Origin: Bacillota bacterium
Lineage (GTDB): Bacteria; Sysuimicrobiota; Sysuimicrobiia; Sysuimicrobiales; Segetimicrobiaceae
Direction: 5' to 3'
NCBI GenBank assembly: GCA_021324975.1
Contig: JAJPIA010000062.1
Span: 1 to 55,132 of the forward strand
Length of the DNA: 55,132 bases
Part shown: positions 1-55,132 of the stretch, piece by piece
How positions within the stretch are numbered: the first letter of the stretch is position 1
Layout of the letters: every line of letters begins with the position of its first letter
Program-made: the position numbers and the translations under genes
Notes under the pieces: generated by a model
Told to the model about the DNA's origin: nothing
Database searches by the model: none
Seen by the model: only the letters and a program-made list of their open reading frames with translations

Positions 1-159
1 CACCTATAATTCGCATTGGGACCTCCTCGATAGCTCCGCCCGTACCATGGGCCCTCAGCACTTGCTTGTGCTTGAGCCGAGGGGGTCCCTCTACATGTCA
101 TCTTTCTGAGTGGCGAGCGAATGTCGAGTGTCGAGCCGGCCGCTCCGCGACGCGCGACC

Positions 160-1704
160 TCAGGGGTCCGTCACGGGCGGCTCCAGGACGGTCGGAAGCA
201 CCCACCGGCGTCCGTCCTTCGCCAGCAGCGCGTCGGCGGCCTCCGGGCCCCAGGCGCCGGCCGCATAGTTCGGGAATCTCGAGGGTCGCCGCTCCTCCCA
301 GGCGGTCAGCATCGGGGCGACCACCGACCATGCGGCGTCGACCTGGTCATCACGCATAAAGAGCGTCGCGTCGCCGCGCATCACATCGAGCAGCAGCGTC
401 TCATACGCCTCGGGCGACGGGGTTCGGAACGCGTGCTCGTAGGAAAACACCATGTCGACCGGGTCGAGGTGCATCACCGGGCCCGGCCGCTTCGCCTGCA
501 GGCGCGTGAGGATGCCTTCCGCGGGCTGCACCCGGATCGCCATGCGGTTCGGCTGCCACTGCTCGACGGCGGACTCGGGGAATGGCTGGTGGGGCGCCGG
601 GTGGAACAGCACCGACACCTCCGAGGCCTTGGCCGGCAACCGCTTGCCGGTGCGGAGGTAAAAGGGCACGCCCTGCCACCGCCAGTTGTCGACGTGAAAC
701 TTGATCGCGGCGAACGTCTCGGTTGCCGTGTCCGGGGCCACGTCGGGTTCCTGGCGGTAGCCCGGCACGGGTTTGCCTCCGATGACGCCCGGGCCGTACT
801 GGCCGCGCACCGCCACGTCGGACACGCGCCCGGCGTCGATCGGGCGGATCGCTTTGAGCACGTCGGTCTTCTTGTTGCGGATCTCCTCGTCGTCGAACGA
901 CACCGGCGGCTCCATCGCCACGAGCGACAGGATCTGGAGCAGATGGTTCTGCACCATGTCGCGCAGCGCGCCCGCCCGGTCGTAGTAGGCGCCGCGGTGC
1001 TCGACGCCGACCTCCTCGGCGACGGTGATCTGGACGTGGTCGATGTACCGCCGGTTCCAGATCGGCTCGATCAACGCGTTCGCGAACCGGAAGGCCAGGA
1101 TGTTCTGCACGGTCTCCTTGCCGAGATAGTGGTCGATCCGGTAGATCTGCCGCTCCTCGAACAGCTGGTAGAGCGTCTGCGTCAACGCCTGCGCGGACGC
1201 GAGATCGCGGCCGTACGGTTTCTCCACCACGATCCGGACGGACGGATCGCCGCGTCGCAGCCCGGTCTCGCGGAGCCGCTCCACGATCGCCGGCACGGCG
1301 ACGGGCGGCGTCGCGAGGTAGAAGATGCGCGTGGCCGGCGTGTGCCAGTTCCGCTCGAGCGGGGGCAGCCGCGTGCCGAGCGCCTCGCCGGCCCCCGCCG
1401 TGGTGAAGTCCATGGAGTGGAACGAGATGCGCCCGGCAAATGTCCGCCACGACGCGTCCTCGGCGCGTCCCCGGCGTGAAAACTGGTCGACGCCCTCGCG
1501 CAGGTGCCGCCGGAATGCATCATCGGAGAGCGTTTTGCGATCCACCCCGACCACGGCCGACTCCTCGGGCAGCCAGTCGTCCAGGAACAGGTTATACAGG
1601 GCCGGCACGAGCTTCCGCCACGCGAGGTCACCGCCCGCACCGAAGATGACGAGCGTGGTGGGGCCGGGGTGCATGCCGGCCGGAAACCGCCGGCCGTCAA
1701 CCAC
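160..1704 (-). CDS. zwf: Glucose-6-phosphate 1-dehydrogenase
   Basis: Catalyses the first, NADP-reducing step of the oxidative pentose phosphate pathway in the cytoplasm. The 514-residue product has the N-terminal dinucleotide-binding loop [10 protein letters not shown] near residue 22, EKPYGRDL, and the family's active-site signature RIDHYLGKE. Length fits the family (about 490-515). The start chosen is a GTG at 1704, because GGAG lies a few bases upstream; an ATG at 1674 is the alternative. It overlaps the end of gnd by 8 bases and is the last gene of a HAD-gnd-zwf operon, so NADPH production is translationally linked to the next pathway enzyme. Confidence 0.95.
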
Positions 1705-3112
1705 GACGCCACTCCGTGTGGAACACGCCCCGCTCGTCGACGCGCTCGTACGTGTGGGCGCCGAAGTAGTCGCGCTGCGCCTGGATCAGGTTGGCCGGCA
1801 GCGACGCGCTGCGGTAGGCATCGAGGTAGGCGAGCGCCGCGGCGAAGGCGGGCACGGGGATGCCGCTCTGGGGGCCCACGCAGGCGATGGCGCGCAGGTC
1901 GCCCGCGCGCTCCGCGACGTCCGCGCCCAACGACGGCTCGAGCACGAGGTTGGGCAAATCGGGCCGGGCGCGATACGCCGCCCGGATCCGCTCGAGCGCG
2001 GCCGCACGGATAATGCAGCCGCCGCGCCAGATGCGGGCCACGTCTTCCAACCGGGTGCCGTAGCCGTAGGCCGCCGCGGCCCGGCCCAGCACGGCCATGC
2101 CCTGCGCGTACGTGAGCAGCATGGCCGCGTAGAGCGCGCGTTCCAGCGTCGCAAGAACCCGGCCGCGGTCCCCGCCGATGGCGGCCGGCGGTCCCGGGAT
2201 CGCGCGGCTTGCGGCGCTGCGCTCCGCCTCGAGGCCGCTGAGGTCGCGCATTGCCACGGCCATGTCGATGACGGGCAGCGGGACGTGAAGATCCATGGCG
2301 TTCTGCGAGGTCCACATGCCGGTGCCCTTTTGCTTCGCGGCGTCCAGGATGACGTTCACCAGCCGCTTGCCGGTGCGGTCGTCGACCCTGAGGAAGATCT
2401 CCGCCGTGATCTCGATGAGGTACCCGGCGAGGTAGCCCGTGTTCCAGCGCGCGAACACGTCGTGCAGCTGGTCCTCGTTCATGCCGAGCCCGCGCTTCAT
2501 CAGGTCGTACGCTTCGGCGATGAGCTGCATGAGGCCGTACTCGATGCCGTTGTGCACCATCTTGACGTAGTGCCCCGCCGACCCCGGGCCCATGTGGGCG
2601 ACGCAGGGATCGCCGTCCACCTGCGCGGCCACGGCCTCGAACAGCGGCCGCACGCGTTCGTACGCTTCAGTGGGACCACCCGGCATCATGCTCGGGCCGT
2701 ACCGCGCGCCGTACTCGCCGCCGGACACGCCGACGCCCAGGTAGTGCACACCGTGCTGCGCGAGCATCCGGCCGCGAACGTCCGTGTCCTTGAAGAACGA
2801 GTTGCCGCCGTCGATGAGCACGTCGCCGCGTTGAAGGTGGGGCAGGAGATCGGCGATGACGGAGTCGACGATGGGGCCCGCCGGCACGAGCATCATCACG
2901 GCCCGAGGCGCGCGCAGCAGCCCGACGAACTCCTCGAGGCGCGACGTGGCCCCGACGCGCCGCTGGCCCGCCTCCGCCGCGAGCGTCCGCGCGCGTGCGT
3001 CGTCCTTGTCGTAACCCGCGACCGGAAACCCGTGGTCCGCCATGTTGAGCAGCAGGTTGCGCCCCATCGTACCGAGCCCGACCATGCCGAGGTGATAGGT
3101 GCCCTCGCTCAT
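1697..3112 (-). CDS. gnd: 6-phosphogluconate dehydrogenase, decarboxylating
   Basis: Converts 6-phosphogluconate to ribulose 5-phosphate with NADP reduction. The 471-residue length is that of the classic long (dimeric) enzyme. Visible are the Rossmann start [12 protein letters not shown], the substrate signature [19 protein letters not shown] near residue 130, and the catalytic Lys/Asn in [12 protein letters not shown]. The ATG shares an ATGA overlap (3109-3112) with the stop of the upstream HAD gene, indicating coupled translation. The preceding zwf-type neighbour supports the assignment. The tyrosine in [10 protein letters not shown] replaces the more common Glu at that position. Confidence 0.95.
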
Positions 3113-3747
3113 GCGCGGCCTCCGGTCACGGAGCTTTCCAGGCCGATGGCGGCCAGGCGCGCGCGGGTCTTCTCCAGCCCGGTGTGGTGGATGGCGTGGA
3201 ACCCCTGCTCGGCGCCGATTTGCGCGAACATCGCCCGGTCGTCGATGTAGGCGGCCTGATCCGGCGAGACCTGGGCGACGTCCAGCGCGAGCCGGAAGAT
3301 GTCCGCGTCGGGCTTTCGGACGTGCACGAAGCAGGAGCAGATGAAGGCGTCCATCAACTCCGTGAGCCGGAACGTCTGGACCCGGTGGAGCGTCAGCTCG
3401 CGCCCCTCGTTGCTGAGCGCGAAGATCCGGACACGGTACCGCGCCCGGAGATCAGCGAGCAGCTCGGTCATGCCCGGCAGCCGCTGGGACTGGGCAAACA
3501 TGAACGATTTGAAGTCCTCCCGCGTGAACCGGCGTGGCTCGTGAAAGACGACGTGGTCGAGGTAGTCGTCCAACGAGGACTTACCCTCCTCGTACGTGTC
3601 GAATACGTAGTGGTGGCGCTCGTCCAGATCGTCGAGGTCAAGGTGAAACCGCTCCGCAGCGAGCCGACGGGCCGACCGATCCCACCCGTTGGTCAGGAGG
3701 ACGCCGCCGATGTCGCAGAAGATCGTGTCAATCCGGGGATGGTTCAC
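3109..3747 (-). CDS. HAD-superfamily hydrolase (YihX-like)
   Basis: A 212-residue haloacid-dehalogenase-type phosphatase heading the gnd-zwf operon. Motif I reads FCDIGGVLL, so the usual second aspartate of DxD is glycine, as in the YihX group of sugar-phosphate phosphatases. Motif II is FALSNEG, motif III is the lysine in HVRKPD, and motif IV is AYIDDRA. Start is GTG at 3747, the residue directly before NHPRIDTIFCD; the much longer open frame upstream is antisense to other genes. Substrate is unknown; a sugar phosphate is plausible from the operon partners, but that is inference. Confidence 0.85.
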   Translation of the reverse strand: MNHPRIDTIFCDIGGVLLTNGWDRSARRLAAERFHLDLDDLDERHHYVFDTYEEGKSSLDDYLDHVVFHEPRRFTREDFKSFMFAQSQRLPGMTELLADLRARYRVRIFALSNEGRELTLHRVQTFRLTELMDAFICSCFVHVRKPDADIFRLALDVAQVSPDQAAYIDDRAMFAQIGAEQGFHAIHHTGLEKTRARLAAIGLESSVTGGRA

Positions 3748-3903
3748 GGGCCGGCCCCCTGAAAACGGTTTGCCTGACGCGCGGCCGCCGTGTCCTTCGG
3801 CCCGCCGGCAGGCCGGTCCTGTCGGCGCGAACCGGACGGTGCGCCGAGGCGTTGTCGTAGTGAAAGGGGCTCGCGTGTCGCCGGGGGAATATCTTCTGAG
3901 AGT

Positions 3904-4959
3904 ATGACGCGTGTGCGGGTGAATGGGGACGGTCAAGCGATGGTGAGGAAGGTCGAGCACCCCGGGGTCGACACGGATGTCCTCTTGGAGTGGTACCGCT
4001 CCATGGTATTCGTGCGCCATTTTGAAGAGCAGGCCGAACGAAGCTTCCGCCGCGGCAAGGTCGGCGGCTACCTGCATTTGTACATCGGTCAGGAGGCGGT
4101 TGCGGTCGGGGTGCTCGGGGCGATCCGCGACGACGACATCATCTTCGCGTCGTACCGCGATCACGCGTATGTCCTGCTGCGCGGGACCGACCCCGGCGCG
4201 GTGATGGCGGAGCTGTACGGCAAGGCGACGGGCGTGTGCAAGGGCAAGGGCGGCTCGATGCACCTGTTCGACGTGCAGCGCGGCTTCTACGGCGGATACG
4301 GCGTCGTCGGCGGCCATCTTCCGCTCGCCGCCGGCGCGGCGTACACGCTGCGCTACGATCACGGCGGCGACCGCGTGTGCGTCTGCTTCCTCGGCGACGG
4401 CGCGATGAACACCGGCGCATTCCATGAGGCCCTGAACCTCGCCGGCCTGTGGGGGCACGACGGTCTCTGCCCGCTCGTGCTCGTCGTCGAGAACAACCAG
4501 TACGGGATGGGCACGTCGGTGCCGCGCTCCTCCGCGGTGCCGGCGCTTGCGTCGCGCTTCGACGCGTACGACATTCCGAACGAGGTCTGCGACGGCATGG
4601 ACCCGGAGGTGGTGTACGACGTGGTCCGGCGGGGCGTGGACGAGGTGCGCCGGACAGGCCGCCCGTGGGCCGTCGAGACGTTGACATACCGGTACGCGGC
4701 GCACGGCGCCGCGGACCTGCTGCAGCCGTATCGGGCGAAAACAGAGGTCCAGGAATGGCGGCAGCGCGACCCGATCGCGCAGACCGAGCAACGCCTGCGA
4801 CACGCCGGCGCGCTCGACGACGCCAAGGTGGAGGCCATCGCCGCGGAGGCGGAGCGCCGGGTGCAGGAGGCGGTGACGTTCGCCGAGGCCAGCCCGGAGC
4901 CGGCGCCCGGGGAATTGTATACCGACGTCTACGGCGACGAGAGGCAGCGGGAGCGGTGA
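3904..4959 (+). CDS. pdhA: 2-oxoacid (pyruvate) dehydrogenase E1 component, alpha subunit
   Basis: Thiamine-diphosphate-dependent decarboxylase subunit of a pyruvate/acetoin-type dehydrogenase complex. The 351-residue product has GKGGSMHL near the substrate channel and the ThDP/Mg motif GDGAMNTG, ending about 30 residues later in VVENNQYGMGT. The phosphorylation-loop region RYAAHGAADLLQPYR lacks the usual serine-rich HSMSD form. Start is taken at ATG 3904; an in-frame ATG at 3940 is also possible. E1beta and E2 follow on the same strand. Substrate range (pyruvate versus branched-chain or acetoin) cannot be settled by eye. Confidence 0.92.
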   Translation: MTRVRVNGDGQAMVRKVEHPGVDTDVLLEWYRSMVFVRHFEEQAERSFRRGKVGGYLHLYIGQEAVAVGVLGAIRDDDIIFASYRDHAYVLLRGTDPGAVMAELYGKATGVCKGKGGSMHLFDVQRGFYGGYGVVGGHLPLAAGAAYTLRYDHGGDRVCVCFLGDGAMNTGAFHEALNLAGLWGHDGLCPLVLVVENNQYGMGTSVPRSSAVPALASRFDAYDIPNEVCDGMDPEVVYDVVRRGVDEVRRTGRPWAVETLTYRYAAHGAADLLQPYRAKTEVQEWRQRDPIAQTEQRLRHAGALDDAKVEAIAAEAERRVQEAVTFAEASPEPAPGELYTDVYGDERQRER

Positions 4960-4983
4960 CCGAAGCCGGACGGGTGGCGGCGC

Positions 4984-5958
4984 GTGCCTGAGCTGACGTA
5001 CCGGGACGCGCTCAAGAGCACGCTCGTACAGGAGATGGACCGCGATCCCCGCGTGCTCTTGATGGGCGAGGACATCGGCGTGTACGGGGGCACGTTCCTC
5101 GTCACGGAAGGGCTGCTCGCGCGCTACGGTCCCAAGCGCGTCATCGACACGCCGATCTCCGAGGCAGGGTTCATCGGGTGCGGCATCGGGATGGCCATGC
5201 TGGGCCTGCGCCCCGTCATCGAGGTCATGACGTGGAACTTCTCCCTGGTGGCCGCAGACCAGATCATCCAAAATGCGGCGAAGATCCGGTACTTCTCGGG
5301 CGGCCAGGCCGGCGTGCCGATGGTCATCCGCGGCCCGAACGGCGCCGGCGTGCAGCTGTCGGCGCAGCACTCCCAGGCGCTCGAGTCGCTGTACGGATAC
5401 TTCCCCGGGCTCTTCGTGGCTGCGCCCGCCACGCCCGCCGACGCGCGCGGGCTGCTGCGCACGGCCATCCGCGGCAGCGATCCGGTGATCTTCCTCGAGA
5501 ACGCTTCCCTGTACGGGCTGCGCGGTGAGGTCCCGGATGAGGAGTACACGGTCCCGTTTGGCCAAGCGGCGGTGGCGCGTCACGGCCGCGACGTGACCCT
5601 CGTCACCCACGGGCGGACGCTGCACATGACGCTCGCCGCGGCGGCACAGCTGGCCGCCGGCGGGGTGGAGAGCGACGTGATCGACCTGAGAACGCTGCGG
5701 CCGTTGGACATGGCGACCGTGGTCGAGAGCGTGCGGCGGACGCACCGGGCCGTCGTCATCGAGGATCAGGGCGGACTGTACGGCGTGGCCGGGGAGGTCA
5801 TGGCCGGCATCTACGAGCGCGCCTTCGACGACCTGGACGCCCCGGTCGTCCGCGTCTCCGGCGAGGACGTCCCCATGCCGTACGCGCGGACGCTCGAGGT
5901 CCTGGCCCAGCCCAACGAGGCGAAGATCATGGAGGCGGTCCGGCGCACCGTCGCATAG
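4984..5958 (+). CDS. pdhB: 2-oxoacid (pyruvate) dehydrogenase E1 component, beta subunit
   Basis: Partner of the E1 alpha subunit. The 324-residue length matches the family. Hallmarks are GEDIGVYGGTF near residue 25, the inner motif PISEAGFIGCGIGMA, the RGPNGAG segment and the C-terminal transketolase-like end VEDQGG-type (VIEDQGGLYGVAGEV). Starts with GTG at 4984, 24 bases after the alpha subunit stop, and E2 starts 18 bases after its end, so the three genes are one operon. Confidence 0.93.
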   Translation: MPELTYRDALKSTLVQEMDRDPRVLLMGEDIGVYGGTFLVTEGLLARYGPKRVIDTPISEAGFIGCGIGMAMLGLRPVIEVMTWNFSLVAADQIIQNAAKIRYFSGGQAGVPMVIRGPNGAGVQLSAQHSQALESLYGYFPGLFVAAPATPADARGLLRTAIRGSDPVIFLENASLYGLRGEVPDEEYTVPFGQAAVARHGRDVTLVTHGRTLHMTLAAAAQLAAGGVESDVIDLRTLRPLDMATVVESVRRTHRAVVIEDQGGLYGVAGEVMAGIYERAFDDLDAPVVRVSGEDVPMPYARTLEVLAQPNEAKIMEAVRRTVA

Positions 5959-5976
5959 CGACGGCCGGGGTGGACG

Positions 5977-7293
5977 ATGGCCGAGGTCATCATGCCCAAG
6001 ATGAGCGACGCCATGACGGAGGGCAAGGTGCTGTCGTGGCGGAAGCGCGTCGGCGATCGCGTGGCGCGGGGCGACGTGCTCGCCGAGATCGAGACCGACA
6101 AGGTCAACGTCGAGATCGAGGCCGAGTCTGCGGGCACGCTCTCGGAGATCGTCGTCGGGGAAGGCAATCTCGCGCCGGTCGGCGCGGTCATCGCCCGGAT
6201 CAACGGCGGCGCGGCCGGAGCACGGCCGGCGGAGCGTCCGAGCGGTCCGCCGCGGCAAGAGCCGGCGACCGGCGCGCCCGCCCGCACCGATGCGCCCGCA
6301 TCGACGGCGGCACCCGCATCCACCGCCCCGCGCGCGGATGGGGCGGCGGCGCCGGAGCGGCCCGCCGCAACGGAGGCGGGAGCCGGCGCCGCGGAGCGGA
6401 TCAAGGCGTCACCGCTGGCCCGCCGCCTTGCGGCCGAGCGCGGGATCGACCTGTCACGCGTCACCGGGACCGGGCCAGGGGGGCGCATCGTCGAGCGCGA
6501 CATCGAGGCGCTCGCGGCCGGTGCGCCGGCGGCTCCGGCGCGTCCGGCCACGACGGCACCGGCGGAGGCGGCGCCCGCCGGCGCGGAGTACGAAGACGTC
6601 ACGCTGTCGCGCATGCGACAGGCGATCGCGCGCAGCGTGGCCCAGAGCCATCAGACGATCCCGCATTTCTACGTCACCAACGAGGTCGAGATGCGCCGCG
6701 CGCTCGACCTGCGCACCCAGCTCAAGGAAGCCTACGGCGACGCGGCCGCGGCCCTGTCCGTCAACGATCTGATCGTCAAGGCGGCCGCGCTCGCGCTGCG
6801 CGCCCGCCCCGATCTCAACGCCACGTTCGCGTCACCGGATACGGTGCGGCGATTCCGGCGCGTGCACTTGGGCATCATGGTCGCGGTGCCGGACGGGCTC
6901 GTCGTTCCCGTGCTGCGCGACGCCGACCGCCTTCCGCTCCTCAGGCTCGCCCTGGAGGCGCGCCGCCTCATCGAGGGGGCGCGCGAGCGGCGGCTGCGTC
7001 AGGACGACTTCTCCGGTGCCACGTTCTCGATCAGCAACCTGGGGATGTACGACGTCACGATGTTTTCGGCGATCATCAACGGGCCGCAGGCCGGCATCCT
7101 CGCCATCGGACGGATCGAAGAGCGCCCGGTGGTGCGAGACGGCGCGATCGTGGCCCGGCCCATGATGGCGCTCACCGTGTCGGTCGACCACCGGGTGACG
7201 GACGGCGTGGGGGCGGCCGCTTTTCTCGCCGAGATGAAGCGACTCCTCGAGCATCCGGTGCTGCTACTCGGCTCAAGCGCCGCGAACGCCTAA
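5977..7293 (+). CDS. pdhC: 2-oxoacid dehydrogenase E2 component, dihydrolipoyl acyltransferase
   Basis: Core acyltransferase of the complex, 438 residues. Domains in order: one lipoyl domain (residues 1-78, lipoylated lysine predicted at K42 in ETDKVNVEIE), an Ala/Pro-rich linker (about 80-140), a peripheral-subunit-binding domain (about 142-180, ASPLARRLAAERG and GTGPGGRIVERDI), a second Ala/Pro linker, and the catalytic domain. The catalytic motif is DHRVTDG, His about 405 and Asp about 409. No E3 (dihydrolipoyl dehydrogenase) gene follows, so E3 must be encoded elsewhere. Confidence 0.93.
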   Translation: MAEVIMPKMSDAMTEGKVLSWRKRVGDRVARGDVLAEIETDKVNVEIEAESAGTLSEIVVGEGNLAPVGAVIARINGGAAGARPAERPSGPPRQEPATGAPARTDAPASTAAPASTAPRADGAAAPERPAATEAGAGAAERIKASPLARRLAAERGIDLSRVTGTGPGGRIVERDIEALAAGAPAAPARPATTAPAEAAPAGAEYEDVTLSRMRQAIARSVAQSHQTIPHFYVTNEVEMRRALDLRTQLKEAYGDAAAALSVNDLIVKAAALALRARPDLNATFASPDTVRRFRRVHLGIMVAVPDGLVVPVLRDADRLPLLRLALEARRLIEGARERRLRQDDFSGATFSISNLGMYDVTMFSAIINGPQAGILAIGRIEERPVVRDGAIVARPMMALTVSVDHRVTDGVGAAAFLAEMKRLLEHPVLLLGSSAANA

Positions 7294-7766
7294 CAGTACA
7301 TCGCTGATGTACGACGAGGGTAGAAGTGGCCGAGCGGACCTGGCCGGACGTCCTGGCTCACGCCGTAGGCGCGTACTGGTTCACGCCCGTGGGCCCAGGG
7401 CGTTCGACGCCCGCGATGGGCGCATGTGCGTGGCCTCGCCCTACATGCGCTGCTTACGAACCGAATGGACGGATTTGTCGGCGTCGGCGCTTTAGCTCAC
7501 GCCGTGGGCATAGTGGAGCGGAGGTCAGGTTCGCTCGGGCTCCAACCCTCGCCGAAATAGCACTACGTCGCTAATGTGACGAAGCCGAAATACCGCACAC
7601 GTGGCCACGGCGCGGTGATTAATTTCGAGCGCGCGCGTGCGCTCCACGCGACCAGCGTGGTCGTCGACCCGGTGCCGTATCGGGCTGCGGTGTGGTACAG
7701 TGGCGAGGGACCGCGGCATCATGGCGGCAGAAGTCGTTTCCAAAGGTTGTCTCTGAGGAGCGGAGC
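7294..7766. other. Unexplained 473-bp intergenic stretch
   Basis: No convincing gene. It contains the palindrome GTACATCGCTGATGTAC at 7297-7313, two imperfect copies of a GCTCACGCCGT-AGGC / GCTCACGCCGT-GGGC segment (about 7353 and 7495), the hairpin GACCA-GCG-TGGTC near 7650, and a likely -10 hexamer TACAGT at 7696-7701 for ispG. Short open frames here have no recognisable protein character. It may hold a leader RNA or decayed sequence; I cannot tell which. Confidence 0.4.
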
Positions 7767-8885
7767 ATGACACGCAGGCAGGCGCATCGCGTTCGGATAG
7801 GCACGGCGACGATCGGCGGCGACGCCCCGATCGCCGTGCAGTCGATGACGACGACGGACACCAGGGATCCCGACGCGACCGTCGCGCAGATCGAGCGGCT
7901 GGCCGCGCTCGGCTGCGAGATCGTGCGGGTGGCGGTGCCGGACCGGACGGCGGCGCTCGCGCTCAAGGAGATCAAGGCGCGGATCGGGCTGCCGTTGGTC
8001 GCGGACATCCACTTCGACTACCGGCTCGCGCTCGCGGCCCTGGAATCCGGCGTCGACAAGCTGCGCCTGAACCCGGGGAACATCGGCACGGCCGACCGCG
8101 TGCGTGTCGTCGCCCGGGAGGCCAAAGCGCGCGGCGTCCCCATCCGGGTCGGGGCGAACGTGGGCTCCCTGTCCAAGGAGATGCTGCGCAAGTACGGGGA
8201 GCCCTGCGCGGACGCGTTGGTGGAGAGCGCGCTCGAGGAGATCAAGGTCCTCGAAGACCTCGACTTCCGCGACATCGTCGTGTCGGTGAAGGGCAGCGAC
8301 GTCGAGATGGCGCTCGAGGCCTACGTGAAGATCGCGGAGCAGATGCCGTACCCGCTGCACGTTGGGATTACCGAGTCCGGCACGGCGTGGGGCGGCACGG
8401 TCAAATCGGCCGTGGGGCTCGGCGCGATCCTCTCCCGCGGGATCGGGGACACCATCCGCGTGTCACTCGCGGCACCGCCGGAGGAGGAGGTCAAGGCCGG
8501 GTTCGAGATCCTCAAGGCCCTCGGACTCCGGCTGCGTGGTCCCATGCTCATCGCGTGCCCATCGTGCGGGCGGGCCAACGTCGACATCGTGCAGCTCGCC
8601 CAACAGGTGGAGCGGCGCATCGCCGATCTGCGCCTCCCGATCAAGGTCGCGGTGATGGGCTGCGCGGTCAACGGTCCCGGGGAGGCCCGGATGGCCGACC
8701 TCGGGGTGGCCGGCGGCAAGGGCATGGGGTTGATCTTCCGTAAAGGCCAGGTTGTCGCCAGCCTGCCGGAAGAGCAGCTGCTGGACGGGCTCATGAAGGA
8801 AGTCGACGCGATCGTCCAGGAGCGGCAGGCCGATGGCACGGAGTCCGCGGCGGGGTCCGCCAACGTAGCACCCGGACGGAGCTGA
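7767..8885 (+). CDS. ispG: 4-hydroxy-3-methylbut-2-enyl diphosphate synthase (flavodoxin/ferredoxin)
   Basis: Penultimate enzyme of the MEP isoprenoid pathway, an iron-sulfur protein that reduces MEcPP to HMBPP. The 372-residue product shows the TIM-barrel landmarks VQSMTTTDTRD, ADIHFDYRLA and KLRLNPGNIG, and the 4Fe-4S cysteines in CPSCGR and GCAVNGPGEA. ATG at 7767 is preceded by GAGGAGCGGAGC, a good ribosome site, so the longer upstream frame is not used. It supplies isoprenoid precursors that the hopanoid operon 7 kb downstream consumes. Confidence 0.95.
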   Translation: MTRRQAHRVRIGTATIGGDAPIAVQSMTTTDTRDPDATVAQIERLAALGCEIVRVAVPDRTAALALKEIKARIGLPLVADIHFDYRLALAALESGVDKLRLNPGNIGTADRVRVVAREAKARGVPIRVGANVGSLSKEMLRKYGEPCADALVESALEEIKVLEDLDFRDIVVSVKGSDVEMALEAYVKIAEQMPYPLHVGITESGTAWGGTVKSAVGLGAILSRGIGDTIRVSLAAPPEEEVKAGFEILKALGLRLRGPMLIACPSCGRANVDIVQLAQQVERRIADLRLPIKVAVMGCAVNGPGEARMADLGVAGGKGMGLIFRKGQVVASLPEEQLLDGLMKEVDAIVQERQADGTESAAGSANVAPGRS

Positions 8886-8922
8886 TCGGCTCGCGCGGGA
8901 TGGCGGCGGACGCGCGCGACGG

Positions 8923-9501
8923 ATGACCTACCGCCTCCTGCAGGCGCTCGACCGATGGGTGATCCGGCACGATCGCATTGAACCGATCGGCAGCGGCGGC
9001 TACATCCTGCGCGTCAAGCTGACGCGGCATCGCGGCGGGCGCATCGTGCTGCGTGACGGGACGGTGATCCGGCCGGGCGATCCGCTCGCCGAGTTGCACC
9101 TCGACAACGAGCGGGCGGCCGCGCTGCACGCGGAGGGCCACAGCGGCATCCGGTTTCGCCGCGAGATCTACCGGGCGCTCGCCGCGTTGGCCGGGGAGTT
9201 CGCGCGTCGCGAGGAATATCGTCCGATCGCGGCGGTTTTCGGTGCGAGCCTGTTTTGGGCCGAGGCGACGCATGCCGGGTTCGAGTACCGCGACCTCTCC
9301 CCGTTTACGCGATGGTGGCTCGGGTGGTGGGAGCGGTACCTGCTCTCGCAGTATCATCCCGAGGGTCGCCGCCGGCTCGACCGCGGGCGCCGCACGGTCT
9401 TGCGGGAAGTCTGGATGTCCCGGGCCACGGTCCTGGCGTTTGCGCGAGGGGGCGCGGCGGCCGCGGCCGGCGGATCGTCGCGAGGGGGCCGCGACCAATG
9501 A
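8923..9501 (+). CDS. YkoP-like domain protein
   Basis: A 192-residue soluble protein beginning with a Trp/Asp-rich segment (DRWVIRHDRIEPIG), followed by ILRVKLTRHRG and an LRDGTVIRPGDPLAELHLDN stretch. This arrangement matches what I remember of the YkoP-like family, found in Firmicutes beside glycosyltransferase and polysaccharide deacetylase genes. The two genes convergent with it here are exactly a polysaccharide deacetylase and a YkoN/UgtP-like glycosyltransferase, which strengthens the call. Function is unknown; a role in envelope glycan or glycolipid assembly is inferred from context. The C terminus is Ala/Gly-rich and low in complexity. Confidence 0.65.
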   Translation: MTYRLLQALDRWVIRHDRIEPIGSGGYILRVKLTRHRGGRIVLRDGTVIRPGDPLAELHLDNERAAALHAEGHSGIRFRREIYRALAALAGEFARREEYRPIAAVFGASLFWAEATHAGFEYRDLSPFTRWWLGWWERYLLSQYHPEGRRRLDRGRRTVLREVWMSRATVLAFARGGAAAAAGGSSRGGRDQ

Positions 9502-9526
9502 CCGCGTACGTTACCCGGGCGGGCTG

Positions 9527-10237
9527 TTACGCGAGCAATTCACGGAGGGCGACGATGTCGAAGCCGCGGCGCCGAAGTCCCGCGATCATCGATGGGAGCG
9601 CGGCCGCGGTCTCCCTGGGAGTGGACGGGTGACCGCCGCAGTCGTGCAGGTTGACGATCGCTCCGGGATGGGCTTGGCGCACGACGAGCGCGGTCATGCG
9701 CGCCGCGTCGGCGGCGACGATGAGGCCTTCGGGCCGGACAGACCACAGAACCCGCCGCTCCCCGAGCTGCCCGGCGCGAATGTACGCGGCCCAATTGAAC
9801 GTGCCCCACGGCGGCCGGAAATACCGCGGCATCGCACCCGTGGCATCCGCGAGCGCCGCCGCGCCCCGGTCCACCTCCGCGAACGAGGCGCCGGGGGGGA
9901 GCGACCACAAGTGCCGGTGGCTGTACGTGTGGTTGCCGAGGTCGTGGCCGGCGGCAGCCGCGGCGCGCGCGATGTGCCCGGCGGCGGCCACGCGGCGGCC
10001 GACCATGAAAAACGTGGCCCGCACGCCCGCATCGGCCAGCGCGTCCAGGACGCGCGGCGTGTACGTGGGATCGGGTCCGTCGTCGAACGTGAGCGCCACC
10101 CTGCGGTGCGCCGGTCCGCGTTTCACGACGCCGATGCGAAGCCACTCCGCGGCGGCGTGCGCCCCGAGCGTGTAGACTGCGACGGCGCCCACGGCCGCCG
10201 CCCCTAACTCCACGCTATGGACGAGCGCGTCGCGCAT
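9527..10237 (-). CDS. Polysaccharide deacetylase (NodB homology domain), membrane-anchored
   Basis: Metal-dependent carbohydrate esterase (CE4), 236 residues. An N-terminal hydrophobic segment (about 8-30, VELGAAAVGAVAVYTLGA) should anchor or export it. The NodB domain shows motif 1 TFDDGPDP, motif 2 NHTYSHRHL (two metal-binding histidines) and motif 3 RPPWGTFN. The final catalytic histidine is in VNLHDCGG. It lies 21 bases downstream of the glycosyltransferase on the same strand, likely co-transcribed. Substrate (peptidoglycan, chitin-like or other glycan) is not visible. Confidence 0.9.
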   Translation of the reverse strand: MRDALVHSVELGAAAVGAVAVYTLGAHAAAEWLRIGVVKRGPAHRRVALTFDDGPDPTYTPRVLDALADAGVRATFFMVGRRVAAAGHIARAAAAAGHDLGNHTYSHRHLWSLPPGASFAEVDRGAAALADATGAMPRYFRPPWGTFNWAAYIRAGQLGERRVLWSVRPEGLIVAADAARMTALVVRQAHPGAIVNLHDCGGHPSTPRETAAALPSMIAGLRRRGFDIVALRELLA

Positions 10238-10258
10238 CCGGCGCGGGGGAGCGTGCGT

Positions 10259-11413
10259 TCACGTGGCGCGAGCCGCAGTCAGCGGGATGGGTTGACCGCC
10301 CGCGGCCAACGCCGCGAGGTGCGTCACCACGACCCGCACCGCGTCGGGCCGGGCGAGGCGCCGGGCGGCGCGGCGCAGCTCGGCGCGGCGCTCCGGATCG
10401 GCGAGCAACGCCGAGAGGACCCGATGCAACTCGTCCGGCGTGCGGGTCGGGACGGCGGCGCCCTGCGCGGCGATAAACCGGCCGTTGCTCTCCTCCTGAC
10501 CCGGGATCGACCCGTAGAAGACCATCGGCAGTCCCTTGGCCAGCGCCTCGCTCACGGTGACGCCGCCGGCCTTCGTGATGAGCAGATCGCTGGCCGTCAT
10601 CAACTCGTCGACGTGGTCGACCCATCCCAGCACGTGCCAGGTGTGGGGCGACCCACCGGCGATCGCGCGGACGCGCCGCGCGAGCCGGTCCGCGTTCGCG
10701 CACACCACGATGACCTGGAGCGGACCGGAGCAGCGCGTGAGCACCCGGGCGACGTCCTCGATGCGACCGAGCGCGGCATGGGCGCCGGCCATCACCAGCA
10801 CCACCGGCCGGTCCTCGACGAGCCCGAATCGCGCCCGCAGGGCCGAGCGATCGAGCGCCTGCGCATACTTCGGCTCGATCGGCAGGCCCGATACGACGAC
10901 GCGGTCCGCGGGCAGGCCCCACGCCCGCAGTCCCTCCGCCATGACGGCGTGGGGCACCGCGTAGCGATCCACGTGCGGATGGAGCCACTCGCCGTGGCTC
11001 ACGTAGTCCGTGATCACGGTGAGGCAGGGGACGGCGCTCCGCCCGGCGGCTCTGAGGTCGGACATCGTGCCGGTAAACGTCCAGTGCACGCAGCACACGA
11101 CATCCGGGCGCTCGCGTTGCAGGTAGCGGGCGAGCCGGCCCATGCCCTGGCGATTGACGGCCCGGCGAAATCGCGAGTCGGGCCGGATGCGGCCCATGTA
11201 CTGATAGAATCGGTCCTGGACGGCGGGCGTGTACCGGATGGCCTGGTAGTACCAAAAGCGCGTCAGCGCGTCGAACGTCGGGCTGGCAAACCGGGCAAAG
11301 TAGTCGACCACATCGGCGCGGCCGCCCGTCACGGCCGTCCACTCCGCGGCGATCGTCTCGGCTACGCGCTGGTGGCCGCCCCCGTACCGGCACGAGAGCA
11401 CGGACAGGAACAT
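10259..11413 (-). CDS. MGDG synthase/UgtP-like glycosyltransferase (GT28 type)
   Basis: Predicted diacylglycerol glycosyltransferase of 384 residues. The N terminus has the acceptor-domain hallmark CRYGGGHQRVAETI (GGGH loop). The C-terminal half carries the nucleotide-sugar-binding block ITKAGGVTVSEALAKGLPMV and the PGQEESNG motif typical of MGDG synthases and UgtP. Start is taken at ATG 11413 (MFLSVLSC); an in-frame ATG at 11470 would add 19 residues. With the deacetylase and YkoP-like gene it forms a small envelope cluster. Acceptor lipid and sugar are inferred, not visible. Confidence 0.85.
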   Translation of the reverse strand: MFLSVLSCRYGGGHQRVAETIAAEWTAVTGGRADVVDYFARFASPTFDALTRFWYYQAIRYTPAVQDRFYQYMGRIRPDSRFRRAVNRQGMGRLARYLQRERPDVVCCVHWTFTGTMSDLRAAGRSAVPCLTVITDYVSHGEWLHPHVDRYAVPHAVMAEGLRAWGLPADRVVVSGLPIEPKYAQALDRSALRARFGLVEDRPVVLVMAGAHAALGRIEDVARVLTRCSGPLQVIVVCANADRLARRVRAIAGGSPHTWHVLGWVDHVDELMTASDLLITKAGGVTVSEALAKGLPMVFYGSIPGQEESNGRFIAAQGAAVPTRTPDELHRVLSALLADPERRAELRRAARRLARPDAVRVVVTHLAALAAGGQPIPLTAARAT

Positions 11414-11521
11414 CACCGTACCGGTCCGTACGCTCGGCGAGAGAGTGAGCGGTTCATGATGCGGAACCATTATGCGCAAGCCATTCCTATGTGTCAAACG
11501 CGCGGGTAGGTAGGCGGCTCG

Positions 11522-14500
11522 ATGCAGCGGCTTGCCGCGCTCTGCGTCCGCCGGCCCGTGCTGGCCCAGGTCATCGCGCTCGCGATGGTGGCCCTCGGTG
11601 TGGCCGCGTTCTTCCACCTCAACCTGGCCCGGTATCCGGACGTCGAGCTGCCGATCATCACGGTCGTCACGGAATTCCCCGGCGCCGCTCCGGAGCAGGT
11701 GGAAACGGACGTCACGCGGCGCATCGAGGACGCGGTCAGCGGCATCGACGGGATCGACAGCGTCACGTCCACGTCCGCCCGCGGCTTCTCCATCATCGTG
11801 GCGCAGTTCGTGCTGCAAAAGGACGCGAACGTCGCCGCCCAGCAGGTGCGGGATCGGGTCGGGGCGATCACCGATCTGCCGCCGGGCATCCCGCCGTCCA
11901 GGGTGCTGCCGTTCGACCCGAATGAGATTCCCGTCGCCGTGATCGCGCTGTCGGCGCCGCGGGACACCGCGGCGGCCCGGCGCCCGGTTACGGCGGATCT
12001 CTCGGCGTATGCCGATCAGGTCGTGCGCCCGCAGGTGGCCGGGGTGCTCGGTGTCGCCCAGGTGGACACGGTCGGCGACGAGCCCCGGCAGGTCAATGTC
12101 CGGATCGATCCCACGCGCCTGGCCGCGCTCGGCGTGACCGCGACGCAGGTGATCGGCGCGGTGCAGGGAGCGTCGGGATCGGCGGGGGCCGGGGCGCAAA
12201 CGTTCCTGGTGCACACGTACACGCGGCTCAGCGATCTCGCCGCAACCCCCATCGGTCCCGGTGCCGGGCGCGCGCCGCAACTCCGCGACGTCGCCAGCAT
12301 CACGCTCGGGGCGGGACGCCCGATGACGCTGGCGAACGTCAACGACGCGCCCGCGGTCCTCCTGGCCGTCCGCAAGCAGGCGGGGGCCAACACCGTCCAG
12401 GTCGTGCGGCGCATCCGCGATCGGCTCGGCGCGCTCGCGCCGGCGCTGCCGGCGGGCGATGCGGCCCGCGTCGTCTGGGATCAAGCGGAGTACGTGACCG
12501 CGGCCGGCGCCACGGTGGAGCGTCATCTCCTCGCGGGCACGCTGCTCGCGGCGCTCGTTGTGCTCGTGTTTCTCTACGACTGGCGCGCCACCGTGATTGC
12601 GGGCCTCGCGATTCCCATCTCGCTCGTGAGCACCTTTGCGCTGCTGGCCGCGCTCGGCCTTACGCTCAATACGTTTACGCTGCTGGCCCTCGCGCTGGCG
12701 ATCGGCATCGTCATCGACGACGCCATCGTCGTGTTGGAGAACATCTACCGGCACGTGCGGGAGCGCGGGGCCCCGCCTGTGCGGGCCGCGATCGACGGCA
12801 CGCGCGAGGTGGGGCCGGCGGTGATGGCGACGACCGTCAGCCTGATCGTCGTCTTTCTGCCGCTGGCGTTCATGCCCGGTATCGTGGGCCGGTTCATGAG
12901 CAGCTTCGGCTGGACCATGGCCTTTGCCATCGCCGTCTCGCTCGTCGTGAGCTTCACGCTGACGCCGTCGCTGGCCTCGCGGTGGCTCCGGCGCGGCGAT
13001 GCCGGAGGTGCGGCCGGGCAGGGCGCCACGCCGGCGGCGCCCCGCGCGCAGCCCGCGATGGAGCACGCCTATCGGTGGTTGCTCCAGTGGGCGCTCCGCC
13101 GCCGCGCCGTCATGGTCGCGCTCTCGATGATCACGCTCGCGGGCATCGTGCCGCTGTGGCGGACCGTGGGGCAAGACTTTCTCCCCACGGACGATGAGTC
13201 CCAGTTCGAGGTGACCGCGCACGTGGGTGGCCACCCCGCACTCGAGGATACCGCCCGGCTTGCGACGCAGATCGCCGGTGAGATCCGCCGGTTCCCCGGC
13301 GTGGCATTCACCACCGTGTCCGCGGGCGACGACACGCAACGCGACCCGGGGGCGTTTACGGTGCTCGTGCGCATGACGCCGCTTCGCGATCGCGCGGTCA
13401 CCCAGCAGCAGATCATGGCGCGCGTCCGCACCGAGGCGCTGCCGCACTACCGGGCACAGGGCGTCGATGCCGTGGTCAACAACGTGTTCGACCTGTCGGG
13501 CTCCGCGTCCCCGGTCGAGTACGCGATCAGCGGGCCCGACCTCGCGGTCCTCGCGCGCACGGCGAGCGCCGCGGTGGCGTACCTCCGGACGCTGCCCGGC
13601 GTGGTGGACGTGCGGTCGACGTTGGCCACGGGCCGCTCGGAAGCCGTCACGGTCAGCGTGCCCCGCGCGGAGCACCGCGGCGTTCGGCCGGACGACGTCG
13701 CGGGCACGCTCGCGCTGCTCGGACCCGGGGTGGACGTGCGGCAGGTGGAGTATGACGACGGCGGCCAGTTCTACGGCATCCATCTGGAAGAAGGCGCCCC
13801 GGACGTGCAGGACCCGCTCGTCCTGGCGGCCGTGCCGCTGGCGTCGGCATCGGGCCGCACGGTGCCGCTCGGCAGCGTCGTCGATCTCCGGTCGACGACC
13901 GGGGCGCCCGTGATCTATCACCGCAACCGCGAGCGCGTCGTGACGATCCGGGCGAACCTCCTGCCCGGCACGTCGCTCGGCAACGTCCTGGCCCGGCTGG
14001 ACGCGCGCATGGCGGCGCTTCACCTCGACCCCGCGTACCACCGCGCCGCCACGGGGGTCTCCGGACAGGTCCGCGCGACCGAGGCCGCGTTTACGCAGGT
14101 CTTTGCGATCGCGTTCGTGCTGATGTTTCTCGTGCTCGCCGCGCAATTCGAATCATGGCTGCATCCCATTACGATTTTGGTGTCGCTGCCGCTCACCGTG
14201 CCGTTCGCGCTGTTGTCCGTGCTGTGGCTGCACGGCTCGCTGAACCCGCTCAGCTATCTCGGCATCCTCGTGTTGTTCGGCGTCGTGAAGAAGAACGCGA
14301 TCCTTCAGGTCGACCGCGCGAATCGCCTGCGCGCGGACGGCATGGACGCCCGCGCGGCGATCGTGGAGGCGAGCCTCGGCCGGCTCCGGCCGATCTTGAT
14401 GACGACGATCGCGTTTGTCGCCGGGATGCTGCCGCTCGTTGTGAGCCGCGGTGTCGGCGCCGCGACGAACCAGACGATCAGCACGGTCATCGTCGGCGGC

Positions 14501-14626
14501 CAACTGCTCTCGCTGCTCTTGACGCTCATCGCCGTCCCGGTCTTCTACACGCTGCTCGACGATCTCGAACGCCTCAGCAGGCTGCGGCGTGCTCCGGGTG
14601 AGCGGCGCTCGGCCGCGGCATCGTGA
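11522..14626 (+). CDS. RND-family efflux permease (AcrB/MdtB-like)
   Basis: Inner-membrane proton-driven pump, 1034 residues, the normal length for hydrophobe/amphiphile RND permeases. TM1 is near residues 11-32, and the essential proton-relay aspartate pair lies in TM4 (GIVIDDAIVVLEN). The two large periplasmic loops and the duplicated second half (RLRPILMTTIAFVAG near the end) are present. No membrane-fusion protein or outer-membrane channel gene adjoins it. It precedes the hopanoid operon by 280 bp, so an envelope-lipid role is possible, but sequence features are those of drug/solvent pumps rather than HpnN. Confidence 0.92.
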   Translation: MQRLAALCVRRPVLAQVIALAMVALGVAAFFHLNLARYPDVELPIITVVTEFPGAAPEQVETDVTRRIEDAVSGIDGIDSVTSTSARGFSIIVAQFVLQKDANVAAQQVRDRVGAITDLPPGIPPSRVLPFDPNEIPVAVIALSAPRDTAAARRPVTADLSAYADQVVRPQVAGVLGVAQVDTVGDEPRQVNVRIDPTRLAALGVTATQVIGAVQGASGSAGAGAQTFLVHTYTRLSDLAATPIGPGAGRAPQLRDVASITLGAGRPMTLANVNDAPAVLLAVRKQAGANTVQVVRRIRDRLGALAPALPAGDAARVVWDQAEYVTAAGATVERHLLAGTLLAALVVLVFLYDWRATVIAGLAIPISLVSTFALLAALGLTLNTFTLLALALAIGIVIDDAIVVLENIYRHVRERGAPPVRAAIDGTREVGPAVMATTVSLIVVFLPLAFMPGIVGRFMSSFGWTMAFAIAVSLVVSFTLTPSLASRWLRRGDAGGAAGQGATPAAPRAQPAMEHAYRWLLQWALRRRAVMVALSMITLAGIVPLWRTVGQDFLPTDDESQFEVTAHVGGHPALEDTARLATQIAGEIRRFPGVAFTTVSAGDDTQRDPGAFTVLVRMTPLRDRAVTQQQIMARVRTEALPHYRAQGVDAVVNNVFDLSGSASPVEYAISGPDLAVLARTASAAVAYLRTLPGVVDVRSTLATGRSEAVTVSVPRAEHRGVRPDDVAGTLALLGPGVDVRQVEYDDGGQFYGIHLEEGAPDVQDPLVLAAVPLASASGRTVPLGSVVDLRSTTGAPVIYHRNRERVVTIRANLLPGTSLGNVLARLDARMAALHLDPAYHRAATGVSGQVRATEAAFTQVFAIAFVLMFLVLAAQFESWLHPITILVSLPLTVPFALLSVLWLHGSLNPLSYLGILVLFGVVKKNAILQVDRANRLRADGMDARAAIVEASLGRLRPILMTTIAFVAGMLPLVVSRGVGAATNQTISTVIVGGQLLSLLLTLIAVPVFYTLLDDLERLSRLRRAPGERRSAAAS

Positions 14627-14711
14627 ACGCCGCCGTGCCCGCACGTCCTGTCGCGTGCGCCGCTCGTGTGCTGCGGGCGTCGCTCGTGCGGGGCGCATCG
14701 GTTCACGCACA

Positions 14712-14726
14712 GAATTTCCGGGTAAA
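14712..14726 (-). promoter_or_regulatory. Partial copy of the TTTAC...AAATT element
   Basis: Reading the minus strand, CTTTACCCGGAAATTC matches the first third of the repeated promoter element seen in the right half of the window. The expected GTTACG, GGCAACG and -10 parts do not follow at the usual spacing, and it would point into the 3' end of the RND gene. It is probably a remnant or chance match. Confidence 0.25.
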
Positions 14727-14906
14727 GCTCACACAGACAGGTGCGCCGGTTTGCTTGCTTGAATACTTCACCCCAATCAACGTAGCCGTTCGCGGCCCAG
14801 GTCTGCGTTGCTGCATGCAACGCCGGTGCAGAGACTTGCGCCGTTTTCGACGGCCTTGGCGCGGTGGCCCCGGAGCAGCGTGATGTGCCGATCCGGCCGG
14901 GACATC

Positions 14907-16421
14907 ATGAGTGACGACGAGTACGAGCCCTCGCGCGCGCGCGAAGGGCCCGTTGCCGTGCGCAAGGCGGACCACCTGCGCATCAACCTCGAGGACGACG
15001 TCGACGCCAAAGGCGTCGCGAGCGGCTTCGACGAGTACGCGTTTCAGCACTGCGCGCTGCCCGAACTCAACCTCCAGGACGTCGACACGTCGGCCGTGCT
15101 GTTTGGCCGGCGCCTGCGGGCGCCGCTGCTCATCTCCTGCATGGTTGGCGGCACGGACCGCGCCGGGCAGGTCAACGCCACGCTCGCCCGCGTGGCCCAC
15201 GCGTTGGGCCTCGCCATGGGCCTCGGGTCCGGCCGCGTGTTGCTCGAGGACGCCGGCGCGCTCGCGACGTTTGACGTCCGCCGGATGGCGCCGGACGTCC
15301 CGCTCCTGGCCAACCTCGGCGCCGTGCAACTCAACAAGGGCTACGGCGTCGACGAGTGCCGGCGCCTCGTCGAGGCCGTCGGCGCCGACGCGCTGGTGCT
15401 GCATCTCAATCCGCTCCAAGAAGCGCTGCAGCCGGAGGGCGACACCGTCTTCGCCGGGCTGCTGCGGAAGATCGAGACGTTGTGCGCACGCCTCGGCGTG
15501 CCCGTCGTCGTGAAGGAAGTCGGGTGGGGGATCGCCCCCGATCTCGTGTCGGCGTTGCTCGCCGCCGGCGTGGCCGCCGTGGACGTGGCGGGTGCCGGGG
15601 GCACGTCGTGGAGCGAGGTCGAGCGGCGCCGGATCGCGGATCCGTGGCGCGCGCGCGTCGCGGCCGCGTTTGCCGGATGGGGCATTCCCACCGCGGAGTG
15701 CGTGCGCGAGGCGCGGCGGGCCAACCCGGGCGCGCTGATCTTCGCCAGCGGCGGGATCCGGGACGGCATCGATGTCGCGAAGGCGATCGCGCTCGGTGCC
15801 GATCTCGGCGGGATCGCGGGGCCGTTTCTGCGCGCCGCCGCGCGGGGCGAGGACGCGGCGCTCGATTTGGGACGCGAGTTCGTGGAGACGCTGCGCGTCG
15901 CGATGTTTGCCGTGGGCGCGCGGACCCTCGACGAGCTTCGCGGGACGCCGCGGCTTCGGCGGCGGGACGGCGCGACGGACGCGCCGCATATGGCGCGGCT
16001 CATGTACCGCACCTCGGAAGCGGGACAGTTCCTCGACATCACCGGCGACGTGTCGGAGGTGGTGCAATCGTCCCGGGTCCGGCGCGGGCTGGCGCATGTG
16101 TACGCCATGCACACGACGGCCGCAATCCGCATCAACGAGGACGAGCCGCTGCTGCGGCGCGACTTTCAGCGCTTCCTGGAGCGGCTCGCGCCGGCCAGTC
16201 CAGACCTCTACGAGCACGACGACTTGTCGCGGCGGCCGGGCCTGCCGGCGGATGAGCCGCGAAACGGTCACGCCCACTGCCGGCACCTCTTGTGTTCCAC
16301 CGGCGAGACGATCCCGATCGTGGACGGGCGCCTGGCCATGGGCCGGTGGCAGCGCATCTTTCTCGTGGAGTTGTGCAGCGCGCGCGAGCGAACCGTCACG
16401 GTGCAGGTCTTCGGCCGATGA
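14907..16421 (+). CDS. Type 2 isopentenyl-diphosphate isomerase fused to a YjbQ (UPF0047) domain
   Basis: Two enzymes in one 504-residue frame. Residues about 20-355 are an FMN-dependent type 2 IPP isomerase: RKADHLRINL, LLISCMVGGT, HLNPLQEALQPEGD, VVKEVGWGI, DVAGAGGTSW and SGGIRDGIDVAKAIALGAD are all family signatures. Residues about 365-504 are a complete YjbQ/UPF0047 domain (DITGDVSEVV, MHTTAAIRINEDEP, the HAHCRHLL histidines, GRLAMGRWQRIFLVEL), a family with reported secondary thiamine-phosphate synthase activity. ATG 14907 is chosen as start because the homology begins about 15 residues later. The stop overlaps the ATG of hpnC. IPP/DMAPP balancing fits the hopanoid operon; the reason for the YjbQ fusion is unknown. 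Confidence 0.9.
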   Translation: MSDDEYEPSRAREGPVAVRKADHLRINLEDDVDAKGVASGFDEYAFQHCALPELNLQDVDTSAVLFGRRLRAPLLISCMVGGTDRAGQVNATLARVAHALGLAMGLGSGRVLLEDAGALATFDVRRMAPDVPLLANLGAVQLNKGYGVDECRRLVEAVGADALVLHLNPLQEALQPEGDTVFAGLLRKIETLCARLGVPVVVKEVGWGIAPDLVSALLAAGVAAVDVAGAGGTSWSEVERRRIADPWRARVAAAFAGWGIPTAECVREARRANPGALIFASGGIRDGIDVAKAIALGADLGGIAGPFLRAAARGEDAALDLGREFVETLRVAMFAVGARTLDELRGTPRLRRRDGATDAPHMARLMYRTSEAGQFLDITGDVSEVVQSSRVRRGLAHVYAMHTTAAIRINEDEPLLRRDFQRFLERLAPASPDLYEHDDLSRRPGLPADEPRNGHAHCRHLLCSTGETIPIVDGRLAMGRWQRIFLVELCSARERTVTVQVFGR

Positions 16422-17266
16422 CCGCGGCGCTGTGGCGTGCGGCCGCGGACGAGTACTGCCGGCGGCTCGCCAGCCGGCACTACGAGAACTTCAGCGTGGC
16501 GTCCCGCCTCGTCTCCCCGCGGCTTCGCGTGGACCTCGCGCGCGTCTACGCGTACAGCCGCACCACGGACGATCTCGGGGACGAGCGCGGCGACCGTGCG
16601 CTCGCGGCGCTCCGGCGGTGGCGCGACGACGTGACCGCGCTGTTTCACGGCGAGACGCCGGCGCACCCCGTGCTCCGGGCTCTTGCGGAGACGGTGGCGC
16701 GGTACGCGCTCCCGGCTGCGCCGTTCTTCGACCTGATCGACGCGAACGTCCAGGATCAGCACGTGACGAGGTACGAGACGTGGCCTGACCTCCGCGCCTA
16801 CTGCGACAAATCGGCCGCGCCGGTGGGGCGCATCGTGCTGCGGTTGTTCGGGATCGACGATCCGCGGGCCGTTCCGCTGTCGGACGACGTTTGCATCGGT
16901 CTGCAGCTGGCCAATTTTGCGCAGGACGTCCGCGTCGATGCGGGGAAGGGGCGCACCTACCTGTTGCAGCGCGACCTCGACGTGGCGGGCGTCGCCGGCG
17001 CCACGCGCGCGATGTGCGAGCGGGGGCGCACGCTCTTGGCCGCGGGGCGCGAGCTGGAGGGCATGGTTCCCGGGCCGCTTCGGCTGCAGCTTGCGCTCTA
17101 CCGTCTGGGCGGCCTCGCCATCCTGGAGGCCATCCGTCGGTGCGGCTATCGCACGGATCTGGCGCGGCCGCGCGTCTCGCGCTGGGACCGGGTGCGGATC
17201 CTGGAGCGCGCCGTACGAGACACGCTGCGGGGGGACAGGCATGCACGCCACCTCGGTACCGCTTGA
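16418..17266 (+). CDS. hpnC: Hydroxysqualene synthase (squalene/phytoene synthase family)
   Basis: Second of three HpnCDE enzymes that make squalene from farnesyl diphosphate; HpnC converts presqualene diphosphate to hydroxysqualene. The 282-residue product has the first aspartate-rich motif in YSRTTDDLGDE and the second in NFAQDVRVDAGKGR. The opening YENFSVASRLVSP is typical of HpnC. The ATG overlaps the fusion gene stop (ATGA), and the 3' end overlaps hpnD by 26 bases. HpnC and HpnD are homologous; I assign by sequence details and order. Confidence 0.9.
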   Translation: MTAALWRAAADEYCRRLASRHYENFSVASRLVSPRLRVDLARVYAYSRTTDDLGDERGDRALAALRRWRDDVTALFHGETPAHPVLRALAETVARYALPAAPFFDLIDANVQDQHVTRYETWPDLRAYCDKSAAPVGRIVLRLFGIDDPRAVPLSDDVCIGLQLANFAQDVRVDAGKGRTYLLQRDLDVAGVAGATRAMCERGRTLLAAGRELEGMVPGPLRLQLALYRLGGLAILEAIRRCGYRTDLARPRVSRWDRVRILERAVRDTLRGDRHARHLGTA

Positions 17267-18131
17267 CCGGACCGACGCGGCGCAGCGCGGCAGCCTGCAC
17301 GCGGCCGAGGTATTTTGTCATCGGTTCGTGCGGCGCTCGGCCACCAACTTTTACTGGGGGTTCCTGGCGCTGCCGCGGGCCGAACGGGTGGCCATCTACG
17401 CCCTCTATGGGTTCTCGCGGCAGGTCGACGACGAGGCCGACGCGATCGGTCCGGACCGCCTCCGGGAACGCCTCCTCGTCCATCGGGAGCGCGTGCGCCG
17501 CTGCATGCGCGGCGAGTACGGCGACCCCGTGATGCACGTGCTGGCGCACGCCGTGCGGCGGTACGCGATCCCCGAAGTGGAGCTCATGGCGCTCATCGAC
17601 GGCGTGGAGATGGACGCACGGCGGCAGCGCTACCGCACCTGGGACGATCTGTCCGCGTACTGCCGGCTCGTGGCGTCCGTGGTCGGGCGGATGTGCATCC
17701 GCATCTTTGGCTACGCCGACGCCGCGGCGTTTGACCGGGCGGATGAGCTCGGGCTGGCGATGCAGCTGACCAACTGCCTGCGCGACGTCCGCGAGGACGC
17801 GCAGATGGGCCGCGTCTACCTTCCGCAGCAGGATCTCGAGCGCTTCGGGATCGCGGAGCCGGACCTGCTGGACGGCCGGCCCGGGCCCGGGTGGAATGCG
17901 CTCGTGGCGTTCGAGGTGGAGCGCGCGCGCACGCTGTTTGCAACCGGCCTTCGCGTGGCGGCGATGATCCCGCGGCGCCCCGCGGCGTGCGTGCTCACCA
18001 TGGCCGGGATCTACGAGCGGCTCCTGGCGCGCATCGCGCGGGACCCCGCGCTCCCGCTGCGCGCCCGCGCGTACTTGTCGCCGGCGGAGAAACTGGGCGT
18101 CGCCGTGCGGTCGTGGCTGCGTACCGCGTAG
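17241..18131 (+). CDS. hpnD: Presqualene diphosphate synthase
   Basis: Condenses two farnesyl diphosphates to presqualene diphosphate. The 296-residue protein shows the HpnD-like start FYWGFLALPRAERVAIYALYGF, first Asp motif RQVDDEAD, and second NCLRDVREDAQMGRVYLP. It is nested in the operon, overlapping hpnC upstream and hpnE downstream. Homologous to the preceding gene; the tandem pair followed by an HpnE-type desaturase is the standard HpnCDE arrangement. Confidence 0.92.
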   Translation: MHATSVPLDRTDAAQRGSLHAAEVFCHRFVRRSATNFYWGFLALPRAERVAIYALYGFSRQVDDEADAIGPDRLRERLLVHRERVRRCMRGEYGDPVMHVLAHAVRRYAIPEVELMALIDGVEMDARRQRYRTWDDLSAYCRLVASVVGRMCIRIFGYADAAAFDRADELGLAMQLTNCLRDVREDAQMGRVYLPQQDLERFGIAEPDLLDGRPGPGWNALVAFEVERARTLFATGLRVAAMIPRRPAACVLTMAGIYERLLARIARDPALPLRARAYLSPAEKLGVAVRSWLRTA

Positions 18132-19393
18132 GCGTGGTCGGCGCGGGCCTCGCCGGGCTCGCCGCCGCGGTGGATCTCGCGGAGGCGGGGTGCCGGGTCA
18201 CCCTGTTCGAGCGGAGCCGCCTCCTTGGGGGGCGCGCGACGTCGTTTCGCGTCAACGGCTGCGAGGTGGACAACGGCCAGCACGTGTTCCTCGGGTGCTA
18301 CGCGGAGTTTCTCGGGTTCGTCCGCCGGCTCGGCCTGGCGCGGCACGTGCGGCTGCAGGAGCGGTTCGACGTGCTCGTGCTATCGCGAGGCGGGGTCCGG
18401 AGCCGCCTCCGGTCGGCGCGGCTCCCGGCGCCGTGGCATCTCGTGTCCTCGTTCGTCCAGTACCGGCACCTGGGGTGGCGGGCGAAGCTCGACGTCGCGC
18501 ACGCGCTCGTACGCGCGCGGGAAGCCCGCGCCTCGGACGGGACATGCGCGGAGTGGCTGGCGCGCCTCGGCCAGGGCGAGGAGGCGCTGCGGGCGTTTTG
18601 GCGCCCGTTTCTCGTTCCCGCGCTCAATGCGCCGCTCGACCGCATGAGCGCCGCAGACGCGGGCTTCGTGCTGGAGACCGCGTTCCTGCGCGACCCGCGC
18701 GCGGCGCGGCTCGGGTATCTCGCGGTGCCGTTGGCGCGGCTGGCCGAGGCCGCCGCGTCGCGGCTCGACGACGTGCGGCTGCAGACGCCGGTGAGCGGCC
18801 TGGACCTGTCGCCGGATCGCGCGGTGAAGATCGTGCTGGCCGACGGCGCCGTCGTGGAGGTCGACGGCGTGATCGTCGCGGTCTCGCCGCCGCAACTCTC
18901 GAGCCTCTTCGCGTCGTACCGCGGGGACGGGCTGCCGCAGGTGACCGGGTACCTGGCCCGGCCCATCATCGACGTCCACCTCTGGCACGATCGCGGCAGC
19001 CTCGGGTTCGACCTGGCGGCGCTGCTCGACTCGCCGGTACAATGGGTCTTCGAAAAGGCGCCCGGGTATCTCTGCTGCAGCCTGAGCGCCGCGGACGCGC
19101 TGATCGCGCGGCCGAATGCCGAGCTCGTCGCGCTGTGCTGGGACGAAGTGCGCCGGGGGATTCCGGAACTCGCCCGCGCGGCGCTCCTGGACGGCGCGGC
19201 GACCCGGAGCCCCGAGGGCACGTTCACGGCTGCGCCCGGCGTGGCAAAGCTGGGGCCTCGGACCGGCAGCCGGCGGCTCGTGCTGGCCGGATCGTGGACC
19301 GACACGGGGTGGCCCGATACGTTGGAATCTGCCGTTCGAAGCGGCCGGCGTGCGGCGCGCCAGATGCTGGATGGCCTCGAGGAGGCGGCATGA
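18113..19393 (+). CDS. hpnE: Squalene-associated FAD-dependent desaturase/oxidoreductase
   Basis: Reduces hydroxysqualene to squalene. The 426-residue flavoprotein starts with the dinucleotide-binding motif GVVGAGLAGLAAAVDLAEAG, then GGRATSFRVNG and VDNGQHVFLGCY, and ends with the FAD-contact segment VLAGSWTDTGWPDTLESAVRSG. The start is taken at GTG 18113, overlapping hpnD by 19 bases; GTG 18134 is also possible but would trim the strand preceding the Rossmann loop. The stop overlaps the ATG of the cyclase gene. Confidence 0.92.
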   Translation: MAAYRVGVVGAGLAGLAAAVDLAEAGCRVTLFERSRLLGGRATSFRVNGCEVDNGQHVFLGCYAEFLGFVRRLGLARHVRLQERFDVLVLSRGGVRSRLRSARLPAPWHLVSSFVQYRHLGWRAKLDVAHALVRAREARASDGTCAEWLARLGQGEEALRAFWRPFLVPALNAPLDRMSAADAGFVLETAFLRDPRAARLGYLAVPLARLAEAAASRLDDVRLQTPVSGLDLSPDRAVKIVLADGAVVEVDGVIVAVSPPQLSSLFASYRGDGLPQVTGYLARPIIDVHLWHDRGSLGFDLAALLDSPVQWVFEKAPGYLCCSLSAADALIARPNAELVALCWDEVRRGIPELARAALLDGAATRSPEGTFTAAPGVAKLGPRTGSRRLVLAGSWTDTGWPDTLESAVRSGRRAARQMLDGLEEAA

Positions 19394-21333
19394 TCTCCGG
19401 GCGCGGGTTCGAGCAACGGGTCTCGGAGACACACCCGGCCGTGCCGGCGCGCGGCGGCGACACGGCCGGCGCCCTTGATGCGGCCGTGACGTGGCTGCTC
19501 GAGCACCAGCATCCCGATGGCTGGTGGACCGCCGAACTGGAGACCAATGTGACGATGACCGCGGAGCACGTGCTGCTCCTGCGCTTCCTCGGGCTCGACG
19601 TGCAGGGCGTGCGCGACGGCGCCGTCCGCCACATCCTCGGCGCGCAGCGCGGGGACGGATCGTGGGGACTCTACCACGAGGCCCCGGCGGACCTGAGCAC
19701 GACGATCGAGGCGTACGCGGCGCTCCGGGTGCTCGGCCTGGACCCGGGCGCCGCGCCGATGCGACGGGCCCTTGGCGTGATCCGATCGCTCGGCGGCGTG
19801 GCGCGTGCTCGGGTGTTCACGAAGATCTGGCTCGCGCTGTTCGGTCAGTATCCGTGGGCAGGGATCCCGACGATCCCGCCCGAGATCGTGTATCTGCCTT
19901 CGTTTGTCCCGTTCAACCTGTACGACTTCGCCTGCTGGGCACGGGGGACGATCGCGCCGCTCACGATCGTGCTGGCGCACCGTCCCGTGCGCCCGCTCGG
20001 CGTGGACCTGCGCGAGGTGGTCCTCGAGGGCACCGAAGGATCGCTGGCGCGCGTGCCGGGCGGCGGGCCGCTGTGGTGGGTCGATGCGCTCCTCAAGCTG
20101 TACGAACGCTGGTCGTGGAAGCCGGGGCGCGCCGCCTCGCGCCGGCGCCTCGTGCAGTGGATCCAGGACCGGCAGGAGGCGGACGGCAGTTGGGGCGGCA
20201 TCCAGCCGCCGTGGGTGTACTCGCTCATCGCGCTCGCGCTGGAGGGGATGCCGGTCGACCATCCGGTCATGCGCCGCGGGCTCGAGGGCATGCACCGGTT
20301 CTCCATCGATGACGCGGGCGGGTGGCGGTTTCAGGCGTGCATGTCGCCGGTGTGGGACACCGCGTGGGCGCTCCGGGCGCTCGCCGCGGCCGGGCGCCGG
20401 CTCGACGAGCCGCACGTCCGCGCGGCGGTCCGGTGGATCCTCGCCGAGCAGATCGGCGTCTCCGGCGACTGGGCTGTGCGGAGTCCCCGCGTCCCGTGCG
20501 GGGGGTGGGCGTTCGAGTTCGACAACGACCTGTACCCGGACATCGACGACACCGCGGTCGTCGTGGTCGCGCTGCTGGAGAGCGGCGCCGGCACGCTCGC
20601 ACGCGATGCGATCGAGCGCGCCCGCCGCTGGGTGCTCGCGATGCGGTCGCGCGGCGGCGCGTGGGGCGCCTTCGACCGCAACAACACCCGCCGCGTGATC
20701 ACGCGGCTGCCGTTTTGCGACTTCGGCGCGGTGCTGGACCCGCCGTCGGAGGACGTGACGGCGCACGTGGTGGAGATGCTCGGCGTGCTGGGCTCGGACG
20801 CCCGTGACGTCGTCGTTCGCGACGCGCTGCGCTACCTCGCGGCGACGCAGCATCCCGGGGGCGCCTGGTGGGGCCGCTGGGGTGTGAACTACATCTACGG
20901 AACGTGGTGCGTGATCTCGGGGCTCGCCGCGGTCGGCGCCGGCGCCTCGATGACGGCGCGCGGCGCGACGTGGCTGCTCTCGGTGCAGCAGCCCGACGGC
21001 GGATGGGGCGAGACCTGCTATTCTTATGAGGACGCGTCGTTTGCGGGGGTCGGCCGGAGCACCCCGTCGCAGACCGCCTGGGCGGTCCTGGCGCTCCAAC
21101 TCGCGGGTCAAGGGCGGCATCCGGCCTGCCAGCGCGGGCTCGCGTTTCTCGCGGCGACGCAGCGTGACGGGACCTGGGAGGAGCCCGAGTTCACGGGCAC
21201 GGGGTTCCCGCGCGACTTCTACATCAACTACCATCTGTACCGGCACGTGTTTCCGATGCTGGCGCTCGCGCACGCGGCGGCGGCAGAGATCCCGGCCGCC
21301 CCTCGGGAGCGGCACGACCTGCTGGTGAGGTGA
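19390..21333 (+). CDS. shc: Squalene-hopene cyclase
   Basis: Cyclises squalene to hopene/hopanol; a monotopic membrane enzyme. The 647-residue product carries the catalytic DIDDTAVV motif (DxDDTA) and several QW repeats (QHPDGWW, QRGDGSWG, QEADGSWGG, QQPDGGWGE, QRDGTWEE). The PSFVPFNLYDFACWARGT segment is also characteristic. Length is normal for bacterial Shc (about 630-680). It begins in an ATGA overlap with hpnE and is followed 6 bases later by hpnH. Confidence 0.96.
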   Translation: MISGRGFEQRVSETHPAVPARGGDTAGALDAAVTWLLEHQHPDGWWTAELETNVTMTAEHVLLLRFLGLDVQGVRDGAVRHILGAQRGDGSWGLYHEAPADLSTTIEAYAALRVLGLDPGAAPMRRALGVIRSLGGVARARVFTKIWLALFGQYPWAGIPTIPPEIVYLPSFVPFNLYDFACWARGTIAPLTIVLAHRPVRPLGVDLREVVLEGTEGSLARVPGGGPLWWVDALLKLYERWSWKPGRAASRRRLVQWIQDRQEADGSWGGIQPPWVYSLIALALEGMPVDHPVMRRGLEGMHRFSIDDAGGWRFQACMSPVWDTAWALRALAAAGRRLDEPHVRAAVRWILAEQIGVSGDWAVRSPRVPCGGWAFEFDNDLYPDIDDTAVVVVALLESGAGTLARDAIERARRWVLAMRSRGGAWGAFDRNNTRRVITRLPFCDFGAVLDPPSEDVTAHVVEMLGVLGSDARDVVVRDALRYLAATQHPGGAWWGRWGVNYIYGTWCVISGLAAVGAGASMTARGATWLLSVQQPDGGWGETCYSYEDASFAGVGRSTPSQTAWAVLALQLAGQGRHPACQRGLAFLAATQRDGTWEEPEFTGTGFPRDFYINYHLYRHVFPMLALAHAAAAEIPAAPRERHDLLVR

Positions 21334-21339
21334 GAAGCG

Positions 21340-22347
21340 ATGAGCGTTCCGTTGCGTGAAAAGGTCGCCGTGGCGTCGTGGGTGCTCCTCAACCGCCTGC
21401 GGGGTGTCGAGAAATTCCCGCTCGTCCTGCAGCTGGAGCCACTGTTCCAGTGCAACCTGGCGTGCGCCGGCTGCGGCAAGATCCAGCACCCGCCGGAGGT
21501 GCTGGCCCGGCGTCTCAGCGTCGACGAGTGTCTGCGCGCCGTGGAGGAGTGCGGCGCACCGGTGGTGTCCATCGCCGGCGGCGAGCCGCTCGTCCACCCG
21601 GAGATCCACCTCATCGTGCAGGCGCTCGTCAAGCGCCGCCGCTTCGTCTATCTGAACACGAACACGCTGTTGATGCGGAAGAAGCTGGACCTCTTCACGC
21701 CGTCGCCGTACTTCGTGTGGTCGATCCACCTCGACGGCAAGCGCGAGCGCCACGACCGGTCGGTCTGCCGGAACGGCGTGTTCGACATCGCCGTGGACGC
21801 CATCCGCGCGGCGCAACAGCGCGGCTTCCGGGTCACCACCAACACCACGTTCTTCGCCACGGACGACGCCGCGTCGATCCGCGAGGTGCTCGACTTCATC
21901 AACGACGAGCTCGGGGTGGACCGCATGCAGATCGCCCCGGGCTACGCGTACGAGAAGGCGCCGAACAAATCCAACTTTCTCACGGTGGAGCGGACGCGGG
22001 CGATCTTCCGGGAGGCCTTTTCCGGCGGCCGGCGGCGGAAGTGGCGGCTCAACCACACGCCGCTGTACCTCGACTTCCTGGAGGGCAAGGTTGATTTTGC
22101 CTGCACGGCGTGGGGCGTGCCGTCCTTCTCCGTGTTCGGATGGCAGCGGCCGTGCTACCTGATGGCGGACGGCGGGTACGCGAAGACCTTTCGCGAGCTG
22201 ATCGAGGACACGGATTGGTCGCAATACGGCCGGGGCCGCCACCCGAAGTGCGCCAACTGCATGGCGCACTGCGGCTATGAGCCCACGGCCGTGGTCGCCA
22301 CGCTCGGGTCGCTCAGGCAGTCGTTGCGGGCGGCGCGTGGGCACTGA
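21340..22347 (+). CDS. hpnH: Adenosyl-hopene transferase, radical SAM
   Basis: Adds a 5'-deoxyadenosyl group to hopene, the first step towards extended (C35) hopanoids. The 335-residue protein has the radical-SAM cluster motif CNLACAGCGK (C-x3-C-x2-C) near residue 42, then SIAGGEPLVHPEI. C-terminal cysteines (KCANCMAHCGYEPT) may bind a further cluster or be structural. AGAAGCG lies upstream of the ATG. With hpnG and hpnA nearby, the pathway continues past adenosylhopane. Confidence 0.95.
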   Translation: MSVPLREKVAVASWVLLNRLRGVEKFPLVLQLEPLFQCNLACAGCGKIQHPPEVLARRLSVDECLRAVEECGAPVVSIAGGEPLVHPEIHLIVQALVKRRRFVYLNTNTLLMRKKLDLFTPSPYFVWSIHLDGKRERHDRSVCRNGVFDIAVDAIRAAQQRGFRVTTNTTFFATDDAASIREVLDFINDELGVDRMQIAPGYAYEKAPNKSNFLTVERTRAIFREAFSGGRRRKWRLNHTPLYLDFLEGKVDFACTAWGVPSFSVFGWQRPCYLMADGGYAKTFRELIEDTDWSQYGRGRHPKCANCMAHCGYEPTAVVATLGSLRQSLRAARGH

Positions 22348-23320
22348 GGGGACCCACGTCTTCCTGACCGGCGCCACCGGCTTCGTCGGGCGCCACGTGC
22401 TCCGTGCCCTCAGCGCCGAGGGCTACCGGGTGCGGGCACTCGTGCGCCGCCCCGGGGACACGCTTGAGGGCGCCGAGGCGGTGCTGGGGGACCTGCGCCG
22501 GCCGGGCGAGCTCGTGCCGGCGCTCCGCGGGTGCCGCTATCTCGTGCACTGCGCGGCCCTGTACTCCTTTGCGCCCGCCGACCGGAGGGCGCTCCGCGCC
22601 GTCAACGTCGCCGGCACGGCGGGCCTCCTCGAAGCGGCGCGGGTCGCGGGCGTCGAGCGTGCGGTGGTGACGTCGAGCTCCGCGACCGTGGGGCCCGCGC
22701 GGTCCGACGGGCAGCCCGCGACCGAGGACGACCGCGCGGCCCTCGGGCACGGCTCCGGGTACCACCGGTCGAAAGTCGAGCAGGAATACGCGGCGCTGGC
22801 CGCCCGGGTCCCGGTGGTGCTGGTGCTGCCGACGACGCCGATCGGGCCCGGCGACTGGAAGCCGACGCCCACGGGCCGGCTCATCCTGGACTTTGCCAGG
22901 GGCCGCATCTTCGCCGCGCCTCCGGACGGCGGCTGCAATCTCGTCGCGGTCGAGGACGTGGCCCGCGCCCACGTGCTCGCGTTGGAGCACGGTCGCCCGC
23001 GTGAGCGGTATCTGCTCGGCGGCGACAACCTGTCGCTGGCGGACCTCTGGCGCGCGCTCGGCGATGCCACCGGCCGGCCGGTCCCGCGCCGCCGCATCCC
23101 GTACCGGCTGGCGCTGGCCCTCGGCTACGTCGACGAGGCGCGCTGCCGGCTCCAGCCGGGGAGCGTTCCCCGGGTCCCGCTCGAGGGAGTGCGGATGTCC
23201 ATCGAGCGGATGTATGTCGACAGCGCGAAGGCGCGGGCCGAGCTGGGCTACGCGCCGGGGCCGGTGTATCCGGCGCTCAAGCGCGCGGTGGCCTGGTACC
23301 GGACGCAGGGTTATGCGTAG
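22337..23320 (+). CDS. hpnA: Hopanoid-associated sugar epimerase (NAD-dependent, SDR)
   Basis: Extended short-chain dehydrogenase of 327 residues linked to hopanoid side-chain modification. NAD-binding motif TGATGFVGRHVLRAL opens the protein. The catalytic tyrosine/lysine pair is YHRSK, preceded by the serine-rich VTSSSATVGP. PTTPIGPGDWKPTPTGRLI is typical of HpnA. Start is GTG 22337, overlapping hpnH by 11 bases. The gene is followed, with an 8-base overlap, by hpnG. Confidence 0.92.
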   Translation: MGTEGTHVFLTGATGFVGRHVLRALSAEGYRVRALVRRPGDTLEGAEAVLGDLRRPGELVPALRGCRYLVHCAALYSFAPADRRALRAVNVAGTAGLLEAARVAGVERAVVTSSSATVGPARSDGQPATEDDRAALGHGSGYHRSKVEQEYAALAARVPVVLVLPTTPIGPGDWKPTPTGRLILDFARGRIFAAPPDGGCNLVAVEDVARAHVLALEHGRPRERYLLGGDNLSLADLWRALGDATGRPVPRRRIPYRLALALGYVDEARCRLQPGSVPRVPLEGVRMSIERMYVDSAKARAELGYAPGPVYPALKRAVAWYRTQGYA

Positions 23321-23987
23321 CGGCGCCGGGCGGGTTACCGTGCTGGCCGCGACCGGCCTCGAAGCCTGGGCCGCGCGCCGGACGATCCGGGGCGCGCGTA
23401 TCATCGCAGCGGGGATCCGCCTCGGCCGGCTGCGCAGCCGGGCCTTCGACGGCGCGGTGATCACGTGCGGTCTCGCCGGCAGCGTCGATCCCGGCGTCCC
23501 CCCCGGCACGGTCGTGATCCCCGGCCGGGTGCTCCGGCCGGACGGTCGTTGGGTCGACTGCGATCCCGGACTTGTGGATGCGTTCACCCAGGCCGCCCGC
23601 CGGTTGGGATTCCTCCCGGAGTGCCGGCCGCTTGGAACGGCGTCCGAGTTTGTCCGAGGCGCTGCTCGCGGAACGTGGGCGGCCCGCGGCTGCGCCGCGG
23701 TCGATATGGAGACCGGCATGATCGAGGCTCCGCGGCTTGCGGCCGTGCGGGTCGTGCTCGATGCTCCGTGCAGCGAGCTCGGGTCGGCGTGGGAGCGGCC
23801 GGCGTCGGTTCTCGTGCGTCCCCGGGCATGGGGCGAGGCGGTGTGGCTCCTCGGGGCGGCGCCGCGGTACGCGCGTCGCGCCGCGGCCGTCGTCGCGGCC
23901 GCGCTGCCGTGCATCGAGCAGGGTGCCTTGCGCGCGGCGCCGCGGGATCGGCGACGGGCCGATGTGATGGCCGGGGGTGCGCGGTAA
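23313..23987 (+). CDS. hpnG: Adenosylhopane nucleosidase (phosphorylase superfamily)
   Basis: Removes adenine from adenosylhopane to give ribosylhopane. The 224-residue protein belongs to the purine phosphorylase/MTA-SAH nucleosidase fold: CGLAGSVDPGVPPGTVVIP is the phosphate/ribose loop region and AVDMETGMIE the ribose-binding DMET motif. Its N terminus overlaps hpnA, and the next ATG (prenyl synthase) is 4 bases after its stop. The overall similarity is distant, so the name rests partly on operon position. Confidence 0.85.
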   Translation: MRSGAGRVTVLAATGLEAWAARRTIRGARIIAAGIRLGRLRSRAFDGAVITCGLAGSVDPGVPPGTVVIPGRVLRPDGRWVDCDPGLVDAFTQAARRLGFLPECRPLGTASEFVRGAARGTWAARGCAAVDMETGMIEAPRLAAVRVVLDAPCSELGSAWERPASVLVRPRAWGEAVWLLGAAPRYARRAAAVVAAALPCIEQGALRAAPRDRRRADVMAGGAR

Positions 23988-23991
23988 CGGC

Positions 23992-24945
23992 ATGACGGGC
24001 GGCGATGAGCAGCTCGGCGTGTCGCAGGCCGGTCCGTCACTTGTCTTGTCGCCCCAGGCGCGCCAGGCGGTCGAAGCGCGGCTTGCGGCCGATCGTCACG
24101 CGGTCGAAGACGCGCTCGACCGGCTCGTTGGCGCGAACGGCATCCCGCCCACCCTGTACGAGGCGATACGGTACAGCGTGTTTGCCGGCGGGAAGCGGCT
24201 CCGGCCGCTCCTCGTCATCGCCGCGGCCGAGGTCGGGGGGAGCGTGGCCGATGCGGTCCTGCCGGCGGCATGCGCCGTCGAACTGGTCCATACCTACTCG
24301 CTGATCCACGACGACCTACCGGCGATGGACGATTCGCCGACCCGGCGCGGGCGGCCGACGTGCCACGTCGTCTACGGCGACGCGCTCGCCGTGCTCGCCG
24401 GCGATGGGCTCCAGGCCCTGGGATTTGACCTCCTGGCGCAGAACGCCGGCGTCCGGGGCATGCCCCCCGACCGCGTCGTCCGCGCGATCGCCGCGCTCGC
24501 GCAGGGGATCGGGGCGCGGGGCATGGTCGGCGGGCAGACGCTGGATCTGCTCGCGGCGCGTGATCGGTCCCGCGACGTTCGGGAGATTCACCGCCTCAAG
24601 ACGGGCGCGCTGATCGAGGCCTGTCTCCGCATCGGCGGCCTGCTCGGCGGGGCATCCGACACGGACCTGGAGGCGCTCGCACGATACGGCGCCCACGTCG
24701 GGCTCGCGTTTCAGATCGTGGACGACCTCCTGGATGTGCTCGGCGACGAAGCGGCGCTCGGCAAGCACACGGGGAGCGACGCGGCGCAGGCCAAGCTCAC
24801 CTTTCCCGGGGCGTTCGGCGTGACCGCCGCGCGCGAGCTTGCGCACGAAGCGACGGCGCAGGCGGTCCTGGCCCTCGAGCCGCTCGGCGCGCGCGGGTGC
24901 TGGTTGCGCGACCTGGCGATTTATCTGTTGACCCGCGATCGGTGA
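23992..24945 (+). CDS. Polyprenyl (farnesyl/geranylgeranyl) diphosphate synthase
   Basis: Head-to-tail prenyltransferase, 317 residues. Visible motifs: FAGGKRLRPLLV, the first aspartate-rich motif HDDLPAMDDSPTRRGRPTCH, KTGALIEACL, and the second aspartate-rich motif QIVDDLLDVLGD. As last gene of the hopanoid operon it most likely supplies farnesyl diphosphate to HpnD; chain length cannot be proven by eye. ATG 23992 is preferred over the in-frame GTG 23977, which lies inside hpnG. Confidence 0.92.
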   Translation: MTGGDEQLGVSQAGPSLVLSPQARQAVEARLAADRHAVEDALDRLVGANGIPPTLYEAIRYSVFAGGKRLRPLLVIAAAEVGGSVADAVLPAACAVELVHTYSLIHDDLPAMDDSPTRRGRPTCHVVYGDALAVLAGDGLQALGFDLLAQNAGVRGMPPDRVVRAIAALAQGIGARGMVGGQTLDLLAARDRSRDVREIHRLKTGALIEACLRIGGLLGGASDTDLEALARYGAHVGLAFQIVDDLLDVLGDEAALGKHTGSDAAQAKLTFPGAFGVTAARELAHEATAQAVLALEPLGARGCWLRDLAIYLLTRDR

Positions 24946-24948
24946 TCC

Positions 24949-24969
24949 GGCCGGCGGTTGCCGCCGGTC
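24949..24969 (+). terminator. GC-rich hairpin after the hopanoid operon
   Basis: CCGGCGG-TTG-CCGCCGG, extended by a wobble and a G-C pair, directly follows the stop of the prenyl synthase. There is no T-tract, so it is a weak terminator candidate or a transcript 3'-end stabiliser. Confidence 0.4.
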
Positions 24970-25168
24970 CCCGAGTGCCCGATTCGCGGCCTGGGAGCCG
25001 GGCCGGCAGGGGCCATTCCGCCGTCATCGGAGCGTCATGCCCCTCGTGTAACCTCCACCTGGGAACGTCTCCGCGGAGCCGCACCGTATTGATTGAGGGG
25101 TTCTACGCAAGGGATCCGGGCCCCAGCGTGCGGCTTCGATTCTCCGGGTCCCGAGGGGGAACGATAGG

Positions 25169-26287
25169 ATGGTGAGGTTGCGGTACCTCGAGTTCGTAGT
25201 GGTCGTGGCGCTGATCGCCGCGTTCAGCGGCGGTGCCGGCGCCACGGTCGCGTCATATGTGCGTCCGCACGCTGTCGAGGCGGCGGGCGCGCCGGCCGCG
25301 GCGCCGGCACCGGCGCCCGCGGGCGCCCGGAGCCCGTTTGTCGCCGCGGTGGCGCGCGTCCGGCCAGCCGTCGTCAACATCAGCACGGTCGAGACCGTGC
25401 AGAACCCGTTTGGGCAGCAGGCGGCGCCGTTCTTCGGGCTGCCCCGCGGCCCCATCCAGCAAAAGGCCATCGGCTCGGGCGTCATCGTGAGTAGGGACGG
25501 CTACATTTTGACGAACGCGCACGTCGTGGACGGCGCGCAGCAGCTGACGGTGACGCTGCTCGACGGCCGCACGTTCAAGGGACACGTCGTCGGGAGCGAC
25601 ACGACGACCGACCTCGCGGTGGTCAAGATCCCGGCCACCTCGCTCCCGGTGGCCCCGCTCGGCGATTCATCCGCGCTGCAGCCCGGGGACTGGGCCATCG
25701 CGATCGGGAATCCGTACGGCCTCAACTTCACCGTGACCGTCGGCGTGGTCAGCGCGATGGGCCGGACGCTGCCGAACGGGCCGGAGGAGACGTTCATCCA
25801 AACGGACGCGCCGATCAACCCGGGGAACAGCGGCGGCCCGCTCGTGGATACCGACGGGCGCGTGGTCGGCGTCAACAGTGCGAAGTTCGAGAACGCCCAG
25901 GGGATCGGGTTCTCGATCCCGATCAACACGGCGAAGGGGATCATGAGCCAGCTCATTGCGAGCGGCCGCGTCGTCCGGCCGTACCTCGGCGTGTATCTGC
26001 AGCCGTTGACCCCGGACCTGGCCGGCGAGCTCAACCTGCCGCCGGACACCAAGGGCGCGCTCGTCGCCGAGGTGGCGCCGGGCAGCCCCGCTGCGGCGGC
26101 GGGCCTCCAGCGGGGCGACGTCATCATCCAAGCCGGGGACCAGCGGACGCAGGATCCCAGCACGCTCGTGACCTACATTCATGGCCAGAAGGTGGGCTCG
26201 AAAGTGACACTCCGCGTGCTCCATCAGGGCCGCACGGTCAACGAGGCCGTGACGCTGGGAGAGACGCCGCCGGCGCCGGCCTCGTAG
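25169..26287 (+). CDS. HtrA/DegP-family serine protease with one PDZ domain
   Basis: Envelope quality-control protease of 372 residues. The N-terminal hydrophobic segment (about 7-30) is a signal anchor, followed by an Ala/Pro linker. Trypsin-like domain with catalytic His in TNAHVV, Asp in TTDLAVVKI and Ser in NPGNSGGPL; a single PDZ domain fills about residues 275-365 (LGVYLQPLTPDL to GRTVNEAVTL). It has its own 220-bp upstream region and is closed by a strong hairpin, so it is monocistronic. Confidence 0.94.
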   Translation: MVRLRYLEFVVVVALIAAFSGGAGATVASYVRPHAVEAAGAPAAAPAPAPAGARSPFVAAVARVRPAVVNISTVETVQNPFGQQAAPFFGLPRGPIQQKAIGSGVIVSRDGYILTNAHVVDGAQQLTVTLLDGRTFKGHVVGSDTTTDLAVVKIPATSLPVAPLGDSSALQPGDWAIAIGNPYGLNFTVTVGVVSAMGRTLPNGPEETFIQTDAPINPGNSGGPLVDTDGRVVGVNSAKFENAQGIGFSIPINTAKGIMSQLIASGRVVRPYLGVYLQPLTPDLAGELNLPPDTKGALVAEVAPGSPAAAAGLQRGDVIIQAGDQRTQDPSTLVTYIHGQKVGSKVTLRVLHQGRTVNEAVTLGETPPAPAS

Positions 26288-26327
26288 CACGCCGTGGCAC
26301 GCTTCACATAACCCGATAATTCGAACG

Positions 26328-26358
26328 CGCGGGGCCGGCCCAACGGGCCGGCCCCGCG
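26328..26358 (+). terminator. Strong intrinsic-type hairpin after htrA
   Basis: A perfect 14-bp stem (CGCGGGGCCGGCCC and its complement) with a 3-base loop lies 40 bases after the htrA stop. It is followed by only a short T-containing stretch (CATCATTTG). It marks the boundary between the compact left half and the more disordered right half of the window. Confidence 0.75.
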
Positions 26359-26437
26359 AGCATCATTTGCTTCCACCGCACCCGGCCGTAATCCGCGCTG
26401 CAAGCGGGCCGTGGTCGGCGGCCGCAGGCGGATCGAA

Positions 26438-26502
26438 TTTACCGTCTGTTATCGTCCTGGTTATGCTCCGGTAACGTTCACCCGGCTGAAACTTAGTAGG
26501 CT
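26438..26502 (+). promoter_or_regulatory. Repeated composite promoter, copy A (upstream of the 113-aa protein)
   Basis: TTTACC at 26438, TTAT at 12-15, GTTATG at 23-28 and GGTAACG at 33-39 of the element, followed 20 bp later by the -10 hexamer TAGGCT (26497-26502). Halves 3 and 4 also form a dyad (GTTA...TAAC). The leader to the next ATG is about 200 bases. Confidence 0.75.
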
Positions 26503-26707
26503 GGGAGTACCGATACGGGGCTCGGAGCATTCCGGCGGGAACGCGATTGTCCCCCGGCAGGTGCTTCGGAGTCCGCTCAGGCGCCGCCGGCCGCGGTGAT
26601 GTGTCGTCGCGGTTCCGATTGGCAAATGTCCTGCGACCCACACGCGAATATGGCCGAGGCGCTCGTGCGCGAACAGCGCGCACAATTTGAGAACGAGGAA
26701 CGCTGCG

Positions 26708-27049
26708 ATGAACCTGTCTCGATTCTTCCCGCACCGTGGGGCGGAGGGACACCATCTTGTGGGGCACATCGCCGATGTGCCGCGGGTTGTCGAACAGCTT
26801 GATCCGCCCGCCAAGATCATGGTGTTTCACATCGCCGAGGCCGCGAATCTGGAGTTCCACCTGACGATGCTTCCGACGACGCCGGCACGCCACAAGGGCG
26901 ATCGCGTGGAGCTGGTCTGGACCCGGGAGACCCGCGGGACTGCGATCGTGGACACGCTGTATTCGGCGCCAGACATCGGGGAGATCCGCCGGCGGAACGC
27001 AGAATACCTCCACAAGATTGTGGAGAGTGCGTCCCGCGGCCCGCAATGA
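26708..27049 (+). CDS. Uncharacterised 113-aa protein, paralog of the gene at 50731
   Basis: I do not recognise this family. The soluble, beta-rich sequence contains HLVGHIADVPRVVEQ, MVFHIAE, MLPTTPARHKGDRVEL and a C-terminal RRRNAEYLHKI helix. More than half of the residues are identical by eye to the 114-residue product at 50731-51075. The strand pattern with GDRVEL is reminiscent of a small OB-like barrel, which is only a suggestion. ATG 26708 has GAGG 10 bases upstream. The stop overlaps the start of the next small gene (ATGA). Transcription probably starts from promoter copy A. Confidence 0.75.
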   Translation: MNLSRFFPHRGAEGHHLVGHIADVPRVVEQLDPPAKIMVFHIAEAANLEFHLTMLPTTPARHKGDRVELVWTRETRGTAIVDTLYSAPDIGEIRRRNAEYLHKIVESASRGPQ

Positions 27050-27243
27050 CCGCGCACCCGCAGCTCACAGAGGCGGAGTGGGCGTTGTTGATCGATCTCC
27101 TGCAAGAGGAGCGGCGCGCGCTCCCGAGCGAGATCCGCCATACGAGCCGGAAGCTTCTGCGCATGGCCCTGCACGAACGACTCGCGATGGTAGACGCGCT
27201 ACTTATGCGGCTCGGGCGCCCGGTCACACACGCGGCCGGTTAA
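27046..27243 (+). CDS. Small helical protein, 65 aa
   Basis: Starts in an ATGA overlap with the 113-residue gene, so the two are co-translated. The sequence (LTEAEWALLIDLLQEERRALPSEIRH...LHERLAMVDALLMRL) is predicted to be two or three amphipathic helices and resembles the many small uncharacterised bacterial proteins that open with an 'L-x-E-E' helix. No metal-binding or catalytic motif. The second paralog at 50731 lacks this partner. Confidence 0.6.
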   Translation: MTAHPQLTEAEWALLIDLLQEERRALPSEIRHTSRKLLRMALHERLAMVDALLMRLGRPVTHAAG

Positions 27244-27713
27244 CCGTCGCGGCGATCCGGCCCGGTCACGCCGCCGCCGGCGCTGCGACCGGAGGCCGGC
27301 GTCGGACGGCCGCGCACGGCATCATCGCCGGCATCGCGGGCGAGCGACGGGTCGACCCTCTCCACCACGGCGGTGAGGCCGCCGAGAGCACGCTCGACAC
27401 GGACGATCCTCACACGCGTGCCTTGTTCGATCGGTGCGGCTGAAACACTGCGCCACAGTTCCCCCCGGTAGCGGATCACGCCCTCGGGGGTCAGCGGTGT
27501 GACGGCGACGGCGCTGCCTCCGGCCATGCTCTCGATCCCCGTCTGGGGGGCAAACTGCACGGAGCGGACGACGGCCCGCCGGGCGTACCATGACGCCACG
27601 CCGACGGCGAGGCACAGGGGCGCCGCAATTGTTCGCGGCAGGTACATGAACAGGGCGGCACTGAGGATCACCGGTACAAGGAACACGAGCTCACTCTCCA
27701 CTGCTGCACGCAC
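27240..27713 (-). CDS. NfeD-like membrane protein with C-terminal OB domain
   Basis: 157 residues: a hydrophobic N terminus with about two membrane spans (LVFLVPVILSAALFMYLP; IAAPLCLAVGVASWY) and a soluble domain with the NfeD hallmark PEGVIRYRGELWRSVSAAPIEQGTRVRIVRV. Short NfeD proteins usually act with stomatin/flotillin partners; none is present here. It converges with the 65-residue gene, overlapping by 4 bases. The C-terminal tail is low-complexity and Gly/Arg-rich. Confidence 0.75.
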   Translation of the reverse strand: MRAAVESELVFLVPVILSAALFMYLPRTIAAPLCLAVGVASWYARRAVVRSVQFAPQTGIESMAGGSAVAVTPLTPEGVIRYRGELWRSVSAAPIEQGTRVRIVRVERALGGLTAVVERVDPSLARDAGDDAVRGRPTPASGRSAGGGVTGPDRRDG

Positions 27714-27788
27714 ATCTCCGTTGATACTATCCCCTTTTTCTCCCGGCGGATCGACCGAAGCCGCGCGCCACGCGCACGGAGCAGAAAT

Positions 27789-27802
27789 TTTACCGGAAGT
27801 TT
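27789..27802 (+). promoter_or_regulatory. Partial promoter element (copy L)
   Basis: TTTACCGGAAGTTT matches the first 14 positions of the repeated element closely. The GTTACG, GGCAACG and -10 parts are missing; the sequence runs into the 3' end of the sugar permease gene. Likely a truncated copy. Confidence 0.4.
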
Positions 27803-27863
27803 AGATTACACAGCTGCAGGAGTACGGCCCCGGAAGGAGCGGTGTCGGCGGCGGCGATGTGAC

Positions 27864-28691
27864 CTAGAGCTTGAGCGCGCCGGCGGTCGCACCCCGCACC
27901 AAATAACGTTGGATGAACGCAAACGTAAGAATCAAGGGCATCGCGACGATGAACACGCCGGCGGCGAGCAGCGTCCATTCGCTTTCGTATTGTCCGTAGA
28001 AGCTGAACAGGCCCCGCGTCAGCGGGAAATAGTCGTTCGACGCCAAGAATACGACGGGACCGATGAGGTCGTTCCACGTGGAGACGGCCGCGTAGATGCT
28101 CACGGTTACGAGCGCCGGTGTGGACAAGGGCAGGAGGATCTGCAGGACGTAGCGGAAGTAGCCGCAGCCGTCGAGCAGCGCACTCTCGTCCAGATCCTTC
28201 GGGACGTTCGAAAAATAGCCGGCGAAGAACAGGACCCCGAGCGTGAGCCCCAGTTGCAGGTGGAGCAGGATGTATCCCCACCGGGTATTGTACAACCCGA
28301 GCTTCTCCGCCTCGATGAAGAGCGGAACGATGCTGACCGGCAGGAAGAACCCCGCGAGGAACAGGGAGTAAATGAAGGACCCGCCCCGTACGTACCGCCG
28401 GGCGATAGGGAAGGCCACGAAGACGGCAAACAGCACCGAGAGCATCGTCGATGATGCGGTATAGATCACGGAGTTGACGAAGTACCGGCCGAAGTCCCCC
28501 TGCACCCACGCGGTTGGATAGTTCGCCAGTACGAACGGGTGCGGGAACGAGAAGGGATTCCGCAGGAACTGAACCGGCGATTGGAACGAGACGCTGAGCA
28601 GGTACAGCAGGGGCAGGCCGTACAGCGGCACGATGATCACCACGGCCAGCGCGAGCTTCCAGGCGTGATCCCAGGCGCGCCGCCGTCGCAT
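27864..28691 (-). CDS. Sugar ABC transporter permease, MalG/UgpE type
   Basis: Inner-membrane permease (275 residues) of a carbohydrate-uptake CUT1 system. About six membrane spans; the EAA loop that contacts the ATPase reads DESALLDGCGYFRYVLQILLPLSTPALVT. ATG 28691 overlaps the stop of the upstream permease (TGATG), so the longer N terminus in the open frame is not used. No ATPase gene is adjacent, as is common where one MsiK-like ATPase serves several systems. Confidence 0.9.
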   Translation of the reverse strand: MRRRRAWDHAWKLALAVVIIVPLYGLPLLYLLSVSFQSPVQFLRNPFSFPHPFVLANYPTAWVQGDFGRYFVNSVIYTASSTMLSVLFAVFVAFPIARRYVRGGSFIYSLFLAGFFLPVSIVPLFIEAEKLGLYNTRWGYILLHLQLGLTLGVLFFAGYFSNVPKDLDESALLDGCGYFRYVLQILLPLSTPALVTVSIYAAVSTWNDLIGPVVFLASNDYFPLTRGLFSFYGQYESEWTLLAAGVFIVAMPLILTFAFIQRYLVRGATAGALKL

Positions 28692-29677
28692 CACACGCTT
28701 ACCTCCCGTCGCCTCAGAAACCACTGCAGCGGGAGCGCCGCCGCCATCGTCAGCACGAACATCATGACGGCCACCGACGCGCCGAGCCCAAGATCTCCTG
28801 AGCCCTCGAACGAGGTGTTGAACATGTACATGCCGAGGGTGTTGGTGTTGCTCGTGCCATCTGTCAGGACGTAGATGATGTCATACACGTTCATCGAGCC
28901 GACCGTCGCCAACAGGACGTTGACGGTGGTGGCGCTGCTGATGAGCGGATACGTGACCTTGCGGAAGACGGACCAGCGGCCTGCTCCGTCCATCTGCGCG
29001 GCCTCGAACAGCTCGTGCGGGATGTTATCCATGCTCGCGAGGTAGACCAGCGCCGTGAAGCCGACGTTCGCCCAGATCTGGACGAAGATGACCAGAACCA
29101 GCGCGAGCGTCGGTGACCCGAAGAAGGCGCTTGACGTATGAAACGCCGCCAGCAGGCCGGCCGCCGGTCCTTGGCTCGGGCTGAAGATGAGGAGCCATAG
29201 GATGCCGTTGATGGTGACGCCCAGGGCGGCCGGCAGGAAAATCATGGACCTGAGGGCGCCGACGAAGGGGAGTGGATTCCGGAGGAGCACAGCCAGCGCC
29301 AGCGCGACGGCGTTTTGAATGACGGTGACCGAGAGCGCGAAGACGAGCGTGGTCTCGAGCGAGGCGCTGAAGCCGCTCGCGGCGTTGCTGATCATACTGA
29401 TAAAGTTGGCGAGCCCGACGAACTGCACCGCCTGGCCGGGAATGCCGGCATAGTTGGTGAGAGACACGAGAAACGTGCCCAGTGCCGGCCCGATGGAGAA
29501 CAACAGGTAGGCGAGGATCGGCAGGATCATGGCCGCCGCCGGCGCGCGGTACGGAAAGACGTGCCGGCGCGCCCGCCATGGCGAGGGGGCGGCCCGCGCG
29601 ACGGGCGCAGATCGTGCGCCCGTCGCGGGTCGCGCGTGCTCGTCGCGCAGGCGGTCAGATCGAAGGTCGCCGCGCAC
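28691..29677 (-). CDS. Sugar ABC transporter permease, MalF/UgpA type
   Basis: Partner permease, 328 residues, with an Arg/Ala-rich N-terminal extension (about 45 residues) before the first span, and an EAA loop HELFEAAQMDGAGRWSVFRKVTYPLISS. It precedes the MalG-type gene with a TGATG overlap. Upstream, where the binding-protein gene should be, only its 3' remnant survives (29719-29896). The start is uncertain because the extension is compositionally odd. Confidence 0.88.
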   Translation of the reverse strand: MRGDLRSDRLRDEHARPATGARSAPVARAAPSPWRARRHVFPYRAPAAAMILPILAYLLFSIGPALGTFLVSLTNYAGIPGQAVQFVGLANFISMISNAASGFSASLETTLVFALSVTVIQNAVALALAVLLRNPLPFVGALRSMIFLPAALGVTINGILWLLIFSPSQGPAAGLLAAFHTSSAFFGSPTLALVLVIFVQIWANVGFTALVYLASMDNIPHELFEAAQMDGAGRWSVFRKVTYPLISSATTVNVLLATVGSMNVYDIIYVLTDGTSNTNTLGMYMFNTSFEGSGDLGLGASVAVMMFVLTMAAALPLQWFLRRREVSV

Positions 29678-29718
29678 GCGTCTCGGTCACGGTCTCCCGC
29701 CTAGGACATCTGATGCCG

Positions 29719-29896
29719 CTACTTGTGCATCATCGAGTCCCAGGCGGTCTGCCACTGCTGGGCCGCCTGCTGCGGTGGCAGTTGCCCGATGAGCACCTGC
29801 TGCAGCGTGTTGTAGAAGTTGGGCGGCTGCAGGCCGAACGGCCCAGCGCTCGGCAGGCTCGGTTCGGCATTCGCCTCCAGCAGGCCCGTCCTCTAA
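29719..29896 (-). pseudogene. 3' remnant of a sugar ABC transporter substrate-binding protein
   Basis: Reading the minus strand, an open segment ends in NFYNTLQQVLIGQLPPQQAAQQWQTAWDSMMHK-stop. This is the usual C-terminal pattern of extracellular family-1 solute-binding proteins. Everything upstream of about RTGLLEAN is missing and an in-frame TAG precedes it. It sits directly 5' of the MalF/MalG genes, where the binding protein is expected. A truncated promoter element abuts its broken 5' end, so one deletion appears to have removed half the promoter and nearly all of the gene. Confidence 0.65.
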
Positions 29897-29919
29897 ACGC
29901 TATCACAATCGACAGTAAA
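29885..29919 (-). promoter_or_regulatory. Truncated promoter element (copy Q)
   Basis: Minus strand: TTTAC at 1-5, ATTG at 11-14, GTTTAG at 22-27 and GACGG at 30-34, as in copies J and O. The match stops before CAACG, and the sequence continues as the binding-protein remnant. No -10 at the expected place (GAGCCT). Confidence 0.5.
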
Positions 29920-30020
29920 ATCGGCGCCCGGGCCGCGGCGTTCAGCCTCGGGCACATCGACGATCCATTATTCATCTCGTATCGCGTGCGCTGAGCGCGG
30001 CGGACGCATGACGCGCGTAG

Positions 30021-30085
30021 TTTACCAAAAGTTTCCATGCAGTTTGGAGTCTCGCAACGTCAGACATCCGCGAGGCGTCTCATGC
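30021..30085 (+). promoter_or_regulatory. Degenerate promoter element (copy K)
   Basis: TTTACC at 30021, AGTTTCC at 10-16, GTTTGG at 22-27 and CGCAACG at 33-39 keep the full spacing. The -10 position holds TCATGC instead of TAnnnT. It points toward coxB, about 350 bp away. Confidence 0.45.
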
Positions 30086-30110
30086 CGGGGATGTTCTTTC
30101 TCCGCGCGAG

Positions 30111-30149
30111 GTTACGGCTTCTTATACTGCAAGTTACGCTTCCGTAATG
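30111..30149 (+). promoter_or_regulatory. Degenerate promoter element (copy N)
   Basis: GTTACG at 1-6, TT at 12-13, GTTACG at 23-28 and CCGTAATG at 32-39. The last two parts form a good dyad (TTACG-CTTC-CGTAA). No clear -10 follows 20 bp later. It lies 51 bp beyond the end of copy K's GCAACG, in the same direction. Confidence 0.4.
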
Positions 30150-30436
30150 CCGGTCGCGAATGTCGTCGGCTTTGCCTGGGAATAACCGGGCAGGGAAGGT
30201 ACGTGCCTCGGACCATCGAAGGTGTCGGGGGCTGCAAGGCCTCAGCGAGTCGTCATCCCGAAACACGAATTGCCAATCTTGCGCACCGGGAAACACGTGG
30301 AGCCCCGCCGGACGACGAGCGTGAGTGGCGCCTACCTAATAGCGTAACGCGCCGAAGCAGCGTGAAACTGCAAGGCGGCACACGGCGGGCGTATAGCTTC
30401 GCGCGGAACGTGAACGCACAGAGGCGACGAGACTAG

Positions 30437-31360
30437 ATGCAATTCAGCTCCCCTTTCAACCCGGCATCGCCGGAAGGAGCAGCGACCAAGTCTCTGCTGG
30501 AGCTGGTGTTGTGGCTTGGTGCCGGCGTGTTCGTCATTGTTGCCGGTCTCGTGTTGATCGCGGCGGTCCGGTTTCGCGCCCGGCCGGGCGCACCGGAGCC
30601 GCCGCCGGTGCAGGTCCGGCACCAGTGGGAGTACGTGTGGATCGCCGCCGCCGTCGCCATCCTCATCGCGATCTTCATCCCCACGGTCGCCATGATGCGG
30701 GCAACTGCCCCGCCCGGCGGCTCTGAGGATCCGAGTCCGGACCTTATCATCATCGGGCACCAGTGGTGGTGGGAAATCCGATACCCGAACAGCCATGTGG
30801 TGACTGCGAACGAGGTTCGGATACCCGTCGGGCGGCCGATGATAGCCCGGCTCGAGTCGGCGGACGTGATCCATGACTTTTGGGTGCCGCAATTGGCGCG
30901 TAAGGAAGATCTCACCCCCGGCTATCCGACGACGGTCGTGCTTCGGGCGGACCGGCCGGGAACGTATCTCGGCGCCTGCGTGGAATTCTGCGGCGTCGGG
31001 CACGCATGGATGCGCATCTCGGTGATCGCGGAGTTTCCGCAGGCGTTTGACGCCTGGCTGGCTTCCGAGCGGAGGCCGCCTCCGGCGCCTTCGACGCCCG
31101 ATGCGATCGCGGGAGCGAAGCTGTACGAGTCGCTCTCCTGCGACCACTGTCACGCCTCGGCTGTCGCCGTCGGGCCGGACCTCACGCACATTGCGACCCG
31201 CGTAACGCTGGCCGGCGGACGGATGCCCAACACGCCGGAGAATCTCGCCCGCTGGCTTGCGGATCCTCAGGCGCTCAAGCCGGGCGCGCTCATGCCGGAC
31301 TTCCGGCTCGCCCCGGACCAGATCCGGGACCTCGTGGCGTACTTGGAGACCCGTCGATGA
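30437..31360 (+). CDS. coxB: Cytochrome c oxidase subunit II with fused cytochrome c (caa3 type)
   Basis: 307 residues: two membrane spans (about 20-45 and 65-88), then the periplasmic CuA domain with the ligand set in VIHDFWVP and CVEFCGVGHAWM (both Cys, Glu carbonyl, His, Met). A C-terminal cytochrome c domain follows, with haem motif CDHCH near residue 234 and distal Met in GALMPDF. It receives electrons directly from the bc-type complex and passes them to subunit I. The stop overlaps the ATG of coxAC. First gene of a seven-gene respiratory operon. Confidence 0.95.
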   Translation: MQFSSPFNPASPEGAATKSLLELVLWLGAGVFVIVAGLVLIAAVRFRARPGAPEPPPVQVRHQWEYVWIAAAVAILIAIFIPTVAMMRATAPPGGSEDPSPDLIIIGHQWWWEIRYPNSHVVTANEVRIPVGRPMIARLESADVIHDFWVPQLARKEDLTPGYPTTVVLRADRPGTYLGACVEFCGVGHAWMRISVIAEFPQAFDAWLASERRPPPAPSTPDAIAGAKLYESLSCDHCHASAVAVGPDLTHIATRVTLAGGRMPNTPENLARWLADPQALKPGALMPDFRLAPDQIRDLVAYLETRR

Positions 31361-33594
31361 GCGAGCTGTCGTTGCCTCGAGACATTCCGCAGCCCGCGGA
31401 GACGCATGGGACGGGGTTGTTCGCGTGGATCGCGTCGCTCGACCATAAGCAGATCGGTATCATGTACCTGATCGCCACACTCGTCTTCTTCCTCGCGGGC
31501 GGCGTGCAGGCGCTCCTCATGCGCACACAGCTGATCCGGCCGGAAAACAGCTTTATCGGCCCGGGGACGTTCGACGAGCTGTTCACGATGCACGGCACGA
31601 CGATGATCTTCCTGGTCGTGATGCCGATGCTGATCGGCTTCGCGACGTACCTCGTCCCGCTGCAGGTTGGCGCGCGCGACATCGCGTTCCCGCGCATGAA
31701 CGCGATGAGCTTCTGGTTCCTGGTATTCGGGGGACTACTCTTGTACTACAGCTACGTTGCGGGTGGAGCGCCCGACGCCGGATGGTTCAGCTACGCGCCG
31801 CTCAGCGAGCGCCCGTTCAGCATGACGACGGGTGTCGACTACTGGGCGCTCGGCCTGCTGTCCACCGGCATCGGCACCATCACCGCCGGCATCAATCTCA
31901 TGGTGACGATCCTCGCTCTTCGGGCGCCGGGGATGACGCTGACGCGGCTGCCGTTGTTCACATGGATGGTGCTCGTCAACTCGGTGCTCATCCTGCTCGC
32001 CCTGCCGGTGCTGAACGCCTCGCTCGTGGAACTCCTCATCGACCGGCTGCTGAATGCGCATGTGTTCGCGCCGCAGGGCGGGGGGTCCGCGGTGCTGTGG
32101 CAGCACTACTTCTGGGCGTTCGGACACCCCGAAGTATATATCATGGTGCTGCCGGCGTTCGGGATCATTTCCGAGATCATCCCCGTGTTCAGCAGCAAGC
32201 CGATCTACGGGTACGAGTTTGTCGCCGCATCCACGGCCGCGATCGCGTTTCTGAGCCTCGTCGTGTGGGCGCACCATATGTTCGCAGTCGGGCTCGGATT
32301 CGCGTCCGACCTGTTCTTCGCGATCACGAGTATGCTCATTGCGGTGCCGACCGGGATCAAGGTGCTCAACTGGACTGCAACGCTCTGGCGGGGGTCGTTG
32401 CGCCTGACGACGGCGATGCTGTTCTGCCTCGCGTTTCTTGCGATGTTCACGATCGGGGGCATCAGCGGAGTGAGCTTCACGGCGGTGCCCGTCGATTGGC
32501 AGGTCGAGGACACCTACTACGTCGTCGCCCACATGCACTACGTGCTGTTCGGGGGCTCGGCCTTCGCGCTGTTTGCGGGATTCTACTACTGGTTCCCCAA
32601 AATGACGGGGCGCCTGATGGACGAGACGTTGGGGAAGTGGCATTTTTGGCTGGCCTTCGTCGGGTTCAACATGACATTCATGATCCAGCACGTGCTCGGC
32701 TTGATGGGTATGCCGCGGCGCGTTTACACATATCCCAATTTGCCGGACTGGGGCACGTTCAACTACATCTCAACGATCGGATCGTACATTCTAGCGCTCT
32801 CGGTGCTCGTGTTCATCTGGAACATGCTGCGGAGCCTGCGCCACGGCGCCGAGGCCGGGGATAACCCGTGGGGGGCGTGGAGCTTGGAGTGGGCCACCGC
32901 GTCGCCGCCTCCCGAGCACAACTTCGACCGCGTCCCGCCGATCTGGGGCCGCCGCCCGCTCTGGGACCTGGCGCACCCGGCGGCGTCGGGCCGGCCGTCC
33001 TGGTGGCGAGAATTAGCGCAGCGTGTGCGGCGACCGGCAATGCCGCCGGCGCAGATGGGCATGCTGCTCTTTATCGGGTCCGAGGCAACGTTTTTTGTGG
33101 TGCTGATCATCTCCTACGCCTACTACCACCTGAACCCGTCGCCGGGGCCGACCGCGTCGCAGGTGCTGCACCCCGCCGCCGCGGGCCTCAACACCGCGTT
33201 CCTGATTGCCAGCAGCGTTACGCTGTGGTGGGGCATGCGCCAGCAACGCCGCGGCCGCCGGGGGAGCTTTATCGGCTGGCTCGCGGCGACGATCGTGCTC
33301 GGCGCGCTGTTCCTGTTCGGCCAGGGGCGCGAGTGGCTCGGGCTCCTTACATCCAACGTGACCGTGGCGCGGGACCTGTTTGGCGCCACCTTCTTCACGC
33401 TCACCGGATTTCACGGCCTGCACGTCTTTCTCGGGCTGCTGCTGTTGGTGATGCTGTTTGTGCTTGCCTTGCTGGGCCAGTTCCGCGGTCGCACGTCCGT
33501 GGGCGTTGAGTCCGTCTCGCTGTACTGGCATTTCGTCGACGCAGTATGGATCGTGCTCTACACGCTGATCTACGTGTGGGCGTTCGTGAAGTGA
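31357..33594 (+). CDS. Cytochrome c oxidase subunits I and III fused
   Basis: A 745-residue fusion. Residues about 1-540 are subunit I: haem and CuB ligands in TMHGTTMIF, HPEVY (CuB His cross-linked to Tyr, and the proton-channel Glu, thus A1-like), WAHHMFAVG, and VVAHMHYVLFGG. After a Pro-rich linker, about 555-745 is subunit III (GMLLFIGSEATFF, TFFTLTGFHGLHVFLGL, YWHFVDAVWIVLYTLIYV). CoxAC fusions are known in some caa3 operons. Starts in an ATGA overlap with coxB; ends overlapping ctaG. Confidence 0.95.
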   Translation: MSELSLPRDIPQPAETHGTGLFAWIASLDHKQIGIMYLIATLVFFLAGGVQALLMRTQLIRPENSFIGPGTFDELFTMHGTTMIFLVVMPMLIGFATYLVPLQVGARDIAFPRMNAMSFWFLVFGGLLLYYSYVAGGAPDAGWFSYAPLSERPFSMTTGVDYWALGLLSTGIGTITAGINLMVTILALRAPGMTLTRLPLFTWMVLVNSVLILLALPVLNASLVELLIDRLLNAHVFAPQGGGSAVLWQHYFWAFGHPEVYIMVLPAFGIISEIIPVFSSKPIYGYEFVAASTAAIAFLSLVVWAHHMFAVGLGFASDLFFAITSMLIAVPTGIKVLNWTATLWRGSLRLTTAMLFCLAFLAMFTIGGISGVSFTAVPVDWQVEDTYYVVAHMHYVLFGGSAFALFAGFYYWFPKMTGRLMDETLGKWHFWLAFVGFNMTFMIQHVLGLMGMPRRVYTYPNLPDWGTFNYISTIGSYILALSVLVFIWNMLRSLRHGAEAGDNPWGAWSLEWATASPPPEHNFDRVPPIWGRRPLWDLAHPAASGRPSWWRELAQRVRRPAMPPAQMGMLLFIGSEATFFVVLIISYAYYHLNPSPGPTASQVLHPAAAGLNTAFLIASSVTLWWGMRQQRRGRRGSFIGWLAATIVLGALFLFGQGREWLGLLTSNVTVARDLFGATFFTLTGFHGLHVFLGLLLLVMLFVLALLGQFRGRTSVGVESVSLYWHFVDAVWIVLYTLIYVWAFVK

Positions 33595-34448
33595 CGACGT
33601 GGCATGTGCTCGCGCTGACGTGGACGTGGGAGCCGTCCGTGGTGGCCGGCTGCACCGCGTTGGCGGGGGCCTACCTGGGCTTCTCCGGCCGCCCGCTCGG
33701 ATGGGGGCGCACCTTGTCCTTCATGACGGGCGTGGCGATCCTGCTGCTCGCGCTCGATTCCCCGCTCGACGGACTCGGGGACCGCTACCTCTTCAGCGCG
33801 CACATGGCGCAGCACATGCTCCTCGTGTTGATCGTGCCGCCGCTCCTCATCCTGGGGATCCGCCCCGCGTGGGTGCGCGCCGCGCTCGCTGTCCCGGGGG
33901 TGCGCCCGCTCGAGCATGTGCTCCGTCGTCCAGCGGTGGCGTGGCTCATAGGGATCGGTACGCTGTGCACGTGGCATGTGCCGGCGCTGTACAATCGTGC
34001 GCTCGCAAACGCCTTGGTGCACCTCGCGCAGCATCTCAGCTTTCTTGTGGCGAGCACCATCTTTTGGTGGCCGGTGTGTGCGCCCCTCGCGGAGCTGCGG
34101 ATGCCCGCTCTGGGCGCGATCCTCTACCTGTTTGCCGCCTCGCTCGCTTCAAGCGGCTTGGGGATCGCGCTCACCTTTGCACGCCCGGGTCTGTATCCCG
34201 CGTACCTGCATCCGAACGACGTTCTGGGCGTGCTCCCTGTCATCCGGGGCGGCTGGAGTCTCACGCCGGCAGTGGACGAGCAGGTCGGGGGCCTCTTGAT
34301 GTGGGTGCCCGGCGGGCTCGTGTACCTGTGCGCGATCCTCGCGACGCTCGGCCGATGGTATCGGGAGGAGGACGAGCATGAGATGAGGGCGGGTGACGCG
34401 ACCCCATCGGGGCAGGAGGCAAGGCCGTATGTCACACCAATGGCATGA
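33591..34448 (+). CDS. ctaG: Cytochrome c oxidase assembly protein CtaG (caa3_CtaG family)
   Basis: Multi-span membrane protein (285 residues, about seven segments) needed for CuB insertion or assembly of caa3 oxidase. Family signatures: LDSPLDGLGDRYLFSAHMAQHMLLVLIVPPLLILG and the TWHVPALYNRAL segment with conserved histidines. GTG 33591 is the start, overlapping the coxAC stop by 4 bases. The same strand and overlap place it in the oxidase operon. Confidence 0.92.
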   Translation: MTTWHVLALTWTWEPSVVAGCTALAGAYLGFSGRPLGWGRTLSFMTGVAILLLALDSPLDGLGDRYLFSAHMAQHMLLVLIVPPLLILGIRPAWVRAALAVPGVRPLEHVLRRPAVAWLIGIGTLCTWHVPALYNRALANALVHLAQHLSFLVASTIFWWPVCAPLAELRMPALGAILYLFAASLASSGLGIALTFARPGLYPAYLHPNDVLGVLPVIRGGWSLTPAVDEQVGGLLMWVPGGLVYLCAILATLGRWYREEDEHEMRAGDATPSGQEARPYVTPMA

Positions 34449-34695
34449 GGCGGGTCGGCGGGCAGAGGAGGCCGGCTCCGCCGCGGCGCAGGAATACGAG
34501 GGCTGGAACGTGCCGGTCCCGGAGCATCTCCCCCGGCGCACCCTGTGGCCCGTCGCAACGGCCCTGGGCACGGTCCTGATCTTTTGGGGAGTGGTTACTT
34601 CCTACTTGACCTTCGCCGTCGGCGTCGGACTGCTCGCGCTTTCTGTGGCAGGTTGGATCCAGGAGATCCGGGCGGAAGGACGATCCCATGAGTAG
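34429..34695 (+). CDS. Small oxidase-associated membrane protein (subunit IV-like)
   Basis: 88 residues with two hydrophobic stretches ([17 protein letters not shown] and [16 protein letters not shown]) after a charged N terminus. Size and position between ctaG and the Rieske gene match the small, poorly conserved subunit IV found in caa3 operons. GGAGG stands 8-12 bases before ATG 34429; the upstream in-frame codons lie within ctaG. Assignment rests mostly on context. Confidence 0.7.
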
Positions 34696-35218
34696 CGGGG
34701 TCCCGGGATCGGGCCACTCCGGGGGCGCGGAGGAGCTCCGGCGGCGCGATTTTCTGACCCGGCTGTGCCTCGGGTTGAGCCTTTTTGCCGGCCTCATCGT
34801 CGCGGTTCCCTTCGTGGGGTTCCTCATCGCGCCCCTGTTGGAGCGGGTCGTGCAGGTCTGGCGCCCGGTCGGTACGGTCGACCAGTTTGCGGTCGGGACG
34901 ACATCGAAGGTCGCGTTTGTCGATTCCTCGCCGCTTCCCTGGGCCGGCGTCGTCGCGCGGACCGCGGCGTGGCTGCGCCGGGACGGACCCGCGCAGTTCG
35001 TGGCTTTCTCCGTCAACTGCACACACTTGGGATGCCCGGTGCGGTGGCTGCAGGACGCGGAGCTATTTCTGTGCCCATGCCATGGGGGCGTGTACTACAA
35101 GGACGGGACGGTGGCAGCCGGTCCGCCGCCACGGCCGCTGCCGCGGTACCCGGTGCGCGTCCGCAGCGGGCAGGTCGAGATTCTGACGAGTCCGTTGCCC
35201 GTGACCACGGTACGGTAG
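34688..35218 (+). CDS. Rieske iron-sulfur protein of a bc-type complex
   Basis: 176 residues. Starts with a charged segment and [12 protein letters not shown] before a membrane anchor (about 27-50), suggesting Tat-type insertion. The 2Fe-2S ligands are in CTHLGCPV and CPCHGGVYY, and the proline loop is [13 protein letters not shown]. It transfers electrons from quinol to the cytochrome c domain of the complex. It overlaps the previous gene by 8 bases; the cytochrome b gene follows 7 bases after its stop. Confidence 0.95.
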
Positions 35219-35225
35219 GTATCGG

Positions 35226-36623
35226 ATGGACCGCCTGCGGCGCGCGTGGGAGGTGCTGGACGACCGGTTGGGTGTGTCCAAGACCTTGGGGCCCGTCCTG
35301 CGCCATCCCGTGCCGCCGAGCGCCCGCTGGTACTACGTGTTAGGAAGCGCGACCCTCTTCGCGTTCATCGTGCAGGTCGTGACCGGGATCGCGCTTGCGC
35401 TCATGTACATCCCGTCCACCAACAACGCCTACCAAACGCTCCAGTTCATCACGCACGATGCGCCGTTCGGACGCGTGCTGCGAGGGATCCACTATTGGGG
35501 CGCGTCGGCGATGATCCTGCTCATCGGGCTCCACATGGCGCGCGTGTTTCTCATGGGCGCGTACAAGTACCCGCGGGAGGCCAACTGGCTGACCGGTGTG
35601 GTTCTGTTCATGGTGACGATCGTCATCGCGTTCACGGGCCAGCTCCTGCGGTGGGACCAGACGGCCGTGTGGACGGTGGCCGTCACGGCGGAGCAGGCGG
35701 GCCGGATCCCATTTATCGGCGGCGCCGTTGCACACTTTCTGCTGGCGGGCGATACGTGGAGCGGCGAGACCCTGAGCCGATTCTACGCGTTCCACGTCTT
35801 TTTCATCCCGGCGATCATCTTCATCTTCGTGGGTGTCCACTTGTGGCTGGTCCTGCACCACGGCATCTCCGAGCCGCCCGTGGCAGGCCGCCCGGTGGAC
35901 CCAAAGACGTACCGCACGTGGTATCATGCGATGCTGGAGCGCGAGGGCCGGCCGTTCTGGCCGGACGCCGCCTGGCGCGACGTCGCGTTCGGCGTCGGGA
36001 TCATCACGGCGATCGTGCTGCTCGCGGTGATCGTCGGACCTCCCGAGCTGGACCGGCCGCCGGATCCAACGCTGCTGAACGCCGACCCGCGGCCCGACTG
36101 GTACCTGCTGTGGTACTTCGCGGCGCTCGCGTTGATCCCGCCGAAGCTGGAAAACGCCTTCATGATTTTCGGGCCGCTCCTCGCCGCTGTGGTGTTGCTT
36201 GTGATCCCGTTCGTCTCGAATCGGGGCGAGCGGAGCTCGTCGCGCCGTCCGTGGGCCGTCGCGAGCGTCGGCGTCGTCTGCCTCATGATCGCCACGCTCT
36301 GGATCGCCGGGGTCCGCGCTCCGTGGTCACCGGATTTCAGCGCGCGACTGCTGCCGGAACAGGTCGTCGGGACGGCGAGCGGTCCGGTGGCCGTGGGCGC
36401 GCGGCTCTTCCTCGATAAGGGGTGCGAGTACTGCCATACGGTCGCCGGCCACGGTGGGAAACGAGGCCCCGACCTGACCTATGTCGGCGACCGGCTCAGC
36501 GTTGACCAAATGACGTGGCGAATTCTGAACGGCGGCACCAACATGCCGGCCTTTGCGAACAATATCACACCGCAGCAGCTTAATGACTTGATCGCGTTTC
36601 TCAAATCACGCACGCGGCGGTAG
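35226..36623 (+). CDS. Cytochrome b fused to a C-terminal cytochrome c domain
   Basis: 465 residues. The first 220 form the cytochrome b N-terminal four-helix core with haem-ligand histidines (GIHYWGASAMILLIGLH and FYAFHVFFIP...VHLWLVLHH). About 220-350 carry the C-terminal part with PPxLxN-like quinol-site region (DWYLLWYFAALALIPPKLENAF). The last about 90 residues are a cytochrome c domain, CEYCH haem motif and distal Met in NMPAF. This replaces a separate cytochrome c1. Together with Rieske and CoxB-cytochrome c it gives a quinol-to-oxygen chain in one operon. Confidence 0.94.
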   Translation: MDRLRRAWEVLDDRLGVSKTLGPVLRHPVPPSARWYYVLGSATLFAFIVQVVTGIALALMYIPSTNNAYQTLQFITHDAPFGRVLRGIHYWGASAMILLIGLHMARVFLMGAYKYPREANWLTGVVLFMVTIVIAFTGQLLRWDQTAVWTVAVTAEQAGRIPFIGGAVAHFLLAGDTWSGETLSRFYAFHVFFIPAIIFIFVGVHLWLVLHHGISEPPVAGRPVDPKTYRTWYHAMLEREGRPFWPDAAWRDVAFGVGIITAIVLLAVIVGPPELDRPPDPTLLNADPRPDWYLLWYFAALALIPPKLENAFMIFGPLLAAVVLLVIPFVSNRGERSSSRRPWAVASVGVVCLMIATLWIAGVRAPWSPDFSARLLPEQVVGTASGPVAVGARLFLDKGCEYCHTVAGHGGKRGPDLTYVGDRLSVDQMTWRILNGGTNMPAFANNITPQQLNDLIAFLKSRTRR

Positions 36624-36775
36624 CCCCGGGGTCGCGCCCCGCGCGAGGCGCCTCGACGTAACCTCGAACACGCGGTTCGCCCTCCGCAACGGACGCGCGT
36701 CGCGCCGCGCACATGTGGCGGTTGCGTCTTGCGCGTTCGCCGGGTGCCCAGCGACGTCCCGTTTCGTTATGAGAA

Positions 36776-36814
36776 TTTACGGGAAATTTCCCCGCCGTTT
36801 GCCTTCCGAGCGCG
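36776..36814 (+). promoter_or_regulatory. Truncated promoter element (copy I)
   Basis: TTTACGGGAAATTTC, then GTTTGCC at 22-28. GGCAACG and the -10 are absent, and a broken MFS gene begins about 10 bp later. Like copy Q, a promoter head appears joined to gene debris. Confidence 0.45.
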
Positions 36815-36823
36815 CCCGCCGCC

Positions 36824-37123
36824 GAGCATGGGATCTTCTTTATCAATGTGCCGGTGGGCGCAGCCGCGGTGCTCATGGGAGCGCGGTACATCGTCGATCC
36901 GCCCTACGCCCGCGCGCGGCCCGGCGGCGCGATCGACGCCGTGTGATCCGCGGGAGCAACCCGTGGACGGCCCACATGCAGGCCGTCGCGGTGCTCGGTC
37001 GGGTGTTCAACGAGCAGGCGTCGGTCATCGCCTTTGAGTACGTGTTCACGCTCATGGGCATCGGGATGCTCGCGTGCCTGCCGCTCGTGCTCCTGCTTCG
37101 GCCTGCCCGCGGGGCAGGAGACC
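36824..37123 (+). pseudogene. Remnant of an EmrB/DHA2-type MFS transporter
   Basis: Two disconnected pieces in different frames. The first (36824-36946) reads HGIFFINVPVGAAAVLMGARYIVD...GGAIDAV-stop, the mid-protein loop of DHA2 drug transporters. The second (about 36970-37110) reads MQAVAVLGRVFNEQASVIAFEYVFTLMGIGMLACLPLVLLLRP, their C-terminal helix. About 250 residues between them, and the whole N terminus, are missing. It lies between promoter copies I and H, with no start codon context. Confidence 0.7.
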
Positions 37124-37156
37124 GCCATCGGGCCCGGAGTGACGCGCGCTTGAGAA

Positions 37157-37221
37157 TTTACCGTGAATTTGCCTGACGTTGGGCCGCCGGCAACGTCAGA
37201 CGCCCGCCGCGAGAGTACCGT
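37157..37221 (+). promoter_or_regulatory. Repeated composite promoter, copy H (livJ)
   Basis: TTTACCG at 37157, AATTT at 10-14, CGTTG at 21-25, CGGCAACG at 32-39, and after exactly 20 bp the -10 hexamer TACCGT (37216-37221). The predicted leader of the binding-protein mRNA is about 30 bases. Confidence 0.8.
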
Positions 37222-37258
37222 AGATGTGCCGCGACATCGCGAGATGGGAGGTGCAGGT

Positions 37259-38386
37259 ATGCGTACCCTTGCGCCGGGCATGCTCCTCGTCACGTTGCTG
37301 GCGCTCCTTGCCCCTGCAGGCGGGGCGCAGGGAGGTCCTATCAAGCTCGGGGTTCCTGTGCCGTTGTCCGGCGGGAGCGCCGAAGCCGGCCAGGACATCC
37401 TGAACGGCGCCCGGCTCGCCGTCGACCAGGCGAATGCCAAAGGGGGGATCCTCGGCCGGAAGATCGAGATCATGTCGGCGGATGATGCGTGCGATGCGCA
37501 GCAGGGGGTGACCGCCGCGCAAAAGCTCGTCGACGCCGGCGTGGTGGCGGTCGTCGGCGGCTACTGCTCATCTGCGGCGCTCCCGGAGAGCGGCGTATTC
37601 CACACGGCGGGGGTCGCGTTCATCGCCGACGCCTCGACGAACCCGCAACTCACGGAGCAGGGATTCGATAACGTGTTCCGCGACATCGGCCGCGACGATC
37701 AGCAGGGACCGTTTGCCGCGAATGTCATGGTCAACGACTTGCACGCGCACCGGATCGCGATCGTGCACGACAATACGGTGTACGCCAAGGGATTGGCCGA
37801 GGCCACGCGCACGGCCCTCGCCGACAAGCCTGGTGTGCACGTCGTCTTCTTCGACGCGATCACGCCGGGTGAGAAGGACTTCACGGCCACGCTCACCCGC
37901 ATCAAGAGCCTCAAACCCGACGTTCTGTACTTCACCGGATACTACGCCGAGGGCGGGCTGATGGCGCGGCAGTTCAAGGCGCTCCACGTGCCGGGTGTAT
38001 TCATGGCCGGTGACGCAAACAACGACCCGACGTTCATCAAGGAAGCGGGAGCGGCCGCGAACGGCGTGCTCGTCACCTCCGCGCCGCTGGCGCAGTTTCT
38101 GCCGTCGGCCAAGGCGTACATCGCTGCCTATCGCGCGAAGTACGGCCACGCGCCTGGTCCGTACTCGGCCTACGAATACGACGCCGTTAACATCGCCGTC
38201 GCGGCGATCAAGCGAGCGCATACGACGGATCGAGCCGCGATCATCAAAGCGGTTGCGCAGACCAGGGACTTCAAGGGGATCACCGGGATCATTTCCTTCA
38301 ACGACAAGGGCGACCGGGCGGGGGTGAACTACATGGTCCTCGAGATCCGGGGCGGGAAGTTTACAGCCCACCACGCAGCAGCCTAA
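37259..38386 (+). CDS. Branched-chain amino acid-type ABC transporter substrate-binding protein
   Basis: Periplasmic/lipid-exposed receptor of a Liv-type (HAAT) uptake system, 375 residues. Signal peptide about 1-22 (MRTLAPGMLLVTLLALLAPAGGAQ). Mature part opens IKLGVPVPLSGGSAEAGQDILNGARLAVDQAN, and contains VVGGYCSSAALPES and FIADASTNPQLT, the usual ligand-loop regions. A ribosome site GGAGG lies 9 bases before ATG 37259. Followed by a strong hairpin, then LivH- and LivM-type permeases. Substrate may be an amino acid, amide or urea. Confidence 0.92.
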   Translation: MRTLAPGMLLVTLLALLAPAGGAQGGPIKLGVPVPLSGGSAEAGQDILNGARLAVDQANAKGGILGRKIEIMSADDACDAQQGVTAAQKLVDAGVVAVVGGYCSSAALPESGVFHTAGVAFIADASTNPQLTEQGFDNVFRDIGRDDQQGPFAANVMVNDLHAHRIAIVHDNTVYAKGLAEATRTALADKPGVHVVFFDAITPGEKDFTATLTRIKSLKPDVLYFTGYYAEGGLMARQFKALHVPGVFMAGDANNDPTFIKEAGAAANGVLVTSAPLAQFLPSAKAYIAAYRAKYGHAPGPYSAYEYDAVNIAVAAIKRAHTTDRAAIIKAVAQTRDFKGITGIISFNDKGDRAGVNYMVLEIRGGKFTAHHAAA

Positions 38387-38448
38387 GCGACGCGGTCGGG
38401 CGGGCGCCGCTCCAGCCGACGCCGGGACGGTGCCTGCCGCCGCCTCGA

Positions 38449-38477
38449 CGAGGCCGCCCCAAACAGGGGCGGCCTCG
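38449..38477 (+). terminator. Intercistronic hairpin between binding protein and livH
   Basis: A perfect 12-bp stem (CGAGGCCGCCCC) with loop AAACA lies just before livH. It lacks a long T-tract. It probably acts as a partial terminator or RNA stabiliser giving more binding protein than permease, a common arrangement. Confidence 0.7.
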
Positions 38478-38497
38478 TTCGCATGTGGAGGGATACG

Positions 38498-39397
38498 GTG
38501 GACGTCGCGCTCCAGCAACTGGTCAACGGATTGACGATCGGGGCCTTCTACGCGCTGATCGCGCTCGGCTACACGATGGTCTACGGGATCATCCGCCTGA
38601 TCAACTTTGCTCAAGGAGACTTGTACAGCGTGGGGGCGTTTATCGGCCTCTCCATGCTGTCGCTGCTCGCCGCGCTACACGTCCGGAACGCGCTCGTCCT
38701 GACGTTCCTCGGGCTCGTGGTGTCCATGGCCGCGACGGGGCTGCTGGGGGTCCTGATCTACCGGGTCGCGTATCGCCCGCTGCTCAGGTCGCCGTTGTCG
38801 ATCCTCATTTCGGCGATCGGCGCCTCGCTCACGCTCGAATACAGTCTCTTCCTCATCTACAGCCCGTCGTTTCTCGTCTACCCGAGCCTGTTCAGCACCG
38901 GAGGGCCGGCGCTCGGCGGCATTGTCGTGTCGTGGATGCAGGTGACGATCTTCCTGGTCAGCCTCGGCCTGATGCTGGCTTTGTACGCTCTCGTGCACCG
39001 CACGAAGCTCGGCCTGGCGATGCGGGCCCTTGCCATCAATCAAGACGCCGCACGCTTGATGGGCATCGACGTCAACCGTGTCATCGCCGCGACCTTCTTT
39101 ATCGGGTCCGCGCTCGCGGCCTTCGGCGGAGTCATGACCGGTCTGTATTACGGCCAGATCTCGTTTCTGATGGGCTTCCTGGCCGGCCTGAAGGCGTTTA
39201 CGGCGGCGGTGCTGGGCGGGATCGGCAACATCCCGGGCGCGATGCTCGGCGGCTTCATCGTGGGGATTGTCGAGAGCGTGGCGATAGGCTACATCTCCGG
39301 CCGGTGGAAGGACGTCGTGACGTTCGCTATCCTCATCATCATCCTCGTGGTGCGGCCGCGCGGGTTACTCGGCGAGCGTGTCGTCGAGCGGATGTGA
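38498..39397 (+). CDS. livH: Branched-chain amino acid-type ABC permease LivH
   Basis: About 299-residue inner-membrane permease with eight hydrophobic segments. Signatures: LQQLVNGLTIGAFYALIALGYTMVYGIIRLINFAQGD at the N terminus and LKAFTAAVLGGIGNIPGAMLGG near the end. GTG 38498 is preferred because GGAGGGA lies 5 bases upstream; an in-frame ATG at 38483 lacks a ribosome site. The stop overlaps the ATG of livM (TGATG). Confidence 0.92.
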   Translation: MDVALQQLVNGLTIGAFYALIALGYTMVYGIIRLINFAQGDLYSVGAFIGLSMLSLLAALHVRNALVLTFLGLVVSMAATGLLGVLIYRVAYRPLLRSPLSILISAIGASLTLEYSLFLIYSPSFLVYPSLFSTGGPALGGIVVSWMQVTIFLVSLGLMLALYALVHRTKLGLAMRALAINQDAARLMGIDVNRVIAATFFIGSALAAFGGVMTGLYYGQISFLMGFLAGLKAFTAAVLGGIGNIPGAMLGGFIVGIVESVAIGYISGRWKDVVTFAILIIILVVRPRGLLGERVVERM

Positions 39398-40401
39398 TGG
39401 GCCCGCGCAGCCACCGGATCGCGTCAATTCGTGCGGGCCTGGCGATCGCGGCGGCTGTTGCGGCCCTCGGTCTCCCCCTCGCCGCGAATCCCTACGTCAC
39501 GGATGTCGCAACGCTCGTTCTGGTCTACGTCATGCTCGGGCTCGGATTGAACATCGTCGTGGGATATGCCGGGCTCCTCGACCTCGGCTACGCGGCGTTC
39601 TTTGCGATCGGCGCGTACTCCAGCGCGATCTTGATGGTGCACCATCATATGAGTTACTGGCTGACGATCCCGATCGCGGCGTGCCTCACGACTGCGTCGG
39701 GGGCAGTCATCGGGGCGCCCACCCTGCGCATGCGCAGCGACTATCTGGCGATCGTCACGCTCGGATTTGGAGAGATCGTACGCATCACCGCTACGAATTT
39801 GTCGTTCTCGGGTGGACCGGACGGGGTTTGGGGCATCCCCCGCCCCTCGATCGGGCCGCTGGTGCTGGGCAGTTCGGCGTCACTGTACTATCTTGGGTTG
39901 GCGTTTGCCGCCGTCATCCTGATCCTTTCCCACAACGTCGCGCGCTCGCGCCTGGGACGGGCCTGGCGCGCGGTTCGCGAAGATGAGATCGCGGCCCGGG
40001 CCGCGGGCATCAACACGGTGTCGACGAAGCTCAAAGCCTACATGCTGGGCGCGTTGCTGGGCGGGACCGCCGGGTCGTTCTTCGCCGTGAAGCTGACCGC
40101 GATCGATCCGACGAGCTTCACGTTCGTGCAATCGGTGAATATTCTGATGGTCGTGATCCTCGGCGGCATGGGCAGCCTGCCGGGCGTGGTCCTCGGCGCC
40201 ATCGTGATCGTCGGCCTGCCCGAGGCGCTGCGGGCGTTTCAGACCGTGCGCATGCTGGCGTTTGGAATCGGCTTAATTCTGCTCATGTTACTGAGGCCCC
40301 AGGGCTTGTGGCCGAGCCGCATCGGGACGCTCGGGCGGGTTCGCGCGGCGCGATCCCCGGGCACGCGGTCCCAACCGACAGGCCAAGCGGCGACCTCGTG
40401 A
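39397..40401 (+). CDS. livM: Branched-chain amino acid-type ABC permease LivM
   Basis: 334 residues, with multiple spans and family motifs GLNIVVGYAGLLDLGYAAFFAIGAY, RMRSDYLAIVTLGFGEIVR and ILGGMGSLPGVVLGA. Partner of LivH. The ATP-binding LivG and LivF genes expected next are absent; a frameshifted small gene follows instead. The ATPases must be encoded elsewhere or have been lost. Confidence 0.92.
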   Translation: MGPRSHRIASIRAGLAIAAAVAALGLPLAANPYVTDVATLVLVYVMLGLGLNIVVGYAGLLDLGYAAFFAIGAYSSAILMVHHHMSYWLTIPIAACLTTASGAVIGAPTLRMRSDYLAIVTLGFGEIVRITATNLSFSGGPDGVWGIPRPSIGPLVLGSSASLYYLGLAFAAVILILSHNVARSRLGRAWRAVREDEIAARAAGINTVSTKLKAYMLGALLGGTAGSFFAVKLTAIDPTSFTFVQSVNILMVVILGGMGSLPGVVLGAIVIVGLPEALRAFQTVRMLAFGIGLILLMLLRPQGLWPSRIGTLGRVRAARSPGTRSQPTGQAATS

Positions 40402-40471
40402 CGCAGGTGTACGCCCATCCTGGATTTCGGGCTGCTATCGTCATGGCACGGTTGCGGAGGAGGAGGAGGGG

Positions 40472-40776
40472 ATGCGTCGCCCCCTGATGGCTCGATTCGG
40501 CATGGGCGTATTTCTCGTCGGCTGCGCGGCGCTGCAGGCTGCGGCCGCCACGACTCCGGTCCAACCCGTCGCCACCGCGGCCCCGGCTTCGAGGCCTTCG
40601 ATGCGGACACGATGCGGCACGAGGCCGTGGGCGGGCTTCAGGCGGGCGGTGTGCACGTCGGCACGGTCGATTCCGCTACGCACGAGCTCTACGTGTACGA
40701 CGGCCGCGTCGACGAGCTCGGCGTGTATGCGCCACGACCCGCGGCGACGGGTCGGAACGACTCGGTCTGGCACTAG
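40472..40776 (+). pseudogene. Frameshifted small exported protein
   Basis: A strong ribosome site (GGAGGAGGAGGAGGGG) precedes ATG 40472, and the first about 40 residues form a signal peptide (MGVFLVGCAALQAAAA). Around 40585 the coding character moves to another frame, which reads GFEAFDADTMRHEAVGGLQAGG and VGTVDSATHELYVYDGRVDELG before a stop at 40774-40776. A single-base indel explains this. It is either a recent frameshift or a sequencing error. I do not recognise the family. Confidence 0.55.
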
Positions 40777-40836
40777 GACGACGCTTCGGAATCGGCGTGC
40801 GCCGCGAGCGCGCCCCGGACGGGCGCCGGCTCCCAA

Positions 40837-40901
40837 TTTGCCACAAGTTTCCCTTTCGTTTAGCGGACGGCAACGTCGCTTCGCCCGGTTCGGAGTAACG
40901 T
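40837..40901 (+). promoter_or_regulatory. Repeated composite promoter, copy J
   Basis: TTTGCC at 40837, AGTTTCC at 10-16, CGTTTAG at 21-27, ACGGCAACG at 31-39, and TAACGT as -10 at 40896-40901 after 20 bp. It precedes the small cysteine-containing protein at 40977. Confidence 0.75.
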
Positions 40902-40976
40902 GTTGGTTGGGTATGCCTCGTCGCAGTGCCGCCGTTGGTCGGTTACCACGAAAAGCGCGAGAATCCGGGGCGAGCC

Positions 40977-41237
40977 GTGAACACAAAGACGATCAAGGGG
41001 ACGACGATCGATGGCTTCTGCGCCGCGTGCGGAGACCCGATCACCGTATCGTCCGGGAGACATCCTGCCTACGAGGTGGCAGGGTTCACCCGCATGAGCC
41101 GATACGGCACGCGACGGTACCGGGTCCACCTGCACCCGGCGTGCGACACGCGCGAAGTTCGGAGCCGTATCGCACAGGAGGCCGCAGCCTGGGCGCGATG
41201 GAGAGACGGCTCGGCTGCTGATGCGCGAGACGAGTGA
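40977..41237 (+). CDS. Small protein with possible zinc-binding motif, 86 aa
   Basis: Contains FCAACGDPI near the N terminus and HLHPAC about 35 residues later, a spacing suited to a single zinc site (C-x2-C ... H-x-x-C). The rest is basic and aromatic. GTG 40977 is taken as start (VNTKTIKGTT); GTG 40926 is an alternative just downstream of the promoter copy J transcription start. The next open frame begins inside its 3' end. Function unknown. Confidence 0.55.
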   Translation: MNTKTIKGTTIDGFCAACGDPITVSSGRHPAYEVAGFTRMSRYGTRRYRVHLHPACDTREVRSRIAQEAAAWARWRDGSAADARDE

Positions 41238-41640
41238 CGCGGTAGGAGCGGCAGGTCGGAGGAGTCCCGGGCCAAGGGGGAAGCGCGCCCGGACCTGGGT
41301 CGCCATCGCGGGACTCCTCGTGCTCGCGGGGCTCATCGCGTACGGCAGAATGTTTCTGCCGCGCCAAGGCGGGCTGACGGCGCCTCCTCGGTGGGCCGTG
41401 GGCGACGAATGGACGTGGCGGAATTCGGATGAATCGGAGGGTCGTTTCGGGTCGCAGGCGTCGAGCCGAGAGCCTACGTCGTTCGAGTGCGCTCACACTC
41501 GGGCACGTCGACCATTCGTGTCGGCCTCGATCTCTCCTTGCACAATCTGGGATGTCCGTCACCGTCGAGAGTGTCTCGTGCGGCCCGCGCGTCCTCCAGC
41601 AGCACACGACCCGGGTTACGCACGACCTGCGGCTCCCTCG
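41221..41640 (+). pseudogene. Broken single-span exported protein
   Basis: ATG 41221 opens a frame with a membrane segment (WVAIAGLLVLAGLIAYGRMF) followed by APPRWAVGDEWTWRNSDES, a pattern common in secreted 'VGDEW' proteins. From about 41430 the coding character passes to another frame (GSFRVAGVEPRAYVVRVRSHSGTSTIRVGLDLSLHNLG) and possibly to a third (MSVTVESVSCGPRVLQQHTT). At least one, probably two, frameshifts. The 3' end runs into the convergent binding-protein gene. Confidence 0.45.
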
Positions 41641-41647
41641 ACGAACG

Positions 41648-43255
41648 TTACCGCCATGTCGCGTAGAGCGCGCTCCACTTCTCGGTCGGCGTGATGGCCA
41701 CGCCGCGAAGATGGCTGCTCGTCACGACGTAGAACTTCTGCGACCATAGGAAGACCCACGGAGCGTCGGTCCAGATCAGCCGTTGGGCGCGTCGGTAGAT
41801 GGCGAGCCGCTGCCCGCCGTTGACGGTCGTTTGTCCGGCCAGCAGAAGCTTGTCGACTTGGGGATCCTTGTAGAACGTGGACGCCAGCCCGGTTGGCGGC
41901 CATTGTGTCGATGAGAATTGCCCGAACAGTTCCCCGTCGGCGTCGAGATACTGCGTCGCCCAGCCGAGGACGAACATCTGGAGCGGCGAGCGTGACACCG
42001 GGGCGGTGAGCCAGCTGATGTACGTCGGCCAGTCGGCGGTTTGCACCGTGGCCCGGACGCCCACGTTCGCAAGTTGAGCAGCGATCGCCTGCGCGAACTG
42101 ATAGTCTTGAATGTAGCGGCCGGTGGGCGTCCGCAGGCTTATGGAGAAGCCATTCGGATACCCCGCTTCGGCGAGCAGCTGCTTGGCTTTGGCCGGGCTG
42201 AACGGCCAACCGTCCCGCCGGAGCTGCGTGTAGCCGAATTCGACCGCGGTCGTAGGGGATTCGAGGACGTTGCCGAGTCCAAAAAGGACGCTGTCGATGA
42301 TCGCGTTCTTGTTGATGGCGTAGTTGAGGGCCTGCCGAACGCGGACGTCCTTGAGCGGGCCGTACTGGTTGTTCAGGCCAAGAAAGATGTCGCGGTCGCT
42401 CGGACCTTCGACCACGCGAAGGGATGGGTCGCGCCGGAGGGCCTGCAGGTCCGGGGCGGGGGGCTCAAACGCCATCTGCACGTCGCCGGCCCGCAGCATC
42501 GTTTCCCGTGTCCCCGAGTTCGGGACCACGCGAAAGACCACCTGGCTGAAGTACGGTTGGCGCCCCCAATAGTTTGGGTTGCGCACGAGGGTGATGTGGT
42601 CGCCGTGGACCCACTCCTTGAACATATAAGGACCGGTGCCGGCATCGGCCGGACCAAGCGCGATCTTGGCGTTGCCGAGCCTCTTCACCGCCGCGGGAGA
42701 GACGATCTCGGCGGCGGTCGTCGCGAGCTTCTCCAGCAGCGTAGGATCGGGTCGGCGCAGATGCAGCACGACCGTGTCGGGATCCGGCGTCTCAATCCGG
42801 CTGGGGTCGATAGCGTCCCAGTAGTAGCGGCTGGGATTGCGCACCTCCGGATCGAGCCATCGGTCGATGTTCGCCTTCACCGCTTGCGCGTCGAACTCGG
42901 TGCCGTCCTGAAACTTGACGCCGTGGCGGAGCGTGAACGTGTACGTTCGACCATCGGGGCTCACGGTCCATGATGTCGCCAGGACGGGTTCGATTGCGGT
43001 ATACGGCGGCCGGCCGTGGAGTCCGGTGCGCTGACCGTTGTACCACACGAGGGGATCGAACATGTAGTCCACCATGTTTGCCACCGTGGTCGTCGTCTGA
43101 CCTTCCGGGTCAAGCGTGTCCGCGTCAATCCCGACGGCGATAGAGAGCGTCGTTGGGCCGGCTGCCTGACCGCGCATCGGCGCCCCCACCAACGCGAACG
43201 CGCACATGCTCGCGATCGTGAACGCAGTAACGCACCTGACGACCGATGACGACAT
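41648..43255 (-). CDS. Family-5 (oligo/dipeptide-type) ABC substrate-binding protein
   Basis: 535-residue extracellular receptor. Sec signal peptide about residues 1-32 (VTAFTIASMCAFALVGAP). The family pattern is complete: DADTLDPEGQTTTTVANMVDYMFDPLV, SPDGRTYTFTLRHGVKFQDGTEFDAQAVKANI, GTGPYMFKEW, RNPNYWG, VRQALNYAINK, AKQLLAEAGYPNGF. No intact permease or ATPase genes adjoin it. An unusually good Shine-Dalgarno (AAGGAGG) sits about 29 bases before the ATG, too far to serve it normally. Probably driven by promoter copy P. Confidence 0.92.
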   Translation of the reverse strand: MSSSVVRCVTAFTIASMCAFALVGAPMRGQAAGPTTLSIAVGIDADTLDPEGQTTTTVANMVDYMFDPLVWYNGQRTGLHGRPPYTAIEPVLATSWTVSPDGRTYTFTLRHGVKFQDGTEFDAQAVKANIDRWLDPEVRNPSRYYWDAIDPSRIETPDPDTVVLHLRRPDPTLLEKLATTAAEIVSPAAVKRLGNAKIALGPADAGTGPYMFKEWVHGDHITLVRNPNYWGRQPYFSQVVFRVVPNSGTRETMLRAGDVQMAFEPPAPDLQALRRDPSLRVVEGPSDRDIFLGLNNQYGPLKDVRVRQALNYAINKNAIIDSVLFGLGNVLESPTTAVEFGYTQLRRDGWPFSPAKAKQLLAEAGYPNGFSISLRTPTGRYIQDYQFAQAIAAQLANVGVRATVQTADWPTYISWLTAPVSRSPLQMFVLGWATQYLDADGELFGQFSSTQWPPTGLASTFYKDPQVDKLLLAGQTTVNGGQRLAIYRRAQRLIWTDAPWVFLWSQKFYVVTSSHLRGVAITPTEKWSALYATWR

Positions 43256-43365
43256 ACCCTACACCCCTGGACGCGGGGTTGCTCACCTCCTTCGCTCAAC
43301 GGTCTCGATTCAGCGGAATTCGACGCCCACAACCGGCGGCCGCGGCGCCGTTTGATCTGTCATCG

Positions 43366-43430
43366 AGGATACCAGCGGCCAATGCCGCCGGCGTTGCCGG
43401 CGGGTAAACACTCGGACAACTTGTCGCAAG
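43366..43430 (-). promoter_or_regulatory. Repeated composite promoter, copy P (minus strand)
   Basis: Minus strand from 43430: TTGC at 2-5, AGTTG at 10-14, GTTTACC at 22-28, GGCAACG at 33-39, and TATCCT at 60-65 (43371-43366). It points at the binding-protein gene, leader about 105 bases. Confidence 0.7.
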
Positions 43431-43564
43431 GTTCGCTGCCGCCGCCACAATCCACACCGGTCGTGGGCCCTCCCGAACGCACTGTGGCGAGCAGTACGCC
43501 GTTGCGCCGTGGGCGCCCCGGGGCGTCACGGCATTTGCCGGCGCACCCGTGCGTGCGTTCATGA

Positions 43565-43915
43565 TTACTGCCGCTCCCGTAACCGCGGGTCGAGCATGTC
43601 GCGAACGCCGTCGCCCAGCAGATTGACCCCCAGCACGAACAACAAGATGGCGATCGCGGGGCAGGTCGAGACCCACCATTGGTCCATGAGAAAGTTCCGT
43701 CCCTCCGAGACCATGAGGCCCCATTCGGGAGTCGGCGGCTGTGCGCCGAAGCCGATGAACGAAAGCCCGGCAGCGATCAAGATGATGTTCCCGACATCGA
43801 GCGTGGCTTGGACAAGCAGAGGCGCCAGCGCGTTTGGGAGCACGTGGCGCGCGATAATCCGCGTATCCGTGGCCCCCTGGGCGCGCGCGGCCTCGACGTA
43901 GTCGCGCGAGCGCAC
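43565..43915 (-). pseudogene. C-terminal remnant of a DppC-type permease
   Basis: 116 residues of a normally about 290-residue permease: EAA loop SRDYVEAARAQGATDTRIIARHVLPNALAPLLV, then LSFIGFGAQPPTPEWGLMVSEGRNFL and LGDGVRDMLDPRLRERQ, diagnostic of DppC rather than DppB. The N-terminal 170 residues are missing. Directly upstream, in the same frame, is the first third of DppB ending in TAG. Confidence 0.8.
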
Positions 43916-44188
43916 CTAGAGCGCGCCCACGGGGCGCTGATCCATGATCGAGATCCCGAGGTTGCCGTGGCTGAGCTGGTCCAGGTAGATCAGGTACTGC
44001 TCGGGAAGGGGCCGGTCGAGGCCGAGTTGGGCGCGGACCTGGGCCACGAGCGACGGAGGCGCGTGGTCGCCGAGGTACGCCACGACCGGGTCCGCGGGCA
44101 CGACGTGGGAAATGACAAACGTGACCAGCGTGACGCCGAATACGACGAACAGGGCCAGGAGCCCTCGGCGGATGAGGAACCGGGACAT
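43916..44188 (-). pseudogene. N-terminal remnant of a DppB-type permease
   Basis: 90 residues: MSRFLIRRGLLALFVVFGVTLVTFVISHVVPADP (TM1 and the DppB start), GLDRPLPEQYLIYLDQLSHGNLGISI. A full DppB has about 310 residues. After RPVGAL the frame meets TAG and continues without a gap as the DppC remnant. The deletion removed about 220 codons of dppB and 170 of dppC. It lies 37 bases after the Tat-type binding-protein gene, in the normal operon place. Confidence 0.8.
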
Positions 44189-44225
44189 CGCTTGCGCTAC
44201 CCGCGGACGCGCGCCTCGCCGCCGT

Positions 44226-45926
44226 CTATGTTTTCATCAGCGCCGCGAAGTCGATGCCGTTGACCGGGTCGAACCGAAGGTGCTGGATCCGCTTCGACGC
44301 GGCAAGCGAGACCATCGGTTGATAAAGCATCGCGAACGGCCCGTCCTGGGCCTCGATCTGGTTGATCTTCCGATACAGCACCGCGCGGCCGGGCGTATTT
44401 TCCAGGATCCCCGCGTGCTGAACCAGCTTGGCAAGCGGGTCGTCGTACCACTGGAGCCGCCACGCGAGCGACTTCTGCGTGTAGTCGCCGAACGGCTTGG
44501 CGAAATCATCCGGATCGGGATAGTCCACGGACCACTGGGCTAGGACCATCTGCGCTTTCTGCGCGCGGTAGGTACTGTACAACTCATCCGAGGCGACCTG
44601 CCGGACGTTGACCGTGATACCGACCGCGGCGAGATCGTTCTTCACCTTGGCCGCCAGGTCGGCCGCAGAGATGCCGCCCGCTGCCTGGCCGGTTGACGTA
44701 AGCAGCTCGACCGTAAATCCGTTTGGATATCCGGCCTCGCCGAGGAGCGCCTTGGCCTTGGCGGGATCGTGGTGGTACGGTAGCGACGCGTCGTACCCAA
44801 ACAGTCCTTTCGGGATGATCCCTTGAAGCGGTATCCCGTTTCCCGCCAGCAAATCGCGAATAATTCCCTGATAGTCGACGGCCCATTTGACCGCCTGCCG
44901 CGCCTGTACCTTGCCGAACGCGGGGACGTTCTTGACGTCCATGCCGAGGTAGGTCATGGAGAGGTCGGGCGTCTGGGCGATGCTGATCCGAGGGTTCTCC
45001 CGTAGCGCCGCGAGTTGAGACGCCGACAGGCCCTCGGCGATATCGGCGTCGCCTCGGAGCAACATGTCGCGTTGGACGGTGCTCTCCATGATGTTTGGCC
45101 ACACGATGCGCTTAATCGCCGGGGCGGGGCCGAGATTGTAGTTGGGGTTGGCGCTCAACTCAATGGTGACGAGGCGCGTCCATTGTACCAGTTCGTACGG
45201 GGCTGCGCCCGCCGAGTGGTCGTTGAGCCAGGTGCTCCCGAGATCTCCGGACCTCATGTGTGCCTTCACCGCCCGGCTGTCGACGATGCCGGCAACCGGG
45301 TTGGCCATGATCGCGAGGAAGGCGCCGGGGCTGAACGGCTTCGGCAGCGCGACCACCACCGTGTGCGTATCCGGGGCCGTCACGACCTCGTCCACGTTTT
45401 CGGCGTTGATGCCCATCTGGGTGATGAGCCACGATGCAGGATCCTTGGGGATGTTCACGACTCGCTGGAACGTAAAGAGGACATCAGCGGCGGTGAGCGG
45501 ATTTCCGCTGGCGAACTTGACGCCCTGCCGCAGACGGAACGTATATGTGCGCGCGTCCTTGCTCACGTCCCATGCGTGGGCGACCTCCGGATAGACACGC
45601 GTCAAGTCGCCGGTGCGAAACCGCACGAGCGTCGCGTACATCCACCGGTCGGCGGCGGTGCTCGCGAATTCATACGCGCGCTGCGGATCCAGCGAGACTG
45701 CATCAGAGATGTCGTGCACGACGACCACGGTCTGTGTCGGCCCGTAGGCCCCTGTCGGCCGCGCGGCCGCCGGCTGCGCTACCGCGGCGTCCACCGCTCC
45801 CTCAGTCGCGAGCGGAACGAAGATCGCCCCAGCGGCCCCACCGGCTGTGATGGCAAGGAACTCACGGCGCGTCAGACGGGTGCGCGAATGACGCGTGTGC
45901 CGCGAACCACCTCCCCGTCGTGCCAT
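44226..45926 (-). CDS. Family-5 ABC substrate-binding protein with Tat signal
   Basis: 566 residues. The N terminus has a twin-arginine motif (RLTRREFLAITAGG) followed by a hydrophobic stretch, so it is exported folded. Mature features: ISDAVSLDPQRAYEF, KDARTYTFRLRQGVKFASGNPLTAADVLF, YELVQW, ANPNYNLGP, ARQAVKWAVDYQ, AKALLGEAGYPNGF. ATG 45926 is chosen because GAGGAGGAGGG lies about 8 bases upstream; the frame extends 21 codons further. Its permeases downstream are fused and broken, so it is an orphan receptor unless other permeases serve it. Confidence 0.92.
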   Translation of the reverse strand: MARRGGGSRHTRHSRTRLTRREFLAITAGGAAGAIFVPLATEGAVDAAVAQPAAARPTGAYGPTQTVVVVHDISDAVSLDPQRAYEFASTAADRWMYATLVRFRTGDLTRVYPEVAHAWDVSKDARTYTFRLRQGVKFASGNPLTAADVLFTFQRVVNIPKDPASWLITQMGINAENVDEVVTAPDTHTVVVALPKPFSPGAFLAIMANPVAGIVDSRAVKAHMRSGDLGSTWLNDHSAGAAPYELVQWTRLVTIELSANPNYNLGPAPAIKRIVWPNIMESTVQRDMLLRGDADIAEGLSASQLAALRENPRISIAQTPDLSMTYLGMDVKNVPAFGKVQARQAVKWAVDYQGIIRDLLAGNGIPLQGIIPKGLFGYDASLPYHHDPAKAKALLGEAGYPNGFTVELLTSTGQAAGGISAADLAAKVKNDLAAVGITVNVRQVASDELYSTYRAQKAQMVLAQWSVDYPDPDDFAKPFGDYTQKSLAWRLQWYDDPLAKLVQHAGILENTPGRAVLYRKINQIEAQDGPFAMLYQPMVSLAASKRIQHLRFDPVNGIDFAALMKT

Positions 45927-46023
45927 CCCGATCCCTCCTCCTCGTGCAAATGATGGCCGTGCCCCACAATGGGCGACGCGTCCGGGCACATGCCGGACTA
46001 GGCCAGTGAACAGTTCAGGATGT

Positions 46024-46088
46024 AGGGTACTCTAACGAAGGGTGCTTGACGTTGCCGTCGCCTAAACAACACGGAAACATGTGGCAAA
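46024..46088 (-). promoter_or_regulatory. Repeated composite promoter, copy O (minus strand)
   Basis: Minus strand from 46088: TTTGCC at 1-6, TGTTTCC at 10-16, TGTTTAGG at 21-28, ACGGCAACG at 31-39, and TACCCT at 60-65 (46029-46024). Drives the Tat-type binding-protein gene with a leader of about 90 bases. It is divergent from copy D, 41 bp away. Confidence 0.8.
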
Positions 46089-46129
46089 ATCGTGACACGG
46101 CGGCTCGGGAGCACTGGGCCGGCCCGAAA

Positions 46130-46194
46130 TTTACGTACCATTTTCCCCGCGTTTACGTCGCCGAGGGGCTGGCCGGGGCGGGGTCTGCCAGGCT
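46130..46194 (+). promoter_or_regulatory. Repeated composite promoter, copy D
   Basis: TTTACG at 46130, CATTTT at 10-15, CGTTTACG at 21-28; the fourth part is degenerate (GCCGAGG) and the -10 position reads CAGGCT (46189-46194), one mismatch to TAnnnT. Faces a weak open frame. Confidence 0.55.
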
Positions 46195-46201
46195 CGGGGT
46201 A

Positions 46202-46399
46202 CGCGCTACCGCCCGATTATACCCAAGCACCGGCGACCGTCAGGCGTGGGTGCTTGAGATTGCGAATGGATGGTACGCCGTCCCGCACCGGTTCTACAGA
46301 CGGGTCCGGCTCGGCGACACGGTTGAGTTCAACGGCCGGTCCTGGTCGAATCGTGAGGCCCGCGCCCGCCACGTGGAAATAAGGCAAGACCACGCACGG
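46202..46399 (+). other. Possible coding remnant after promoter copy D
   Basis: One frame reads ARLYPSTGDRQAWVLEIANG and WYAVPHRFYRRVRLGDTVEF, more protein-like than the alternatives. It has no good start codon, and it runs without a stop into promoter copy C. It may be a 3'-truncated small gene or chance; I do not recognise it. Confidence 0.25.
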
Positions 46400-46464
46400 T
46401 TTACTGCGAATTTCATTCGCTGTTACGTGCCGGCAACGTCTCCGTCCCCTCCTGCTGATAGCGT
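46400..46464 (+). promoter_or_regulatory. Repeated composite promoter, copy C
   Basis: TTTACTG at 46400, AATTTC at 10-15, TGTTACG at 22-28, CGGCAACG at 32-39, and TAGCGT at 46459-46464 after 20 bp. Precedes the first 48-residue microprotein. Confidence 0.8.
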
Positions 46465-46520
46465 GGGTGCATACTCGTGCGTGCAGCCGCGGTATTCGAA
46501 TTCGCGCAATCAGGTGAGCC

Positions 46521-46667
46521 ATGCGGAACGACGACGTCAGGAAGGACGACCCGCTGCGGGTGGAGCGGCACGCGGCGCTCGTCGCGGGCGTGTGGCTGCC
46601 TCTGCTCTGCGCGGTGAGCGTCGCCGCTTTGGTGGCGCTCGTGTTGGCGTTGACCGGGCATCTCTGA
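46521..46667 (+). CDS. 48-aa single-span membrane microprotein (copy 1)
   Basis: Too short for routine gene calling. A charged N terminus (MRNDDVRKDDPLRVERHAA) leads into one hydrophobic segment, GVWLPLLCAVSVAALVALVL, and ends TGHL. The same length and the pattern GVWL..LCAVS...LVAL.L.LTGHL recur in the 48-residue product at 47052. Each copy has its own promoter of the repeated type. Conservation of frame, length and C terminus supports real translation. Function unknown; a regulatory or structural membrane peptide is possible. Confidence 0.65.
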   Translation: MRNDDVRKDDPLRVERHAALVAGVWLPLLCAVSVAALVALVLALTGHL

Positions 46668-46849
46668 GTGCGTCGCGCCGCGTAGGAATGGGCGACATGC
46701 ACCGCTGGAAGCCTCGTTCGAGGCACCTACCGCTATCAACCGCAATCGTGACCGGACGGGTCTGCAGGTACTCGTTGGCGATCGCGTCCGTGGCGGCGCC
46801 CGAGCCCATGGGAACGGGCCGTGATGTCCCGCACCACCGCCGGTCCGTG

Positions 46850-46915
46850 TTTACGTTGAATTTCCTCAGCGTTTACGTGCGCCGCCGCGAAAGGGGACCG
46901 CGGTTCTGGTACCGT
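46850..46915 (+). promoter_or_regulatory. Repeated composite promoter, copy E
   Basis: TTTACG at 46850, AATTTCC at 10-16, CGTTTACG at 21-28; the GGCAACG part is weak (CCGCCGC), and the -10 TACCGT lies at 46910-46915, one base further than in other copies. Precedes the second 48-residue microprotein. Confidence 0.6.
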
Positions 46916-47051
46916 ACACAGTGAGGACCTCGTCGGGCGGTGCGCGTGGCCGCCGCTCTCGCCTCGGTCTCGGAAGGTCGGTCTCAGCACGCAGATAGGC
47001 CGGTCAATTCGCGACACTCATGGCCGAGGAAGGAAACTGCTCGGCATCGCT

Positions 47052-47198
47052 ATGCGCGACCGTGATTCGCAGAATGACGACGGCGTCCGGGCAGCGGGAC
47101 GGGTGCCTCGCAACCCTGGCGTATGGCTCCTCGTCTTATGCGCGGTAAGCATCTTGGGGCTGGTGGCCCTGGCGCTCGAACTGACGGGGCATCTTTAG
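47052..47198 (+). CDS. 48-aa single-span membrane microprotein (copy 2)
   Basis: Paralog of the 46521 product: charged, Asp/Arg-rich N terminus, then GVWLLVLCAVSILGLVALAL and the identical ending LTGHL. Both are exactly 48 residues. The N-terminal halves have diverged while the membrane segment is conserved. The leader from promoter copy E is about 135 bases. Confidence 0.65.
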   Translation: MRDRDSQNDDGVRAAGRVPRNPGVWLLVLCAVSILGLVALALELTGHL

Positions 47199-47269
47199 CC
47201 ATGCCCGCGGCCCGCGTTCAGTGGCGCAGTCGTTCGCGGATCGCGCCGGAACGGTGGGGGCCCTCGGTG

Positions 47270-47334
47270 TTTACCGGAAATTTCGCCCATCGTTACGTCG
47301 CGGCAACGTTGTGCAACGCCCGTGCCGGTATGGT
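47270..47334 (+). promoter_or_regulatory. Repeated composite promoter, copy B
   Basis: TTTACCGGAAATTTC from 47270, CGTTACG at 22-28, GCGGCAACG at 31-39, and TATGGT at 47329-47334 after 20 bp. One of the best copies. Confidence 0.8.
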
Positions 47335-47414
47335 AAGCACTGCTCCCATTTACACCGCTCGCTGTTACGGATCGGTCCCGCGATGCTCGACCGCGCCGGG
47401 TGCCTCTTGTGTGG

Positions 47415-47711
47415 ATGTGGCGCGCCTATCGGCGCGAGTTCCTGCGCCGGACCGCATGCCGCGTCGGCATCCATCGAATCATCAAGCTCCGGGAGCCCAC
47501 GACCGGGCACGCCGACTGGCGGTGCTGCTGGTGCGGCCGCGCATTCCCGGCTGTTTCACGGCTTCGTCGCCGGCATCGGCTCGGCGTCGGGCTCTGCGAC
47601 CGCGCTGCTTCCTGCCGACAACGCTACCGGGAACTTCGTCAAAGTGGTCCAGCTCGGTCGCGTGCGGATCGAGTCCGACCACGACCCTGCGTTTGCGGAC
47701 GGGGCCGGTGA
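47415..47711 (+). CDS. Small Cys/Trp-containing protein with a scrambled C terminus
   Basis: Behind promoter copy B. The first about 50 residues look genuine (WRAYRREFLRRTACRVGIHR, then HADWRCCWCGRAFP, a possible C-x2-C metal site). From about 47555 another frame carries an EmrA-like adaptor fragment, so the remaining 50 Arg-rich codons of this frame are probably not original. The true protein was likely about 60 residues and has lost its end. GTG 47400 is an alternative start. Confidence 0.35.
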   Translation: MWRAYRREFLRRTACRVGIHRIIKLREPTTGHADWRCCWCGRAFPAVSRLRRRHRLGVGLCDRAASCRQRYRELRQSGPARSRADRVRPRPCVCGRGR

Positions 47712-47781
47712 CGCGCGGATCCCCGTCGGGGTCTCCGCGGAGGTCGCCATCCAGACGACGAGGCACCCGCGCGCGCTCTGA
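47555..47781 (+). pseudogene. C-terminal remnant of an EmrA/HlyD-type adaptor
   Basis: Reads GSASGSATALLPADNATGNFVKVVQ, then VRIESDHDP and VGVSAEVAIQT, the end of EmrA-like membrane-fusion proteins (whose consensus ends LLPPENATGNFVKVVQRVPV...LRPGMSV). About 250 N-terminal residues are missing. The matching EmrB-type pump also survives only as debris at 36824-37123. Confidence 0.7.
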
Positions 47782-47856
47782 ACGCTGGCCTCCGGCCGGG
47801 CCGACAGCGGACGTTGAGCTGAGTGTGTCAATCGTGGAGACTGGCGAGGTGGTGCG

Positions 47857-49737
47857 ATGCCGTCACGGATCGAGGACTACGCGCTCGTGGGCGACTGCGA
47901 GACGTGCGCCCTCGTGGCGCGGGACGGATCGGTCGATTGGCTGTGTTGGCCGCGCTTCGATAGCGGCGCGTGCTTCGCCGCGCTGCTCGGTGACGCTGGT
48001 AATGGCCGCTGGCTCATCGCGCCACGCGCCGAGCATGCGACCGTCAGCCGCCGGTACCGCGGCGACACGCTGATTCTCGAGACCACCTTCGACACGCACG
48101 ACGGTTCCGTCATGCTCGTCGACTTTATGCCGCCGCGCGCCAAGGCCTCAGATTTGGTGCGGCTCGTGGTTGGTACACGCGGCACCGTCGTCATGCGGAC
48201 CGAGCTCGTCATCCGGTTCGATTACGGGTCGCTCGTGCCGTGGGTGACGCGAGCGACGGACGGCACGCTGTGCGCAATCTCGGGTCCCGACCTGGCGGTG
48301 CTCCGCACGACCGTTCCGCTCCGCGGCGAGGACCTGAAGACAGTCGGCGAATTTGCCGTATCGGCCGGCGAGACCGTGCCGTTTGTGTTGACGTATGGAG
48401 CCTCACATCGGAGGATTCCCGCCGCGATCGATCCGGCGCGGGCCCTCGCCGACACGGAGGCGTTCTGGCAGAAGTGGGCCGGTCGGTTCCATCGGTTCGA
48501 AGGGACGAACGAATGGATCGACCCCGTCATGCGCTCCCTCATCACCCTGAAGGCGCTCACCTATCGGCCGACGGGCGGCATCGTGGCGGCCCCGACGACG
48601 TCGCTTCCGGAGCAATTGGGCGGGTCGCGCAACTGGGACTATCGGTTTTGCTGGCTCCGCGATGCGACCTTTGCGCTGCTGGCGTTAATGAACAGCAACT
48701 ACTACGACGAGGCGAGGGCATGGCGAGCGTGGCTGCTCCGCACGGTCGCGGGCCATCCCGCGCAGGTACAAATCATGTACGGGCTTGCGGGGGAGCGCCG
48801 CCTGACCGAGTGGGCGGTGCCGTGGCTCGGTGGGTATGAAGGTGCCCGGCCGGTCCGCATCGGCAACGCGGCCGCGGCGCAGGTGCAGATCGACATCTAC
48901 GGCGAGGTCATGGACGCGCTGCACCACGCGCGCACGGAGAAACTGGCGGCCACACAGGCCGGTTGGATGCTGCAACAGGAGCTGCTGACGCACCTGGAAA
49001 CGATATGGGCCGAGCCGGACGAGGGGATTTGGGAGGTGCGTGGCGGCGCGCGCCACTTCACCTATTCGAAAGTCATGGCCTGGGTCGCCTTCGACCGGGC
49101 CATCAAAAGCGCCGAACGGTTTGGCCTTGACGGGCCTGTGGACCGATGGCGCGCGGTGCGTCAGCGAATCCACGACGACGTCTGCCGACACGCGTTCAAT
49201 CCTCGGGTCGGCGCCTTTGTGCAGAGCTACGGCTCGGAGGCGCTCGATGCCAGTGTGCTGCTCATCCCGCTCGTCGGCTTCCTTCCGGCGACCGACGACC
49301 GCATGCGCAGCACTGTGGAGGCGATCGAACGTTGCCTCCAGGTCGACGGGTTCGTGAGGCGCTATGACCCTCGCACAGGCCGCGACGGCCTTTCGGGGCG
49401 GGAGGGAGCGTTCCTCGCGTGCAGCTTTTGGCTGGCGGACAATCTCGCGCTGCTGGGGCGTGAACAGGACGCGCGCCGGCTGTTCCAGCGTCTCCTCGCA
49501 CTACGAAACGACGTTGGACTTCTCTCCGAGGAATACGATCCCGCGACCTCCCGCCTAGTGGGGAATTTTCCGCAGGCATTGTCCCACATCAGCCTGATCA
49601 ACACCGCTCACAACCTGAGCCACGGCCGCAGACCCATCGAGCAGCGAGCGCGCGGCGCCGCGCCCGCCGTATCAGATGTCGTCGCGAAGGCGATACCCGA
49701 CGCTCCGGATGGTTTGGATCAGGGGCCGGGACCCTAG
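47857..49737 (+). CDS. Glycoside hydrolase family 15 protein (glucoamylase/trehalase-like)
   Basis: 626 residues, no signal peptide, hence probably cytoplasmic. N-terminal beta-sandwich domain starts IEDYALVGDCETCALVARDGSVDWLCWPRFDS, the classic start of this family. The catalytic (alpha/alpha)6 barrel has SRNWDYRFCWLRDATFAL, EPDEGIWEVRGGARHFTYSKVMAWVAFDRA (general acid Glu) and LLSEEYDP (general base Glu). Substrate could be trehalose, maltose or isomaltose-type glucosides. ATG 47857 has GAGG upstream. Its last 66 bases overlap the convergent response-regulator gene. Confidence 0.93.
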   Translation: MPSRIEDYALVGDCETCALVARDGSVDWLCWPRFDSGACFAALLGDAGNGRWLIAPRAEHATVSRRYRGDTLILETTFDTHDGSVMLVDFMPPRAKASDLVRLVVGTRGTVVMRTELVIRFDYGSLVPWVTRATDGTLCAISGPDLAVLRTTVPLRGEDLKTVGEFAVSAGETVPFVLTYGASHRRIPAAIDPARALADTEAFWQKWAGRFHRFEGTNEWIDPVMRSLITLKALTYRPTGGIVAAPTTSLPEQLGGSRNWDYRFCWLRDATFALLALMNSNYYDEARAWRAWLLRTVAGHPAQVQIMYGLAGERRLTEWAVPWLGGYEGARPVRIGNAAAAQVQIDIYGEVMDALHHARTEKLAATQAGWMLQQELLTHLETIWAEPDEGIWEVRGGARHFTYSKVMAWVAFDRAIKSAERFGLDGPVDRWRAVRQRIHDDVCRHAFNPRVGAFVQSYGSEALDASVLLIPLVGFLPATDDRMRSTVEAIERCLQVDGFVRRYDPRTGRDGLSGREGAFLACSFWLADNLALLGREQDARRLFQRLLALRNDVGLLSEEYDPATSRLVGNFPQALSHISLINTAHNLSHGRRPIEQRARGAAPAVSDVVAKAIPDAPDGLDQGPGP

Positions 49738-50409
49738 ATCGGATTCAAGCCGCTGCCGCAGCCGTGAGACGTGGACATCGAGCGTCTTTTCTTCGCCGAA
49801 GAAGTCGTCCCCCCAAACGGCCGTGAGGAGGTCCCGCCGCGTCACGACTTGCCCCGCATGCTCGGCGAGCACGCGAAGCAGGTCGAACTCCTTCCGCGGC
49901 AACTCCACGGGACGACCCCGCAGGCTCACGGCGTGACGGGCTAAATCGATCATGAGCGGGCCGACCTCGAGCCGGTCGGTCGGGCCTGCGTTGCTGCCGC
50001 GTCGGATAGCGGCGCGGACGCGGGCGACAAACTCTCGCGGCCCGAACGGCTTCGCGAGATAATCATCGGCGCCGACCTCAAGCCCGACGACTTTGTCGAC
50101 CTCGTCACCCCGCGCGCTCACCATCATGATCGGAACCCGCAGCATCTGACGAATCCGACGGGTTACTTCAAGGCCGTCGACGTCGGGGAGCATGATGTCG
50201 AGCACGATCAGCGCAGGACGCTCGGCGCCGGCCGCTTCCAGTGCGGCTGTTCCCGTCTCGGCCGTGACCACGCGGTACCCTTCGCGCTCGAGGAAGTACC
50301 GCATCGACGTGAGCATCGGCACTTCGTCATCCACGATCAGAACCGTCGGATGACCCTGGACGCTGTCGTGGGCGGGGACAATTGACGTGACCATCAGAGA
50401 ACTCACCAC
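49672..50409 (-). CDS. OmpR/PhoB-family response regulator (RegX3-like)
   Basis: 245 residues. Receiver domain: acidic pocket VDDE, phospho-acceptor Asp in VLDIMLPDVDGLEV, switch MVSARG, and KPFGPREFVARV. DNA-binding winged helix: RKEFDLLRVLAEHAG, VWGDDFFGEEKTLDVHVSRLRQRLE, VGYRLRDD. The WGxDFFG...RTxDVH type is seen in phosphate regulators such as RegX3. No kinase gene is adjacent. The start codon is GTG 50409; ATG 50394 is possible. It is a candidate regulator for the repeated 11-bp-phased promoter. Confidence 0.92.
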   Translation of the reverse strand: MVSSLMVTSIVPAHDSVQGHPTVLIVDDEVPMLTSMRYFLEREGYRVVTAETGTAALEAAGAERPALIVLDIMLPDVDGLEVTRRIRQMLRVPIMMVSARGDEVDKVVGLEVGADDYLAKPFGPREFVARVRAAIRRGSNAGPTDRLEVGPLMIDLARHAVSLRGRPVELPRKEFDLLRVLAEHAGQVVTRRDLLTAVWGDDFFGEEKTLDVHVSRLRQRLESDLGSRPLIQTIRSVGYRLRDDI

Positions 50410-50639
50410 CTCTACCTGATCGTACGTGTCGTCGTGCGGCAGAGTTCTCGGCGATGTGCGTCAGCCGGGCACCTGTTAGGTTGTCGCAGGACCTCCAGCA
50501 AGCGACCTCCATCCTGAGCAGTGCGAACCTCGAGCTTCGCACGTCGCACGTCGTGCGACGTTCACTGTGGCCTGCCCAGCTCATCGCTGACTCCCGCTGC
50601 GCCGATGGAAGGCATGTACGGGCTTCCGGCACTGCAGAT
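50410..50639. other. Gene-free stretch between the response regulator and promoter copy F
   Basis: About 230 bp carrying the upstream region of the response regulator (minus) and, adjoining it, the promoter of the 114-residue gene (plus). I see no open frame with protein character and no other motif. Confidence 0.4.
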
Positions 50640-50704
50640 TTTACTGTGCGTTAAGTCGCGGTTTACATCCCGGCAACGCTCCACCCGCCGCCGGTTGCTA
50701 GGGT
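50640..50704 (+). promoter_or_regulatory. Repeated composite promoter, copy F
   Basis: TTTACTG at 50640, GTTA at 11-14, GTTTACA at 22-28, CGGCAACG at 32-39, and TAGGGT at 50699-50704 after 20 bp. The leader of the downstream mRNA is only about 20 bases. Confidence 0.8.
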
Positions 50705-50730
50705 CAGGTTGGACGGGAAAGGAGCGAATC

Positions 50731-51075
50731 ATGAATATCGCGCACCTTTTGCCCTTTCGCAACGGTGCAAAGAGCCTGCACCTGGTCGGGCACATCGCGG
50801 ATGTGCCCCAGGTCGTCGATCAAGTGGCGTCACCGGGGAAAGTGATGGTCTTTCATCTGGTCGAGTGCCCCGACATCGAATTTCGGCTGAAGATGCTGCC
50901 CACCACGCCGGTGCGCCACCGAGGCGATCGCGTGGAGCTTACGTACACGCCGCGTGCCAACGGAATCGCGACGGTGGAGGCGCTGCACTCAGCGCCGGAT
51001 AGCGGAGAGACTCGGCGGCGCAATGCGGAGTATCTCCGCAAGATCCTGGACAGTACGACCCGCAACGCTCAATGA
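50731..51075 (+). CDS. Uncharacterised 114-aa protein, paralog of the gene at 26708
   Basis: Same family as the 26708 product: HLVGHIADVPQVVDQ, MVFHLVE, MLPTTPVRHRGDRVEL, SAPDSGETRRRNAEYLRKIL. The start has an excellent ribosome site (AAAGGAG, 7 bases before ATG). No co-translated partner follows here. Both paralogs stand directly behind the repeated promoter, suggesting one regulon. The GHIADVP codons form a near-perfect DNA palindrome in both copies. Function unknown; an OB-like fold is only a guess. Confidence 0.75.
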   Translation: MNIAHLLPFRNGAKSLHLVGHIADVPQVVDQVASPGKVMVFHLVECPDIEFRLKMLPTTPVRHRGDRVELTYTPRANGIATVEALHSAPDSGETRRRNAEYLRKILDSTTRNAQ

Positions 51076-51198
51076 GCGCCGTGCGCGTGCTTGCCAACCC
51101 GCCCGGCATGTCGAATGACTTCCGTCAGCGATGAACGCGGGCTTCCGGCGAGGGATGAAGGACGCGATGCCTCCGTCGCTCGCCGTACGCGGCGAGGT

Positions 51199-51456
51199 TC
51201 AATGAGCGATCGGGACGTCCAGCTTGGCCATCAACACGATCATGAGGGCCGCGAAGAGCAGGCCGGCGATGTTGACACGGGCGACGCGCCGAGCGTAGCC
51301 ACGACGTTCAACAGGCACGCCGCTTCGATAGTGCGCGACAACCTTCGATGACAGGATGTCCGCGAGAAGCCAGGACAAAACGGCACACGCCGCGAGCAAC
51401 GCGAACAGCCATGCCCAGGAACGCGGGTCGGCATACTGTGGCATTCGGGCGCTCAT
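51199..51456 (-). CDS. Small two-span membrane protein, 85 aa
   Basis: Two hydrophobic segments, WAWLFALLAACAVLSWLLAD and VNIAGLLFAALMIVLMAKL, flank a basic loop (RRGYARRVAR). The order suggests both termini on one side. No recognised family. It has no close neighbour on its strand. ATG 51456 follows a G-rich ribosome-site-like stretch. Confidence 0.55.
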   Translation of the reverse strand: MSARMPQYADPRSWAWLFALLAACAVLSWLLADILSSKVVAHYRSGVPVERRGYARRVARVNIAGLLFAALMIVLMAKLDVPIAH

Positions 51457-51596
51457 GCCCCCGCCGCCGCGCCTGCTAGCGCGAGGCCGTGCCGTACCGC
51501 TTGGACCCAGGATACTGTGGCAACTTCACAGGCACCAGGATACCATGTGTCGGCGCGGCCGGAGGACCACCGCGCCGGCGGGCGAACGGCGCGCCT

Positions 51597-51764
51597 GAGT
51601 TGCAGTACCCCACGCTGTTGCGCACCGCGGCCTGGAAGCCGACGGTGGTAAGCATCGGCCACCGCAACACGCTCGCCAAGTTTCATGATCGCGTGCTGCA
51701 TCTTGCGCCGATCGGGCGTCGTGTCTCGGTTGCCGCATCATCTGCCGTCGACGGGCCACCCTGA
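51597..51764 (+). pseudogene. C-terminal remnant of an SbmA/BacA-like ABC transporter
   Basis: The segment YPTLLRTAAWKPTVVSIGHR followed by NTLAKFHDRVLHLAPIG matches the end of the ATPase domain (H-loop 'SxGHR' and FH-x-x-x-L-x-L tail) of fused permease/ATPase proteins of the SbmA/YddA group. The rest of a roughly 550-residue protein is missing. Confidence 0.55.
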
Positions 51765-52339
51765 CACGCGCGAAGGACGCGTCCGGCGGCCCCCAGGCAC
51801 CGCGAATCGTCGCGCGGGGCAGCCCGCCCAGTGCGCGAGGGCCAAGCGGCGAGGCCACGTGCACAGCGAGAGCGCCGGCGGCCCCCGCGATCCCGGTGAG
51901 AAACGAAAGACGGGCGAACCAGGCCGTCCGTTCCTCTGGGCTGTAATGTCCGCCAAGACTGCGCTCTGGATGGGTTGCGCCGCGCCGCCAACGCCGCCGC
52001 CGGCCAACGAGCCGGTGGCGGAATAACCGCCCACGAACGCGGCCAGAAGCGACGCCCAGTGCCCCGCCGACGCGTAGACGAGCAAGGCGCTCGCCGGCAG
52101 CAGGGTGCTCACCACGACGAGCATCGTCTTCCGGCCAACCACGTCGGCCAGAAAGCCCCCCACCAGTCAAGCGCCGCCGTGCCCAGGGCGCCGGTCGTGT
52201 AGACGAATCCCAGGATGAGCGGGGACTGCTGGGCCTGCTGCAAGACCAAGTACGGCAGCGCCACGTTGATCATGCCCGCGGCGATGCTGCGGCTCGCGTG
52301 AAAGGTGGCGAGGAACCAGATGTCGCGCTGTCTCACCAT
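51738..52339 (-). pseudogene. Frameshifted N-terminal half of an MFS transporter
   Basis: ATG 52339 starts RDIWFLATFHASRSIAAGMI and PYLVLQQAQQSPLILGFVYTTGALG in one frame. The sequence then continues in another as GGFLADVVGRKTMLVVVSTLLPASALLVYASAG (the conserved MFS loop GxxaDrxGRr) through FVGGYSATGSLAGG. It moves again near 51950 to EERTAWFARLSFLTGIAGAAGAL. At least two frameshifts are needed, and the C-terminal half is absent or unrecognisable. It abuts the ABC remnant on the other strand. Confidence 0.65.
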
Positions 52340-52482
52340 GAGCGGCCGCTGGCCGGAAGCGGGTGCACCGCGTGGGTCGCCACCTTGATCCCCGCGTCCG
52401 CCATGCCGCTCGTGGCGCGCTCGGCTACGTTTCGACTGGGCACGCGGCGCGATGCTCCCCGGCGCATCACGAGCACGGCCAG
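52340..52482. other. Gene-free stretch upstream of promoter copy G
   Basis: No convincing gene or other motif between the start of the MFS remnant and the promoter. The leader beyond the promoter (52548-52749) is also without a clear gene, apart from an 18-codon frame after ATG 52552. Confidence 0.35.
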
Positions 52483-52547
52483 TTTACCCGAAATTTCTTC
52501 CAACGTTACGCCTAGGCAACCTCAATGGGCGCCCTCCCGGCTAAACT
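52483..52547 (+). promoter_or_regulatory. Repeated composite promoter, copy G
   Basis: TTTACCCGAAATTTC from 52483, CGTTACG at 22-28, AGGCAAC at 32-38, and TAAACT at 52542-52547 after 20 bp. Followed by a leader of about 200 bases to the SPW-repeat gene. Confidence 0.8.
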
Positions 52548-52749
52548 GGACATGGAGTGCGAGCGGAGACAGGAGTCGGTAACACCCGATCACCGCCTCC
52601 AGCGATGAGCGGGCTCGTCGAGGGTACGTACTGGCTGTATAACCACATGGCGTTGCTCGTTGGTACGCGAGGGTAATGCCCGTGGCCGCGAAGAGCGGGG
52701 CGGAAGCGGGTATCTCGACCCAGTTGGGAGGGGAAAGGAAGTGAGGCCC

Positions 52750-53109
52750 ATGATGAAGTGGGAGAACGTAGTAACAGCGCTGATCGGCGTGTGGTTCATT
52801 ATGTCGCCGTTTACACTCGGTTACACGCACCAGCCGTTCATGACGGTCACCAGTTTCGCCGGGGGCGCGATCCTTCTCGTCGCGGCGGGCGCCGCGGCGT
52901 TGAGCGAGAGCGTTCGGAGGCAGACCTGGATCTACTTGTGCAACGGTCTGGTCGGGATCTGGTTCATCATCGCGCCGTCCGCGTTGTCGTTTGCGGGCGA
53001 TCTGGGCGATCACTGGACGTCCCTCGTGGGCGGCATCGTCGTGCTGCTCTTGAACGGGGCACTTCTCTACAACTTGGCGAGGGCGAGATTCGTCCAGCGG
53101 GCGCAGTAG
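52750..53109 (+). CDS. SPW-repeat-like membrane protein, 119 aa
   Basis: Four hydrophobic segments in two similar halves: WENVVTALIGVWFIMSPFTL and WIYLCNGLVGIWFIIAPSAL, each with the G-x-W-x-I-x-x-P pattern of SPW repeats. Such proteins are inner-membrane proteins of unknown function. Good ribosome site (GGAAAGGAAGTGAGG) before ATG 52750; the 30 additional codons upstream are unlikely to be used. Single gene behind promoter copy G. Confidence 0.8.
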   Translation: MMKWENVVTALIGVWFIMSPFTLGYTHQPFMTVTSFAGGAILLVAAGAAALSESVRRQTWIYLCNGLVGIWFIIAPSALSFAGDLGDHWTSLVGGIVVLLLNGALLYNLARARFVQRAQ

Positions 53110-53297
53110 TGATCTTGTCCAACCATCCCAGGACGGCCCTCGACGCCTAGCCCTCCCAGCACTCCATCAGGGATGATTCCGCTTGGATAGCCGGGGCGGC
53201 ATGTTTGAGCGCCGCCCCAAACTACCCAACGCGGCAGGAAAATCCGCTGCCCGCACCCAACGGCGTCCAACTTGGCCGTCTTGGGAGGGCTCGACGA

Positions 53298-53483
53298 GTG
53301 GTTCTATCGATTGCCACGATGGGACTGCCGACAATGCTTATGCTTGCGTGGGGGCTCCCACTCGTGACGCTCACGTTGCACCTGCTCCATGTCTCCGACG
53401 AGGAGCGGCTCGTCGCGGGGTCGTTTCTTGCGTTTGCGTATGGGTTGCTCGGCACTCCGCTGCTCCACTGGCTGACCCGATAG
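53298..53483 (+). CDS. Small two-span membrane protein, 61 aa
   Basis: Two hydrophobic stretches (SIATMGLPTMLMLAWGLPLV and RLVAGSFLAFAYGLLGTPLL) separated by a short acidic loop. GTG 53298 is taken as start because GGGAGG lies 8 bases upstream; TTG 53205 is an in-frame alternative adding 31 polar residues. No recognised family; convergent with the histidine kinase gene. Confidence 0.5.
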   Translation: MVLSIATMGLPTMLMLAWGLPLVTLTLHLLHVSDEERLVAGSFLAFAYGLLGTPLLHWLTR

Positions 53484-53514
53484 CCTGGACATCCGAGACG
53501 TGGCGGCCGGATGT

Positions 53515-55014
53515 CTAGGTCGACGATACGATAGGTGCCGTGTCCGCGGAAGCGGACCGCGAAGGAAGGCGAATCACAAACCGGGTGCCGCCGGGGACAT
53601 CGCTATGCACGGTGATCCCGCCGCCATGGGCTTCGACAATCGCCTTCACGATGGACAGTCCGAGCCCACTTCCGCCCGAGGCCCGATCCCGCGCCGTGCC
53701 GCCGCGATAGAAGCGATCGAACACAAACGGGAGATCCGCGTCCGGAATGCCGCGCCCCGTATCGGCAACCTCCAACGCGGCGGCGCCGCCGACGGCATGC
53801 GCATTGAGCATAACGGCGCCTCCGGCGGGGGTGCTTCGCAACGCATTGTCGATCAGATTGTCGAGCACTTCCGCCAATCGGTCCGGGTCGCCCTCGACCG
53901 GGGGTGCGGCGGGCGGCGTTTGGATATCGAGGCGGACGTTTGCCGTGCGAGCCCGCGCTGCGAACCGCGCCGCCGCGTCGGCCAAGAGGCTCGATACATC
54001 GACCCGTTGCCGCGAGAGGCGAAGATGCCCGGTCTGGAGGCTCCATAAATCCAGAAGCTGTTGGACCAGGCGCGCCAGGCGGTCGGACTCCCGCGCGATG
54101 ATCTCGAGCATCCGTCCGCGCTGTTCCGGGTCGTCGGCCGCACCCGCCATGAGCGCGTGGGCCGTGAATTGCATGTTGGTGACCGGCGTGCGAAGCTCGT
54201 GAGAGACGTTCGCAAGAAAGTCTCGGCGGCGGGTTTCCCGCTCATTTAAACTGCGAGCCATCGTATTCAAGATCCGGGCGAGATCTCCGAGTTCATCCGG
54301 AGTCTCCGGAAGCCGTTGTTCGAGGTCCCCCGCGCCGACCCGTTCGGCGGCCGCCTTGAGAGCCGCCACCGGGCTGAACAGCGCGTGCGTCAGATAGAGC
54401 ACGAGCCCTGCCGCTAACGCGGCGGCGATTCCGAACGCCGCCGCAAGCTCCCAGCGCACACGTGCGAACAGCGCCTCCACACTGCGGAGCGGCAGCAAGA
54501 GGTCCACCGTTCCCGCCACCGCACCATTGCGCTCCACGGGGACGGCGGCGTAAAGCCAGCGCTGCCCGGTCGCATCCACGACCTGACCTTGCGCAACGGA
54601 GCCACGCAGTGCCGTCGCCACCCCGGGTTCTTGCGTGATGCCTGCCGGTAGATCTCGTGAGACGGTGACGGTGGCTCCCTGGACCGCGACCGCGATGCGC
54701 ACCCCGAGCACGTGGGCCCAGCGATCGATCTGCCCTTCGCGCGGCACTCCCTCAGGGGCCGCGGCGACTTCGGCCGCCGCGAGCCGCGCCGTCAGCGTGA
54801 GATTTGTGAGGAGATGATCGAGCGTGGCTCGTTCAATGGCGGGGACGACATACAATCCCAGGACCGCGAGCGGGATGGCGATCGCGACGAAAAACGAGGC
54901 TAACAGACGCGTGCGCAGACTGTATCTCACGTCACGTGCGCCGTGTCGAGCAAGCAGCAGTATAAGGATCACGTTCGACCGGCACGTTGCGATGACGCGC
55001 CAGACTCGAGACAC
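53515..55014 (-). CDS. Sensor histidine kinase (EnvZ/BaeS type)
   Basis: 499 residues. First membrane segment about 38-58 (LLASFFVAIAIPLAVLGLYVV), an extracytoplasmic sensor region to about 190, second segment about 190-212 (LAAAFGIAAALAAGLVLYL), then HAMP (SPVAALKAAAERVGAGDLEQRL), dimerisation/H-box FLANVSHELRTPVTN, and ATPase motifs DNLIDNALRST, DTGRGIP, GGSGLGLSIVK. Start GTG 55014 is uncertain; GTG 54930 gives a more typical short cytoplasmic N terminus. The cognate regulator is not adjacent; the only one in the window is 3.1 kb away and separated by other genes. Confidence 0.9.
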   Translation of the reverse strand: MSRVWRVIATCRSNVILILLLARHGARDVRYSLRTRLLASFFVAIAIPLAVLGLYVVPAIERATLDHLLTNLTLTARLAAAEVAAAPEGVPREGQIDRWAHVLGVRIAVAVQGATVTVSRDLPAGITQEPGVATALRGSVAQGQVVDATGQRWLYAAVPVERNGAVAGTVDLLLPLRSVEALFARVRWELAAAFGIAAALAAGLVLYLTHALFSPVAALKAAAERVGAGDLEQRLPETPDELGDLARILNTMARSLNERETRRRDFLANVSHELRTPVTNMQFTAHALMAGAADDPEQRGRMLEIIARESDRLARLVQQLLDLWSLQTGHLRLSRQRVDVSSLLADAAARFAARARTANVRLDIQTPPAAPPVEGDPDRLAEVLDNLIDNALRSTPAGGAVMLNAHAVGGAAALEVADTGRGIPDADLPFVFDRFYRGGTARDRASGGSGLGLSIVKAIVEAHGGGITVHSDVPGGTRFVIRLPSRSASADTAPIVSST

Positions 55015-55132
55015 GCCACTGCGTTTAGTTTAGTTCGCCATGAAAAACGCGGCCCGAACGTCAGATCGGGTATGGAGCGGGTGGTGCACTACGGGCAGGA
55101 GTGATCCTTTTCGCCCGAACCTACCGATTGGC

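Follow-up and report, generated by a model that had tools for sequence, protein, structure and literature searches.

Regulators of the OmpR/PhoB family bind direct repeats (PMC4832192, PMC4415409). The Pho box is described as two 11-nt direct-repeat units, with GTTCACC in Streptomyces coelicolor (PMC4415409), and M. tuberculosis PhoP is reported to bind three and four tandem motifs as well (PMC4832192). The window, by which we mean the whole 55,132-nt stretch of DNA analyzed, carries a recurrent promoter-like element that likewise consists of 11-bp direct repeats, with a GTTTACC-like core compared with the GTTCACC given for the Pho box in the cited description. In contrast to the Pho regulon, the annotated genes associated with the element encode transporters, small proteins, a protease and perhaps an oxidase, with no phosphate gene among them. 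Another close situation is pseudogenization of a CUT1 sugar importer by deletion, and at this locus a gene remnant is in the same way followed by permease genes that are still open. What differs here is that the promoter-like element was cut in the same scar, and that a similar fusion lies at 36776. We have high confidence that the best explanation of the locus is a deletion scar which fused the head of a promoter to the tail of a sugar-binding-protein (SBP) gene, leaving an importer that is most likely dead or dying.

A recurrent promoter-like element is local to one neighborhood

Three copies of the element serve as points of reference.

40837 to 40901, plus strand: complete element copy, the reference at the joint
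46024 to 46088, minus strand: complete element copy before an SBP_bac_5 gene
30021 to 30063, plus strand: divergent neighboring copy with boxes 1 to 4 but no TAnnnT at columns 60 to 65; the counterpart in a second genome of the same genus (G002) has TAGCGT

Seventeen sites, from the genome that holds the window (G000) and from G002, form a gap-free alignment of 65 columns. It shows four boxes spaced 11 bp apart, namely, TTTACC, (A/G)TTTCC, GTTTAC/G and GGCAACG, and a TAnnnT at columns 60 to 65, corresponding to a -10 region, in 15 of the 17; the exceptions are the copy at 30021, whose similarity to G002 ends at 30063, and the copy at position 2502 of locus L062 in G002. When the first 44 columns are compared with themselves, similarity is highest at a shift of 11 and next highest at 22, and none of 5,000 column shuffles reached the value at 11.

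A pattern search allowing up to 3 mismatches found 10 sites in the own genome (9 on this contig and 1 on contig C76 at position 340) and 4 in G002. The same pattern occurred once each in three distant genomes and was absent from 56 of the 61 genomes, while its reversed control gave 2 and 1 matches in two distant genomes. The 17 sites were also used to build a sequence model, which placed 17 at 32 bits or more, with 10 on this contig, 1 elsewhere in the own genome and 6 in G002; since these are its training sites, their recovery is by construction and the result is the absence of others. Under strict filters, nothing beyond them exceeded 20 bits in 43 genomes. Weak matches of 14 to 19 bits were present in 14 of the 41 other genomes, together with three of about 19 to 20 bits on C76 and C103 of the own genome and one of 18 bits in G002. 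We considered a housekeeping promoter of this genome and rejected it, because the strong sites cluster on one contig; by its distribution, the element is local to this neighborhood. The own genome's only strong copy off this contig precedes a gene for an HtrA-like protease (locus L063, 340 to 1655, on C76).

The match to the element ends at the joint where homology to an SBP gene sets in

The features at the joint, and the genes downstream of it, are as follows. L094 and L095 denote loci of two other metagenome-assembled genomes (MAGs), both Bacillota.

29886 to 29919, minus strand: head of the recurrent promoter-like element, positions 1 to 34 (boxes 1 to 3), with the 3' half gone
29886 to 29887, minus strand: proposed deletion joint, a 2-bp GG common to promoter and SBP gene, placed by alignment with the element at 40837 and the L094 and L095 SBP genes
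29719 to 29886, minus strand: the final 55 codons plus stop of a sugar-binding protein of SBP_bac_1 type, by homology to the L094 and L095 SBPs
28691 to 29677, minus strand: MalF-type permease of 328 aa, open; PF00528; 74% identity to L094 and 68% to L095
27864 to 28724, minus strand: MalG-type permease of 286 aa, open; PF00528

On the minus strand, the sequence from 29919 reads TTTACTGTCGATTGTGATAGCGTTTAGAGGACGG and continues as GCCTGCTGGAGGCG, which runs to the stop at 29719. In an alignment with the 40837 element and both SBP genes, the window tracks the element up to GGACGG and the SBP gene from GGGCCTG; the joint reads GGAC-GG/GCCTG, with the overlapping GG at 29887-29886. Head and tail each match a complete counterpart, and both matches end at the same base. 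The original prediction had the element intact to about position 34 and joined directly to the tail of a binding-protein gene, and both statements agree with this alignment.

The head retains three of the four 11-bp-spaced boxes. With a matrix trained on 12 sites other than 29919 (8 in the window and 4 in G002), its 5' half scored 26.1 bits, the 11th best value in the window, compared with a best 5'-half score of 14.9 bits in the reversed window; its 3' half scored -20.3 bits. A strong 5' half was present at 14 window sites, and at 4 of these (29919, 36776, 46130 and 46850) the 3' half was negative; a low value there is not proof of truncation, since the plus-strand site at 46850 scores -27.4. 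Truncation at 29919 is shown by the SBP homology, which starts at the joint. The copies at 46130 and 46850, both on the plus strand, may still work despite their poor 3' halves. At 46850 a TACCGT lies one base further on, with a gene for a 48-aa protein behind it, and the spacing of the element may therefore vary.

When the head sequence itself was tried as the repeat, it occurred nowhere else in the window and just once more in the genome, at 3 mismatches, and the consensus was for this reason built from the other copies. To accommodate 29919, a pattern of three boxes was loosened by dropping one T of box 2. It matched exactly at 11 places in the 4.43-Mb genome, and this contig holds 9 of these (29919 included), compared with 3 genome-wide for the reversed pattern. 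A scan for one promoter type found no consensus sigma-70 promoter in 29600-30440, where shuffled sequences average 0.3.

A joint of this kind could also arise if two places of this genome, or of a related one in the metagenome, had been wrongly assembled together, and the genome is indeed a draft of 144 contigs. We regard this as very unlikely, given the 2 bp common to both sides. Furthermore, the longest exact match spanning the joint was 13 nt in 138 other sequences (0.82 Mb, less than the whole genome), and in a BLAST search of the whole own genome, the listed matches that cross or touch the joint were 15 to 23 bp long. A search of the 4.43-Mb assembly (completeness rating, 96%) with the first 373 SBP residues also gave no close match. 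Recombination between two element copies was rejected as a cause by reasoning, since it would leave a whole hybrid element and not a head on a gene tail.

The receptor gene is reduced to its tail, and the permease genes are open

The tail is 76 to 79% identical to the 429-aa L094 SBP, from residue 374 or 376 to residue 427. By this alignment, what is left is 55 codons and what is missing is about 375 SBP codons, together with the fourth box and the -10 of the promoter; the earlier reading of a large loss ending in an SBP tail stands, with its counts of 50 codons left and about 350 lost revised accordingly. When searched against the own genome, the L094 SBP found a close match (76%) for residues 374-427 only, the next being a 27% paralogue, and in 60 other genomes it found 31% at most.

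The truncated promoter or the remnant might still work, as the source of a short peptide, as a leader or as a decoy site for a regulator. Boxes 1 to 3 are present and could still bind a regulator, and malF and malG are open. We consider such a residual role highly unlikely, however, because no start codon lies close to where the remnant begins (the in-frame ATG, GTG and TTG codons amount to one GTG midway and two ATGs near the end), because no TAnnnT occurs at or beside columns 60 to 65 of this copy and because the tail has no match in the G002 stretches compared.

The SBP tail is on the same strand as malF and lies 41 nt before it. Both permease frames encode BPD_transp_1 family proteins, in line with the two permeases of a CUT1 importer and with the original prediction that these genes are intact; of the SBP_bac_1 receptor gene expected directly upstream of them, 55 codons are left in the window. 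The closest MalF proteins found in a contig scan were those of L094 and L095, and there a complete SBP gene (SBP_bac_1, PF01547; 429 and 432 aa, respectively) stands directly upstream of malF, so that the order SBP-malF-malG is intact in both. The proposed comparison with close relatives turned up no intact copy in the 60 genomes covered, where malF and malG had no match above 39%; the intact copies are those of these two more distant MAGs.

That scarcity would fit an insertion, in which a transferred fragment (SBP tail, malF and malG) integrated within an element copy and the SBP was never complete here; malF and malG may come from outside, and the end of malG is the sole part in common with G002. 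The insertion seems unlikely, in that the head points into the SBP on its coding strand, where an SBP promoter would lie, and in that 9 of the 11 listed element-gene pairs have the element end 27 to 206 bp before the chosen start codon. A deletion, as the original prediction had it, is supported by the orientation of the head, the SBP tail on the same strand, the open malF and malG and the intact order elsewhere. We conclude that this is very probably a real deletion scar, rightly read before, and ordinary as an event.

In the proposed sequence of events, a deletion with a 2-bp overlap, presumably a single event, would have taken the 3' part of the promoter (the fourth box and the -10) along with the leader and roughly 375 codons from the start of the SBP gene, and the promoter head would thereby have been fused to the last 55. 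With box 4 and the -10 gone, malF and malG would be left open but without this promoter and without a receptor of their own, and the importer is therefore most likely dead or dying. Permeases lacking any receptor would be a further step; another SBP may serve malF and malG.

Codon changes private to each of the three loci were counted as synonymous/nonsynonymous. They were 46/13 in malF, 40/12 in malG and 5/0 in the tail for the window; 34/7, 32/10 and 7/1 for L094; and 30/23, 30/20 and 4/7 for L095. The synonymous share in malF and malG of the window is similar to that of L094 and above that of L095. Private changes at codon positions 1, 2 and 3 number 6, 3 and 9 in the tail, a flatter profile than the 25, 21 and 67 of malF, although too few for dating. 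Relaxed selection on malF and malG is not clearly indicated by these counts, which makes a recent deletion probable; as a whole, this is an ordinary loss of a sugar importer.

In G002, an assembly rated 94% complete, there is no malF above 35%, and of malG the last 17 to 18 codons alone are kept, beside another element copy. This malG end indicates that the importer was present in a common ancestor and was cut in both lines; as read from the two assemblies, the same importer is cut at different places in the two sister genomes.

A two-component system is the most likely regulator of the element

Two regulatory genes lie near the end of the window.

49675 to 50409, minus strand: response regulator of the OmpR/PhoB family, a candidate activator of the element; PF00072 and PF00486
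53518 to 55014, minus strand: sensor histidine kinase, proposed partner; HAMP, HisKA and HATPase_c

The 3.1 kb between them (50410-53517) hold two elements, small genes and a gene with an SPW repeat; in G002 the kinase and regulator genes adjoin (contig C71). An orthologue of the regulator with 90% identity occurs in G002, and among the matches listed from the other 41 genomes none exceeds 54%. Of the 43 genomes, G000 and G002 are the two that have both the strong sites and a close regulator orthologue, and the element shows two marks of an OmpR/PhoB-type promoter, direct repeats about 11 bp apart and a co-occurring regulator of the family. By the curated cut-off, the regulator does not qualify as PhoB (TIGR02154, 219.4 bits versus 296.2), and its scores for the YycF, PhoB and MtrA models all stay under the respective cut-offs.

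The site architecture, the phyletic pattern and the location suggest that the regulator most likely acts on the element sites, the link being a correlation in two genomes of one genus, which also supplied all the sites for the sequence model. The element's function as a promoter is suggested by its sequence and position, and it would most likely be activated by this OmpR-family regulator, encoded 20 kb from the scar.

Similar fusions and rearrangements occur in the neighborhood

Compared from 12129 on, the window is colinear with contig C46 of G002 over 12129-27292, 30373-36625 and 37131-40337. The stretch between NfeD and coxB is rearranged relative to G002, and the pairs of an element with the SPW gene and with a gene for an 86-aa protein lie at different places in the two genomes. 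A further fusion was found at 36776.

36776 to 37146, plus strand: second head-to-gene fusion, an element head with two fragments of a gene for a DHA2-type MFS exporter behind it

This head has boxes 1 to 3, with 30.2 bits for the 5' half and -13.1 for the 3' half. Both fragments match a single open frame of 568 codons in G002 (L145), leaving a gap between the two, and that frame is a DHA2 exporter (TIGR00711, 445.7 bits versus a cut-off of 230.2). Taken alone, the fragments give weak and partly unrelated model matches (E values of 0.02 to 0.04, one to a PTS model). At the place of the fusion, G002 has about 65 bp only.

The scar itself is ordinary, yet it shows the dismantling of a regulated importer at a joint that can be read to the single base, and the same importer is being lost by another route in a sister genome. 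The larger interest appears to lie in the element and the two-component system, which look like a compact local regulon: the strong sites, the regulator and a family of 48-aa membrane proteins have one common phyletic pattern, and the element offers a testable regulator-target pair. The locus looks like a two-component regulon packed into one neighborhood whose transporter genes are being deleted. A broader proposal, which we put forward tentatively and think rather doubtful, is that a two-component regulon confined almost wholly to one neighborhood has its promoter-gene cassettes (transporters, 48-aa membrane proteins and other small proteins) duplicated, shuffled and truncated between sister genomes, with gene-removing deletions tending to end in the region of boxes 3 and 4; this tendency is seen in two or three cases, and heads cut elsewhere would escape notice.

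Several small genes and fragments were seen beside element copies. The 48-aa proteins (46521-46667 and 47052-47198 on the plus strand of the window, and 1393-1536 on the minus strand of L062 in G002), each behind an element copy, form a membrane protein family with one hydrophobic segment, GVWL..LCA.S...LVAL.L.L.GHL. Strong matches to the family were found in G000 and G002 only, of 61 genomes, with two weak ones in G033 (E values of 0.009 to 0.01). Paralogous proteins of 113 to 114 aa that are 59% identical and belong to no Pfam family are encoded at 26708-27049 and 50731-51075, on the plus strand, again each behind an element copy. At 43571-44188 on the minus strand, a dppB-like 5' part is fused to a dppC-like 3' part with a stop at the joint; the gene before this fusion is a complete SBP_bac_5 gene, and here a receptor is left without permeases, the reverse of malF and malG. 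In G002, a second SBP_bac_5 gene (L062, 2503 to 2840) seems, by eye, to be reduced to a signal peptide and the C-terminal end.

Follow-up and report, generated by a model that had tools for sequence, protein, structure and literature searches.

CydX, a protein of 37 amino acids, is a component of an oxidase (PMC4325964, PMC6005532), and MgrB, a member of the PhoP regulon, inhibits PhoQ, a function which needs about 22 periplasmic residues including two cysteines (PMC8404706). Genes of 48 codons, such as those described here, fall under the usual annotation cut-off of 50 codons (PMC7667032). In Streptomyces, the PHO boxes of PhoP are direct repeats of GTTCACCC (PMC7244524).

We analyzed a window of 55,132 nucleotides from a Bacillota bacterium (the whole stretch, contig JAJPIA010000062.1 of assembly GCA_021324975.1) and two 48-codon genes in it. 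Their predicted products are of a known kind, the one-helix small membrane protein, while the family they form is new. CydX, CcoQ and subunit IV of aa3 oxidases (PF07835) resemble these microproteins in having fewer than 50 amino acids and one helix, and a microprotein gene is tied to an oxidase cluster in a second genome. However, the microproteins have no match in Pfam or PDB and lie outside the cox operon of the window, and the oxidase is of the caa3 type. No oxidase small-subunit match was obtained in Pfam at E ≤ 10, and PDB gave just a light-harvesting chain (E = 4), which was taken as chance. MgrB is comparable in its size, its likely N-in/C-out topology, an OmpR-family-type site and a regulator/kinase pair nearby, but its long soluble part is periplasmic whereas that of the microproteins would be cytoplasmic, and there is no sequence relation. 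Since neither an oxidase-subunit profile match nor an MgrB-like periplasmic cysteine segment was found, the microproteins, judged by their sequences, belong to neither class; by analogy, they would work most like one-helix accessory proteins such as CydX or MgrB.

Coding evidence for two 48-codon genes

Two frames of 48 residues had been proposed in an earlier note, and their coordinates, lengths and sequences proved exact. Gene 1 (P0001; 46521-46667, forward strand) encodes MRNDDVRKDDPLRVERHAALVAGVWLPLLCAVSVAALVALVLALTGHL and gene 2 (P0002; 47052-47198, forward strand) encodes MRDRDSQNDDGVRAAGRVPRNPGVWLLVLCAVSILGLVALALELTGHL; an alignment of the two proteins needs no gaps over their full length and shows 52% identity. 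In an all-vs-all blastp analysis of the 322 window ORFs of 30-100 amino acids, they were the sole pair similar over the full length (E = 3e-12), and the one further match below 1e-3 spans 17 residues. As this full-length paralogy is unique among the 322 short ORFs, it is beyond chance in GC-rich DNA. An AGGTGA ribosome site lies directly upstream of gene 1; the ribosome site of gene 2 has a weak spacing. For gene 2, a CTG located five codons further upstream was considered as start, but it is out of frame in the related genome described below, and the ATG was retained.

A search of 61 genomes yielded one further strong relative (G002:C46:29393-29536), in a Bacillota MAG of the same genus from Centralia (Centralia_MAG_47, in the following G002; contig C46 matches JAJPJL010000130.1). 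This orthologue has 48 codons without gap or frameshift, its start and stop are aligned with those of gene 2, and its product is 67% identical to that of gene 2, being nearer to it than to that of gene 1. Between gene 2 and G002, substitutions affect 28 of about 40 silent sites and 20 of about 104 replacement sites (pS 0.71, pN 0.19; Fisher p = 8e-9), changes by codon position amount to 12/9/27 (p = 0.003), and dN/dS is near 0.1, a rough figure since silent sites are close to saturation. The comparison of gene 1 with gene 2 gave a pS of 0.67 and a pN of 0.30 (silent versus replacement, Fisher p = 1e-4); its codon-position counts alone (17/15/26) show no significant excess (p = 0.17). Thus, instead of the frameshifts or missing codon-level conservation which the earlier note had named as evidence against its claim, an ungapped alignment with an excess of silent changes was found. 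The “related genomes” in which that note expected the genes do hold an orthologue, but they amount to just one other genome.

Because the G002 orthologue is ungapped and changes are concentrated at silent sites, both frames are almost certainly genuine paralogous genes under purifying selection. DNA of 68% GC gives rise to many spurious ORFs, and the weakly spaced ribosome site of gene 2 would also suit chance open frames. Nevertheless, this explanation is barely credible given the selection signal, the equal lengths, synteny and promoter boxes, and it is contradicted by the G002 orthologue.

Protein features and topology

The N-tail (residues 1-22) is polar and diverged, contains five K+R and three to five D+E, and has arginines close to the helix. 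It is followed by the conserved motif GVWLxxLCAxS...LVALxLxLxGHL in a strongly hydrophobic, single predicted TM helix at about residues 23-45. The best 19-residue hydropathy mean is 2.8 and AlphaFold places a confident helix at 22-46 behind a low-confidence tail, in agreement with the diverged charged N terminus and conserved membrane part noticed earlier. The TGHL ending, also noticed, is common to both window copies; family-wide it shortens to GHL, since the G002 orthologue ends in SGHL. Invariant in all three members are M1, D5, D9, R13, G23, V24, W25, L26, L29, C30, A31, S33, L37, V38, A39, L40, L42, L44, G46, H47 and L48. With ≤50 amino acids, one predicted TM helix and conservation as coding sequence, the products are predicted single-helix small membrane proteins. 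According to the positive-inside rule, the positively charged flank of a helix stays cytoplasmic, and we infer an N-in/C-out topology, in which the N-tail would be cytoplasmic and GHL would lie on the outer side.

Short proteins with one helix, encoded in two nearby copies, also recall hydrophobic type I toxin-like peptides. However, the N-tail is long and near-balanced in charge, and the activator-type boxes described below, common to ordinary transporter and oxidase genes, would be atypical of toxins, which makes this origin highly improbable.

Search for relatives

No relative was detected in the other 41 of the 43 phylum genomes or on viral contigs, and a viral origin was rejected for the latter reason. 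Pattern scans of GTDB found none beyond the G002 orthologue; distant relatives may be missed, as these scans reach only proteins sharing short conserved peptides. Given these results in phylum genomes, GTDB scans and viral contigs, the family appears to be genus-restricted, known from two species of one genus. Weak genome matches outside G002 (E about 0.01-1) were rejected after inspection of the best ones: the match in G005 is antisense to a penicillin-binding-protein-like gene (judged by eye), those in G033 contain internal stops, and others are fragments of long frames. No family in Pfam, NCBIfam or PDB fits the microproteins. A marginal match to CrgA (PF06781, E = 0.024) concerned only one of the three members, the other two being unmatched, and was taken as chance; CrgA has two helices versus one here.

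A tandem-repeat promoter box

The repeated promoter which the earlier note ascribed to each gene is present, and it can be refined to a putative PhoB/OmpR-type tandem site. It consists of 11-bp direct repeats, usually four, followed after about 20 nt by a TAnnnT -10; the units TTTRCC, GTTTCC, GTTA(C/G) and GGCAACGTC start at positions 1, 12, 23 and 34. Self-match at lag 11 is 0.43 versus 0.25 expected, a value reached in 0 of 5000 column permutations. To judge from the repeats, the layout is that of PhoB/OmpR-type response-regulator sites. The PHO boxes of Streptomyces have a pitch of 11 bp as well and share tandem units and a GTTnAC(C) core near -35, but here the units read GTTTACC/GTTTCC/GTTAnG/GGCAACG and are usually four, and the boxed genes found are non-phosphate genes.

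Upstream of gene 1 (46399-46466, forward strand), a full four-unit box at 46399-46442 reads GTTTACTGCGA ATTTCATTCGC TGTTACGTGCC GGCAACGTCTC and is followed by the -10 TAGCGT. Upstream of gene 2 (46849-46915, forward strand), the box at 46849-46892 has three clear units (GTTTACGTTGA ATTTCCTCAGC GTTTACGTGCG), a degenerate fourth and the -10 TACCGT; it was missed by both an ungapped PWM and the sequence model. On the reverse strand, a box at 46009-46089 serves a peptide SBP gene (44226-45989, reverse strand), whose G002 counterpart (L021 10439-10837) has an apparent internal deletion which fuses the signal-peptide start to the last codons. Divergent from this box, three units at 46129-46161 have no -10 at the usual position. 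The boxes described next are on the forward strand. Downstream of gene 2, the box at 47269-47345 takes the place which in G002 is held by the box of the SPW gene; judged by eye, the frame after it (47384-47781) looks like the C-terminal part of an EmrA/HlyD-type protein and may be a gene remnant. Boxes at 26437-26512 and 50639-50715 precede paralogues conserved in G002 (26708-27243 and 50725-51075), the first of which (ATG 26708, 113 amino acids, family unassigned) has no Pfam/NCBIfam match and is followed by a 65-aa partner. The box at 30020-30094 lies about 370 nt upstream of coxB (30437) and has a degenerate -10; between 29975 and 30063, the sequence matches the box immediately upstream of the G002 microprotein gene at 87% identity. 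Three further boxes were located: one (37156-37233) where a gene for a periplasmic binding protein starts, one (40836-40911) upstream of a small CxxC protein gene (GTG 40977), and one (52482-52559) upstream of the SPW-domain membrane protein gene (about 52750-53109) and the gene for a membrane protein of 92 amino acids. The product of 40977-41237 contains CAACGxPI, has no Pfam/NCBIfam match, and its gene shows about 71% DNA identity in G002.

A sequence-only model recovered nine strong copies in the window, a weak one at 43362-43424, and six copies on the syntenic G002 contig; with 150 out of some 2000 candidates scored in each genome, it may have overlooked diverged boxes. In a pattern search of 43 genomes, boxes occurred in that of the window (G000) and in G002 only, and the reversed control pattern had no match. 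They concentrate on the window contig and the matching G002 contig (C81/C46), with few elsewhere in G000: a strong copy on G000:C76 lies about 200 bp upstream of an HtrA-like gene, an HtrA protease paralogue, and weaker ones on G000:C103 precede a second oxidase subunit I-like frame and a binding-protein gene (names by eye). The boxed genes, among them SPW, substrate-binding-protein, caa3-oxidase-linked and small genes of unassigned family, very probably form one shared regulon.

Candidate regulator and kinase

A PhoB/OmpR-type response regulator (49672-50409, reverse strand; PhoB/YycF-like, Response_reg and Trans_reg_C domains) is the candidate to act on the boxes. Its orthologue occurs at 90% in G002 only, the next best sequence across the family genomes reaching at most 53%. 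A sensor histidine kinase (53515-55014, reverse strand) is 3.1 kb off in the window; its orthologue in G002 (90%) directly adjoins the regulator (L096 2459-4862). In the window, the two genes are split by 3.1 kb (50410-53514) of boxed genes (SPW, 92-aa and the 50.7-kb gene) and an apparent MFS remnant. Regulator, kinase, boxes and microprotein are all shared by G000 and G002, and the regulator orthologue is confined to the other boxed genome; this co-occurrence is one evolutionary contrast, as it rests on a single pair of sister species. The regulator of the window probably activates the boxed genes.

The main rival to an oxidase-linked role is feedback of the MgrB type, in which the regulator-induced helix would bind the kinase in the membrane and damp or tune signaling. 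Boxed genes are found within 2.5-7 kb of those for the kinase and the regulator, the microproteins (48 versus 47 amino acids) probably share the N-in/C-out topology of MgrB, and they have the presence pattern of the kinase. However, the periplasmic segment of about 22 residues with two cysteines on which MgrB depends is absent here: about three residues, GHL, extend past the helix, and the sole cysteine (C30) is inside it. Further, the G002 kinase is on another contig, and two copies per genome suit a structural or dosage role equally. We consider such feedback decidedly unlikely.

Genomic context and proposed role

In G002, where gene families were assigned via window orthologues, the order is box, microprotein, box, SPW, 92-aa, coxB, coxAC, ctaG, Rieske and cytochrome b. 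The oxidase cluster of the window has 87% DNA identity to that of G002 and retains its box, whereas the microprotein, SPW and 92-aa genes are 16-23 kb from it and more diverged. The microprotein gene is thus beside the oxidase genes in G002 but not in the window, where both copies sit amid rearranged regulon genes, 16 kb from the oxidase genes. In G001, coxB is present (68%) and no microprotein was detected, although the contig ends 5 nt upstream of coxB. Both observations speak against a link to the oxidase.

We propose that the PhoB/OmpR-type regulator would bind the box and activate a sigma-70-type promoter. The helix-proximal arginines would hold the N-tail in the cytoplasm, with the GHL end outside, and the helix would pack against a larger membrane protein encoded in that regulon. 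As partner we favor the caa3-type oxidase/bc module, since the G002 gene stands between a box and the SPW-to-cytochrome b cluster; the microprotein would stabilize or tune this complex, a role comparable to that of CydX in cytochrome bd. A respiratory membrane partner, suggested mainly by this position, is possible but doubtful as a specific claim.

The microproteins could also be stress peptides of the YohP type, acting on the membrane or metabolism with no single protein partner. Small membrane proteins of fewer than 50 amino acids are often stress-induced (PMC12719787), and the HtrA protease paralogue and SPW proteins are boxed, too. The conservation of W25, L26, C30, A31, S33, G46 and H47, on the other hand, argues for a defined contact, and we regard this role as unlikely. 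An accessory role at the oxidase would come first, ahead of kinase feedback or a general stress function. Our preferred reading, held tentatively, is that of lineage-restricted, N-in/C-out one-helix inner-membrane proteins of the regulon, most likely small accessory helices of the respiratory machinery. A more speculative view, to which we give little weight, sees them as orphan regulator-induced microproteins which would tune the two-component system or a respiratory target, the diverged cytoplasmic tails conferring two specificities.

Here, an orphan pair of 48-codon genes under selection is assigned to a defined regulon for which a candidate regulator, a kinase and possible membrane partners can be named, so that the function is directly testable, and the 11-bp box provides a handle for finding the remaining regulon in this uncultured group.
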